Of a stretch of DNA of 64,000 nt, positions 1 to 64,000 are shown one piece after another; within the stretch, counting starts at the first letter, position 1; the number at the start of each line of letters is the position of its first letter. Made by a program: the position numbers and the translations under genes. A model generated the notes under the pieces. The model made no database searches and was not told where the DNA came from. It worked only from the letters and a program-made list of their open reading frames with translations. The DNA is from Halichondria panicea (lineage: Eukaryota; Porifera; Demospongiae; Suberitida; Halichondriidae), in the NCBI RefSeq assembly GCF_963675165.1, contig NC_087379.1, forward strand, positions 1,187,001 to 1,251,000. The letters run 5' to 3'.

Positions 1-1586
1 GCTGTGTCTGTCCCGAACCAATCGAGCAATGCACAGGTGGAAACCTCTTTAATCAAAACATATGTGAATGTGCTTGTCCGATAAATCCATCCACTTGTGA
101 TGTTCCTCAAACTTTAAACGATACGGACTGTGAGTGCAGGTGTCCAACAGTTGAGGCATGCGTGGGCGGGAACATGTTCGATCCTAACACCTGTGCGTGT
201 GAATGCTCTATAACGACTTGTATGGCACCACTGATTGTTGATACTACTCCCTGTGCGTGCGTATGTCCAAATATTGTTTGCACTGGATTGACTACGTTTG
301 AGCCCTCTACTTGTGAATGTGTCTGCCCCCTCACCTCTTCCTCCTGTATGGCCCCATTCATTTTAAACGAGCCCACTTGTGAATGTGTCTGCCCCCTCAC
401 CTCTTCCTCGTGTACGGCATCATTTGTTTTCAATGGACCCACTTGTGAATGTGTCTGCCCCCTCACCTCTTCCTCGTGTACGGCACCGTTCGTTTTCAAT
501 GGACCCACTTGTGAATGTGTCTGCCCCCTCACCTCTTCCTCGTGTACAGCACCATTCATTTTCAATGGACCCACTTGTGAATGTGTCTGTCCCCTAAGCT
601 CTTCCTCGTGTACGGCACCATTCATTTTCAATGGACCCACTTGTGAATGTGTCTGCCCCCTAAGCTCTTCCTCGTGTACGGCACCATTCATTTTCAATGG
701 ACCCACTTGTGAATGTGTCTGCCCCCTAACCTCTTCCTCGTGTACGGCACCATTCATTTTCAATGAGCCCACTTGTCAATGTGTGTGCCCGAATACCAAT
801 TGTCCAGGTCTGAGCATCTTCAATTCAGATACATGTCAGTGTATGTGTCCCCCAACCACTTGCTCATCACCACAGATCTTAAATTCAAGCAGTTGTGGTT
901 GCGAGTGCCCGGAAGTTATTGGTTGCTCACCAAACATGATGTTCGACTCCGCCTCATGTAGTTGTGAATGTACGACATTTCCTGCATGTCCAGCTCCTTT
1001 TGAGGTTATTGATTGCACCTGTACTTGTCCGAATACTGCTAACTGCCTGCAAACACAAATTTTTAGCCCGACAACATGCGAATGCGAGTGTCCCAACACC
1101 TGTTCAGGGAACCAGGTACAGGATTCGGAAACCTGTCAGTGTTCATGTCCCGATACCAACTGCCCAAACAATCAAGTCCTCTCTGAAGACTGCACAGAAT
1201 GTGTGTGTTCGGCCTCGGCCAGAATGACGTGTAATGACTACCAAGAATTCGACGAAGAAACATGCGAGTGTGAATGCTCCTTCACTGAGTTTCCCCCGGC
1301 TTGTGTCTGCGATGAGGAAACGAGTGGAACAACAAGAAGAACAAAAACCACTCGATCAGGTTCTAGTTCCAGTACAAAAAGAAGGTCTTTACGTCGTACC
1401 AAAAAGAAAGGAAAAGGCAAATCTAGAAAGAGCTCAACAACCTGCAGTTGCGATGATAGCAGCGAAACAACTACTAAGAAATCAAGGCGATCAAAACGAA
1501 TAATTAATGACATCTCGAAACGGTCTCCCCACAGCCACTCCCGTAGCAGCAGCAGCAGTAGCAGCAGCAGCGGTAGCAGCAGCAGT

Positions 1587-1633
<47 letters not shown>

Positions 1634-1760
1634 CAGCAGTAGCAGTAGCAGCAGCAGTAGCAGTACTGATAACTCGATGGTTCCAGCTGCGATCAATGGC
1701 CCAATCTGCTCGGGCCAAGAGGTCTTTGATTTCACCCAATGCAATTGTGTAGCTGCGTAA
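1..1760 (+). CDS. CXCXC-repeat secreted-type protein A (5' end outside window)
   Basis: The frame is open from base 3 to the TAA at 1758-1760, so the gene enters from the left edge and its signal-peptide exon is not visible. The protein is a chain of motifs C-x10-C-x-C-x-C-P (CXCXC/Balbiani-ring-3 type, as in the VEGF-C silk-homology region). The middle motifs are almost identical 22-residue units (304-780). After the repeats comes a basic Ser/Thr/Lys/Arg block (about 1320-1530) with dibasic sites such as KSRRSKR and ISKR, then a poly-Ser tract (1543-1664), and one last half-motif ending CNCVAA. The family is extracellular in other animals; the role here is unknown, and a structural or matrix role is inference. 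No PDGF/VEGF cystine-knot domain is visible, so it should not be called a VEGF. Confidence 0.8.
304..780 (+). repeat. In-frame 66-bp coding minisatellite in gene A
   Basis: About seven copies of a 66-bp unit encode the 22-residue motif PTCECVCPLTSSSCTAPFIF plus NG. Copies differ by only a few bases, far less than the other motifs of the same protein. This indicates recent in-frame unit duplication or homogenisation. Confidence 0.9.
1543..1664 (+). repeat. AGC/AGT trinucleotide tract encoding poly-Ser
   Basis: An imperfect AGC/AGT array in frame with gene A codes for about 40 serines. It is also open on the opposite strand as poly-Leu or poly-Ala, which is an artefact of the repeat. Confidence 0.9.
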
Positions 1761-2690
1761 AGAACAAAACAAAACCCACTCCACTAGAAAGAAAACAATT
1801 TTAAAGACTGATGCATAGTGGTAGATACCCCTTGTATGAAATATTATTTCAATTTATTATCATTGTAAATATACATGTATATTCCTGTGGTATATTATTA
1901 TACTCTCTCACACTGATCTCATTATTGAATAATAGGGAGGAAATAAGTATAGCTAGTGAATGGCGGACAAACGTTAATTGGGCACGGACCCATATAGGGT
2001 AGCCAAAATATCATAGACACAACACAATAGACATGCACCTCATTCCATTCATCCATCGGAGACATGTACACCCTTCTAGAAATACACACCAATTAAAATT
2101 GAATTTGGTCCAGCCCATGTTGCAAGGTGCACGCCTAACAAGAGAGCAACTTGGCACAACAGTTCCATATTTGACTACTTCAATATACAGTCTGGCCAAA
2201 AACATTTATACAGTTTATTGCTGCTCTATGTACGGGATGCTAATTAGATTAATCAAGCAGAGCACGCAATACAATACAGTGTTTAAATTATGGGTGCTAC
2301 ACACTCTAGTCTGCCAAGCCTATGTGTCTCAAATTCTTTGAAATGTAGTGAGAATTCGGATCAAAGGTGGGCGTAGCTGAACAATATGTTGGACATAGTT
2401 TTCACATGCATTCTTAAACAAATTGAATTTAGATTGTACGTACATCTCAAGCCTCTCTATTCAGTGTATGATGTATGGTGACAAATGATTTTGTGGCCCA
2501 GTGCCATGGTGTAATGTTTCCAAACAATAGTTGTGAAGTATCAAAACATTTAATTATACAGCGATACCACCCAATGTACCAGACAGTATATTTTTTGAAT
2601 TTATATATATATTGTAGCCTGGCTAGCTGTTAGCCTCAGTTCTCAAAAAGTGAAAGTTTTAGCAAAGAGAAAATCAGCTAAGGGCAAATA
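1761..2690. other. Intergenic spacer A-B
   Basis: AT-rich spacer with no supportable gene. The short open frames on both strands lack splice signals or recognisable domains. Confidence 0.6.
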
Positions 2691-2700
2691 TTTATATATA
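2691..2700 (+). promoter_or_regulatory. TATA-like box of gene B
   Basis: TTTATATATA lies about 50 bases before the ATG at 2748, a spacing that suits a TATA promoter with a short leader. It matches the TATA layout seen before genes D, E and F. Confidence 0.5.
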
Positions 2701-2747
2701 CTGCCTGCAGTGACTAGACGGCCACGAGTTGATACCAGCTGCTAGTC

Positions 2748-4235
2748 ATGAAGACAACAACAATCACCGTGCTATTGACAGCACTAGCCACAACCTTGCT
2801 CATACAAAAGGTACGACACACAATAGATAATTATATTGTTAATCTGTATGACTATGATTGAATGTGGGTTTACTGACACTGAGGCACCTAGCCATAGCTA
2901 TATTACTGTGCTAATCAATCACTACAATAAGCATCGGCTGTGTGTATACATGTTATACAATAACAATAACATGCTGTATTTAGTGTGTAACTGCAACATC
3001 TATATTTGTAGGTACAGCTACAGCCGATTAATTGCGGACCTGGTATCGACGCAGACTCTTGCAATGCTATCCAGATATTCAACAACCAATTGTGCACTTG
3101 CGTCTGTCGATCTGTAGTACTGCCCTCAGGAAATGAATGCATCGCTGACAGCCGCATGATATTCAATAATAACACCTGTCAATGCGAATGTGCTAACAGT
3201 ATGACATGCCTCCCTCCTATGATTTTGAACAGACAGTGCGAGTGTACATGTCCTAACTTGTTGTGCGAGGAATTCGGAATGATACAAAACCCAGACACGT
3301 GTGGTTGCGAGTGCCCACCTGCCGACTGTTCCGGAAATATGGTACAGGATCCAGACTCGTGTCAGTGTGTGTGTGAGAAAGTCACCTGCCCTCCCGGTCA
3401 AATTCAGAACCCCCAAAATTGTGAATGCAGATGTCCGAAAACTCCATGTTACAATCCGGTACAAGTTAGGGACCCAACGAACTGCATATGTAGATGCCCT
3501 AGCGATACAACATGCCAAGGTGGAGAAATATTGAACCCTGTGACTTGTGCATGTGTTTGTTTGGCAGCTGCTATCGGAGACACTCATTGCCAAAACTCCC
3601 AAACTTTTAACCATGACACGTGCTCTTGTGGTTGTCCCTCTTGCTCGAATCCAAAACATAGTTACCTCAATCCCGGCACCTTTAATCAAGACATGTGCGC
3701 TTGTGGTTGCCCTTCTTGTTCTAATCCAAGACATAGTCTCTTAAATCCCAGCAGCTGTAGCTGTGGGTGCCAAGACAACCGTTGTCAGGGAAGACGCTGG
3801 TTGGATCGCAACAGCTGTCAATGTCACTGCTTCAATTGCCCAGCCAATAAGAGAGCGAGAGAATCAGACTGTGCTTGTGAATGCAAGAATAGAAAGAAGT
3901 GCAACAGATTCCAACGCTTCAACAAATTCACTTGCCGATGTGATTGCATCGCTAAGCAACAATTTCCCATGCTGGTAGTGGAGACTTCAGAGACTAATGA
4001 TTGCTCTAAAAAAAGAGGGAGACGCGGAAAAAAAAGGAGAGGGAAGAAATGCAATAGAGAGAGGAGTGGAGAAACTGACGATTCAAGTAGTTCAACCACA
4101 ACGAGCAAGAAACGAAAAAGTAGGTCTCGAAGAAGAAGTTCAAAGAAGAACAGACATAGATCAAGATCACGAAATGACAAAAGCGTTTGTTTGAGAGGAC
4201 AACGTTTTGACTTTGGAGTGTGTGACTGTGTGTAA
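2748..4235 (+). CDS. CXCXC-repeat secreted protein B
   Basis: Two exons, 2748-2810 and 3012-4235, joined by a phase-0 GT-AG intron, give 428 residues. Exon 1 encodes a signal peptide (MKTTTITVLLTALATTLLIQK). Exon 2 carries about a dozen CXCXC motifs, including two near-identical ones around 3640-3760 with the tail CSCGCPSCSNPKHS. Then comes a strongly basic block (KKRGRRGKKRRGKKCNRERS and RKSRSRRRSSKKNRHRSRSR) and a final C..G..F..G.CDCV half-motif. The architecture (signal exon, CXCXC chain, basic Ser/Arg block, half-motif) matches A and C. The exon-1/phase-0 layout is shared with C to G, which supports common descent. Molecular role unknown; an extracellular location is inferred from the signal peptide. 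Confidence 0.85.
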
Positions 4236-4870
4236 TTACGTTAGTAGCTTTATAGCTATAAATAATTTATGCACATTCAATTTTATCCTTGCTCAAATTT
4301 ATTTGAAAAGCTCTTTGCAATTAATGTGTTGGGTCATGATAAACACTACCAGCATGCATGCAAGATAACTGTTAATTTATGCAACTATTATTCTAAACGT
4401 ATGCTCGATCACTAAGTATGTCAAGGAAGCGAGCTACTCAACTCACAGACAACACACACTATACACATGTACTGACTCAGGTAAATAACAATACATTGTC
4501 AAATCTTGGCATAGCACACCCACTGAAGTACATCAACCACAGACTATACACACATTAAACACTAGACATCACATCCTGAGCCTTTATTGCAATTTTGCAG
4601 CAACTTGGCTCACCACCTTGAGTTGATCAAACTGAGACAAAATAGACATTAGCATTATGTTTTTGTTTGTGACAAAGAGACCCAACCTTGTTCTTTGGGA
4701 CTTACACGCGCCACACAATACTACACAAACAATAAGAAATAGCTAGGATAAACATAATATTATTGTCAGAGCATTTGTGGGTGGACACACAAAGCAATAG
4801 ACAAAGTTGAAAAACAACACCACAACCATTCTGTCTTCATTCACTTTTAGCCACTATATACGGGGATGTC
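4236..4870. other. Intergenic spacer B-C
   Basis: No gene is supported. AT-rich sequence with a TATTTAAATAG element near 4880 that could serve as the gene C promoter. Confidence 0.5.
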
Positions 4871-4955
4871 AATGCATGATGTATTTAAATAGGACAGTGG
4901 GTCAGTTACTCCAAAAGGCGCAACTTGCATTGTTTCTGCTGTACAAGGCACAGGC

Positions 4956-6242
4956 ATGCATTCTCTAAAGATTATTGGGGCAGTTCTCACTGTCTTGTTC
5001 CTGGCTCTGGTAAGTAGCACACTCTATATATACACCTCAGAATTACAATCATGTTTTATAATTATTGTTCACACGTACACACACACACACACACATAATT
5101 ATATACAGATGGCTGAAGCCACCTATAGGAACAACAACTGCTATCATGAAAACTGCCACAGTGGAGCTAAGTTCAACTGGCAAACATGTTCTTGTGAGGG
5201 TGCAGCTAAACCAGTCAAACCAAAGCAAGCTTCCAGCTTCAAATTCTCCATGCAGCCGATCAGCCATAACTATAATAGCGCAACATACAACGGACCCAAT
5301 TTGAAACTGCTCCAACCAGTCAAGCCATTCCAACCAATCAAGCCATTCCAATTACCAGCAAAACCGTCCTGTACTCGGCAAGCGTGTGCCCCCGGGCAAT
5401 ATTTTGACTACTCCATATGTCAGTGCAGGTGTCTACAGAACACAGCCTGCCCTGGAGCACTGCAGTTCAGCCAACAGAACTGCCGCTGCGAGTGTCCCTT
5501 CAGTGACTTCATCAACGACCTGAGCTGTGGTCCTGGCCAGTTTTTCAACACCTTTCGTTGCAGATGTGAGTTCCTTCCTACTCCCCCACCACCACCCCCG
5601 ACACCCGAAACACCTAACTGTCCAAGAATCATCGCTTGCTCCTTCCCCCAATCCTTCGATACCAACACATGTCGTTGTGTATGCCCAAGAGGCGCTGCCG
5701 AGAGTTGTACCAGGGCACAATTCTTCAATCCAAATACTTGTGATTGTGAGTGTTCCTCAAGTGACCGTCAGTGCAACGAGCTGCAAGAACAAAACCCATT
5801 GACATGTGAGTGCGAATGTGTAGCAGTTCTTCCTTTGCCAATTGAGATTGAAGACGACGATGACTCCACCCCTGGTACAAGGTCAACTGGAACTGGAACG
5901 AGGTCAACTGGAACGAGGTCAAGTGGAACAAGGAGCACTGGTACACGTAGTACGAGACGTAGTACAAGGAGGAGCAGTTCCAGCCGATCGAGGAGGGAGG
6001 TGGAGTTGGAGGTGAACGACCTCCTAGTGAGAGAGAAGAGACGTAAGAGCAAGAAGAGCAAGAGCAAGAGCGGCAGTCGCAGCGGTACAGGGACAGGGTC
6101 ACGGAGCAGCGGATCACGGAGCAGCGGATCACGATCCAGTGGAGGTACAGCCTCGCGTACCACGATCCTTTTCAACCCAGGCCCAGCTGAAAGATGTCCT
6201 GCCGGACAGACATTGAACACACGCACATGCAGATGCTTTTAA
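4956..6242 (+). CDS. CXCXC-repeat secreted protein C with RS/GS-rich basic tail
   Basis: Exon 1 (4956-5009) encodes the signal peptide MHSLKIIGAVLTVLFLAL. Exon 2 runs 5109-6242. Spliced length is 395 residues. The intron (5010-5108) starts GTAAGT and ends TATACAG, is 99 nt and has no in-frame stop, so an ORF caller reads through it; the family layout argues it is a real intron. Order of parts: one degenerate motif, a Pro/Lys-rich linker with repeated KPFQP units, about seven CXCXC motifs with a Pro-rich spacer (5578-5610), an acidic patch, a Ser/Thr/Gly/Arg block with the dibasic stretch VREKRRKSKKSKSKS, then a terminal CPAGQTLNTRTCRCF half-motif. Relics of this gene's 3' end recur between genes D, E, F and G. 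Function unknown. Confidence 0.85.
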   Translation: MHSLKIIGAVLTVLFLALVSSTLYIYTSELQSCFIIIVHTYTHTHTHNYIQMAEATYRNNNCYHENCHSGAKFNWQTCSCEGAAKPVKPKQASSFKFSMQPISHNYNSATYNGPNLKLLQPVKPFQPIKPFQLPAKPSCTRQACAPGQYFDYSICQCRCLQNTACPGALQFSQQNCRCECPFSDFINDLSCGPGQFFNTFRCRCEFLPTPPPPPPTPETPNCPRIIACSFPQSFDTNTCRCVCPRGAAESCTRAQFFNPNTCDCECSSSDRQCNELQEQNPLTCECECVAVLPLPIEIEDDDDSTPGTRSTGTGTRSTGTRSSGTRSTGTRSTRRSTRRSSSSRSRREVELEVNDLLVREKRRKSKKSKSKSGSRSGTGTGSRSSGSRSSGSRSSGGTASRTTILFNPGPAERCPAGQTLNTRTCRCF

Positions 6243-6868
6243 GGGGAGAAGATAAAATGAGAGTGCAAGTAATCAGAGGACAATATTAATACTGTAAAAC
6301 AATTTATAGAAGAACAGCTCGAAAATTATATCAAGATTGTTGTGTGTTGCTATGGGAAACACAATATTACACTGATAATGAGAACTGTATATATAGCTGA
6401 CTTACGCTATAGCATCTGACCTTTAAAAGTTGATTGTTACCACAATAGCTCAGTTTTAAAAAAATGCCATGGAAATGCTTGACTGATTTTCAAGATTATA
6501 TAATTATACTATACCTACCTCTCTCTGAAGCGAGATCGCTCCAGTTCAATGTAGTGGGAGCATGGTCGAGGATCGAAGGGGTTCAGAATGTGATTGTATC
6601 CGTAGTAATAACCCCAACACAAATTGACCTGTGTACCTGGGAGAGAGAGTGTGTGGAAGCACAAGTGATAAATGCGTCCTAATCATAAAGTAAAAATGAA
6701 GAAGGTATTGTTGATTCACTGAAAATTGGATCCATACTAATGCAAGGAATAGTTATACCAAGAAGCACCCATACTATATCTGGTTACTGAAATGATAGGT
6801 GGGCGTTACCTGATCTTCACACATACGCAAGAGTAAATTGTATTCAAATTCAAAATTTAATTTTTATA
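6243..6868. other. Gene-free spacer after gene C
   Basis: AT-rich spacer. No supportable gene seen. Confidence 0.5.
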
Positions 6869-7080
6869 CCGTATTACTAGAATAATTTTGCGGGTGAAAA
6901 ACCTTTGCGAATGAGCCAAATCAGCAGAAATGTTGACCCTTTACGATCTAACTATTGCGTTCTGGCAAAGATCGTGTGTATTTACCAATAGTTTTGCGGA
7001 TTTTATTGTTACGAATATTATTAATCAACCATTGCAAAATTCGCAAATGTTTGATGTTCGCAAAACATTCTAGTAATACG
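6869..7080. repeat. TA-flanked MITE, family 1, copy 1
   Basis: The ends read CCGTATTACTAGAAT and ATTCTAGTAATACGA, with TA on both sides. The interior has TTTGCG/CGCAAA motifs and segments such as GAGCCAAATCAGCAGAAA. The same ends and interior recur at 38996-39143 and, inverted, at 42828-43042. TA duplication and size suggest a Tc1/mariner-mobilised non-autonomous element. Confidence 0.8.
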
Positions 7081-7351
7081 ATACATGCAGGATCGAACTC
7101 ATGACAATAATTATATAACCCTCCCTAAATCCCTAACCATGCACAAAGCCGTAGATTGAGTCACACCTATCCTACCCCAATTTAGATCCACCTTATCTAC
7201 CTTATAATCAGGTTCGACGATTCTTTCCCCTGCCATAACTTGAATTTCGTGGATCCAATATAAAATTTTTAATGATTTTCTAGAAAAAAGTATCATCAAA
7301 AATCATATTTGAGATATAAAAGTATTTGCTAATTATTTTGTCGATACCATG

Positions 7352-7687
7352 ATGTAATCTCATAAATCAGCCGCCCTTCCATGGAGAGTCACTAGCTATA
7401 AATGCGTCCTACTGTATACAACGCATATACACTTCTTTCATTTTTTATTTCCTTTAATTTTGTCAATCCTGTCAATCCTGTCAATCCTTGATCTGATTTA
7501 GTCTCGCACCAGCCCCGATTATAATTGCTATCGACCTAGCGTTCAAATAGAAAACATTCGGGGCTGGTGCGCGAGACTAGATCTAATTGGTCAGGTTGGA
7601 TTCTGACCTGGCCAAAAAAGTTCAGACTTAAGTGCTCAGACAGACTCTCCTCCTATGGAAGGGCGGCTGATTCATGAGACTGACCAT
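7352..7687. repeat. Inverted-repeat element with an internal hairpin
   Basis: The end sequence AATCAGCCGCCCTTCC (about 7365-7380) is inverted at about 7657-7672. Inside it a second inverted repeat pairs 7500-7518 with 7559-7578 (TCTCGCACCAGCCCCGA type). A triple 9-bp repeat (GTCAATCCT) lies at 7461-7487. Probably two foldback elements, one nested in the other. Confidence 0.7.
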
Positions 7688-7697
7688 GATGGTCCTA

Positions 7698-7748
7698 TAG
7701 TCTCACGCACCAGCCCTGAATGTTTTCTATTTGAACGCTAGGTCGATA
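7698..7748. repeat. Half copy of the internal hairpin, inverted
   Basis: This segment is the reverse complement of about 7530-7578 with few differences. It lies just outside the right end of the preceding element. Confidence 0.7.
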
Positions 7749-8989
7749 ACATGTGGGTCTGGTGAACTTCCTATCAGTGAGTTGTGTTGACACACCGAAG
7801 ATTTCTTGGCGTGCTAACCCCGCTGCGGTCAATTGGAGGAAAAAAGAAGGAAAAAAGTTGTGCAAAATTAAACAGCCTCTTGTTGCGCAAATTGCTACAA
7901 TTTCCAGCTAGATGCAACTAGCTTATTTATGGTGTAAGACTGTCTCAGAAGATTACAGAAGTTCCATGGGTAGTTGCACAGAAGCAAGAGCTGAGTTGTA
8001 GATATTTAGCTTCAAGGATGTCTCCTACTATAATACATCTATACGGTATTACCTGAAACAGCAATCCATATATTCAAGTGGCAGTACTGAAATTGATTTG
8101 TATCTTTTGCTCTGAGAACTAAATTATGTTGCCATTGAGAACCGGTCGCGAGTATTAATTTCTGCTATTTCTGAAATTTGTACTTGCAGATAATTAGAAA
8201 ATGAACAATAAATCACATTAAAACATTTGAGAGTATCCCCCCAACTTGAGCAGAATTTACTGATACCAGTAAACTGCGCTAAACACTAAAATCGCAGACA
8301 AATCTATACATGTGGAAATAAGTACATCAAGCAACACAGCCATCATGCAGACCACTAGCTACAGATTATTGGAACTGTAGAGTGGGCATGCGGTAGACAA
8401 AACGGACTCCATTTACGCAACGTGTTTTTAAGTTTTTAAGGAGTGTGTATAGAGAGGGGGCGGGGTACGTAGAGAAGGACATTAAAGCGTTGACATTGAC
8501 TTTGATATTTAGCTTGCTTAGACTGAGTAATGGCAATTGAATTTCAAAATTTCAAGCTAGGTAACAATTAATAATATTTCTTACAATAATTATAATTATG
8601 TTGTAGATTTTGAGTAAATGCCCCAGGTAATACTTTCCTAAGAAACGATCTACACTTTTGACTTTATAGCACCAGTATAAGTGGATATGGGGAACCTCAC
8701 CCCAAAAAATTCAAAGACTTGTGGCATAATTATTTTGGGTTTCTTAACTGAATAGCTGCGGTTATGATTTTATACGTAGTACCGCCCACCGCGGAACCAA
8801 AATCTAATTAATTTTAAATTACTTTCAAATACAAATTTTACACGAAATTTTAAGCAAATTTTTGATTGCTAACCTATGGTGATTGGACTAGGTATGGCTT
8901 CTGTTGACCTTCGAGAGAAGCCTTGCAAAGATGTGGAGCTCAGGAAGGTTGTAACTTATATACCAAAATAATATATAAGAGTAGAGTAA
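7749..8989. other. Gene-free spacer
   Basis: AT-rich, no supportable gene or repeat family member seen. Confidence 0.45.
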
Positions 8990-9069
8990 TGTGCGGTTGA
9001 CGCAAATATGCGTCATCCGCGGTTACCAGCTTATTCCGTAATGACGCAAATTTGCGTCAACCGCGGGGA
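8990..9069. repeat. 80-bp palindromic element with two near-identical dyads
   Basis: The dyads TGACGCAAATATGCGTCA (8998-9015) and TGACGCAAATTTGCGTCA (9042-9059) sit in mirrored flanks (GCGGTTG on the left, CAACCGC on the right). The second dyad is a perfect 18-bp palindrome. It could be a tiny foldback element or a paired protein-binding site upstream of the D-G cluster. Confidence 0.65.
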
Positions 9070-9181
9070 ATCGGTTAAAGGGTGTGATTAAGCAATTTTA
9101 AAAGCATAACATTTCTCGAAGAATCAATTCTAAGCGTATGCAGGGATACAACAGTGCATGCATGAGAGCTAGTGCAAGGAC

Positions 9182-9595
9182 ATGAAGAGCCTATAGCAAT
9201 CGTTCTCACCCTAACTGCACTTGCAGTGGTAAGTCTATAATCACTAGGCGTAGCTGTCAATTTCCTCCTTTGTATATAGGTGGCTCAAGCTATACTGTGT
9301 ACTGTCGTCCAAGAACATGCTCTAGTGCGGGATATTATACTTCAACTACGATACTACAGCCTTGATTCAAGGCCGATTAAATCTTGAATCGAGGCTACTA
9401 CGATATACATGCGCCAGTGACACCTGTCGAATCACCACCTGCCCAACTGGACAACGCTTTAATACAGAGAGAGTGCGAATGCGAGTGCCGGGGAGAGCAA
9501 ATCTGCCCTCCACGATATGTGTACAACCAGACACTCTGCACATTCATGTGTGTGCTCACAAAACCAACGCTGTCCACCTGGACTGCTCTATTATT
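9182..9595 (+). pseudogene. Broken 5' fragment of a D-type CXCXC gene
   Basis: The segment matches the signal-peptide exon, intron 1 (GTAAGT to TATAG) and the first motifs of genes D-G. Part of the first motif region is missing, and the rest of the gene is absent. It has frame breaks in the signal-peptide exon and beyond, so no secreted product is expected. A foldback insert of about 40 bp (about 9355-9395, arms CCTTGATTCAAG and CTTGAATCGAGG) lies in the first motif between repeated ACTACGATA sequence. It is the most upstream and oldest-looking copy of the tandem array. Confidence 0.8.
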
Positions 9596-9728
9596 GTGTG
9601 TACATAATGACCCCTTATAAAATATATCTCGGTCAGCTTTAATTTTTAATATTAACTTCATATCACCCATTATCAGTACTGTACTTATACTGTATGGTTC
9701 ATTTTTTGTGTTTGTTTCCTCCACACAG

Positions 9729-9869
9729 ATTGAAGACACACTACTACTAGCTGACCATACTTGTCAGAAGATAGACACTCTGTTGATTCAGAAGCATTCC
9801 AGAGATCACTTTATAAACTCACAGTTGCTAGGCAGCACCATCAAGCAGCCAGGGAAATCTTACTGCTGA
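9729..9869 (+). other. Orphan exon-like open segment
   Basis: After a pyrimidine-rich CCTCCACACAG acceptor-like site there is a 47-codon open stretch starting IEDTLLLADHTC and ending in TGA at 9867-9869. No partner exon or domain was recognised. It could be a captured last exon or chance. Confidence 0.2.
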
Positions 9870-10214
9870 ACATATCAATTATTCCACAGTATAATATTCA
9901 ATTTGATAATTAGTAACGTCGTGTGATTGTTCAGTTCATTTTTATGTCATATTTATACTTAGTCTAACACATCATGTTAGCAGCTTATAACATAAGGTTT
10001 TGCTAAGATCTAGAAACATGTGTTCCAGGCGATACTACTAGTTGACACTTCTATTGTCCATGGACATCGTACACGGGGGACCGCTCAGCCTCCGACACCA
10101 CCATATCTAAACACACGTAAAAAAGCAGTGTGGCCAGTACCGCTTACTAATAGGTATATATATAAGGTACTACTTTTGAGGGTAGCATAATAGGGTACTG
10201 CTTTGTAGGGCAGT

Positions 10215-10545
10215 ATTATAAAGTGGAGGCACGAGCGACTGGAATAACATATTTGTTGATTTCAGAGCATTGGCATATAAGTACATGTATGTATTCTTGG
10301 ATGGATGCACGAACCAGTGGAATATAACAAACATGCAAGTTTAGACTTTAGAGCATCAGTGGAAGCACGAGTGACTGGATTCTAACAAACAAGTTTAGAC
10401 TTTAGAACATCGGTAATAGGTGGAGGCACGAGCCACTGGAATATAACAAACAAGTTTAGACTTCAGAGCATCAGTACAAGTGGATACACAAGCCATGCAA
10501 TTGCCAAACGCATCAGTACAAGTGGATGCACGAGCCAGTGGACCT
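10215..10545. repeat. Degenerate tandem repeat upstream of gene D
   Basis: About five imperfect copies of a 60-70 bp unit containing GCACGAGCCAGTGGAATATA and AACAAGTTTAGACTTTAGAG. Single degraded copies lie at 15465-15530 and 20036-20120, and a trace at 25320-25370, each upstream of a paralog. The repeat therefore belongs to the ancestral promoter region. Confidence 0.75.
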
Positions 10546-10683
10546 CACCCCAGCTTAATGATTAAACTGATAACAAACAAATTAAATACTTGTAGCCTTG
10601 CACACATATTAAAGGTCTTTCAAACCCTTAAAATATGATTGTTATCAGACAACAAAGGATCATTCAGTTATCAGTACATGCAG

Positions 10684-10692
10684 TATAAAAAG
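10684..10692 (+). promoter_or_regulatory. TATA box of gene D
   Basis: TATAAAAAG followed by GGCGATCAACG, conserved with genes E and F. It lies about 105 bases before the ATG. Confidence 0.7.
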
Positions 10693-10796
10693 GGCGATCA
10701 ACGTCGTGCAATTTACAGACAGGTTTTCTGTAGAAGAGGACACAGCAGGCCAAATCAAATCAAAACTGACGAAACCATCAGTAAGAGTGCAAGGAC

Positions 10797-13700
10797 ATGA
10801 GGAGCCTAGCAATCGTTCTTATACTAACTGCACTTGCAGTGGTAAGTCCAATACAATAATAAACAAATCAAGCCTTAATTTCCTTCTTCCTTTGTAGGTG
10901 GCTCAAGCTACTGTGCAGTGTCGTCCAAGAACATGCTCCAGGGGATATTACTTCAACTACGATACATGCGCCTGTGATACCTGTCGAATCACCACCTGCC
11001 CAACCGGACAGCGCTTCAATGCAGAGAAGTGCAAGTGTGAGTGCATCTACCGCCAATGCTCAGATGGGAAGACTTTTGATGAGCAATCCTGCGACTGCAA
11101 ATGTCCTCATCAACTTTACTGTGCCAGGCCGAGAGAGTTCAACTCAGACAGTTGCCAATGTGAGTGCCGAGGAGACCAAACCTGCAAAGCTCCGTTTGAA
11201 TACAACCAGAAACTCTGTCGATGTGTGTGCCCACAAAAACAATACTGTCCACCTGGTAAAATGTTCAGCTACAAAAAATGTGGGTGTCTTTGCTTTTTTC
11301 AGAGAGATTGCCCTAAGCCCCAAGAGTTCAATTCCGAGACCTGCCAATGTAAATGCCCAGCAATTAAGTTATGCCCGACTCCAAAACAGTTCAGTAGCAA
11401 AAGCTGCGATTGCGAGTGCCCGGACAACTATAAAGTGTGTCTTCACTCGGCACAAAGGTACAATCCGAATTTGTGTCGATGTGAATGTCCCGTGGTTCGA
11501 AGGTGTCCACCTGGACAAAAATTCAACAACAAAACATGCCAATGTGAATGTCCAACACCAAAGCCTAAATGTACCGCAGAGCAAGTGTTTGAACCTGTCT
11601 CCTGTCAATGCAAATGCTTAAACAGACCTAAAAAATGCCCCGATCCTCAGCTATTCGATGAAGAGTTTTGTCGCTGCAAATGTCCCAAATATCAGAATTG
11701 TCCTGGACGTCAAGTATTTAATGGTCAGACTTGCGAATGTGAATGTCCAATACCAAAGCCTAAATACAGTGCGGTACAAATATTTAATTCCATCTCCTGT
11801 CAGTGGGAATGTCCTCACAAGATATGCTCTTATCCTCAGGTTTTCGATGCAAAATATTGTCGCTGCAAATGCCCTAAAAATCAGACTTGTCCCAGAGGAC
11901 AAGTGTTTAATGGTCAGACTTGCCAGTGTGAATGTCCAAAGCCAAAGCCGACATGCACCAAAGCTCAAGTATACGATGAAGAGTGCTGTGCTTGCAAATG
12001 CCCTTACAAACCACCACAGTGTCCGTATGGGCAGATATTTCATCTTGATACGTGTAAATGCAGCTGTCCTGAGATTCTTAAATGCCCTAGAGGACAGGAA
12101 TTTGATTACACTTCCTGCAAATGCCGATGTCCCAAACCCATTTCAAAGTGTTATCCTAATCAAAGGTTCAATTACGTCTCTTGTGAGTGCGAGTGCCCAA
12201 AAGTACACAGTCCATACACAAACCAAACGTTCAATGACACGATTTGCGAATGGAGGTGTCCTAAAGAACTGACATGCCCGAAAGGACAACAATTTAACGC
12301 TCAGAAATGTGTCTGTGAGTGTCCTTACCCGTACCCAACATGTACATCAAATCAAGAATTCAATTATGGGAATTGTAAATGCGAGTGTCCTAAGAAACCA
12401 ACAAAATGTCCCTACTCTGCTCAGATATACGACTATGAATATTGTAAATGTGTCTGTCCTGTCATAAAGAAATGCCCGGGAAACCAGCACTTCAACCGAG
12501 AGACGTGCGAGTGTGAGTGTCCATATTCTAGACCATCCTGTACCAAAGCTCAAGTCTTCAACGAGATATCGTGTCGGTGTGAGTGCCCTTATATTCCTGA
12601 GAAGTGTCCATACTCAACTCAAGTATTCAATGGTAAGACGTGTAGCTGTGTATGCCCATACAGTGAAGAAAGATGCTATGGAGGCCAAGTTTTCAAGAAT
12701 GATGCATGCGCCTGCGCTTGTCCAAAAAAGCTAAACTGTACATCCCCTCAGAAGTTCAACGAATACTCATGCCAATGTGAGTGCCCAGATCGACCAAAGT
12801 ACTGCCCAAGTGGCAAAACCTTTAACGAGACTAGTTGTAAATGCGAATGCCTAAGTACTCTAAAATGCAAAGGATACACCGTTCTTAACGAAGACACTTG
12901 TGAATGCTACTGCCCCATCCAGACATGCCCTCAAGGCCAGTACTTTGATAGCAATACTTGCAGCTGTGTGTGTATCTACAAACCATCCTGCCCCAGATAT
13001 AAAGTGTTCAATACAAAAACGTGTGAGTGTGATTGTGCTTGGGTTGAGACTTGTCGATCTCCACGATACTTCAGCCATGACACATGTGCTTGCGAATGCC
13101 CTGCCAAGAAAGACTGCCCTGCCAACCAAAAGTTTGATCCATACAAGTGTACATGCAAATGTATCAAGAGCCCCTATTGCGCAGCAAATTTTGTTTTCGA
13201 CAACCAGCAATGCGACTGCGTCTGCAACCGTCAATGCACTCCACCTTTAACCCTCGACAAAACTAACTGCAACTGTGTGTGCGACAGAGAGTGTGGTCCT
13301 GGGATGAAGCTAACCAGTGGCTGTGAATGTGTGCCTCTAACCTGCAGCAATGCTCGGACATACAATGAATGCTATGCAGCTAGATGCGACCATAACCCCA
13401 ACAAATCTTGCACGTAAGTCAGAACATAGATTAATCTCTTCAATTATAATTATGGTTAGAACTAGGGTAATAAAATTAATATAGACAGCCATAATTATTA
13501 TTGCATGCATGGAGCATGTACATATTTAAGTACCAAAGTTTATTGTGTAGCTCATCCATTAAAATAGTGGGGGCAAATATGTATCATTAGAGGGGATACT
13601 CAGAAGGGCACTATATAGAATGTCAGACGATCATAAGATGTAACAGTTATTGTGTGTATAACTATATGGAGCTACAGCCAGGCTGCTTTGTCTATATGAG

Positions 13701-14112
13701 TGTCAATAATGCAGATGCTGTTTATAATAACACCAAACATCACAAAAAAATAGCTAGCTAGACTATTGTACACAGCTGGCTCATGCACATGCACCAATGC
13801 AATGCATAATCACATGATTTACTTGTACAAGCTCGAGGGTGAATTGACTGTATATATAATATTATATACATATCAGTGTAGGATATCATACAGCTGCATG
13901 TTTCCACCGATGACTATATATTCCATGCATGCATGCCACTTAAAGTTGTTTCCCCCCTCCCCAGATACACTCGTAACAACTTGTGCCTCTGTCCCTGCTG
14001 TCTCACGAAGTCCGACCCTCGTTACAGTGCATGGTGCCTTCACTGGTCGAGATACGGAAGATCACAATGTACTTACAGGCAGAATGCTGACTTCTGCAAG
14101 TGGGGCTGCTAA
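10797..14112 (+). CDS. CXCXC-repeat secreted protein D (tandem paralog 1)
   Basis: Exons 10797-10841, 10898-13413 and 13965-14112 (introns phase 0 and phase 2) give 902 residues. Exon 1 encodes MRSLAIVLILTALAV, and exon 2 opens VAQATVQCRPRTC, completing a signal peptide likely cut after AQA. Exon 2 is about 35 tandem motifs of the type C-P-x-x-Q-x-F-x6-C-x-C-x-C-P. The last exon encodes a different Cys-rich module (CLCPCCLTKSD, then C-x2-W-x3-G-x3-C-x7-FC-x3-C) that resembles the second half of a ShK-type framework. D has lost motif cysteines that E and F keep: KYSAVQ for KCSAIQ, CQWECP for CQCECP, EWRCP for ECRCP. A motif core is also shortened near 12205. This suggests relaxed constraint. 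Role unknown; secretion is inferred. Confidence 0.88.
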
Positions 14113-14397
14113 GTCAGCACTCAACTACCATAGCAATCAACGAACAAATACTGCAGTAGAATGTGTACGTATAATTATGTAGCTGCTTAAAAATCATTAA
14201 CGAGGACTGTACAAATAATTATTCTTGTTAGAATTTGTATATGAATACTATAATGTGCATACTATATAATAGTGTGTATTAATACGATAGTATAATTATA
14301 ATTATGAGAAACTTCTCTGCCAAGCCATGCAGGTCTGAGCGATCAGGAATTATACATGCAGCTATACTTATCAATTGATAATTAAAGTACATATAGG

Positions 14398-14455
14398 AAC
14401 CGTAGCAGGGACAGGGACACAGAGCAACGAGTCACGATCCACTGGGGCATACTGA
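14398..14455 (+). pseudogene. Relic of gene-C-like 3' end, spacer D-E
   Basis: The sequence around GGGACAGGGACACAGAGCAA and TCACGATCCACTGG aligns with the Ser/Gly-rich coding tail of gene C (about 6085-6145). It is a short decayed fragment and codes for nothing. Confidence 0.6.
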
Positions 14456-15020
14456 CACTGGGGAATATCTAGATATTGAAGCATGCAGGGGGTGATCAAG
14501 GGTACTGGTGAGCAATGGGGCCGCGCGCTCAGTGCATGTGCGGCCAAAATTTTAAGACCCTACATTAATTTAGACAACGGAAGAAAAAACAAATTGCACT
14601 GTCACTGTATTACATATAATAACTATTGCCTGTGTCACATAGTGTAAAGTTTACTTCCTTTCAAACAGTGTGGAGCCAATCCTGCTTGCATATGCTTAGT
14701 TGGGCGTGATTATGACTTGTAATAGCAAGAGCTACATGTACATTATAGAATGCGATACATGCAGCTGTATATATAAGTACAGTGATGTTTATGGATGAGA
14801 ACCTTTTTACAGATTGTAGTTCAAATAAAGGAACAAAATTAATCGTAAATTATACTCAAGTTTGTGCTATACAAGCAACTTTGCCCATTCAAATCCACGG
14901 AAATTTATACTGAAACACAAATTTAAACATTGACAACCAACTCAGTATATGATTAGGTACTAAACTTAAAGCGCTGATAACATGAAGAATATACCTTACA
15001 CAATAAGTGTTCCTCTAGTA
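14456..15020. other. Spacer D-E, duplicated in E-F
   Basis: No gene. The sequence is nearly collinear with 19050-19590, so it is part of the segmental duplication unit. Confidence 0.7.
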
Positions 15021-15150
15021 CTTGCCCCCAGGCTACGTCGATGTCGTAATAGGAGAACGGTTTTTGTACCGATGATACTCAGGGACTTGGTAGGTGTCTT
15101 TGCCGCTGATGCTCAGGGAAAAGTCCACTTTAATTGCTACCTTTGGATGT
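15021..15150 (-). pseudogene. Decayed copy of an inverted exon-like block
   Basis: Matches 24560-24727 (CTAGTACTTGCCCCCAGGCT and GATGATACTCAGGGACTTGG) but lacks an internal stretch, so the minus-strand frame seen in the third copy is lost. Confidence 0.65.
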
Positions 15151-15627
15151 GTGTGTGAAGGTGTATGGTGGATTATAGTGTATGCGGGAGGATGTCTCTT
15201 GATTCTTAGACTCGTAACACAACATGCAGATTTCTTAACACTGATAGAAGGAAATCCCTGTTTGCTTAGATGTATACCGTGTTTAGGTTACACCATGGAA
15301 AGTGTATTTCAAGATATGTAAACAATATGTGATGTAAGTACCCCCAGGCAATGGTGGTTTTGCTGTTGCCTAGGAACTATGAGCATTAGAAGGCTTGTAT
15401 CTAGCCAATCACCTATAAAGGAGATTTTACACGACGTAAACAAGTTTGGATTTTATATAGGGCATCCGTATAAGTGCATGTATGCACAAGCGACTGTAGC
15501 AAACAAGTTTTGACTTTAGCCGGTGAACCTCACCCAGGCTTAATTAAAACCAAAACTTAAATACTTGAATGTAGCCTTGCAATATCAAGGGCTTTCAAAC
15601 CCAGACAAAGCATCATTCAGTTATCAG

Positions 15628-15638
15628 TATATAAAAAG
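15628..15638 (+). promoter_or_regulatory. TATA box of gene E
   Basis: TATATAAAAAG followed by GGCAATCAACGTG, conserved in position and flanks with genes D and F. Confidence 0.7.
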
Positions 15639-15760
15639 GGCAATCAACGTGTCATTTAAAGCAGATGTTGACGTGTTTTCTGTAGAAGAAAATATACAGC
15701 AGGCCAAATCAAATCAAAATCAACGGAACCGTTTCAATACAACAGTGAGAGTGCAAGGAC

Positions 15761-18717
15761 ATGAGGAGCCTAGCAATCGTTCTCACACTAACTGCACTTG
15801 CAGTGGTAAGCTAATACAATAAGAAACAAATCAAGTCTTAATTTCCTTCTTCCTTCGTAGGTGGCTCAAGCTACTGTGCACTGTCGTCCAAGAACATGCT
15901 CTAGGGGATATTACTTCAACTACGATACATGCGCCTGTGACACCTGTCGAATCACTACCTGCCCAACTGGACAACGCTTCAACGCAGAGAAGTGCAAGTG
16001 TGAGTGCATTTACCGGCAATGCTCAGATGGGAAGACTTTTGATGAGCAATCCTGCGAGTGCAAATGTCCTCATCAACTTTACTGTGCCAGGCCGAGAGAG
16101 TTCAACTCCAACAGTTGCCAATGCCAGTGCCGAGGAGACCAAACCTGCAAAGCTCCGTTTGAGTACAACCAGAAACTCTGTCGATGCGTGTGCCCACAAA
16201 AACAATACTGTCCACCTGGTAAAATGTTCAGCTATAGAAAATGTGGGTGTGTTTGTTTTTTTCAGAGAGATTGCCCCGAGCCCCAAGAGTTCAATTCCGA
16301 GACCTGCCAATGTAAATGCCCAGCAATTAAGTTATGCCCGACTCCAAAACAGTTTAGCAGCAAAAGCTGTGATTGCGAGTGCCCAAACAAATATGAGATG
16401 TGTCTTTACTCGGCACAAAGATACAATCCGAATTTGTGTCGATGTGAATGTCCCGTGGTTCGAAGGTGTCCACCTAGCCAAATTTTTAACAAAAAAACAT
16501 GCCAATGTGAATGTCCAACACCAAAGCCTAAATGTACCGCAGCACAAGTGTTTGAACCTGTCACCTGTCAATGCAAATGCCTGAACAGACCCTCAAAATG
16601 CCCTTATCCTCAGCAGGTATTCGATGAAGAGTTTTGTCGCTGCAAATGCCCCAAATATCAGACTTGTCCTGGAGGCCAAGTATTTAATGGTCAGACTTGC
16701 GAATGTGAATGTCCAATACCAAAGCCTAAATGCAGTGCAATACAAGTGTTTGACCCTATCTCCTGTCAGTGTGAATGTCCTCACAGACCCAAGATATGTC
16801 CCTATCCTCAAGTTTTCGATGAAAAATATTGTCGCTGCAAATGCCCTAAAAATCAGACTTGTCCTAGAGGACAAGTGTTTAATGGTCAGACTTGCCAGTG
16901 TGAATGTCCAAAGCCAAAGCCGACATGTACCAAAGCTCAAGTATACGATGAAGAGTGCTGTGCTTGCAAATGCCCTTACAAACCAGCTCAATGTCCGTAT
17001 GGGCAGATATTTCATCTTGATACGTGTAAATGCAGCTGTCCTGAGATTCTTAAATGCCCTAGAAGACAGGAATTTGATTACACTTCCTGCAAATGCCGAT
17101 GTCCCAAACCCATTCCAAAATGTTATCCTAATCAACGATTCAATTACGTCTCCTGTGAGTGCGAGTGCCCAAAAGTACCTGAATATTGTCCATACACGAA
17201 CCAAACGTTCAATGACACGATTTGCGAATGTAGGTGCCCTAAAAAACTGACATGCCCGAAAGGACAACAATTTAACGCTCAGAAATGTGTCTGTGAGTGT
17301 CCTTACCCGTACCCAACATGTACATCAAATCAAGAATTCAATTATGGGAATTGTAAATGCGAGTGTCCTAAGAAACCAACAAAATGTCCCTACTCTGCTC
17401 AGATATTCAATTATGAATATTGTAAATGTGTCTGTCCTGTCATAAAGAAATGCCCGGGAAACCAGCGATTCAACCGAGAGACGTGCGAGTGTGAGTGTCC
17501 ATATTCTAGACCATCCTGTACCAAAGCTCAAGTCTTCAACGAGATATCGTGTCGGTGTGAGTGCCCTTATATTCCCGAAAAGTGTCCATACTCAACTCAA
17601 GTATTCAATGGTAAGACGTGTAGCTGTGTGTGCCCATACAGTGAAGAAAGATGCTATGGAGGCCAAGTTTTCAAGAAAGATGTATGCGCCTGCGCTTGTC
17701 CAAAAAAACTAAACTGTACAGCCCCTCAAAAGTTCAACGAATACTCATGCCAATGTGAGTGCCCAGATCGACCCAAGTACTGCCCAAGAGGCAAAACCTT
17801 TAACGAAGGCACTTGTGAATGCTCCTGCCCCATCAAGACATGCCCTCAAGGCCAGTACTTTGATAGCGATACTTGCAGCTGTGTGTGTAGCCACAAACCA
17901 TCCTGCCCCAGACATAAAGTGTTCAATACAACAACTTGTGAGTGTGATTGTGCTTGGGTCGAGACTTGTCAATCTCCACGATATTTCAGCCATGACACAT
18001 GCGCTTGCGAATGCCGTGCCAAGAAAGATTGCCCTGTCAACCAAAAGTTTGATCCATACAAGTGTACATGCATATGTATCAAGAGCCCCTATTGCGCGGC
18101 AAATTTTGTTTTTGACAACCAGCAATGCGACTGCATCTGCAACCGTCGATGCGCTCCACCTTTAACCCTCGACAAAACTAACTGCAAATGTGTGTGCGAG
18201 AGAGAGTGTGGTCCTGGGATGAAGCTAACTAGTGGCTGTGAATGTGTGCCTCTAACCTGCAGCAATGCTAAGACATCCAAGGAATGCTCTGCAGCTAGAT
18301 GCGACCATAACCCCAACAAATCTTGCACGTAAGTCAGAACATAGATTAATTTCTTCAATTATAATTATGGTTAGAACTAGACACAGCTGGCTCATGCACA
18401 TGCACCAATGCAATGCATAATCACATGATTTACTTGTACAAGCTCGAGGGTGAATTGACTGTATGTATATATATACATATCAGTGTAGGATATCATACAG
18501 CTGCATGTTTCCACCGATGACTATATTCCATGCATGCATGCCACTTAAAGTTGTTTCCCCCCTCCCCAGATACACTCGCGATAACCTGTGCCTCTGTCCC
18601 TGCTGTCTCACGAAGTCCGACCCTCGTTACAGTGCATGGTGCCTGAACTGGTCGAGATACGGAAGATCACAATGTACTTACAGGCAGAATGCTGACTTCT
18701 GCAAGTGGGGCTGCTAA
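15761..18717 (+). CDS. CXCXC-repeat secreted protein E (tandem paralog 2)
   Basis: Exons 15761-15805, 15861-18328 and 18570-18717 give 886 residues. The signal exon reads MRSLAIVLTLTALAV. The giant exon has about 35 CXCXC motifs, and the last exon is the same 148-nt ShK-like module as in D. E is nearly identical to F along coding and flanking DNA, so they are the youngest pair. Compared with D, one motif (the CKGYTVLNEDTC unit of D) is missing. Cysteines lost in D are intact here, for example KCSAIQ, CQCECP and ECRCP. Expected to be secreted and heavily disulfide-bonded; target unknown. Confidence 0.9.
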
Positions 18718-18989
18718 GTCAGCACTCAACTACCATAGCTATCAACGAACAAATACTGCAGTAGAATGTGTACGTATAATTATGTAGCTGCTTAAATCAT
18801 TAACGACGACTGTACAAATAATTATACTGGTTAGAATTCGTTTATATAATGTGCATACTATAATTATAATAGTGTGTGTTAATACGCATAATTATAATTA
18901 TAATTATGAGAAACTTCTCTGCCAAGCCAGGTCTGAGCGACCAGGAATTATTACATGCAGCTATACTTATCAATTGATCAATAAAGTAC

Positions 18990-19048
18990 ATATAGGAACC
19001 GTAGCAAGGACAAGGACACAGAGCAACGAGTCACGATCCACTGGGATA
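18990..19048 (+). pseudogene. Relic of gene-C-like 3' end, spacer E-F
   Basis: Same fragment as 14398-14455 (ACACAGAGCAACGAGTCACG), recognisable against the gene C tail. Confidence 0.6.
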
Positions 19049-19580
19049 TACTGACACTGGGGAATATCTGATATTGAAGCAGGGGGTGATCAAGGGTACT
19101 GGTGAGCAATGGGGCCGCGCGCTCAGTGCATTCGCGGCCAAAATTTTAGGACCCTACATTAATTAGACAGAAGAAAAAACAAATTGCAGTGTCACAGTAT
19201 TACATAATTATAATAACTATTGCCTGTTTCACGCAGTGTGAAGTTTACTTCCTTTTAAACAGTGTGGAGCCAATCCTGATTGCGTATGCTTAGTTGGGCG
19301 TGATTATGACTTGTAATAGCAAGAGCTACATATGTGCATTATAGAATTCGATACAGCTGTATCTGTATATAATTATAAGTACAGTGATGTTTATGCATGA
19401 GAACCTTTTTACAGATTGTAGTTCAAATAAAGGAACAAAATTAATCTCAAGTTTGTGCTATACAAGCAACTTTGCCCATTCAAATCCACGGGAGTTTGTA
19501 CTGAAACACAAATTTGACAACCAACTCAGTATATGAGTACTAAACTTAAAGCACTGATAACATGAAGAATATACCTTACA
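19049..19580. other. Spacer E-F
   Basis: Duplicate of the D-E spacer, no gene. Confidence 0.7.
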
Positions 19581-19725
19581 CAATAAGTGTTCCTCTAGTA
19601 CTTGCCCCCAGGCTACGTCGATGTCATAATAGGAGAGCGGTTTTTGTACCGATGATACTCAGGGACTTGGTAGTTATCTTTGCCGCTGATGCTTAGGGAA
19701 AAGTCCACTTTAATTGCCACCTGTG
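19581..19725 (-). pseudogene. Second decayed copy of the inverted exon-like block
   Basis: Matches 15021-15150 and, less completely, 24560-24727. The reading frame is not maintained. Confidence 0.65.
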
Positions 19726-20232
19726 GATGTGTGTGTGTAGGTGTATGGTGGATTATAGTGTATGCGGGAGGATGTCTCTATAATCCTTTGATTCTTAGAC
19801 TCGTAACACAAGAACAAAGAAACAAAGAAATCCCCGTTTGCTTAGATGTATACCGTGTTTAGGTTACACCATGGAAATTGTATTTCAAGATATGTAAACA
19901 ATATGTGATGTAAATACCCCCAGGCAATGGTGGTTTTGCTGTTGCCTAGGAACTATGAGCATTAGAAGGCTTGTATCTAGCCAATTACCTAAAAATGAGA
20001 TTTTACACGACGTAAACAAGTTTGGATTTTATATAGAGCATCTGTATAAGTGCATGTATGCACAAGCGACTGTAGCAAACAAGTTTTGACTTTAGAGCAT
20101 CATAACGCACCAGCCGGTGAACCTCACCCAGGCTTAATTAAAACCAAAACTTAAATACTTGAATGTAGCCTTACAAACATAATTATATCAAGGGCTTTCA
20201 AACCCAGACAAAGCATCATTCATTTATCAGTG

Positions 20233-20241
20233 TATAAAAAG
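20233..20241 (+). promoter_or_regulatory. TATA box of gene F
   Basis: TATAAAAAG with the conserved downstream GGCGATCAACGTGTCATTTA. Confidence 0.7.
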
Positions 20242-20363
20242 GGCGATCAACGTGTCATTTAAAGTAGATGTTGACGTGTTTTCTGTAGAAGAAAATATAC
20301 AGCAGGCCAAATCATATCAAAATCGACGGAACCGTTTCAATACAACAGTGAGAGTGCAAGGAC

Positions 20364-23316
20364 ATGAGGAGCCTAGCAATCATTCTCACACTAACTGCAC
20401 TTGCAGTGGTAAGTCCAATACAACAATTTGACTGTAACTTCCCTTCCTTCTTCCTTTGTAGGTGGCTCAAGCTACTGTGCACTGTCGTCCAAGAACATGC
20501 TCTAGGGGATATTACTTCAACTACGATACATGCGCCTGTGACACCTGTCGAATCACTACCTGCCCAACTGGACAACGCTTCAACGCAGAAAAGTGCAAGT
20601 GTGAGTGCATTTACCGCCAATGCTCAGATGGGAAGACTTTTGATGAGCAATCCTGCAACTGCAAATGTCCTCATGAACTTTACTGTGCCAGGCCGAGAGA
20701 GTTCAACTCCAACAGTTGCCAATGCCAGTGCCGAGGAGACCAAACCTGCAAAGCTCCGTTTGAGTACAACCAGAAACTCTGTCGATGCGTGTGCCCACAA
20801 AAACAATACTGTCCACCTGGTAAAATGTTCAGCTATAGAAAATGTGGGTGTGTTTGTTTTTTTCAGAGAGATTGCCCCGAGCCCCAAGAGTTCAATTCCG
20901 AGACCTGCCAATGTAAATGCCCAGCAATTAAGTTATGCCCGACTCCAAAACAGTTCAGTAGCAAAAGCTGTGATTGCGAGTGCCCAAACAAATATGAGAT
21001 GTGTCTTTACTCGGCACAAAGGTACAATCCGAATTTGTGTCGATGTGAATGTCCCGTGGTTCGAAGGTGTCCACCTAGCCAAATTTTTAACAAAAAAACA
21101 TGCCAATGTGAATGTCCAACACCAAAGCCTAAATGTACCGCAGCACAAGTGTTTGAACCTGTCTCCTGTCAATGCAAATGCCTGAACAGACCCTCAAAAT
21201 GCCCTTATCCTCAGCAGGTATTTGATGAAGAGTTTTGTCGCTGCAAATGCCCCAAATATCAGACTTGTCCTGGAGGTCAAGTATTTAATGGTCAGACTTG
21301 CGAATGTGAATGTCCAATACCAAAGCCTAAATGCAGTGCAATACAAGTGTTCGAGCCTATCTCCTGTCAGTGTAAATGTCCTCACAGACCCAAGATATGT
21401 CCCTATCCTCAGGTTTTCGATGAAAAATATTGTCGCTGCAAATGCCCTAAAAATCAGACTTGTCCTAGAGGACAAGTATTTAATGGTCAGACTTGCCAGT
21501 GTGAATGTCCAAAGCCAAAGCCGACATGCACCAAAGCTCAAGTATACGATGAAGAGTGCTGTGCTTGCAAATGCCCTTACAAACCAGCTCAATGTCCGTA
21601 TGGGCAGATATTTCATCTTGATACGTGTAAATGCAGCTGTCCTGAGATTCTTAAATGTCCTAGAGGACAGGAATTTGATTACACTTCCTGCAAATGCCGA
21701 TGTCCCAAACCCATTTCAAAGTGTTATCCTAATCAAAGGTTCAATTACGTCTCCTGTGAGTGCGAGTGCCCAAAAGTACCCGAATACTGTCCATACACAA
21801 ACCAAACGTTCAATGACACGATTTGCAAATGTAGGTGCCCTAAAGAACTGACATGCCCGAAAGGACAACAATTTAACGCTCAGAAATGTGTCTGTGAGTG
21901 TCCTTACCCGTACTCAACATGTACATCAAATCAAGAATTCAATTATGGGAATTGTAAATGCGAGTGTCCTAAGAAACCAGCAAAATGTCCCTACTCTGTT
22001 CAGATATACGATTATGAATATTGTAAATGTGTCTGTCCTGTCATAAAGAAATGCCCGGGAAACCAGCGATTCAACCGAGAGACGTGCGAGTGTGAGTGTC
22101 CATATTCTAGACCATCCTGTACCAAAGCTCAAGTCTTCAACGAGATATCGTGTCGGTGTGAGTGCCCTTATATTCCCGAAAAGTGTCCATACTCAACTCA
22201 AGTATTCAATGGTAAGACATGTAGCTGTGTATGCCCATACAGTGAAGAAAGATGCTATGGAGGCCAAGTTTTCAAGAAAGATGTATGCGCCTGCGCTTGT
22301 CCAAAAAAGCTAAACTGTACAGCCCCTCAAAAGTTCAACGAATACTCATGCCAATGTGAGTGCCCAGATCGACCCAAGTACTGCCCAAGAGGCAAAACCT
22401 TTAACGAAGACACTTGTGAATGCTCCTGCCCCATTAAGACATGCCCTCAAGGCCAGTACTTTGATAGCGATACTTGCAGCTGTGTGTGTAGCTACAAACC
22501 ATCCTGCCCCAGACATAAAGTGTTCAATACAACAACTTGTGAGTGTGATTGTGCTTGGGTCGAGACTTGTCAATCTCCACGATATTTCAGCCATGACACA
22601 TGCGCTTGCGAATGCCGTGCCGAGAAAGATTGCCCTGCCAACCAAAAGTTTGATCCATACAAGTGTACATGCATATGTATCAAGAGCCCCTATTGCGCGG
22701 CAAACTTTGTTTTCGACAACCAGCAATGCGACTGCGTCTGCAACCGTCGATGCGCTCCACCTTTAACCCTCGACAAAACTAACTGCAATTGTGTGTGCGA
22801 GAGAGAGTGTGGTCCTGGGATGAAGCTAACCAGTGGCTGTGAATGTGTGCCTCTAACCTGCAGCAATGCTAAGACATCCAATGAATGCTCTGCAGCTAGA
22901 TGCGACCATTACCCCAACAAATCTTGCACGTAAGTCAGAACTAGTGTAATAAATAGACACCCACTTTATTGTGACTGACAATGGAGCATAAATTGGTATA
23001 ATGCACTTAATTGACATGCACGTGCTCACCGATGCATAATCACATGATATACTTAATTTTGTACAAGCTTGATGTATGAGCTCCCCCAGCAGTATACTAT
23101 AGTAGGATATAAGGCTATAATAATGACACTTAAAAAGCTTTTGTTTCCCCCTCTTCCCCTTTCTTCAGATACACTCGTAACAACGTGTGTCTATGTCCCT
23201 GCTGTCTCACAAAGTGGGACCCTCGTCACAGTGCATCGTGCTTGAACTGGTCGAGATACGGAAGATCACAATGTACTTACAGGCAGAATGCTGACTTCTG
23301 CAAGTGGGTCTGCTAA
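20364..23316 (+). CDS. CXCXC-repeat secreted protein F (tandem paralog 3)
   Basis: Exons 20364-20408, 20462-22929 and 23169-23316 give 886 residues, the same length as E. Signal exon MRSLAIILTLTALAV, repeat exon starting VAQATVHCRPRTC, last exon with the ShK-like module (CLNWSRYGRSQC, then NADFCKWVC). Differences from E are scattered substitutions, mostly between motif cysteines. All splice sites (GTAAGT donors, pyrimidine-AG acceptors) are intact, so F is probably expressed and functional. Confidence 0.9.
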
Positions 23317-23589
23317 GTCAGCACTCAACTACCATAGCTCCCAGAAAAGAACAGAACAAGTGTACTGCAGTAGTATATTATGTGTACATAGCATGCTAAT
23401 GAGGACTGTATACAATTAATTTCAAATGCTCGTTAGAATTCGGATATGGATATAATTATTAGTGCATGTGCATTAATGCTGAAAGCATTTGAGCTAAAAA
23501 TATGTGTTACATAGTTACACCACTCCAGAGAAGTGCCAAGCCAGGTCTGAGCAATTCGGAATTAGCTACTTGATAACTAAAGGTATGTA

Positions 23590-23800
23590 TATGAACCGCA
23601 GTTGCAATGGTACAGAAACAGGGTCATGGAGCAGCGGGTCACGATCCAGCGGAGGTGGTACAGCCTTGCAAACCATGACCATTTCAACCCAGGCCCAGTT
23701 GAAAGATGCCCTGCCATGCAAGACATTGAACACACCACAGGTCATGCAGATACGTTGATGGAGTGCAAGTAATGATAATCATTAATACACATGTATTATA
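23590..23800 (+). pseudogene. Relic of gene-C-like 3' end, spacer F-G (longest copy)
   Basis: This 200-bp stretch follows gene C from the Ser/Gly-rich tail through the terminal motif and into the 3' flank. Shared words are GGTCACGATCCAGC, TTTCAACCCAGGCCCAG, TTGAAAGATG, GACATTGAACACAC and GAGTGCAAGTAAT. The cysteine-coding frame is not kept, so it is dead. It shows that a C-like gene once lay between the D-type copies. Confidence 0.8.
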
Positions 23801-23802
23801 GC

Positions 23803-24297
23803 AAGAGTCCATAATAAAAGAGACTCAGGCAAGTTAAGTGCTCAGAAACTTAATATACAAGACTATAGTGATCATATCTTTAGGATAGTTACACATAAAT
23901 TAATGAAACTTACTGGCAATATCAATGTAGACTTACAAAAAAGCTACATGACTTTTATAACCTGTTAAGCAGGTAGATGGTCTTCAAAAATGCATAAATG
24001 TTCAGGCAAGTTTACCTGAGATTATGATAATTATTATTTAATTCCAAATTAATTAAGAATAATTGCCTTAACTTGCCTGAGGAGAGTATCGAATGAAGCA
24101 CTACCTTGCATCATAATTAAGTATTCGGAAAGTAAAGTGACTTCCTGCTTGGTATAACTGGAGCAGCTACTTCCCTCGAGGCAGCAATAATGTTATTGCC
24201 ATATCGTCATTATTGATCACGTGTTTCAGACAAGAAGTCACGTTAAATATAGTATATGCATGCACTCGATACTCTCTCTCTTTTATTATGGACTCTT
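23803..24297. repeat. Terminal-inverted-repeat element of about 495 bp
   Basis: Ends AAGAGTCCATAATAAAAGAG (23803) and CTCTTTTATTATGGACTCTT (to 24297) are near-perfect inverted copies. Inner CTCAGGCAAGTTAAG/CTTAACTTGCCTGAG segments are also inverted. No coding sequence, so a non-autonomous DNA element. It is absent from the D-E and E-F spacers. Confidence 0.75.
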
Positions 24298-24574
24298 GGT
24301 TTAAAGCCATGCATACGTGTCAATAACTCTATTTATAAAATCACACATGCAGCTAGCTGGAACTTGATGAAGCACAGGACTGTATAACCTTAAATTTGTG
24401 CTATATGTACAAGCAATAATGTCGATGATAATACTAGCTAATCAAAATCAATTGCATGAAGGTCGTACTGATACACAAAACACTGATAATCACCTCACGC
24501 AGGTGCTAAACTTAAAGCGCTGATAAATACACCAACATAAAGAATACCTTACACAATATTCTCTGAGTGTTCCT

Positions 24575-24727
24575 CTAGTACTTGCCCCCAGGCTGAGGCT
24601 GCTCTAGACGGTGCTTCACCATCGCCACGTCGATGTCATAATAGGAGAACGGTTTGTACCGATGATACTCAGGGACTTGGTAGGTGTCTTTGCCGCTGGT
24701 GCTCTGGGAGGAGTCACCTTTGCCACC
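24575..24727 (-). other. Putative last exon of an unrecognised minus-strand gene
   Basis: On the minus strand an acceptor-like CACACATCCACAG precedes about 50 open codons ending in a stop (GGKGDSSQSTSGKDTYQVPE, then YHRYKPFSYYDIDVAMVKHR, then LEQPQPGGKY). Decayed copies at 15021-15150 and 19581-19725 have lost the frame. The composition does not look random. The family is not recognised. Confidence 0.4.
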
Positions 24728-24989
24728 TGTGGATGTGTGTGTGCATGTGTGTGGAGGTATATGGTGGATTAGTGTAGGCAGTATGCATTGGTGTGTGTGT
24801 GTGTGTACAAAGGGCACTAATGTAGTGTATTTAGACAAAACTCAATTGAATTATGGGCACTCTTATAAGTTGCTTCCGTACCATTATGCAATAGATATGC
24901 AACAAAAGGTAGCACTGTATAACAGTTATTGTCATATTCTATTGAGTGTTTTGAGTGGGTGACTGTAGACAAAAACACACCTCTAACAC

Positions 24990-25113
24990 AACAACTGTGG
25001 GGTGTCAGAGAGGATGCTTAGACTTGGCCTAATTGGAATTCCCAGAAGTGTTGCCAATAGAGCAACTCCATAGGACACAATACTAATCAGTGTGATAGCT
25101 ACCGCTGCCGTCC
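24990..25113 (-). other. Candidate transmembrane exon upstream of the preceding exon
   Basis: On the minus strand, after TGCATGCTTAG, the frame reads TAAVAITLISIVSYGVALLA followed by TLLGIPIRPSLSILSDTPQ, a clear hydrophobic helix. No good donor joins it in frame to 24727, so whether the two belong together is uncertain. Confidence 0.25.
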
Positions 25114-25500
25114 TAAGCATGCAAATCTATACAGCACACAAAACACCATTCTAATGTCCATTCTAAGCATGTAAATCCAGAGCAAAAAACCCACAAGAGA
25201 CTCCAGCTGCATCAATTCACATAGACACACAGTAAGATTTTAGTTCCATATTATGATGACGTAACCATACTGAAAATAAAACAAACGGCTGCCTAACTTA
25301 ATTATGGGGGAAATAGTTTTGACTTTCTAGCACCAGCATGTAAGTGGACACACGAGCCAGCGATCCCCCCAGCAGAGCTTAATTAATCTAATAACAGCAA
25401 ATTTCAAAGGCTTCTAATACTGCACCCTCTTGAATGACTTACAAATATTTAGGGTTATGGCTGTCAGATTCCTAGACTAGACAAAGCAGCATTAAACGCT

Positions 25501-25508
25501 TACAAAAG
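25501..25508 (+). promoter_or_regulatory. Weak TATA-like site of gene G
   Basis: TACAAAAG replaces the TATAAAAAG of genes D-F at the corresponding place, suggesting altered promoter strength. Confidence 0.4.
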
Positions 25509-25626
25509 GGTGAACCACTTCAGTCCAGCAGAGATTGAAGGTTTTCTGTAGAACTAGATACAGTAGGCCGTATCAACTCTAAATTCAAAGCCATTTTAAC
25601 ACAACAGTGCATGAGAGTGCAAGGAC

Positions 25627-28600
25627 ATGAGGAGCCTAGCAATCCTTCTCACCCTAACTGCATTTGCAGTAGTAAGTCCAACTGAACATATTGATAAAAA
25701 AAAAAATTGACTGTTAACTCTTTCCTTTGCAGGTGGCTCAAGCTACTGTGTACTGTCGTCCAAGAACATGCTCTAAAGGATATTACTTCAACTATCGCAT
25801 ATGCGCCTGTGACACGTGTCGAATCACCACCTGCCCAACTGGACAACGCTTCAACGCACAGAAGTGCAGGTGTGAGTGCATCTACCGTCAATGCTCAGAT
25901 GGGAAGGTTTTCGATCAACACTCCTGCCAGTGCAAATGTCCTAGTCAGCTTTACTGTGCCAGGCCGAAAGAGTTTAACTCAGACAATTGTCAATGTGAGT
26001 GCCCGGGAGACCAAACCTGCAAAGCTCCGTTTGTATACAACCAGAAGCTCTGCCGATGTGTGTGCCCACGAAGACAATACTGTCCAGCTGGTCAAGTGTT
26101 CAGCTTCAGAAGCTGTGGATGCGTTTGTCTTTTTCAGAGAGATTGCCCCGAGCCCCAAGAGTTCAATTCCGAGACCTGCCAATGTAGATGCCCTGCAATT
26201 AAGCTGTGCGTGACTCCAAAAGTGTTCAGTAGCAAAAGCTGCGATTGCGAGTGCCCCAAGAAGCCTGAGGCCTGTCTTTACTCAGCACAAAGGTACAATA
26301 CAGATTTGTGTCGATGTGAATGTCCCGTGGTTCGAAGGTGTCCACCTAGCCAAATCTTCAACTACAAAACATGCCGATGTGAATGTCCAACACCAAAGCC
26401 TAAGTGCACCGCAGCACAAGTCTTTGAATCCATCTCTTGTCAATGCAAATGTCCAAACAAACCTTCAAAATGCCCATATCCTCAGCAGGTATTCGATGAA
26501 CAATTGTGTCGCTGCAAATGCCCTAAATATCAGACCTGTCCCACAGGACAAGTGTTTAATGACCAGACTTGCCAGTGTGAATGTCCAAAGCCAAAGCCGA
26601 CATGTACCAAAGCTCAGGTATTCGATGAGAACTCTTGTACTTGCAAATGCCCTTATAAACCATCGCAATGCCCGTATGGCCAGATATTCGATTCTGATAC
26701 GTGTCAGTGCAGATGTCCAGAAATCCTGAAATGCCTTGGAGGACAAGAATTCGATTCCACTTCCTGCAAATGCCAATGTCCCAGACCCATTCCAAAATGT
26801 TATCCTAATCAAAGGTTCAATGACGTTTCCTGTGAGTGTGAGTGCCCAAAAGTGCCCGAATATTGTCCATACCCAAACCAAGTGTTCAACAACACGATTT
26901 GCGAATGTAGATGCCCTAAAGAACTGACTTGCCCGAAAGGACAACAATTTAACTCTCAGAAATGTGTCTGTGAGTGTCCTTACCCGTACCCAACATGCAC
27001 ACCCAATCAAGAATTCAATTCTTATACCTGTCAATGCGAGTGTCCCCGAAAACCAGCTGGATGTCCCTACTCTGCTCAGATATACGACAATGAACAGTGT
27101 AAGTGTGTTTGTCCTGTCGTTAAAAAATGCCCCGGAAACCAGCGATTCAACCGAAAGACGTGCGAGTGTGAGTGTCCCTATCCTAGACCATCCTGTACCA
27201 AAGCTCAAGTCTTCAACGAGATATCATGCTTGTGTGAGTGCCCAAACAAGCCCAAGACGTGTCCATATCCTGCTCAAGAATTCAACGATAAGACGTGTAC
27301 CTGTGTGTGCCCAGATGGTGAAGAAAGATGTTATGGAGGCCAGGTTTTCAAGAAAGACATATGCGCCTGCGCTTGTCCAACCACGCTAAAATGTACATCC
27401 CCCCAAGAGTTCAACACTAAATCATGCCAATGTGAGTGCCCAGATCGACCAGAGTACTGTCCAAGAGGCAAAACATTTAACGAGTATACTTGTAAATGTG
27501 AATGCCCAACTCCCCCAAAATGCAAAGGTAATACAGTTTTTAACGAAGACACTTGTGCGTGTGAGTGCCCCTACCCACCATCCTGCTACAAACCACAAGT
27601 CATCGACCCGATTGAATGTACCTGCGGCTGCCCAAACAAAGTCGACTATTGCCCCTACTCCCCACAAATATTTGACCAACGTACTTGTACCTGTAGGTGC
27701 CCCAAAGATTTAACGTGCGTATCCCCACAGAGGTTCGACCCCACCACTTGTGAATGTAGTTGTCCCGATCCACACAGAACATGCCCAGATAAGAAAATCT
27801 TCGATTCTTACACATGTAAATGCCGATGTCCAAAACAAATTACCTGCCCAGGCAACCAGAGGTTCGATGATAGTACCTGCGATTGCGTTTGTCCTGACAC
27901 AGGATACTGCCCAAAAGGTCAGACCAGAAATCCGCTAACTTGTAGATGTGAGTGTCCAGCGACTAAATGCCCCGGATCTCAAGTACTTGACGAGCACACC
28001 TGCGAATGCACATGTCCCCACACTCACAAATGTACACCCCCAGCCACCTTTGATCCCTACACTTGTGAATGCTCCTGCCCTGTCAAGACATGCCCTCATG
28101 GCCAGTACTTTGACAAGGATACTTGTAGCTGTGTATGTAGCTACAAACCATCCTGCCCCAAAAACAAAGTGTTCAACACGAAAACTTGTGAGTGTGACTG
28201 TGCTTGGGTTGAAACTTGTCGATCTCCACGATATTTTAGCCATGATTCATGCGCTTGCGAATGTCCTACCCAGAAAGATTGCCCTGGCAACCAAGAGTTC
28301 GATCAAGACGAGTGTAGATGCAAATGTAACAAGAGCCCCTATTGCGCAGCAAATTTTGTTTTCGACCACCAGCAATGCGAATGTGCCTGCAACCGTCAAT
28401 GCAACCACCCTTTAACCCTCGACAAAACCACGTGCAATTGTGTGTGCGAGAGACAGTGTGGTCCTGGGATGAAGCTAACCAGTGGCTGTGAATGTGTGCC
28501 TCTAACCTGCAGCAATGCTAAGACATCCAAGGAATGCTATGAAGCTAGATGCGACCACTACCCCAACAAGTATTGCACGTAAGTCCTCACTGGAATAAAA

Positions 28601-29358
28601 AAATACAGCCATTATTTTATTGCGGACTGACAATGGGATGTGTACTAATGTTAGACTACAAAAGCTTCATTGTGTTCATACACTGTAGCTAGTTCAGTAA
28701 TAATGTGGTGCCAAGAAGGTAGGCTAAAATGCTTGTATGGAATGTTAGACAATCATACGATACGACCGTTTTTGGTGTGTCTTTATGCTAAGGTGTGGAG
28801 CTACTGTAAAGCTGTTTTGTGAGTGGCGATAATGTAGATGCTATTCTAGACTACAGCCATTAGTTGAAGGCACCATCAGTAACCATAACACTACAGGAGC
28901 CAGCTGATTATCGCATTTATGAGGGTCAATAATGTGATCTAGACTATACAGCCATTACTCAAAGCACCATAACATTAGCCATGCAGTTGATTATTGCAAC
29001 AAATAAACAACTCTATTACAATGGATATAAAGCACATTCAAATGCTAACACAAATGAGCAAACTAAGACATTAAAGAGCCACTAATATTAGAACATACAC
29101 AATTCTTTGCTAACAATTATTAGTCAAATGTACAGTAATTTTTCTAATACAGTAATACACTATACAGTACTGTATATTCATATTTACCTCCCCTCCCCCT
29201 ATCCACCCAGATACACCCACAACAACCTGTGCCTATGTCCCTGCTGCCTCACTAAGTCTGACCCTCGTCATGGTGCATGGTGCTTGGACTGGTCGAGATA
29301 CGGGGAACCACAATGTGCTTACGGACAGAATGCTGACTTCTGTAAATGGGTCTGCTAA
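25627..29358 (+). CDS. CXCXC-repeat secreted protein G (tandem paralog 4, longest)
   Basis: Exons 25627-25671, 25733-28578 and 29211-29358 give 1012 residues. Signal exon MRSLAILLTLTAFAV, then VAQATVYCRPRTC. G is the most diverged of the four. It lacks a three-motif block present in D-F after the CRCKCPKYQTCP motif, and it carries several extra motifs (about 27580-28080, for example CYKPQVIDPIECTCGCP and CPKGQTRNPLTCRCECP). It retains the CKGNTVFNEDTC unit seen in D. The last exon keeps the ShK-like spacing and ends NADFCKWVC. Intron 2 is longer than in the others (28579-29210). No broken motif was noticed. Function unknown, predicted secreted. Confidence 0.9.
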
Positions 29359-29888
29359 GTCAGCACTCAACTACCATAGCTATCAGAACAAGTACTGCTG
29401 TAGAATAGTGTTATTGTGTGCATGGAACTCATATTACTTGTAGGAATAGTTTGCTCAGATCACTAAATGTGGAACTGTACGAAGTAAATTCATCAGTTTT
29501 TCAATGCTCATTACGATAAGATATTGGATTTTCGTTTTTATATTGGGTTTTAAAGTTAAATTAATCTTTCAACAAACCTGAGGAGGAGTTACTAGTAACA
29601 CTGCTCAGAGAACGGCGGACTAAGGATGTGGAGGTCTGTGCAGTTGTGAATTAGTTTAATATAACATTGGACATGAATTGAAATTAATAAATAGTTTACC
29701 TGGACTCTCCCTTGGAGAATGAGCTGGGTTAGTCTGCACCACATGGCTTAGCTTCTTAGCTTTGTTGTCGTATGGAATTGGGGTCAAAGGTTAGCGTAGG
29801 CGGAGTTTCAGAATACAGGTCAAGGTTCAGGTCAGCTGTGGTCTGTGGACTGAGCATGCGCGGTCTAAATGAGGCAGCCAACCACGTG
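29359..29888. other. Spacer between the CXCXC cluster and RPS11
   Basis: No gene seen. The last part should hold the RPS11 promoter; a CACGTG E-box lies at about 29883. Confidence 0.5.
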
Positions 29889-29904
29889 TCTTTCTTTTTT
29901 TACT
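29889..29904 (+). promoter_or_regulatory. 5'TOP-like pyrimidine tract of RPS11
   Basis: CTTTCTTTTTTTAC directly precedes the ATG at 29909. Ribosomal protein mRNAs of animals start in such tracts, which give mTOR-dependent translation control. Confidence 0.55.
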
Positions 29905-29908
29905 AAAG

Positions 29909-31208
29909 ATGGCGGAGCAGGTAAACCCTTAGATTTGTTATCCTAGAGCTACTCAGCAGTGTTATGCTTGTCTGATGGCTGTACTATATATATGTCTATT
30001 ATTGGATCTTATTCATTACTTGTCTTGATGTGCAGACGGAGAAGGCCTTTCAAAAACAGAAGCCCATCTTCCAGAACAGTAAAACTGTTATCTTGGGTGG
30101 AAGCAAGAAGAAGAAGGACCAAAGGTTTGTGAGGAATGTTGGCCTTGGATTCAAGACCCCAAGAGAAGTGAGTGAACCAGTGTCTGTGTAGTACCACACA
30201 CACACGTGCACACAAAGTAGCTGGTGGCATGAAATAGATACCCACTCTAGCTAGCCGTACTTGGTGTGTGTGTGTTGATATTTTCCTAGCTTGTGTAGTA
30301 TTGAAAGCCTTTGGTTACCAAGCATTTGCACACACAAAGTAGAGATGTATTTACCGTATAAGCTGTATTAAGGCGCCACATAAAAGTAATTACGCTGGTA
30401 TAGGTGGCTATATTTAGAGGTGGAAAATTAGTTTTGAGGCTGGATGGCGTGTCTTTAGAGGGCCGCCTTCTAATTGGAGATAAAACAGCTTTTCCAACCT
30501 CTTAATAGAGCCACCTTATGTTTATGTAGCGCCTTAAATAGAGCTTATACGGTAACTAGCTAGATATCCACACTCTAGTGGTGTATGTTCCTAGCCTGTG
30601 TAGTATTAAGAGCATTTTACTCTAGTTTACGCTATTAAAGTTCACAACCCATTCACCCCCCCCCCCCTCTCCCAGGCAACAGAAGGGACGTTCATTGACA
30701 AGAAGTGTCCCTTCACTGGTAATGTGAGCATCCGTGGCAGAATCTTGTCTGGAGTGATCAAGAGCATTAAGATGAAGCGCACTGTTGTCGTCAGAAGAGA
30801 CTACCTCCATTACATCAAGAAGTACAACCGATTTGAGAAACGCCATAAGAACCTCTCCGCTCACATTTCACCATGCTTCCGGTAAGTTAGGTATAGTCAT
30901 ACTTTTGGCTTGAATAAAAGCAGTAAACTTGTATATAGATTTTAAAATCATCAAGGTGAATTTCAGTATTAAATAGGCTTGCTGCTTGCTAGAGATATCT
31001 TTCTGAGTTTTAGTTATACATACACCCCTGTCGTATACTCCTCGTACCTATCTGACCATGCCCCCTTACCCCCCCCCCACACAGGGACGTTGTAGTGGGA
31101 GACCTAGCGGTGGTTGGTCAATGTCGACCTCTCAGTAAGACCGTTCGATTCAACGTGCTCAAAGTACAGAAGGCCAAGGGAGGAAAGAAGCAGTTCCAAA
31201 AGTTTTGA
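29909..31208 (+). CDS. RPS11: 40S ribosomal protein S11 (uS17)
   Basis: Four exons (29909-29920, 30036-30167, 30676-30881, 31085-31208) encode 157 residues, close to the 158 of human RPS11. The first exon is only MAEQ. Diagnostic stretches: [77 protein letters not shown] and the C-terminal KKQFQKF. It is a small-subunit protein that binds 18S rRNA. All splice sites are GT-AG with consistent phases. Intron 2 carries a 200-bp MITE. Confidence 0.97.
30352..30554. repeat. MITE in RPS11 intron 2
   Basis: Ends TACCGTATAAGCT and AGCTTATACGGTA continue into inverted TTAAGGCGC / GCGCCTTAA segments. About 200 bp with no coding sequence and TA at the borders. Confidence 0.8.
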
Positions 31209-31508
31209 ACACTCTGAACTAGCCTTGTCTGTGTTTAATTATCAATAATGGTTGTTGTCTCTCTTTTGGTACTGATGGAATTTATTATTGACTGTTGATG
31301 TATTAATGATCTGTTTCAAGTGTGTTGAAACATCGTTGTTAGCATGAGTGGTTGGGCTATTAACATCGGGTGGTTGATTTTAAGTTATTAATTAAATCGA
31401 AAGCTTCGATCCATGCCCACAATAATTATCTCATTAAAATCTGTATCTGATCAATAAAAGAACGGGGTGCCCTTATATAATTACAAAATTATATCTGAGA
31501 TATGGCAG

Positions 31509-34027
31509 CTATGTAGTTAAATTGTTCTGAAAGCCGTGCTTGTCAGTGTACAGTTTGATGGCTTCCAGTACAGCCATGGTGTCAGGTGAAGAGAGGGTCT
31601 GTGCCTCCTGGAGGGCACAGCGGAGGAGGAGAGGACCGTTGGAACATGAGACCATGAACACAAAACACCTGTGCAGGGAGAAAGGGGGGCAGGGTTAATA
31701 GGCACAGTGCATGGAGGAGCTAGGGTATACCACGATAGATACTAGCATGTCCGGACTTCCCAGCCCGACTCTCTCAAAATAACACTAGTATAATTATAGA
31801 TAACACAGGCTGGGAACGAGGCTATATTTTTCCATAAAATCCATGGGTTTAGATAAAATTTGTAGTTACGATAAACGATAATCACAAAGCTTACCTGAAT
31901 AGTGAGTGGTAGTCTGTCTCCGCTTGTCTCAACAACCTCTTCAGTGCATTCAAGTCCTGAATAATCTGTACAGAGCAATTAATGGATGATATAGGTTGTG
32001 TGAACATAAACAGATCGAGATGCCATACCAATAATAATAATAGTTTGGTAACAAGTGATATACCTTGAGCTTGTAGTTCTCGATGGCTTGTCGTATAAAG
32101 AAAGGGTCAGGGGAGGCGGTCCCTTGAGCCAGCAACACCTGGGCCCAATTATCCGTGAACTTACTGGACTCTACAATAGGGAGGGGCCGGGGATAAATAG
32201 GGAGGGGCCGGGGATAGTTAAGAAATGATCAACTACACATTTACAGCGAATGTATACTGTACATGCATGCATATATACCTTAACGACGACAAGTGTATAA
32301 TAATGTGTACAGCAACACCAGTAAGGGACACAATGCAACAATTTTGGGCAGCAAACTGACCTCCTCCAGTCACCTGACAATCATCCTTAGTGACTGTTAT
32401 CTTGACGAAGGATTGGTCGACTGGACTACTCTCACTGGAGAACTGCATCAGGTTGGCTAGGCTGCACGCCTCTAGGAACCTGTGCATGTGTGTAAGGGGA
32501 GGAGGGTATTATAAAACAACCTCTTGTAATTAATTACACATTTCAGTAGAGCTTCCAGGATTAACGACATATTAAGCTCGAATGTTCCCTCAAAGGTAAC
32601 CAGTACGTGCGTGTAGGCAACGACTCACTCATTGATATCCTTGATTGCCCCCAGGTCATCACCCGCCACCTCTACGTACGGCTCCACCGCCTGCAGGGGT
32701 AACAATACTGACTGTGGGGGGTATTCATTGCCAGTACTAGAAGTACATGCATACTGCCAGTACTTACTGTGTGTAGGAGCAAAGGCAGCTCTTTCTGACA
32801 GCGCTGCACCACTCTAGAGAGATACTCAACCTGCATGTGAGATTGAGGTAAATAATGGCTGAAACTGGTCAGAGGGTATATTATAGCTAGCTCTTACATT
32901 TTCAGAGAACCAATTCTTGACTCTGATCTCGAGGTTAGACCCCGGGAATGACTCAGAAGGATTACTCGGAGGCTATAGGGAATGGTTTGGGAACATTAAT
33001 AGTTATTATTGATTAGAGAGTGTGTGTCTTACCAGTTCTCGTAGTAGAGGGTGAAGAGATTTGCAGTATTTGTCCAGCTCAGTTCGAAACATATGCATTA
33101 GTTAAGGACACATACAACCTGTGCTACTTCTTACCCCCCAACACAGCTACTCCACTCCTACCCCCACACAGCTACCCCACCCCCACCACACACATAGCTA
33201 TCCCCACCCCCACACAGCTATTCCGCCCCCACCACACACACAGCTACCCCACCCCCACACAGCTATTCCGCCTCCACCACACACATAGGATACAGGTCGA
33301 GTCCTTGCTTCCCTATGGACATGAACGAGAGAAGATAGAGAATTTCTTCTTCATTTTTGCTGTTGTTTTCATCAGGGCTGACCTCCACCAGACAGTGGTA
33401 GCTTTGTGAGGAGGGAGGGAACAGCCTGGGACCGAGGAGAAAGTATCAATCATTATCAGTGACACTAGAATAGCATTATCTATAGTGACACACAACATTC
33501 ATGCGTACGTTGTAAAACTTCTACTAGTTACGACAATTGTTTATACAATAAAATAATTATGGTTGTTTTGGTAGCACTATTTTACTCCGTACTTAGACAT
33601 CGTACTTTCTATAACAAGGATCTTACTCTGGGTCGAGGGTGGTGACTTGTCCATTGGAGCGGTAGAGAGAGCTGTGTGTGATCTTGGTCCCCACGTGCTC
33701 TCTCAGGAAGGGCTCACGATCTGTTGATATACTAGTACCCACCAGGATGAGGCTACATGTATGGAGAGGGGGAGGGGTAGACACTATGACCACTTTATTA
33801 AATGCAAATGTAACGTACTGTTTAGAACTACACACCTGAAACCTTGTCCAGCAGCTCTTGGCTCAGCCCCATCCCGATTAATGGTTTCTCTATAATCATT
33901 TATATAAATAATTATAGTGATCAGTTTCCACAGATTTGACCTACTGGTTAGGGATGTACTTGTAGACTGAATACTCTGAGACCTTCCATTCTTTCTTCTC
34001 CTCCAGAAGATCACCGATAGACGTCAT
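31509..34027 (-). CDS. Unrecognised 12-exon gene, head-to-head with NCAPD3
   Basis: I assembled these exons (minus strand, from the start codon): 34027-33945, 33889-33836, 33752-33627, 33425-33281, 33077-33033, 32972-32898, 32830-32768, 32690-32629, 32479-32361, 32170-32064, 31965-31895, 31668-31509. They join in consistent phases to about 369 residues, MTSIGDLLEEKKEWKVSEYS to the C-terminal KHGFQNNLTT. The exon 4/5 junction is the least certain. The product looks soluble: no signal peptide or membrane helix, an N-terminal mixed part with LILVGTSISTDREPFLREHV, then helical segments such as NVEYLSRVVQRCQKELPLLL and IIQDLNALKRLLRQAETDYH. I do not recognise the family. Dense, phase-consistent splicing supports a real conserved gene. 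It probably shares a bidirectional promoter with NCAPD3. Confidence 0.75.
33128..33290. repeat. CA/CCCC-rich microsatellite in intron
   Basis: Repeated CCCCCACACAGCTATTCCGC-like units in intron 4 of the minus-strand gene. Confidence 0.7.
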
Positions 34028-34218
34028 TTTGCACAGCAGAGATCCAGAGCAGACAAACAATAGGGAGTAGGAACTGATCGTCAGAGTTGTAAAGAAAAGT
34101 CTTGTCTCAGATTCCTTCAGAGAAAAGTGGGCGTGGGGACGAGGCTAGCACCTCCTCTTCTCTTCTACTTTTTAAATATTCAACTGTCAAAGCAGCCTAA
34201 AGAAGCTACCTAATCAGT
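34028..34218. promoter_or_regulatory. Candidate bidirectional promoter
   Basis: Only about 190 bases separate the start codons of the divergent gene at 34027 and NCAPD3 at 34219. No TATA box is evident, as is common for divergent housekeeping promoters. Confidence 0.55.
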
Positions 34219-37200
34219 ATGAGCTTGCAAGAAGACACACAGAGAGCAGTGTCCACGCTAGGGCTGAGTGGCATCCCTGAGGAGTGGGTAGACAAAGTGT
34301 GGGAGGACAACTTCTGTGAGAGTATTGAGCTTCCCTCTGACCAGATGCTCCTCCTCAATAGTGATGCTTGGAGGAGTCTGGCCCGCGCATGTGCACAGTG
34401 GAGGACCAGGGGAACTGGAGACACTGACAGTGACACAGATCAAGGTCCATATGCGATTGCAGCTGGTTGTAATAATTATGACATTTGAATAATGACGGCT
34501 GCCGTTATAGCTACATGTAGAAGTAAATGACCCCTTTGACTGATTACTAACGTTCGTAGCAATCATTTACCCCTCTTTCATTTGCATGTAGTTGCAGGAT
34601 TTTGGACGACCCTGGTGGAAGAGGGAGTGACGTATCGTTCTCTGCTGGGGGTCCTCTTTGGCCTCCTGGAGAGAAACAAAACGGTATATTGCATATAACT
34701 ACCATGTGTGTGCATGAACTCCTGCTACTACATAATAATGTAGCTACAACTAGCTGTATGCGTGAATGCTTGTGTTGTGTTGTACGCTTGGTCTAACAGA
34801 AAGTATCTGCCGATTATTAATCGCAAACCAAACTCGAGTGTATGTTTCATAATTGTGTGTGAGTGGAGATAATTGATCACTATGGGATAGCTTATAGCAC
34901 ACAACACTTCATTAATGCTCTCCCCCCCCCCCCCCAGGAGCCTAGTGACCGAGTGTGTGCCGTGTGTGCGGCCCTGGTCTACCTCTCACTACTGCAGCTG
35001 CCTGGCAGTGGAGCATTCAAGATATTCCATCCCATGCTATTCCAGAAGACACTGGACACGTTCTACCTCTATCCTGACACTACTGTCACAGGTACCAAGA
35101 GTATTTATATTACAGCCCATTTTAAGATCTTTCTTTACCTCTTTGGCTTATGCATGCTATAGGAACTTACTGAATATTACAGTAGGCTAGGCTACAGTTG
35201 ATTTACTAGTAAGAAAAATATGCGAATCAATTGTACTAAGTTGCAGGCAGTTTGTAACTGTGTTGCTGTACTGGTATTACTCACTGTATTATGTATTGAC
35301 CATGGTTGTATTTCCCCCCCTCCCCTTTTCCAGCCGTTAAAAGTGCCAAGGTGAGTGGGCGTGGTCGGAAGAGAAAAAGAGCATGTGATGAGAATGGAGA
35401 GAGGCCAGAGGTCATTGCCGGGGGAGAGGAACAAGTCAGAGAACTGCTGACTCAGCTCATCACGGTAACAATTGTGCACAGGTTATGAGAAAAAATTAAT
35501 TGTGCTCGAGAAAATTGATCCACATGGCTTTGATAATTATGATCCCAAATACAAGTTGTCGTTTTGAGATATGAGAATTCAGTACAAGTTTTCATTTTTT
35601 AGTCCCTTCCCCACTTGCACAGGACCTCCATTGCTACCTGGAGGACCACCCCCTCTCTGAGCACGAGGCTTGTCGCTATCACCTCATCCAGGTCTTGGTT
35701 CGTATGACTCGTGCCGATGCCCCCACACGCTCCACACTCACCAAGCACACCCTCACATCCGCCCCCGACGAGGTCCCGGTCAGTGTATGGGCGTGGCACT
35801 GTCTGACCACCCTCTGTCAGTCCAAACACGGATCAGTGGAGAAGGTTGTCAGTGAGGTGAGTCTAAATAGCACCTGCTAACCTTTGAGGGCCTGTAGCTT
35901 GTGTTTGGAAAGGCAAAAAAATTAAATATGTATTTTGTTCCAAGAGAGGTCTATCACATGGTTAGATTTTCAGTTCAAATGTCCTCATTCACAAGATAAT
36001 GGCTTGTGAATACATTGATTTTATACATGTATGCATGTAATTGATTTTGTGGATTGATAAATTATGCTACATGTAATCTTAAAATGCATTTACCAGCAGC
36101 CTGTGTGTTCTTCCCTGTGTGTAGGTGTTCCGTCAGGTCCTGCCAAGTGTGCTGATGATGACAAGAGAGGGTGGGGTCACGACCTCTAGTCCCCTCCCCT
36201 CACACCTCACTGCAGCCTCAGGGGACGCACTCACTTTTATATGGTGAGTGAGAGTTACGCCCCAGACACTGTTCAGAGATAGTCTGCTTATACATGTGTA
36301 TACAAGCCATGATGTACAACACTTGTGTATACACAGCGGTTGAACAGTAGAGCAAATAATTACGAAGATTATTCTAGCTGCATGTACATGAAGCATGGTA
36401 TGGCCATCTACAAAGTTAAGTACCCTTGCTGATTTTTTCACTGCAGCCATCTCAGTGCTGTGTATGGTGCTGGTGTGTGTGGCCCTCTCAAGAACTTGGT
36501 TCAGCACATCTGTACCAAGACTCCGGACAGAGCAGAGTATAGGAGCAAGCTAGCCAGTGTGAGCTCTGCGTGTGTGTTACATGTAGTTCTGAATATTAGT
36601 ATAGTGGGCCAGTATGTAATGTACATGTGGAGGTTTTCTTGTTTATGGCTTACCATCCACAACACCAGTTGAGGCTATGTTTCTTTGACAAATAATTTAT
36701 GTCGATCATAATACTGAAGTTCTCTAGTCTATCAATTAACATGACACTCCCCCCCTCAGGCCGTGTGTCGTCTGCTGGGCCTGTTCCCAGACAGAGATTA
36801 CTCACAGCTGCTGGACTGGGTCTACAAGCTCTCACGAAACACCAAGACCAGTTACAGAGTCTTCATGCTTGACCTGGTCGGGGAGATTGTGGAGAAACCG
36901 CTCAGGAAACCAAGTGCGTTTCATTGTAATTATTGCCTTCAAAACAGTCATAGCAAATGTAATGTACTTACATGTGTAAGACAGTACCTGTACTAGACAT
37001 ACTGTACATACACAGGGATATGCATGCCCACACTGGTCGGTGGTGGTCGGAGCCACCTTCTAAGTCTAGTTTACCAGCACGTTTGGCTATAAAGAAGACA
37101 AATTTGTGTGAATTGAGATTGAGGATTGAGCACTTGAAGAAAATTCTGTACTGTGTGTACCAATGTAAAGTACGTTTCGAGTGTCAACCCATACTGTGCT

Positions 37201-40200
37201 GACCTGGTGTGTATTGTATGCAGGTGATGGTTTGGAGGGTGAGGAGGAGTACCGACTGACTCACGGCTTCCTCGTCAGAACCATTCTCTCACGTTGCTCA
37301 GACAAGGCTCCGAGGTCAGCCATAGAGCTAGCAGAGTCAGCCATAGAGCTGGAGTCAGCCATAGAGCTGGAGTCAGCCATAGAGCTGGAGTCAGCCATAG
37401 AGCTGGAGTCAGCCATAGAGCTGGAGTCAGCCATAGAGCTGCTTACACGTATACATGTAGTTGTATGGTATTTATCGTTAGTGTGTATGGGGCAGCACTA
37501 TGGTTTTTGAAGTCTGTTTCTAGGGGACATTTTTGACCTCATTTTGGCTAAATACTAACTATCATAGTATTTTAGGTGCGTTGCAAAATTTGTGGATTGA
37601 GTATGCCGTTTGATAGATCTTCTTCTAAGCTTTCAGAAAACCATACAACCGAATCACCAGAATATAAATTATGGCATGTCAAAGATTCTAATGGCGTAGG
37701 GGGGTGGGGTAGTGAAATTAGATCATGAATCAGAACAAGTTATGACATCTCAAAGAAGTGCTTCACTTAATTGTACTCCCCCTACAGTGTGTGTGGTCGA
37801 GGGCTGTCTTGTCTGGCATCAGCAGCTGGCAGTAGTTCCCAGGAGGTGGTGGAGGCCGTGAGGAGAACTGTCCAATCACGTACAGTCATGGATCCTCTTC
37901 TGGCCACACCCAACAGTACGTCACATGACATGATAATGATAGAAAGTACTTTGTTTGTGTTGCTACTTTTGCAATATTTTTTGTCACCTAAAGTACCGGG
38001 GGGATTTCCCGGACGGAAGTACATGTAGTAAAAGCAAGCATGAATCTCAGTGTGCAAATTTAATTATCAATGCTTATTCGCACAGGTTCCAACGAGAGTG
38101 TTGTCGTGGCGATGGTGCGTCGACGGACGACCCATGACAAGGTTGGTGTGAGGAAGTCAGCTGTGCAAGCTTTGGAAGCCCTCATCAGGATGGAGCCAGG
38201 CACCAACAAGGAGGTACAAGTACAACTACATGTACATGTATACTAGCTGTATCTCTATTTTGTAGCAACGTACAGCCTTACTTTTTTAAGGGCTGCATTT
38301 GTGATTAGTTGTCTATAGACTCCCTCGCTTGCGCTTTTTAGTACTTTTCCCCCGGCCAATCCTAGTAATTTTTACATATTGCTTGCAAATGTGTTTTTTG
38401 GAAATAATTATTAGTATCTGATTTGAGTTGTCATAATTATACTTCCAATGCACAGGACCTTGAGGCTCTTCATGCGCGGTGTCTAGACCCTGCCCTCTCT
38501 GTACGTAAGCAAGCTCTGGCCTCCCTCACAACACTGCTCCTGGAGAGGCAGGACACCACTCTCATACACAGGTACGGGGGACAGGGAACAGGGGGGAGTC
38601 TATCTGGTGTATGCGTGTTGACTCTATTCTGGTGATGCATGTTCATGTGCGTACTTCCATAACTAAACTAGTGCCTGGATGAATGCACCAGCTGTGATCT
38701 CAGACATTGTAATACTGTACAATGTACACGTGTTGTACTGCTGTGAGTATACACATTCAGCCATTTATATTAAGTACATATACATGTATATGAAGCACTG
38801 GTTTAGACGTCTTGCCCCCCTCTCTCCTCCAGTTACTGGTTGGATGGTGTGCTCCCGATGGTCCTGGACAGGGAGGTCGGAGCACAGGAGAAGTGTCTGC
38901 AGTTACTGGAGGAGTTACTGCTCGCCAATATCACCAACATCAACAAGTGAGGGCGGCTAATTAACGAGGACATTAGCTAATGTACTGAGGGTATACCGTA
39001 TCACTAGAATAATGAAAATCAGCAGAAAAATGATCACTTTGCAATCTAACTGTTTGCAGAATGGCAAGGATCTTGCTATATATTTGCAAATCGATCAAAA
39101 TTCGCATTCGTTTGATGCTCACAAAACATTCTAGTAATACAGTAGTCAGTAATTTATCACTCTGCACAGGTCTACAAGCCCTGCCCACTTGTTTGTATGG
39201 CACCTGCTGGGTCTGATAGCATCAGGGGACCACCTGGACTGGAGACGTTATCTGTGTCGTGCCCTGGAGCATTGGTCGAGAGCGGGGAAGCTGACGGAGA
39301 AACTAGTGGCCGACGTCTGCTCTCACACACGCCACAGCGATAGGGGACATGTGGAGGTGGGCCTGTGTGTGTTTTGAATGGGCGGGTCTGTGTGTGTGTG
39401 TGTGTGGAGGGGATGTTTGGGTCTGTGTGTGTGGAGTGGGTGGATCTGTGTGTGTGGAGGGGGTGCTCCAAGGTTTAAAAAAATGGCAAGTCAACTTAGA
39501 GTCCTCTCTGCCTTACTACTTCCACTTTTGGAAGACTCACAAAACCTGTACAGTTTGAATTTTTTTTTTCAGAGAATTGTCTAGTTTTGTTGAACTCACA
39601 TTTCAGAATGGGAAATTCACATCCTACATGTACATGTACATACATGTACTGTATACACACTGTATGCTATAGGCTAGCTGGATGCTGCTGGCTGGAGTGT
39701 CAGAGTTCTCCTCTGCTGTGGATGCTGGGTTCATACTAGACAATTGGAAACGTCGAAACTCATTTATTGCCACGGATACAGGCAGCTCATTGGTCCAATT
39801 GCTGGTTGTCATCGGTAACCAAGCCAGACATCTGGGGAAGATTGCCATGGGGGATGTTAAAGGTTGGTGTACGCGTCACTCATTTACATAATGTGTAAGA
39901 CGTGCACTGTATCTTTGTTTTAAAGCCACATTGTAAAATACAGTACATACCTGTATTATGTGTACCAGTGATTTACATGTACCCATCAACTTATAAAGAT
40001 CTGAGACTATGCTATAGGAATTGCACTGTACTTTTGATTTAGACAGTCCTATGCAGTGCACATGCATGTATACGTACATGTAGTACGTATGTACATGTAT
40101 GTAGTCATGTGATTTTGAACCCATCCTTGTTGTGTTTTCGTATTGCTACTTGAAACTAATGTACCTGTGTTGCATCTACTACCCCCCCCATCACACAGAG

Positions 40201-43200
40201 GACCTGGTTATGTTGCTGGGAGGGTTCAAGTTGACACCTCCTGTGATCCAGGCAACCATGCACACTCTCTGTAAGATATGCACTGCCCTCACCACCAAGA
40301 AACAGAACCAGGTACACAGCTGCTGGGCCTAGCTGCAGTACTTCAATTTGTTCTGCAACCATTTTTCATGCAAATCGTTACTGCACTACACTCTAGTGAA
40401 GGGTCATGATGCTTCTCATTACCTTGCCTTGAGCTCGTACAACTTCTCTTACACAGCTAGTGTACATACTGTACTAGCCTCGTTCCCAGGCCTAAAATAA
40501 CGCTACATGTAGGTCGACAAACTAGCGCTGGGAATGAGGCTAATACTGTACACGTTTTTATTAGATACATGTAGCTACATGTACATTGTGTTAAGAATAT
40601 CCATTGAACTACGTGTACGTGTCCCCTACAATTACACGGTGTATGAATACACTATTCTAGTAGTAGTAATAAGTATGTCCTCCCCCCTCTCTCTCAGTCT
40701 ACCCTGAATGCGTGGTGTCTGCCTCTCCTCCACCGCTGCGAGGACTACCTCTCCACGCTGGTACGACAGCACAGGGACACACCCACCGGAGCAAGCACTA
40801 ATCTGAGTGACAAATCAGAGCAGGAGGCTATCCGCTACCTCTTCACACTCGGGGAAGTGGCTCATGTGAGTCTGTCAGCACTTGTACCACTCCATAATAT
40901 TAGGACAGTACATTGTTACTATAATTATCGTATATACATGTAGCGGGTTATTTTCGTATGGTGTAAATGTTCAGAGCATCGTTATCTTAAAATTGAAATC
41001 GTTCTGGCACAATAGGTTCAACGTCACTATCCGAGATATACGAATATTAATATTTAAAATACGAAATATTTAAACGGGTAGTTCATACGAAAATGTGTGT
41101 GCTGTATGTAGTGACCATGTACATGTGCCTTGTGGTTAGGGATTTCCCCCTCCCTACACACAGGCATGCCCTGAGCACACCTCTCACCATGTTGGTCGTC
41201 TGGTGCAGTCCATCCTGTTAGCCTCCTCTGATCTGACTGGGGGTGAGAGGTCAGAGGTCGATAGTGACGGGTTGTCAGGACTGGCAGGATTGAAGTTCTC
41301 TCCCACTCTCAGAGGACACACCTACCTCACACTAGGTATAGCTGTGTGTGTGTGGTGTGTGGGTGTGGGGTGTGCAGATGTTTGTGTGTGGGTGGGTATG
41401 TGTGTGCGGGGATGGTGTGTGGTATTAGCTAGCTTGCTTTGTGTATGTATTTAAAATGTTGTAACAAAAGACTAGAGTGGACAGCATACGTAGGTTTGCT
41501 CTCTATGGAAAGTACTGTGTATACAGGCATAATTATAATAATTATTGTATTCGTTAAATTTGCATAACATGACATGCAACATGGCTCCTGTACAATGTGT
41601 GCATGCAGTACCTTAAAAATAGTGATATTAGTAACCTCCTTTTCCTTTTAACTGCAGGGAAGCTGTGTTTGCATAATGAGGAGCTAACTAAGCAGAGTGT
41701 TGTCCAGATGGCACAGGAGCTGGAGACCACACCACACCAAACCATTCGCAACAACCTCATCATCATTCTGTGTGACCTCACTGTCCGTTACTCTGCTAAG
41801 GTGGATCCCTATATTGACACCATCTCGGCTTGTCTCAAGGACCCATCACTGGTGAGGATCAACTAGAGCTTTGAGCTACTCTAACTCTTGAGTATGGGTG
41901 GGTTGTCCAATATAACGGTAGCTCTTTGATAATTATGGTACAGTATGTGTAGATCAACGATCGCTTTTAAGACCAAATGCCATGGTGTCATACAGGGGGG
42001 GGGAAGGGGGGATATCCCCCCCTAGCTCCAATTTCCCCCACCTTTTTTTACATTCAGGTACTAGTTGTGTCCATAGCTGGCAATTTTACATACTATAACA
42101 GGGTATTGAAATAACAGTTGATCTTTTTTTTAGCAAAATGTTCTCTTACTCCCCCCCTCTACTTCAAAATCCTGTATGACACCCTGAAAGCGTATAAGAC
42201 ATTTTACTACTACTGTACATACATGTAGTGTGGGTTGTCCAATTGCACGATTCATATAGTACATGTAGTACATGTAGGTAGTGCGGTATAAAGTTATGGT
42301 GTGTGTACATCAACGACCTCGTTCAGGACTTGGGAAAACCTTTGAGAGAGTTGCTCTAATTATTTTGGAGGTTATTTTGGAGGATTGTCAATAATCCCCA
42401 TATAAAAGGATGATTTCCGTAGCTATTTGTTAGCTGTATAGGATGGTGTGTTTTAATTGATAAAACCCCATCATTATTTGTCTGATTCCCCCCCTCCTCT
42501 CCCAGATGGTACGTCGCCAGACTCTCACTCTACTGGCCTGTCTACTACAAGAAGACTATGTCAAATGGCGAGGGTCGCTCTTCTTTCGTTTTGTGAGCAG
42601 TTTGGTCGACCCTGAGCTGAAGAGGTTCGGAGAGTTCTGTCTAGTCCACCTCCTCCTGGCCAGACATCCCACCATGTTTTATCAGCACTTCATTGAGTGT
42701 GTCTTCCACTTCAATGGCTACGAGAAACATAAGAGTGAGAGGAGATACATGTACAATGTGGTGTGTGTGTGTCCTTCCCCCCACTCTCCCTCCAGAGGGG
42801 GGAGGTGGGTGGTAGAGTGCATGTACTGTATTACTAGAATGTTTTGGGAGCATCAAAAAATATTTGCGAACTTTGCAAGGGTTGATCAATTCGGAACACA
42901 AAAATCTGCAAATTAAACTACTAGTAAATACACACGATCCTTGCCAGAACGCAATAGGTAGATCGCAAAGGATCAAATTTTCTGCTGATTTGGCTCATTC
43001 GCAAAGGTTTTCACCCGCAAAATATTCTAGTAATAGGGTACATGTATGTGATCTGGTAAATAATAGGTTGTAATATCTCGCGTGAGATGGATCCTTAGTG
43101 AATACAGAGTCCCACCGACGTAATAATTATGTTGCTACATACAGTGCATTGCAGTGATGACAGTGATGCCTAGTGGTACAGGCTGCCGTAGCTACACTGT

Positions 43201-46200
43201 ATATGCCATGTATACTGATCAGTCTATGTGCATGTATGTACATGTGTACATTATGATTATCGCCATCATAATGTGTGGGTGCATGTTTCTGTGTGTACAC
43301 TGTATGCTTCTGATGCTTTGTGGTCAGTGATTGATGTACCACTTCTGAGAATTGTTTATAGCATTAAGAATATAGTATTGAGAAGCAGCAGTCTGTAATA
43401 GTTTTCCAAAATCAATTTAGAAGGTGTAAGCATTTTATTTCCTTTTTGAAACAGGAAATAACTTCATTAAACGATTTGCATGACCACAAGTAGGAAAGAT
43501 GACCATCAATGACAGCTGCAGTATATATTCTTGGAAGTCTCTTCTTGGAAAATTAAGCTGTTTAAAATGTGATTCGTTTCATTGCCTTTATCTTGTAATT
43601 GTGGTTCCAACATGCCTACAGAGGCCTGCCGATGACTGTGTGGCGAGACACTGTTCTGGGAATAGCTGTTCTTGGAAGAGTATAGCGGTTTAGCTGTACA
43701 CACATTATAGTTCGAGTGCACATGTACTGTATACACATGCAGTATTGGTTAACTGATGACGTCTTGTGTACACGTGTCTAGAGAAACCAGCAAGTGTTGA
43801 TATGCTCTAGCTATAAAAGAGTCCTCTCTTCGTCACCAAATCATTCCAATCTCGAAGACCGATTATCAACGAATAGAACAACTCTCTGAATTCAAGAAAT
43901 CTCTCTCTAAACTCCTCAATTCCCAAACAGCCATGTCTGGACTGCTCAACATGCTCCTTCTACTGAGTTCCCTCCTCTCTCTGGGCCTGGCCCAGGACAG
44001 CTGCAACTGCTCTGCCGGGCTGGAAGATCTGCAAGTGATTCAAGATAATGTGATGAAGCTGAAAGACGACCTTGAGGCTGTGGCGGCCCTCATTCAATGC
44101 CCTGGTGAGTTAATTGCTCTGTGTGTGTGTGTGTGTGTGTGTGTGCGTGCGTCACTTAAAACTATGCAGTATAGTACGAAGTGTATAATTATGTGATGTA
44201 CATGTATACATAATAATCATGCTTGTTTAATGCTTTTGTACATGTTGTTTGACAAGTTATGCTGCACATGTATACACACAGTAACTTCATGCATATCTTT
44301 ATTCCCTCCAGACACCACCAGCCCACCACCTCTTGGCTCACAGGAAAACCCCGCCCAGTCCTGCGCTGATATCCCCTCCACACAACAGGACGGCATGTAT
44401 TACGTGACTAACTCCACCAACTCTAGCGTAGAGGTCTACTGTGATACAGATAGGAGTCAGTGTAGCTGCAATACTGGAGGGTTTATGAGGGTGGCCGATT
44501 TCCACGCATCTACTGATGACTGCCCTGATGGGTTTCAACTCTTGGAGAGGAACTCTGCCCCCACTCGATTGTGTAGAAGAAACAGTAATACACCGGTTTG
44601 CAGATCTGTGATCTACCCAACGCATGGTGTCGAGTATTCTCGTGTGTGTGGTCGTATCATTGGATATCAATGGGGCAAACCCAATGCATTTGATACGAGC
44701 GTGACAGCGTCCATCGACGAGGATTACCTTGACGGTTTTAGCTTGACACATGGTTCTTCTCCAAGGAGTCACATTTGGTCTTTTGCTGCTTCAACGCAAG
44801 ATAACGCTGGACTAAATTCTGGATGTCCTTGCACTACAAACTCTGTAAATTATCCGTCTTTTGTGGGTGAAGATTATTTCTGTGAGAGTGGAAGAGATGT
44901 TGGTGGCCAGGTAGACGACAGTGATGCCAACCAGCCATTTCAGCATCACCATGATGCACTCTGGAATGGTAGCGGGTGTAGTGGTATTGCCACGTCATGT
45001 TGCGATCGTGGCTCCGTGTTTTGCAAGACCTTCACCACGCCCACTACAGACGATATCGAGTTGAGGCTTTGTCTGGACGACCCACAAAGCAACAATGATA
45101 ATGCTGAAGACATTCGACTTGAGCGTGTGGAGATCTATGTTCAGTAGCTAGTGGCGAGAAACAGAGTCATGGAACAAAAGTAGAATTCACATAGTTTAGG
45201 AACTTTTGAGCTGAACATATATTATACTAGTAGTAGGAAGGAACATTTTGCGTACTTTGATCTCTGAGCCACTTCTGTAAATGAATGAAAAATTTGTTAA
45301 TCATGAAAGTTTGCAACTGTACATGTGCCATACTGCACTACATGTAGACCACCTTGGCTGTAGTGTACGTACCAGTTTAGTTAACGGGTGAGTATTAGTG
45401 TGCCCAATGTCACTGTAACACAGCCAATTCTGTACTATGTTGTGTTCTAGCCACACCCTCTCCCAGTAGTGTACTGTGTTGTGTTCTAACCACACCCTCT
45501 CCCAGTAGTGTACTGTGTTGTGTTCTAACCACACCCTCTCCCTGTAGTGTACTGTGTTGTGTTCTAACCACACCCTCTCCCTGTAGTGTACTGTGTTGTG
45601 TTCTAGCCACACCCCTCTCCCTGTAGTGTACTGTGTTGTGTTCTAACCACACCCTCTCCCTGTAGTGTACTGTGTTGTGTTCTAGCCACACCCTCTCCCT
45701 GTAGTGTACTGTGTTGTGTTCTAGCCACACCCCTCTCTTTCTACAGTGTACAATCGTTTCAAACAGAGCCAACGAGAGAAGGAGTTGTTTAGTCTGAGTG
45801 GGACTGGCCACGCCCACAAGAGACTCACCATTTACACCTTTTTACTCTCTCACATGGCTGATGAGCATCGCCTCCATCTGATTGGACGACTGTGTCAGGT
45901 GATTATTAGGTGGTGAATGTATTTCTTTTTGAATTTTTCCACTAGGGGCTCATAGTGTGTGCTCTCTAAGTTATGTCCATTTAAACGGAAGTACTAGTAC
46001 TGTCTATTTCTTCATGTCACTTGTGTGTGGTATATATAACCTGTGCGTGTGTGTAGGAGGTGCTGGGTGGTCTTGTTGATGGAGCAATCCCATTGGACAA
46101 TGACAGTGTGGGTGTGGTCAAGGACACTCTGGCAATCCTCGCATGCAAGGAGATCAAGCTATCATCTCTAAGACGGTGCCTCTCAATCATTACCTATAGA

Positions 46201-49200
46201 GATGAGCATCCGTCTTAGTGTTGATGGCACGTGTTAGAGTGTATCTAACCTTCATAATTATTATTACATTGCAGTGGGTAACTAGATGTAAATTTTTTTC
46301 TAGTAAAGATGGGCCAAACTCAGTGTGCTGCATGACTCGGTGGCTTGGTGGGGTCTAGGCGCCATGTTTCTAGTGATGGATATACATGTAGTAGACCATG
46401 CCGCAGCCTTACCCAACCTAGTGCACTGACATCACCAGCCTGTACATTTGGTAATACAACCACCAAATTATGTGCACATGTGTTAATGTGAACTTCGTAC
46501 ATAACTTATGTGAACTCACATGTATGTAACTCTAGAGGGTGCAGCTAATGCAGCATGGTTTGTGTATGCCTTGTCTAGAACTCTTTGTTGCCTCCCTGCC
46601 TAGGAATGTTGGTGAGGAGTTGGCCGAGGAGGGAGACAAAGTGGGAGCAGCTGTAGCCACCGCACAGACCAAGTTTATATCACAGGTTCAGAATCAGCGT
46701 TATTACATAAAATAATATTCATCAGTGTATTCACAGCAAGCCCCTCAGAGTGTATCATAAAGCTCTAACGTTAGTCACAGTTCTCCAGAAGTATTACATG
46801 TAGCTAAGATGATTTCTGCACACTTACATTAAAACTCTTCAAAAAATTAGCTAGGGTCACCCCAGTTTACACTTCCGTACAGATTAACTGCTAATGATAT
46901 CCCTGTACATTTGCCCCCCCCCCCCCCCCACTAAGCGTCCAGTATCACTCTTTGTAAACAAAACCTGTCCCCTCCACTGTCTGCAGATTGTCAAGAGGAA
47001 TGTGATAGAGAACCTTGTTCCCGTGGTGATAGCGACCAAACACCTACTGGAACGGAACCACTCCCCCCTCCTCAAGGACATGCTGGCTTATCTCAAGGAG
47101 CTCATGCAAGTACATATCGTGTACAGTTTATATTATAGTGTACCTATGTTGCAGTGTTAGCGACCCACGCTGCATTATCCATAGACAATAGAGAGTTGTG
47201 CCTTCTAATCTGGCATAATATCTTCTTCTCATCAGTCATTGGACCTCTTTATAAACCATGCATACAGTACTTCCTTTTTTGCTTTAGTATATCCTTACAT
47301 GCATATTTGATAATCCAGGAAGAATCCTAATAACGGGTATAGTCACATCTCTATCTCAGGCAGGGTTTTCTACTAGATTTTTAGCTCAGAGGGGAAATTT
47401 TACAAGAGGGTCCAGGGGTCCTCCCGGAAAATTTGTGTGCTTTAAACCATTAAGGAGAAAAGTTTTGTTATGGCATCATACATGTATTTTCAAATTTCTA
47501 GGGGCCGGGGAACTATATCTGTCAGGTGTTGATATAAGTACAATGTATGTGCAAAATGTATATGTTGTGACATTTAATTGTTATCTCTGGAGGGTCCATT
47601 GTCCACTTGATATTTTGATTTACTCAAAACAGTTCTTACCCCCCACCCCCTCTCCCCTGCACAGGACTATCGTCACGAGATCAGCGAGGTGCTGGCCTGT
47701 GACAAACAGCTGGCTGAGGAGATTGAGTTCGACCTCAAGCGCTATGAGGAGGAACAAAGAAAGACAGTGAAGACTCCAGCTGTCGTTACCCCTCATGCTC
47801 AAATGGTACTATAAAACTTCTTTTTTTATTCTCTTTAAAGTTTATCTTTTTCTCAGAGCTCTCCCTTGTTTTCTCCTACTGTTGTGGGTGGGGAAGTTGC
47901 CACGGTAACAGCAACCCCTCCGAAACTTCGGACCCCAGGTAGGAGATCGGCATGGAAACCAAAGACGACACCCACAATGACAGCCAAACTGAAGAGTGAG
48001 TTTCCTACAATAATTTTGTACTTCAGGCATTTTTTAAAGCCTTATCATAATTATGCAGCACGCATGTACATGTATGTGTTACTGTACAGTATGTACTTTT
48101 GTAAGCGCACTCTCAGTATGATGTAACTGTTCTCATATACATGTATACAGCCCCATTCAAAGTTCACATGGCCATGTCTCCACTGGTCATGACTCAGCGT
48201 AAAGCTCCACAGCCTCACAACCACACCACCCCCCGTCACACCAAACACGCCCCCACACACACCCTCATCAAGGACGTCTCCTCTCCTGCTGCCGCTAGAG
48301 CCAGAGCTAAGACAGTCAACAACTTTAACGGCAGTGTGAAGAAGCAGTCACACATCCCCCTACAGAGGGCAGTGCTGCTCTCCACAGGTGCTGTGTGTGT
48401 ATTGTGATAGTTACGAGAGTGTATCAATAGCGTGTGTACGTGTAGTTATGCTTTGTACTCCATAATTATACAACTATGGTGCCTTTAATCACTTACATAC
48501 ATGTATCTTCTTTGATTGGCTCTAACTTGAATTTTTGCTCTCAGGGTAAATTAAATGTAATGTCTTATTTATTATTCGAGTAGTTTCAGTAGCAACCTTT
48601 GAGTGCCCAAAAGCTACGTATAGAGGTATCAAACATTATGTACATAATTATAGCGTACAGTGCAAAATGTAGCTCTTGCGGAGAGGGGGGAGGGGAGGTC
48701 TTTTGAATTGTTTTGTAGACTACAATTTGTGCCTCCTAATATATTAGTTGTTTTCCTCCTCTCACAGCTTGTAAGAATGTTACTCACAGAGACAATGGAT
48801 GTGCTCCATTCACTGTGACTGACCCTGACCAGACACAACTACCTGGGAGGTCAGCCAGCACTCCTCATGGTGAGTGGGTGTGTGTTGAGGTGTGTGATGT
48901 GTGAGGGGTACAGCACTCCTCATGGTGAGTGGGTGTATGTGAGGTGTGTGATGTGTGAGGGGTACAGTACCCCTCATGGTGAGAGTGTGTATGTGAGGTG
49001 TGTGATGTGTGGGGTACAGCACTCCTCATGGTGAGTGGGTGTATGTGAGATGTGTGATGTGTGGGGTACAGCACCCCTCATAGTGAGAGTGTGTACGGTG
49101 GGGGTACATGGGGAACTCAGTTCAGTGCAGATGTGCACCATCATCCATATAGATACCAGGTTGTATTTTGGATTTGAGGCTAGTCTTTCAAGTTCATTCT

Positions 49201-49959
49201 TAGAGTTAGCTCTAACACTGTCACTGTGTATTACTGTGTATGTGTGTGTGCAAAAAGCAATTCCTGCTTCCATAGTGACCACTCTCCATTCCCTCCACTG
49301 CAGGTCTCCGTGAGTCCATCTCCTTCAACGTGAGCTCGTTAGTGCCCCCCTCCCCCATACCCCCAAACACCGCCCTCACTAGTTACACACCCTCACAAAA
49401 CCTGGCCTTCAAATCTGTCAACATGGGTGTCTCCATCAATATCACTAAGGTGGACTTGAGTGGGCAGGGGCACAAGAAGAGGCGTAGTGTGAGGGGTGTG
49501 GGTGTGAGGGCGGTAGGGCCAGTGATGAAGCTTCGGAGAGATGTGGACATCTTAATGACATCACCCGACAAAGAGTAAGTTAAATGCACGTATAATTTTG
49601 TGTTTGGCTGCATTGAAATGTACAATAGTTAATCTAAATACAGTCTAGAGAGTAGATTACCACAAAATAATGTGCGAGTAGTTGTACTTAATGTTGATTG
49701 GAACCTTTCTAAGAAATGGTGATGATACCATGAATGTAGGTGAGCTTATTCATTCACCTACACAATGGTATCAGTATCAGCACCATTTCTTAAAGGTTCC
49801 AATCAAAAGATATCAACATATAAGTATAGCTACTCACACATTGGTGGTAATCTACTCTCTCTAAGCTGGATGCACTGTAATAGACGTCAAATAATTTATG
49901 TCCTATTTGTTTTCTGCAGGCCCAAGAAACTGAAAAAGTGGAAAGTGAAACTGAAGTAG
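34219..49959 (+). CDS. NCAPD3: Condensin-2 complex subunit D3
   Basis: Thirty exons with GT-AG introns and consistent phases total 4452 nt, 1483 residues; human NCAPD3 has 1498. Exon starts: 34219, 34598, 34938, 35334, 35623, 36125, 36447, 36760, 37224, 37788, 38086, 38456, 38833, 39170, 39673, 40199, 40698, 41164, 41658, 42506, 45747, 46057, 46604, 46987, 47665, 47857, 48151, 48768, 49304, 49920. Family landmarks are [13 protein letters not shown] near the start, [92 protein letters not shown] and [13 protein letters not shown]. It is a HEAT-repeat subunit of condensin II, which compacts mitotic chromosomes. The tail has basic, Pro/Ser-rich sequence as in relatives. Intron 20 (42735-45746) holds a MITE and another gene. 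Confidence 0.96.
37315..37440 (+). repeat. 18-bp minisatellite starting at the NCAPD3 exon 9 donor
   Basis: Seven copies of GTCAGCCATAGAGCTGGA-like units follow the exon end directly. The exon 9 donor reads CCGAG|GTCAGC, and each later unit repeats GA|GTCAGC. Spacings are 21 bp for the first step and 18 bp thereafter, all multiples of three. Confidence 0.9.
38996..39143. repeat. MITE family 1, copy 2 (NCAPD3 intron 13)
   Basis: Ends CCGTATCACTAGAAT and ATTCTAGTAATACAG flanked by TA. The interior AATCAGCAGAAA and TTTGATGCTCACAAAACATT match copy 1 with deletions. Confidence 0.8.
39357..39470 (+). repeat. GT-rich repeat at the NCAPD3 exon 14 donor
   Basis: The intron opens with about three degenerate units of the form GGAGxGGGxxxxTCTGTGTGTGTG. 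The first unit overlaps the exon end GTGGAG|GTGGGC. Confidence 0.6.
40473..40543. repeat. Short hairpin element in NCAPD3 intron 16
   Basis: TAGCCTCGTTCCCAG and CTGGGAATGAGGCTA are inverted over 70 bp. A single similar end, CTGGGAACGAGGCTA, occurs at 31808-31822. Confidence 0.6.
41984..42183. repeat. MITE with G/C-run subterminal ends (NCAPD3 intron 19)
   Basis: GGTGTCATACAG at the left and CTGTATGACACC at the right, with runs of G and C inside them. 200 bp, no coding sequence. Confidence 0.75.
42828..43042. repeat. MITE family 1, copy 3, inverted (NCAPD3 intron 20)
   Basis: Ends CTGTATTACTAGAAT and ATTCTAGTAATAGGG with TA borders. The interior is the reverse complement of copy 1, for example TTTCTGCTGATTTGGCTC. 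Confidence 0.8.
43812..43819 (+). promoter_or_regulatory. TATA box of the nested gene
   Basis: TATAAAAG about 120 bases upstream of the ATG at 43933, inside NCAPD3 intron 20. Confidence 0.6.
43933..45147 (+). CDS. Secreted fibrinogen-related protein nested in NCAPD3 intron 20
   Basis: Two exons, 43933-44104 and 44312-45147 (phase 1), give 335 residues. Residues 1-21 are a signal peptide ([21 protein letters not shown]), followed by a short Cys-rich and helical segment ([20 protein letters not shown]). Exon 2 has a Pro-rich linker, then [24 protein letters not shown] and GGFMRVADF. These resemble the N-terminal part of fibrinogen-related domains (C..I......DG.Y......V.CD....GG...V), as in intelectins and tachylectins. 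The remainder ([37 protein letters not shown]) does not match a canonical fibrinogen C-terminus. It lies on the same strand as its host gene with its own TATA box. A lectin or immune role is possible but unproven. Confidence 0.8.
45431..45746 (+). repeat. 39-bp minisatellite ending at the NCAPD3 exon 21 acceptor
   Basis: Eight units of about 39 bp (TGTACTGTGTTGTGTTCTAR then CCACACCCTCTCCCTGTAG) lead into the true acceptor CTCTTTCTACAG|TGTAC. Every unit repeats the pyrimidine tract, the AG and the first exon bases TGTAC. Confidence 0.92.
48856..49090 (+). repeat. 52-55 bp minisatellite over the NCAPD3 exon 28 donor
   Basis: About four and a half units begin CAGCACTCCTCATG|GTGAGT. The first unit contains the last 14 bases of exon 28 and the real donor, and later units repeat both. 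Confidence 0.92.
49643..49866. repeat. Palindromic foldback element in the last NCAPD3 intron
   Basis: Left arm AGAGAGTAGATTACCAC through GGAACCTTTCTAAGAAATGG, right arm CCATTTCTTAAAGGTTCC through GGTGGTAATCTACTCTCT. The arms are about 100 bp each with a short loop. Confidence 0.85.
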
Positions 49960-50340
49960 AGTATAGCTGTAGATAGTACATCAACTGTAAGAGCCAATGT
50001 GCATTATAAATATAGTTACTCTTTTGTACTCAATGTTCATTCATAATTATTCTGATGGCTATGACATAACATTGTGAAGTTGAACAATAGGGGGAGTGGC
50101 TTGTATATACTATTGCAATGTCAGCACAAAACGATCGACGTACATGTATAATTATACGTACGTACCTTGCAGTGGACAATTTTATAAACCGTTACTGGCC
50201 GGCTGGATATGATAGCTATAGATATAGCTATAGGTTAATACTTTATCTACAGCATGATACAGATCTATATATACATGCATGTACAGGGCTGTGTATAGAT
50301 CTACATTAAAGTGTGTCAGATCATAGATTGAAGAGTTAGA
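49960..50340. other. Spacer after NCAPD3
   Basis: 3' flank of NCAPD3, AT-rich, no gene seen. Confidence 0.5.
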
Positions 50341-50354
50341 TAGAAAGTTAATTG

Positions 50355-50500
50355 AATTTTGAAGGGGAGGGGCTGCTCAAAGCTGAAACCTGTATCAACA
50401 AAGTGAACTCTTTCAACCAGGTCTCACCATTGGTCGTCTCCACACTCAATCGGCCTGCTGGTACTATAATTATATAGGGGAAATGGTGTAACCTCTATGC
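50355..50500. repeat. Segment duplicated at 58598-58720, left part
   Basis: Shared words are GGGGAGGGGCTGCTCA, TCTCACCATTGGTCGTCTCC, ACACTCA, GCCTGCTGG and ATGGTGTAACCTC. Homology stops where the LINE begins and resumes after it. Confidence 0.75.
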
Positions 50501-50509
50501 ATATATACA

Positions 50510-52875
50510 TTTGTTTTTCTTTCTAAGAGGAATAACCAACTTCATCAAAAAAACAATTGTGATTACGTGTTAAACTACTCCAAGGTAGAAAAAAAAGAAG
50601 GCTTATTAGGCTTTATGGAGGATGTCTATTAATACCAACTTGAGGATGTATCAGTTCTACAACCATGTTACTCCTGGAATCTCACTAAAGACATTATTAC
50701 CAATGCTTGCCTTCAATTTGTTCCAGGATCCCTACTGTCACATCTCCTAGATGGTTTACCTCTGAGATCAGACACAACCTAAATAAAGTCAAGTCTTTAA
50801 GGAAACGTATTGGATCTTCAAGCACACCCTATCTACTCAACAAGCTTGTGGAAATGGAAAATAACTTAACCTCTCAAATGATGGAGGCCAAGAGCACATT
50901 CATAACAGGTCTAACTAAAACCTTCAATAAGCAACCGAAGAAGCTATACAGCTATATTAGCAGCTTAAGCGACAATAGACCAAATATGCAATACATCATG
51001 TATAAGGGCTGTCCACTCTCTGACATGTCCTCTGCTTTCAATGATTTCTTTAACTCTACCTTCACAACAAGCGATTTTGAGTTACCACCTATTTGGTCCT
51101 TATCACCACCTTCAGTACAATTAAAAAATGAATTTACTGCAGAAGATGTTCGTCAAGCTCTCATTGCCTTGAACCCCAATAAGGCTATGGGTTGTGATCA
51201 GATTCACCCATTAATCTTGAAGTTATGTGCCAGTCCATTGTCTACCCCTCTTTACAATATATTTCGTACTTCTCTAAATTCAGCTATTCTACCAGACGAA
51301 TGGAAGGTACACAAAATTTGTCCCATTCCTAAGAAGAAAAATCCTTGTTCTGTTGAAAATTTCAGACCAATATCTTTGTTGTGCATTGTAGGAAAGGTGC
51401 TTGAGAGGCTGGTCTATGATAAAATTATAGATTTCATTAAAGGCAAAATCTCTTAATGCCAACATGGATTCTTGAAGAATAGATCTTGCTTATCTCAATT
51501 GTTGTGTTCCTATGCTTTTATCCAAGAAGAAATTGAAAATAGCTGTGCTGTTGATGCTGTTTATTTAGATTTTAAAAAAGCTTTTGACTCCGTTGGTCAT
51601 AATGAGTTACTTTTCAAGCTTTGGAAATTAGGAATAACAGGCCCATTATGGCTTTGGTTCAAGGAATATTTGTCACAGAGAGTTCATTATGTAACAATGG
51701 AAAATAAAAGCTCAACTATGTTACCTGTAAAGTCTGGAGTACCACAAGGCAGTATCTTAGGTCCTATACTATTCCTAGTATACATCAATGACTTACCTGA
51801 CTGTATCCAGAATTCTAAGTGTTTCTTGTTCGCTGATGATACGAAACTGTTGAAATCCTTTAGAGATATACAAGGGACGAAATTCTTATGCAAGATGATT
51901 TGAATGCTTTGAGTTTATGGTGTGAAAAGTGGAATATCGGACTCAATGTGTCCAAATGCAAAACTATTAGACTATCGTTGAAGCAAACTGAAGAAACTAG
52001 TCATTACTCTGTTCAGGATAACACCATAGAACAAGTCAATTCTTATCGTGACTTAGGGATAACAGTTACGCAAGATCTCTCATGGTCTCAACAGCATAGT
52101 AAAATATGTGGAAAGGCTTACATGTCACTCAATCTTATTAGAAGAATCATTCCAACAAACTATTCAACTAATTTAAAGAAACAATTATATCTGTCTCTTG
52201 TCAGAACTCACTTAACATAATTATTGCTCGCAGTTGTGGAGACCTAAATTAATAAAGGATATCAAGTCACTAGAAAAAGTGCAACGCAGAGCCACCAAAT
52301 ATATCCTTAATGATTATGTATCAGACTACAAAGCAAGACTCTGCAAATTAAAGTTATTGCCCCTCATGAGATGGTTTGAACTGCAAGATATCATGTTTAT
52401 TGTGAAATGTATGCAGCAGCAGTCGGATGATATAAGAGAACTAGTATCTTTCACTTCATCCAAAACCAGGGCAGGCTGCTCAGGCCATTCCCTTCAAATT
52501 AAATTTGCTAGAAATAACTATTCAAGACACTTCTACTTTATTAGAATTGCAAAAGTATGGAATAAATTGCCGTCAAATTTAATAAATCTAGATTCATCTC
52601 TAGAACAATCAAGAAAAAGACTCTGGACTTTTTAGTGTCAGATTTTCTAGAAAACTTTGACACAAATAACTTATGTTCCTTTCATATGGTTCATATGGCT
52701 CTAAATGTCATCTATATAGGCTCCTCTGTTAACTATTCTTATCACTCTATAGATTATATAATTTACATCAGCTGCTCCAATGTTGGAGTAAGTCTGTCAG
52801 CTATTTCCTTCTCACCCAATCTTTTCACTTAATTTCTTTTGTGCATAGCTGTAAAGTTCACATAATAATAATAAA
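50510..52875 (+). mobile_element. 5'-truncated, decayed non-LTR retrotransposon (LINE)
   Basis: Successive open segments (50707-51456, 51472-51903, 51888-52220, 52234-52635) together show a LINE reverse transcriptase. Features are P-R-W-F near the start, NPNKAMGCDQIHPLILK, NFRPISLLCIVGKVLERLV, YLDFKKAFDSVGHNELL, SGVPQGSILGPILFLVYIND, the catalytic FADDTKL, and the C-terminal LEKVQRRATKYI and RIAKVWNKLP. No endonuclease domain was seen, so the 5' end is missing. A stop at about 51454, a shift near 51890 and a break near 52218 show it is inactive. The 3' end has AATAATAATAAATA, a CR1/Jockey-like short-repeat tail. CR1/Jockey affinity is a judgement by motif style. Confidence 0.88.
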
Positions 52876-52907
52876 TACTTTAGCTATAGATCTACTATAG
52901 AGACTCT

Positions 52908-53204
52908 ATATCTATAGCCATTGGCATGAGTTTGTTCTGAAATTGTGTACTCTAACTCAATGCCAATGGCTAGATATAGAATGAAGCCACTGATCAGCTA
53001 ATTTTCTTGCTGCTTGCATGTTCTTGTATTCCCCCTTTGCCAGTGGTCATTACTAGAGCCTATATACTATACTATAGGCTATAGTAATGACCATGCACTG
53101 GCAAAGTATACTCAAATATACTAACACCAGTATAATAGTGCACCTTTAGCTATAGGCTATAGCTAGAGGCTATAGGTAGAGGTGCACTACTGGTGTTAGT
53201 ATAT
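52908..53204. repeat. Three successive hairpins after the LINE
   Basis: The inverted repeats are 52915-52975 (AGCCATTGGCATGAGT / ACTCAATGCCAATGGCT), 53035-53106 (CTTTGCCAGTGGTCATTACT / AGTAATGACCATGCACTGGC) and 53117-53204 (ACTAACACCAG / CTGGTGTTAGT). The single-copy counterpart near 58760-59000 lacks the perfect arms. Confidence 0.75.
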
Positions 53205-53244
53205 AATTATGGCCTACTGTACATGCGTGGGGCTGGTATTCCTC

Positions 53245-53459
53245 TAGGCCCTGGAAAATTATGCTGGCATAATTTGGGGGATTATGTTGAATCTCGCAAG
53301 AGATAATTTTTTGTTACTAGATCTACTGCTGAAAAAAGATTTATTCATGGTGTCAATATGGGGCATAATGGGTTCTTTCGAGAAGCATGATAGGTTGAAT
53401 TTGGGTCACTGCTCGAAATCATAATAGGCAGAAAAAAGAGCATAATTTTCCAGGACCTA
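53245..53459. repeat. MITE of about 215 bp
   Basis: TAGGCCCTGGAAAATTATGC at the left and GCATAATTTTCCAGGACCTA at the right are inverted copies. No coding sequence. Confidence 0.8.
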
Positions 53460-53746
53460 CCACCCTCCCTGTGACTGTGTGTGGGCAGACTGTGTCAGTT
53501 AGTAATGTGAGTGTGACCTACCAACAACAGGCAGTGTTGGGATGCTCTCGATCTGAGTCTATTTGATCAGTGTCTCAAAATCTTTCCACCACTCCATCCT
53601 CTACCCCATGCACTCTCTACCCTATACACACAGTTTTAACCTCACTGCCTCACTGACTCTAGTTGCCTCTAGATCTAACCACTCGGACCATAGATAGACT
53701 ACTCTATCTATGCTCGGACATTGCAGCATACAGATGCACCACACAT

Positions 53747-53960
53747 GGCCCCACACACATCCTCACCAAGGACGCCTCCTCTCCTCACAACCACACCATC
53801 CCTCGTCACACCACACATGCCAAGGACATCTCCTCTCCTGCTGCTGCTAGAGCCAGAGCTAAGACAGTCAACAACTTCGAGGGCAGTGTGAAGAAGCAAT
53901 CACACATTCCCCTACAGAGGGCAGTGCTGCTCTCCACAGGTGCTGTGTGTGTATTGTGAT
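53747..53960 (+). pseudogene. DNA-level copy of NCAPD3 exon 27
   Basis: From CCCCACACACATCCTCACCA to CTCTCCACAGGTGCTGTGTG this matches 48245-48405, including the exon 27 donor and intron bases beyond it. It is therefore a genomic duplication, not a retrocopy. It contains an extra internal repeat of the AAGGAC.TCTCCTCTCCT segment. The frame is still open through [20 protein letters not shown], but no neighbouring exons accompany it. Confidence 0.85.
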
Positions 53961-54837
53961 TTCATAGTTAACTTAAGGCCATAATTATAATTAGCAATTG
54001 TCTCCTGAGAAATATAAGTACAATTATTATTATTGCTTTTTAATAAGTGCTGACATCAGCGTTTTACATTCAAATTGCACAGGAAGCGACTCATCACCGA
54101 CTGTGCAGATATTTTTCCATATTGCACACCCGGAAGTATTATTGCACACTTGTTATTGCACACTAGGAAGTGATTCTTATTTGGAATAAAACGTTTTCAG
54201 CAGTGAGAGAACAAGAAAAACATAGTTTACACACTTATAATCATGCATTGCAATGTTTATCAGTCTCTTTTCTTGTTTTCTGATGCTCTGTATCACTTCT
54301 GTGCTCTTTTTGCAGTGAAGCTGAGGGTCAGGAGGTTGTCAGTATTCATATTTAATGCATCAAACAGGCATCAGTGTTGGGAGTGGGTGCTTTGAGCGGA
54401 GTATTGCACATGTAGAAGTGTACTGCACCACCATATAAGCCTGTTCAGGCTTGTATAAAGTCGTTTTGGCTTCAAAAACGGTTGTCACACTTTTCTTCAG
54501 TTATAGCGGTGCATGTTTCCTCTTCTGATACACTGGAGCCACTGGAGCATGATAGAAAGCAAGCACATGCTGTTTATCCTTCAGAACTATCCATTTTCAA
54601 AACGGGTTGCTGGTTGTCAACGTTTTTCTTGTCTGTTCTCTACAAAATCTTTAAGTAGCCTTCTGCAAGCTCTCTTGGTGTTCTAGAGTCTTATTTCTTT
54701 GTCTTTCTAGCTGTTTTCTTTCTCTTAAACTAGTCTTCAACTGGGAGTGTTGCTACGCATTCTTCTGGTTGATAAAGCAACCGCATGTTGCGCATGCGCA
54801 GATTCAACCTGCATTTTGGTTGCCAAGCAATAAATGC
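53961..54837. other. Gene-free spacer
   Basis: No gene is supported. ATTGCACAC recurs three times around 54118-54165. Confidence 0.45.
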
Positions 54838-54960
54838 ATTATCCCATGGATACTGATGATTATCACTCGTCCGTGCCTAGTAACTGTCACTCGTGCCTTG
54901 CAGGCACTCGTGCAGTTACTGGCACAGACTCGTGATAATCTTCAGTATCCATAGGATAAT
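54838..54960. repeat. 123-bp near-perfect palindrome
   Basis: ATTATCCCATGGATACTGA to TCAGTATCCATAGGATAAT, with the centre CACTCGTGCCTTGCAGGCAC. Arms are about 55 bp, a foldback element. Confidence 0.85.
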
Positions 54961-55310
54961 ATCATATTATATACGTGACTTATTTGTAATACAAGCATTT
55001 ACCTTATAGAGATGTATGTAGTGAGTGCATATGTGGATTCATTGTTAATTGTTTTGTACTCAATGTTTGTCATTCTGTGTCTGATGTATTCACAGGAGAG
55101 GCTTGTAATTATCCAGATCAGTTTAAGTTTAAAGCTATTATAATTATCTTCTGTATAGTCTTGGTCCTGTACTGTATACTGAGTAAGTCAAATGCTCTAG
55201 AATCTTCTCTGGTAACAAAAGTGGTTTTGTAATTCTCAGAGAGTGCTCGTGTAGATGTATGTACATCATCTACAATAATTTATTCTTTCCCCAACTAAAC
55301 AAAGTAACGA

Positions 55311-58300
55311 ATGACAATGGCTGTAAATCCACAAGCTTTCGAGCAGTTCACTCTGAGACAAATTCGCATCACTGAGAATGAGTTTGGACATGGTTCCTAC
55401 GCTGTTGTCATGGAGCTAGAGTATCGAGGACTGAAATGTGCCGGCAAGAAGCTTTACCGAGTTCTCTACGAGACTGGAATCGGGCATGCAGCACGAAGGT
55501 ATCTGGAGGAGTGTCGCCTGCTCAGTCAAACTAGGCACCCCAACATTGTACAGTTTCTGGGAGTCTGTTTTGAGGAAGGCTCTCAGTTCCCCATCCTAGT
55601 CATGGAGTTCCTCCCTACCAACTTGACCAGCTGTCTCGAACGCTACGGTATTCTCCCCGATGAGATCAACTTCTCCATCCTCCATGACGTCTCACTGGGC
55701 CTGGTCTACCTCCATGGCCAAACACCAATCATTGTGCACAGAGATCTCTCAGCCAACAATGTCCTCTTGTCCACCAACATGACGGCAAAGATATCTGATC
55801 TTGGGGTTGCTCGAATATTGAACCTGACCCCCCTTCAAGTGAGTCGAATGACGGAGACCCCTGGTACCCCAGCGTACATGCCCCCCGAAGTGATGGTTGC
55901 CAACCCCCACTATGACACCAGTGTGGATGTGTTCTCCTTTGGGATCATGATGATTCACACCTTCACAGCAGAGTGGCCACTACCAAGTATCGGCCCCACC
56001 AGAATCGATCCTGCTAATCCCAATGGTCTGATACCAGTGACGGAAGCTGAACGACGTGAAGAGTTTTTTCGAAAGATTCCCCCAGACCACCCTCTGATGG
56101 ATCTCATCATGCGCTGTCTCAGCAACAACTCTCAGCAAAGACCTAGAGCAGTGGAGATAGTGGGTCGGATGGTGGGTGTGGTAATTGAATACCCTCCCTC
56201 CTTTGAGAACAGAGTGGAGATGCTCCAGCGAGTGAGTGCCCTACTGACAGAGAAGAGAGAGCTTGAGGAGGAGGTTGTGAGGAAGGACTCGGCAATCCAG
56301 GAGAAAGCAGGAGAGAACGAGGCACTGGCGGAGGAGAAAAGACGACAAAATGAAGAAATTGAAAACACTGTCGAGCGTATCCAGTTGGTGCACTCTGTGG
56401 AAATTAATCAGCTCAAAATGGGTAATGACAACCATGTAACTGAACATAGTGTAGAGATAGAGGATCTCAGAGTTGAATTGGAGCTCAAAGAATCATTGGC
56501 TGCCACAAAAGATGCACTAGTGACCTCTAAAGATACTACCATCGCTAGGTTAGAAACTCGATGTAAGCAACTCACTGAAGAGGTGGAGCAACAAATTGCC
56601 AACGTCAACTACACTCATAACGAGCTTGTATCTAAAGCTACGAAAATAGCTCAACTGGAAACAGATGTCACCAATCTCACTGCACAAGTGGAACAGGAGC
56701 TAGTAGACAAAAACTCTATTATCGCTGACAAAGATTCGACTATTGCTCATAAAGATTTGACTATCGCTGACAAAGATTCGACTATCGCTCACAGAGATTC
56801 GATGCTTGCCTCCAAGGACACTTCCCTTCAGAAGAATAAAACCACCATTCAGAGTTTAAACAACCAACTCACCAAAACTAGAGACTACCTGACCAGCAAA
56901 CCACAGGTGAGCTCATCAACACTGTACCACTAAGTGCACACATCTAAAATATGATACCGTCTTATTTTCTTATTATATCGCCAATCTAATAGTATAGTAC
57001 TAGTGTTCCAATTAAGTGTTGGGGTGATGTCTAGATTAGAATGAAAGTTGTTCTGTATAATAATGCATAATCGAGGTGATAATTATAATTTAATAATAAT
57101 GTTTGTCATTTGACGTTTACATTGATAGGAGATTAGGGTTACCACTCTATAAGTGCACAAATCTACCTTCTTTTTTTATAACTATGTATCGTCACCCTAA
57201 TGGAAGTTCCAAGTCTTTTTCCGCAAAAGTTTTTTTGGTGCCTATAATTATATTCGAATAACTTTTTGCGTTATATTAATCGAGGCTATGTGGCTTTTCA
57301 GTACATGTAGCTACTTAGTATTAGCGTCAGAAATTGGACTACTGTCAGGATATTCAGCTATATGTCATTTGTATGCTACTTGTCCTCAATTGCATGCAAT
57401 ACAAGTTATTGACTCTCTGTATTCTCCAGTCCCTACAGGTTCAGTTGTCCTACAGTCAGTGCTCTGAGGCTCCAGTGAAGATGATAGGTGGGCGAGCGAT
57501 AACCATCAATGGCAAGGTCTGCTATGGTGGAGGAGACTGTTATGACGATGATGACACGTACTGTGTCCACTGTTACGATCCGCCACAAGACGTTTGGTCA
57601 ACTCTGCCCAGACTTCCTGTAAAATTTTTTGGTCTAGGGGAGGTCAAAGGTGAACTGGTAGTAGTTAGCGGTGTGGATTCATCCGGATCTGCATCCAACG
57701 TGGTACATGTATTTAACAAAAGAAAGAACTGGAAACAGACGATCCCACCCATGCCCACAGCGAGGGAGTGGCCAGCAATCGTTAGTCTCCCAACACATCT
57801 GGTCGTAGCAGGAGGTCGGTTGGGCTGTGGTGACTACACTGATAATGTTGAGATCTACAACATCAGCACCTCCCAGTGGAGCGAGACAAACAGACTACCG
57901 TATGCTTGTGAAGACCAAAGAGGAATTGTCTACAACAACACAGTGTACCTAATGGGGGGATCTGACGGGATTAATCTAAATAAGGTGCTAGCTGCTCAAG
58001 TCGACAAGCTCATCTCAGCAGACCGACAGGATGATGGGAGTACCAACAAAGCCGACTCTGTCTGGAATACAATATCCAGCACACCGTTTTACGTGCCCTC
58101 CCCTGTAACGATATCCGACACCCTTTTTGCTGTTAGTGGAGTTGATAGTGGTGAAGCCACTCAAAGGATCTACGCCTACTCATCCTCGATGGACTCCTGG
58201 CTCTACGTTGGTGATCTACCATCTCCTATAGCAGGCACTGCCACTGTGTCACTGCCTCCAACACAGTGCCTTATGATCGGAGGAGAAGACGAAAACACTG

Positions 58301-58350
58301 CGTACAAATCAACTGTTTTTAAACTTTCGCTCAAAAACGTTATGAGATAA
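55311..58350 (+). CDS. Protein kinase - coiled coil - kelch protein
   Basis: Exons 55311-56906 and 57430-58350 (phase 0) give 838 residues. The kinase domain covers about residues 15-290. It has glycine loop G26-H-G-S, catalytic lysine K46, HRD at 143-145 with N150, DLG (not DFG) at 163-165, and TPAYMPPEV as the activation-segment end. The sequence style is TKL/tyrosine-kinase-like. Residues about 300-530 are a coiled coil ending in repeated ADKDSTIAHKD units. Exon 2 encodes about four kelch-type repeats (MIGGRAITINGKVCYGGG, VVVSGVD, LVVAGGRLGCGDYTDNVEIY, YLMGGSDG, CLMIGGEDE). No signal peptide or membrane helix, so probably cytosolic. All catalytic residues are present, so it is likely active. 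If the first intron is retained, the protein ends just after the coiled coil with VSSSTLYH. Confidence 0.9.
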
Positions 58351-58597
58351 ACACTTGAGTTTCTGTGTCTTATAAAAGTATAATGGCTTGAGTAAACAAT
58401 ACAACTGTTGTGTCTCTGTGCTGAGTAGTAGATATTCATAAATATTTAATGTGAGATGTGATCAACAAAATTAATTAAAAATTTTTTCTTGGGATGATAC
58501 AATCATAGATAGTAGATCTACTCTACTATCAGTACTTTCTTGTGTGCCTGTAATTAAGTGGCTAACAGATTAACGATTAGCAATGCGTGGGTGGACA

Positions 58598-59010
58598 CAT
58601 TTGAAGGGGAGGGGCTGCTCAGAACTGAAACCTATCAACATGAAATCTTTCAACCTGGTCTCACCATTGGTCGTCTCCACACTCAGCCTGCTGGCACTAG
58701 TTGAGATGGTGTAACCTCCATAGACACTGTGGCTAGAGTACATAATTTTTCCAATGGCTAGATGACCCAGCTAGAGTCTATAGTTTATGAATCAGTATTG
58801 TTGTTGTTTTTGTTGCATGTTCTTGTACCCCCTTGCATGGTCCCTACTAGAGCCTAGCTAAGAGGCTTACTAGTGATGTTAGTATAGTTTATGAGTTGGT
58901 ATTCATGGTGGTATTGTTGTTGTTTTTCTTGCATGTGTTCTTGTACCCCTTGGTCCTTACTAGAGCTTAGCTACAGGCTCACTACTGATGCTAGTATGGC
59001 CTAGTGTTGA
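58598..59010. repeat. Paralogous segment of 50355-53060 without the LINE
   Basis: Matches the left flank (GGGGAGGGGCTGCTCAGAAC) and the right flank (GCATGTTCTTGTA, CCCTACTAGAGCCTA) of the LINE-bearing segment. Internal near-repeats of TTGTTGTTTTTxTTGCATG occur at 58800 and 58915. Confidence 0.65.
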
Positions 59011-59055
59011 GGTTGCACTGTTCTGTGACCCTCCCCTATACGTACTATGGTGTAC

Positions 59056-59165
59056 CATATTTACTTGATTAAAAGCCCTCCTCGTTTAAACGCCCATCTC
59101 ATTTAAACGCCCAGGGTAAAAGCTCTGTCTTTGTCAATAAACGCCCATCTTAAATAATCGCCCAT
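59056..59165. repeat. Degenerate array of TAAACGCCCATCT-like units
   Basis: Four or five imperfect copies of TTTAAACGCCCATCT-type sequence, perhaps one end of a DNA element. Confidence 0.5.
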
Positions 59166-59278
59166 GTATGGGGCGTGGCACTGTGGGTGGAGCTGAAATA
59201 GCACGTGGAACCATAGATAGAGTAGAGAGGGATTGGAAACGGAAGTGATTCACGTGATGTTTTACAATGTAGTCTACG

Positions 59279-59582
59279 TAGGGCCACTCCAAATGAGACT
59301 GTAGTTTCCCGTCCAACTCGCGCTTCCTGCTTTAGCTACCTCATTGATAGTCATTATGGCCATTATTTCTCTAATTATCAATCAAATATTGAAATTTATT
59401 TTTTTCTTGTTTTTTGTTGCCTCTAAGCACATGGTTGGCTGAATTTTTGTGGCTAATTAATTAATGACGGACAAATTTATAATTATATTCATAGTAATGA
59501 ATAATGATAATACTGCTCACATCCGCTTATAATTTACTGGAGTCTCTGATGGGAAACTACAGTCTCATTTGGAGTGGCCTAG
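59279..59582. repeat. MITE inserted in the left arm
   Basis: AGGGCCACTCCAAATGAGAC... and ...GTCTCATTTGGAGTGGCCTA are near-perfect inverted ends of about 30 bp, bounding 304 bp of AT-rich sequence. Confidence 0.85.
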
Positions 59583-60063
59583 TGGCTCTGGGACCATCCG
59601 TGTATCTCTTCATAACTCCCGCAAAAGCCCGGGAAACTTATCGTGTCCAATGCATTACATCTCAGAGCTACCCCCATTACTGAATCACATGCCCCTTGAT
59701 AGTATAGGTATCAATTGGAAATGAAGAAAATATAATCTCGATTGTCGTGAAGTAGCTAGAGGTACACAGAGCGCTTTTCATGCTTGTGTTCCTATAGAAC
59801 CTATGATATAGCTAAGGCTGTGTAACTAAATAGTCTCCTGTGTCCCAAATGGCCTCGAGTATGAGATGAAAGTTTATGTTTAGCAGAACTACTCGTGGAC
59901 TTCTTACAGAGAGCAAAACAATTCTCATGAATTATTCATGTTTAGCCCTTCTTCTTCTTCTTCTTCTTCTTTGTAGCCTCCAAATAATGAAGAGTAGCCC
60001 ATTGGGCAGACGAAAAAGAATATTGAAAATGGGTATTATTATAACACGCAGTAAGAGGGAGCT

Positions 60064-60273
60064 TTAAACCAATGTGCTTGTGAGAAGGAGATCAGCGCGG
60101 GTTTGCCTTAGATCTTTGATGAAGAGCAAGAGCCACTCTTGCGCATGGGCAGCTTTCAGCCAGACAAGGCCTTGCAGGAGATTGTAGAGGGTGTCATGTA
60201 GTGCCCTTGGGTCGTGGGGGAGGTGAACACTGATGCAGGATGGGGCATCCTGCAGGAGAGCAAGTCTGCGCAT
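60064..60273 (-). other. Open segment of unknown origin
   Basis: A 69-codon frame (MRRLALLQDAPSCISVHLPH, then DPRALHDTLYNLLQGLVWLK) with non-repetitive composition, lying between the arms of the inverted repeat. It could be the coding remnant of the element or of a captured gene. Not recognised. Confidence 0.25.
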
Positions 60274-60557
60274 TGAGAGAGCAGGGCAACTTACTAAAAA
60301 GTGTGAAGGTGATTCTCGTGTTAAAGTAAGCCTCGATTAAACCGCGGAGATACACGGATGGTACTTCGAGGGTACTTCCGTTTCCAATCCCTCTCTACTC
60401 TTGATTTGAGATGGCTTAAGGGTGTGGTCTGTTTAGGTAAGGCCAGTTGTTAGAAAATTTTCATTACACACAAACTGGAGCTAGGTACGTACACACTAAT
60501 GACTATACCAGCCCAAAACAAACACTCAGCCTAGGAGAAAGGTGCCTCAAGCTGCCT

Positions 60558-60750
60558 GACTGCTCTCCCTGTGTCAAAATTCGGTTTCAACGTACCTACC
60601 CTGCCGGCCCGACTCTCGCACTTCTCAGTTAACACTGAGTTCTCTATCAAACCGACTGCTCTCCCCGTGTCAGAATTTGGTTTCAACGTACCTACCCGGC
60701 CGGCCCGACTCTCGCACTTCTCATTTAACACTGAGTTCTCTATCAAACCG
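60558..60750. repeat. Tandem duplication, 96-bp unit, two copies
   Basis: Both copies run from GACTGCTCTCCC to TTCTCTATCAAACC and differ at only a few positions. Both are open on the minus strand, which gives a misleading repetitive ORF. Confidence 0.9.
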
Positions 60751-60936
60751 TCGTCAAACCATAGATGGTCAACACGCCCCAAGGGAAGTTTCCCATTGTT
60801 ATATACTTCACAATGAGATCAGAAATGTAACGTCCTATCAGAACCACACCTACAGCCAATCTCCGGAGAACACCTCCTGGGACCACATGCAAACGTCACA
60901 TAAGGAGTCCTCCAAAACATCGCTGCGGATGGGCTA

Positions 60937-61224
60937 TTGAGCAGAATGTATGAAAGTCCAATCCACAAAATCCTTCACCCCACTCGTGATGTCCTTGGCC
61001 CTGCTGCAACATCGACAAATAATATTTGTACACAAATGGGGCAATCCTACATCTCGGCAATGAATTGGCAGAGATGGCTAAGATTCTGCCTCTCATTTTC
61101 ACTCAAGCCATCAGAGGAGCTCGTTCCATTGTGGCAACATCCCTTCCAATTGACTAGTGACCAGCGAATCACTGATCATCAAACATTGCATGAACATTTG
61201 CATGATTGCTACACGGAACTATAG
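60937..61224 (+). other. Open segment, not recognised
   Basis: A 95-codon frame containing MNWQRWLRFCLSFSLKPSEE and ITDHQTLHEHLHDCYTEL. It lies just beyond the 3' end of the convergent KDZ gene. No domain was recognised; it may be a last exon or chance. Confidence 0.25.
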
Positions 61225-61289
61225 AGATTGTTAAAGGGAATACATAGGTATGCATGCAAGTATAGCATTTCAGCAGGAGAATGAGTCAA

Positions 61290-63927
61290 TTAGAGTTTGG
61301 ATCTTGGCAGAATGGGTTTTTTTCCAGCTTTATAGCATTTCACTGTGTATGCATTCCTCCTTCGAACCATTCTGTGCAGGTAAAATAGATGGTGCTGCTT
61401 ATTCATTGCACACAGAATATGCTTAAATCTACCAAGCCAGACAAACGTCTGCTCGCCAGCCTGTGTGTTTGCGTCAGGGCACTTTTCTTTGAGCCTTTGA
61501 GGAGAATATAGCGTATGGCATTCAGGGTTTACATGATTGGGAAGGTGGAACGTGTCAATTATCTTCTCGATATTGAGCCATGCCTTGTCCATTGGGGGCG
61601 GTAATGGTAAGGCTGCTCTTGCAACCTTCAGTCTATTCACATTGCACATGTTGTCATACGCTAGGTACATAGCAGTTGGCAGAAATTGGTAGTTTGGCTG
61701 TTGACTCAACGTTTGAAGCCACTTGATTAGGATGAAAAAAACTTGCATTGGTGATTCCGACCTGCACGTATAATATTATATAAAATAACGCATCCACATA
61801 ATTATGTGTGCAGTACATTATACTGCATGCGTGTTCTCACTTGTATAATGGTTGCCAAGCTTCTATATGGCCTCCTGCTCTCACAACAAATTGGTGTCCC
61901 CTCGACCACCTCCGGAGACGTTTTGCTTTTCCAGTAATTTTGCGACATTCTGTAGACTCTGTCATCGGTTTGGCAACATGAAGGCTCTTTGACAACAGTG
62001 ATGGGTTTGTTGCTAGTAGATCATGGGTTCCTGATTATAGTATAATTATGCGCACACTATACATTAAATATTATATACCTTGAGAAATAGCTGCAGATTT
62101 TCCTATTTCAATTTCAGAAGTAGTGTTTTGTAGAACCGTGTCTATTGTTTTCTCTTCATCAAAGTTAACCGAAACATCATCTCCTATATCAGGGTGCACA
62201 TAATTAGTGAGTACATGCATGCATGGTTAAAGAGTGCTAATATATAGCTTAAGTAACAATCTTTTAAGATTATCTCTAAAAAATGTTCAGCTGCCGCCGT
62301 TATTCGAATACAGTTATTGGCAGCATGCTGAATTAACCAGCTGCTTTCTCTCAGACTGAGGATAAAGTTCACATAGCAATTATAATTATATACTCAACAA
62401 AGTATATCAGCAATATTACTGGACTGGATGTGATACGGGATTAATAATTATAGTATACAAGTTCCAGTGTATATATACATGCAGTAATATTATTTTGTAG
62501 CACATCATGCATACGACTATTCAGTATAATGGTGTATAATTATTGTAATTATTTCACCATTTTGAACTTTGCAGTGCTTCAAAAAACTCCTGAGATCTGT
62601 TGGTACTGGTGGTACCTGTGACTCCAAATACTGGCAGTGATCCTGACAAAAAGCTTTTCCAGGCACCGGCGGATAGGTGCACACATCTGGCATAGATATT
62701 GATGGAATTCGGTCCACAACATACTGTGAACGATGACAATAATAATAATACTGAATGTATATATGTTGCAGGACTTGGATGATAATTTTTGTGCATTTAC
62801 CTTCAGTCTGTGCATGCAATGTGGAAAAACAAGTTTCCAAATCCCGTCAGTAACCCACAGAGTGCCACAACCTATATTATAATGATAATAGCAATGTATA
62901 TATATTATTATTATTATGAGTAGAAAAACTTTCCTCTTTTCTTGCAAACAGCAGTGCAGTCAGTTTCACAGTGAGGGTATATACTGCATGAGCGAATTGT
63001 TTCAATCATTTCCATTGTTTCCTCTCTGTCACTGTCTCGTTTGAAGGTGAAATGACTTAGGGAAAAAGTAGGATTGGTTGCTAGTACAAGAAACCTAATT
63101 TCATTCTCAATCTCTCCATTGTAGAATGCATCTGCTGCAATCTTTTCTGTCATGGCTGAATTAACAAGAAGTAAAATTAATGCGGATGCAAGCCATGTGT
63201 ATATAATTGAATTTATATATATATTAATATAATTATAATTATAGCATAAAACCTTGGTCCTTGTTGAGAGAATGAGTGTCATTGTATGTTTCACTAAAAC
63301 CCTGGAAGGAAACCCATGAGTGGTTCCTGCGGAGTGATAAACTTGATAGGAGCAAATGATTGCAATGACTGTTATAATATAATAATACCATATACATAAT
63401 TATAGCCGAGGGGCTTAATTTTCACTGTTTTTGAGGTATAATAATTATAGCAGTTAGGTGCAAAGATAGAAAGCGTAACCTGCATGGGAGTGATTCCGGT
63501 AAGCAGTCAACCCAAAATTCCGCGCTATATATAATTATATATACAGTGCATTATACATAATGTACTTACGCAAGGGAGCACTGAAATTCTAGGAGAGGCC
63601 GAGTGAAGAAAACGGTGTCATAAACTTCAATTAAATTTTGCTGGCTCTGATAGTATTGAAAGCCAGAGGTTTGTTTTCTCCCCCACATCGCATAGTTATA
63701 AGTCAAACCACATGGCTGACACCTAAGAGTGACTTTCGGCAATTTCTTCACACCAGATAATGTGTAAAGGGTGACCTGGAGAAGAGGACGGTGAGATCAT
63801 ACCACTTCGAGAATGCACTTACGTATGGGTCGAGAGTGTAATCAAGAAAGAAGGAGTAGTTCCAAGCGGGGTACAGTTTTACAAGACACTCCCTACCATC
63901 CCTACTCCTGATAGGCCATTGGATGTA
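61290..63927 (-). CDS. KDZ-type transposase gene, multi-exon, 5' end beyond window
   Basis: Exons on the minus strand: 63927-63823, 63775-63570, 63326-63253, 63155 to about 62930, 62871-62801, 62723-62558, 62183-62079, 62030-61841, 61761-61290. The phases agree at the joins checked, except for the donor of the exon ending near 62930, where no GT fits the expected join to KKRG/CGTLWVTDG. Features in order: TLRCQPCGLTYNYAMWGRKQ (cysteine pair), CETDCTAVCKKRG, CGTLWVTDGIWKL with PHC, CTYPPVPGKAFCQDHC (KDZ-associated cysteine cluster), MYLAYDNMCN, IDTFHLPNHVNPECH, EQTFVWLGRFKHILCAMNKQ and HHLFYLHRMVRRRNAYT. These fit the Kyakuja-Dileera-Zisupton group of DNA transposases by my reading. No terminal inverted repeats were identified. 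Either a spliced element or a domesticated gene. Confidence 0.65.
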
Positions 63928-64000
63928 CTGTTAGGTGGCCTGCGTGAGCTGACTCAGAGCAATTTCTACTCTGCTGTCTTTGTGTTAGGTTAGTTAATAT

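What the first reader, a model, noticed from the sequence alone, without database searches (positions are those of the whole stretch)
9182..29358. Tandem family of giant CXCXC secreted proteins with a ShK-like C-terminal exon
Four intact paralogs share one architecture: a signal-peptide exon, one exon with about 30-40 C-x10-C-x-C-x-C motifs, and a separate 148-nt exon with C-x2-W-x3-G-x3-C-x7-F-C-x3-C spacing. CXCXC motifs are known from Balbiani ring 3 protein and VEGF-C/D, but a chain this long fused to a ShK-like module is a combination I do not know. Three further relatives lie upstream. This is the strongest candidate in the window for an undescribed system, perhaps an extracellular or secreted structural array.
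Basis: partly seen in the sequence, partly recalled or inferred. Interest (0 to 1): 0.8.

Follow-up and report, generated by a model that had tools for sequence, protein, structure and literature searches.

The report
Tandem genes for cysteine-repeat secreted proteins
A row of genes, probably from a sponge, makes long, apparently secreted proteins built from dozens of small cysteine-rich units of a known silk and growth-factor type, ending in a short cysteine-rich piece that matched no known family searched.

Summary
Four intact three-exon paralogs (10797-29358, + strand) encode 886-1012 aa proteins with a leader, 17.8-18.2% cysteine, a chain of C-x10-C-x-C-x-C units (Pfam CXCXC, E 1e-33 to 6e-52) and a separate 148-nt last exon. 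That exon looks coding: dN/dS is 0.14-0.45 in six pairs, while intron 2 is about 50% identical in five of six. Three upstream relatives and one broken copy (9182 on) belong to the family.

Two parts of the interpretation fail. No ShKT match was found (Pfam, E up to 10). The repeat type is the known Balbiani-ring-3/VEGF-C repeat, with BR3P-like proteins already reported from sponges (PMC10328876, passages).

My addition is a disulfide-ladder model. A five-unit AlphaFold model (pLDDT 86.7) shows one hairpin per unit. By my assignment 188 of 199 units keep all four cysteines; nine of the exceptions are block- or chain-end units lacking only the last one, and two lack the same pair. Best guess: an extracellular structural array with neighbouring hairpins stapled together. 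The C-terminal 12-cysteine module is unassigned. There are no RNA, protein or localisation data, and the sponge origin was not verified.

The parts
10797..14112 (+). G1: three-exon CXCXC gene (exons 10797-10841, 10898-13413, 13965-14112), 902 aa; two internal units have lost the first and third cysteine
15761..18717 (+). G2: three-exon CXCXC gene (15761-15805, 15861-18328, 18570-18717), 886 aa; mosaic: upstream region and exon 2 like G3, but intron 1, intron 2, exon 3 and downstream like G1
20364..23316 (+). G3: three-exon CXCXC gene (20364-20408, 20462-22929, 23169-23316), 886 aa
25627..29358 (+). G4: three-exon CXCXC gene (25627-25671, 25733-28578, 29211-29358), 1012 aa, the longest and most diverged of the four
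13965..14112 (+). 148-nt last exon of G1; copies at 18570-18717, 23169-23316 and 29211-29358; with the end of exon 2 it makes a 76-aa C-terminal module with 12 cysteines, 8 of them from this exon
9182..9617 (+). broken fifth copy: exon-1 remnant with in-frame stop at 9182, exon-2 fragments, an ORF 9381-9617 still matching the repeat profile (E 3.9e-6)
3..1760 (+). relative A: CXCXC units, Ser/Lys/Arg-rich linker, terminal unit; 5' end outside the window; 66-bp unit repeated 7.3 times at 309-790
2748..4235 (+). relative B: exons 2748-2810 and 3012-4235, 428 aa, CXCXC units, Ser/Lys/Arg-rich linker, terminal unit
4956..6242 (+). relative C: exons 4956-5009 and 5109-6242, 395 aa, short CXCXC blocks separated by Pro-rich and Ser/Arg-rich linkers
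23598..23739 (+). relic of the 3' end of a C-like gene, about 280 bp downstream of the G3 stop (77% over 156 alignment columns)

Best explanation
The locus is a tandem array, presumably in an animal genome, of secreted proteins of the Balbiani-ring-3 / VEGF-C 'silk homology' (CXCXC) repeat kind. Each unit (Ca-x10-Cb-x-Cc-x-Cd, about 21 aa) forms one small beta-hairpin. Within a unit Ca pairs with Cc; Cd staples to Cb of the next unit, so the chain is one continuous disulfide ladder of 37-43 hairpins, a stiff, protease-resistant rod. A 12-cysteine C-terminal module, 8 of its cysteines from the separate last exon, caps or anchors the rod. The proteins are secreted and probably serve as extracellular structural or matrix material. 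Copy number and length change by unequal exchange between genes and of whole repeat units. Shown here: gene models, repeat family, purifying selection, mosaic duplication, cysteine-retention pattern (with units assigned by eye). Predicted: hairpin fold. By inspection: leader peptide. Inferred: disulfide pairing, rod, secretion, structural role.
For: PF03128 hits in 7 of 7 genes. Exon 1 encodes a hydrophobic leader (MRSLAIVLILTALAV, then VAQA). dN/dS 0.25-0.34 for exon 2 and 0.14-0.45 for exon 3 over 6 pairs; one-sided Fisher p for exon 3 is below 0.03 in 5 of 6 pairs and 0.24 in G1-G3. Five-unit model pLDDT 86.7, pTM 0.58, ten strands, i.e. five hairpins. The top PDB profile hit is the VEGF-165 heparin-binding domain (E 0.021), and the two VEGF-A/neuropilin chains (4deq) have the highest Foldseek probability (0.38 and 0.21) and lowest rmsd (3.6 and 3.2) of the 50 rows shown. 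That solved domain is described as two subdomains, each with two disulfides and a two-stranded sheet (PMC9856036 passage). By my assignment, 188 of 199 units keep all four cysteines; the 11 exceptions are 9 block- or chain-end units lacking only Cd and 2 units of G1 lacking exactly Ca and Cc. In gene C each of three linkers has exactly one Cd-equivalent: either Cd before it or an extra cysteine after it. The last VEGF-165 unit also lacks Cd (alignment).
Against: No disulfide, expression or localisation data; no signal-peptide program run. I could not read sulfur distances from the model. The pairing in VEGF-165 is recalled, not read (the search found nothing). Foldseek found nothing in PDB at E 0.001 or better, and the VEGF chains rank only 15 and 20 by E-value. 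An alternative Cb-Cd pairing within a unit also predicts paired Ca/Cc loss. The four G ends are one ancestral case, and there a cysteine follows five residues after Cc (C-x4-C), which I counted with the tail module but could be a displaced Cd. G1-G3 have an odd cysteine count (161), so at least one thiol per chain is free or intermolecular. Three units before Ser/Lys/Arg-rich linkers keep Cd (A, B, C), which the model explains only by pairing across the linker; A and B also have 4 and 2 extra linker cysteines.
Confidence: 0.6

Rival explanations
1. Matrix-bound ligand or growth-factor sink: the array binds heparan-like polysaccharides or signalling proteins, as the VEGF-C silk homology domain is said to do, rather than being structural material.
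For: PMC5816233 (passages) says this domain gives VEGF-C most of its heparin affinity and determines its matrix sequestration. Relatives A, B and C carry Ser/Lys/Arg-rich linkers and furin-like R-x-[KR]-R sites.
Against: G1-G4 have no such linker and no R-x-[KR]-R site, and pI is only about 8.0-8.5. No VEGF homology domain in the seven sequences scanned. [quoted passage not shown]
Confidence: 0.2
2. Biomineral or skeletal matrix protein: the array, with the Ser/Lys/Arg-rich relatives, templates or glues spicules or skeletal fibres.
For: Ser-rich and basic segments in A, B and C; tandem expansion typical of bulk matrix proteins (inference).
Against: No direct evidence; host not verified as a spicule-bearing sponge; Ser/Lys/Arg segments are absent from G1-G4.
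Confidence: 0.12
3. Secreted metal-binding (metallothionein-like) protein, using CXCXC thiolates.
For: About 18% cysteine and CXCXC motifs.
Against: A leader peptide would send it to the oxidising secretory path (inference); conserved Phe, Asn/Asp and Pro positions and the hairpin prediction fit a disulfide fold; by my assignment cysteines are lost only at chain or block ends or as one specific pair.
Confidence: 0.04
4. The last exon is not part of these genes: the protein ends at the in-frame TAA inside the intron-2 donor, and exon 3 belongs to another transcript.
For: Without splicing, the frame ends right after exon 2 (ACG TAA). No RNA data. The neutrality test for exon 3 fails in one of six pairs (G1-G3, p 0.24).
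Against: Phase-compatible conserved donor and acceptor in 4 of 4 genes; exon 3 stays 83-96% identical with dN/dS below 0.5 in 6 of 6 pairs, while intron 2 is 49-53% identical in 5 of 6 pairs and 87% in the recent G1-G2 pair.
Confidence: 0.04

Closest known systems
Balbiani ring 3 protein of Chironomus (BR3P; Pfam PF03128 CXCXC)
   Same: Long chain of C-x10-C-x-C-x-C units with a leader; PF03128 met in 7 of 7 genes.
   Different: BR3 gene: 11 kb, 38 introns (PMC4192438 passages), 185-kDa secretory protein (a title in the reference list of PMC5816233). Here the whole array lies in one exon, 99-112 kDa, with a distinct C-terminal module. No BR3 sequence was compared directly.
VEGF-C/D silk homology domain and VEGF-165 heparin-binding domain
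   Same: Same cysteine spacing (PMC5816233 passage); hairpin subdomains; last VEGF-165 unit without the last cysteine.
   Different: No VEGF homology domain found; tens of units rather than a few; no sponge hit was accepted as VEGF in PMC10328876 (passage).
Sponge BR3P-like proteins
   Same: PMC10328876 reports five genuine BR3P or BR3P-like proteins among 11 Porifera hits (passages), so the kind is known in sponges.
   Different: Their architecture is not given in the passages seen; the supplementary table was not available, so they may even be the same genes.
ShKT domain (PF01549)
   Same: Partial C-x2-W-x3-G spacing in the last exon (the resemblance to ShKT is recalled).
   Different: No profile match at E up to 10; 8 cysteines in the exon and 12 in the module; a ShKT domain has six (recalled).

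Membership tests
CXCXC / BR3P repeat (PF03128) | Repeats scoring above the curated cut-off (15 bits) | tested here: met
   27.3-170.4 bits in 7 of 7 sequences
CXCXC / BR3P repeat (PF03128) | C-x10-C-x-C-x-C spacing | tested here: met
   123 of 145 regular units of G1-G4 have exactly x10, the rest 9 or 11, or the variant with an extra cysteine
CXCXC / BR3P repeat (PF03128) | Secretion | tested here: inconclusive
   Hydrophobic leader exon in 4 of 4 G genes, B and C; A's start lies outside the window; no signal-peptide program run, no localisation data
VEGF/PDGF growth factors | Cystine-knot VEGF homology domain | tested here: not met
   No PDGF/VEGF domain in the 7 repeat-exon sequences scanned at E up to 1; the 5' part of A lies outside the window
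ShKT domain (PF01549) | Profile match | tested here: not met
   0 ShKT hits at E up to 10 for two 76-aa modules, two 49-aa exon products and all 4 exon-3 products; HMMER filters may drop very weak matches
ShKT domain (PF01549) | Six-cysteine helical fold (recalled) | tested here: inconclusive
   AlphaFold model of exon 3 alone, four sequences: pLDDT 43.1, no usable fold
VEGF-165-type disulfide ladder | Ca-Cc and Cd-to-next-Cb bonds (recalled) | not testable with these tools
   Only indirect: cysteine retention and loss pattern

The most novel reading that the evidence does not exclude
These are bulk extracellular polymers of an animal without VEGF: one continuous disulfide ladder of about 40 VEGF-heparin-domain-like hairpins, capped by a previously undescribed 12-cysteine domain. 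They represent the ancestral stand-alone use of the repeat that VEGF-C later fused to a growth factor.
Probability: 0.25. Interest if true: 0.6.

Novelty: new variant of a known kind. Interest (0 to 1): 0.42.

Why it matters
PMC5816233 (2018; passage) calls the silk homology domain of VEGF-C enigmatic and its phylogenetic origin unknown; PMC10328876 (2023; passages) holds that the oldest VEGF already carried the repeat and found no sponge VEGF. Clean, long, stand-alone arrays in what is probably a sponge give a source to compare. Their natural variation (which cysteines can be lost, and where) yields a testable disulfide topology for the repeat family. If the material is structural, it would be a disulfide-laddered extracellular polymer outside arthropod silk.

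Tried and rejected
ShK-like last exon: rejected for want of any profile match. The weak DUF454 hit (E 0.12-0.18 in Pfam, about 12 against a cut-off of 35 bits; NCBIfam PRK10527 E 0.031, 14.4 against 163 bits) covers a 34- or 35-residue piece of a 115- or 125-position model and is taken as chance. CglD (NCBIfam, E 0.0045, 14.8 against 400 bits) and Crov588 (PDB, E 0.00027) are taken as repeat or composition matches; the printed Crov588 alignment matches Phe-Asn spacing, not cysteines.

Relatives elsewhere: one scan of genome contigs (A2) and two completed scans of viral contigs (G4 exon-2 protein; A3) gave no confirmed relative. These are prokaryote and viral collections, so a sponge relative was not to be expected there. 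No genome is held for the window.

First repeat alignment (A4, 66 overlapping five-unit windows) was thrown out as misregistered: 223 columns. The model used A5, 24 hand-chosen windows from G1-G4, A and B, out of 115 five-unit windows available for G1-G4 plus those of A and B.

Fold search in the viral library: best rows were two giant-virus proteins (E 2.9e-4 and 2.6e-3, probability 0.99 and 0.96) but with TM 0.26 or less and rmsd above 14; I set them aside as local matches of small cysteine-rich strands and did not follow them. The VIA-align library was not installed. No Rfam match in the window.

Literature: ten searches. Lists were cut in 37 (30 of 34 shown), 56 (20 of 42), 61 (15 of 28) and 79 (10 of 49), and no paper was opened on the strength of 61 or 79, so a description of these proteins could be among those listed or cut. 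Ten papers were seen as passages, none in full: PMC10328876, PMC6385260, PMC8078820, PMC9432349, PMC9745057, PMC4192438, PMC8625919, PMC9856036, PMC3328748, PMC5816233.

Full report
What is there. Each has a 45-nt leader exon, one 2.5-2.8 kb repeat exon and a 148-nt last exon, all on the + strand, joined in frame by GT..AG introns. Intron 2 begins inside a TAA-containing donor, so unspliced messages would end right after exon 2. The interval's stated start, 9182, is a broken fifth copy: its exon-1 remnant has an in-frame TAG at codon 5, and an ORF at 9381-9617 still matches the repeat profile (E 3.9e-6).

Repeat family. PF03128 (CXCXC) is hit in 7 of 7 sequences: 113-170 bits for the four intact paralogs and 27-35 bits for the three upstream relatives. 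Of 145 regular units in G1-G4, 123 have exactly C-x10-C-x-C-x-C. The commonest residues give C-P-x-G-Q-x-F-N-x-x-T-C-x-C-E-C. G1-G4 have 17.8-18.2% cysteine.

Is the last exon coding? Between paralogs, exon 3 is 83-96% identical with dN/dS 0.14-0.45 (6 pairs). Intron 2 is 49-53% identical in 5 of 6 pairs; the sixth, G1-G2, is 87%. One-sided Fisher tests against neutrality on rounded counts give p 0.022 (G1-G2), 0.24 (G1-G3), 0.00016 (G1-G4), 0.027 (G2-G3), 0.0005 (G2-G4) and 0.006 (G3-G4); the pairs share history, so these are not independent. Only four copies of the module were found in the window (the next match has E 0.25).

Is it ShK-like? The spacing resembles part of ShKT (recalled), but no ShKT match appears at E up to 10 for any form given, no PDB sequence matches, and the model of exon 3 alone has pLDDT 43. 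Together with about 28 residues from the end of exon 2 the module has 12 cysteines in 76 aa, 8 of them from exon 3. I call it unassigned.

Structure of the array. An alignment of 24 five-unit stretches from the window gave a model with pLDDT 86.7 and pTM 0.58: ten short strands, one hairpin per unit. The best PDB profile match is the VEGF-165 heparin-binding domain (E 0.021). Foldseek found nothing significant in PDB, but the two VEGF-A/neuropilin chains have the highest probability and lowest rmsd of the 50 rows shown, at ranks 15 and 20 by E-value. I looked at this link knowing that PMC8078820 lists 1vgh as template for PF03128 (passage). The solved domain has two subdomains, each with two disulfides and a two-stranded sheet (PMC9856036 passage).

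Disulfide ladder (inference). Call the four cysteines of a unit Ca, Cb, Cc, Cd. The script flagged 235 candidate positions, 187 of them complete units (recounted). By eye I assigned 12 of the other 48 as units: one complete with a long first loop (in B), 11 incomplete. The remaining 36 I took as N-terminal extra cysteines, tail-module cysteines, linker or loop cysteines, or a piece at the window edge; two linker C-x-C pairs in gene A are ambiguous. So 188 of 199 units are complete. Of the 11 incomplete, 9 lack only Cd, and all 9 are the last unit of a block or chain: G1-G4 (one ancestral case, with a cysteine five residues further on that I counted with the tail), A, B, and three in C. The other 2 are internal units of G1, and both lack Ca and Cc where G2 and G3 have them. 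If two lost cysteines were a random pair, two such coincidences have a chance of 1 in 36. Gene C is the clearest case: at its first two linkers the upstream unit lacks Cd and the downstream block starts with an extra cysteine; at the third the upstream Cd is kept and there is no extra cysteine. This is what Ca-Cc plus Cd-to-next-Cb bonding predicts, and it agrees with the VEGF-165 pairing as I recall it (not confirmed from a text: one search found none). It would make each protein one covalent ladder. G1-G3 have an odd number of cysteines (161), with one extra in one unit; G4 has 184, so G1-G3 might cross-link between chains.

How the array evolved. Positions 13770-18350 and 18381-22950 are 94.4% identical over 4640 columns. 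G2 matches G3 in the 500 bp upstream and in exon 2 (97% and 98%), but G1 in intron 2, exon 3 and the 300 bp downstream (87%, 96%, 95%). That is what unequal crossing-over within the genes would leave. It is not the whole story: the short intron 1 of G2 is 93% like G1 and only 60% like G3, so at least one further exchange or conversion is needed. Within genes, whole units multiply: a 66-bp unit 7.3 times in A and a 195-bp block about twice in G2 and G3. A relic of the 3' end of a C-like gene lies downstream of G3 (77%), with faint 28-31 bp traces downstream of G1 and G2.

Function. Secretion is inferred from the leader. Structural matrix material is the best guess because of length, uniform repeats and tandem expansion (inference). 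[quoted passage not shown] Relatives A, B and C, with Ser/Lys/Arg-rich linkers and furin-like sites, may act more like VEGF-C propeptides.

Known or new. Searches for CXCXC or Balbiani-ring proteins, in sponges or at large, were. One listed paper that I opened bears on sponges: PMC10328876 reports sponge BR3P-like proteins in passing (passages). No paper was opened on the strength or of the ShK-and-sponge search, and the library holds only open-licence papers, so absence is weak evidence. I file the genes as CXCXC/BR3P-type proteins, not as VEGFs and not as ShKT proteins. The elements I did not find described are the single-exon long array in a likely sponge, the unassigned 12-cysteine C-terminal module and the retention pattern that supports a ladder.

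Noticed in passing
window about 24575-25124, - strand; partial copies near 15010-15140 and 19590-19700: A possible small minus-strand gene (hydrophobic first exon, last exon ending ..HRLEQPQPGGKY-stop) sits upstream of G4; copies of its last exon, apparently broken, lie upstream of G2 and G3 as part of the tandem unit (coordinates approximate).
   Followed up: partly
window 309-790: Gene A carries a 66-bp (one-unit) near-identical tandem array, 7.3 copies at 93% match, perhaps length-variable between individuals.
   Followed up: no
window 1545-1663: AGC-type run in gene A coding a poly-Ser stretch downstream of an RSKR site.
   Followed up: no
window 7526-7751 and 8993-9064; 6867-7089 with 42818-43040: Palindromic elements and an inverted copy pair (85%), perhaps small non-autonomous transposons.
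   Followed up: no
window 44197-45144, + strand: ORF with a weak match to the fibrillar collagen C-terminal domain (E 0.00093, 19 bits against a cut-off of 26.2), many cysteines; no Gly-X-Y run of five or more triplets with three prolines was found in the window's six-frame stretches.
   Followed up: partly
window 51457-51900, + strand: Reverse-transcriptase fragment (PF00078, E 4.5e-18), a retroelement remnant.
   Followed up: no
window 55308-56930 and 57325-58347, + strand: Protein-kinase ORF (PF00069, E 1e-38) followed by a Kelch-repeat ORF (PF13964, E 6.1e-19).
   Followed up: no
viral structure library, (model of window 27128-27457): Two giant-virus proteins (Chrysochromulina ericina virus, Harvfovirus) share local structure with the repeat model at E 2.9e-4 and 2.6e-3, poor overall superposition.
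   Followed up: no
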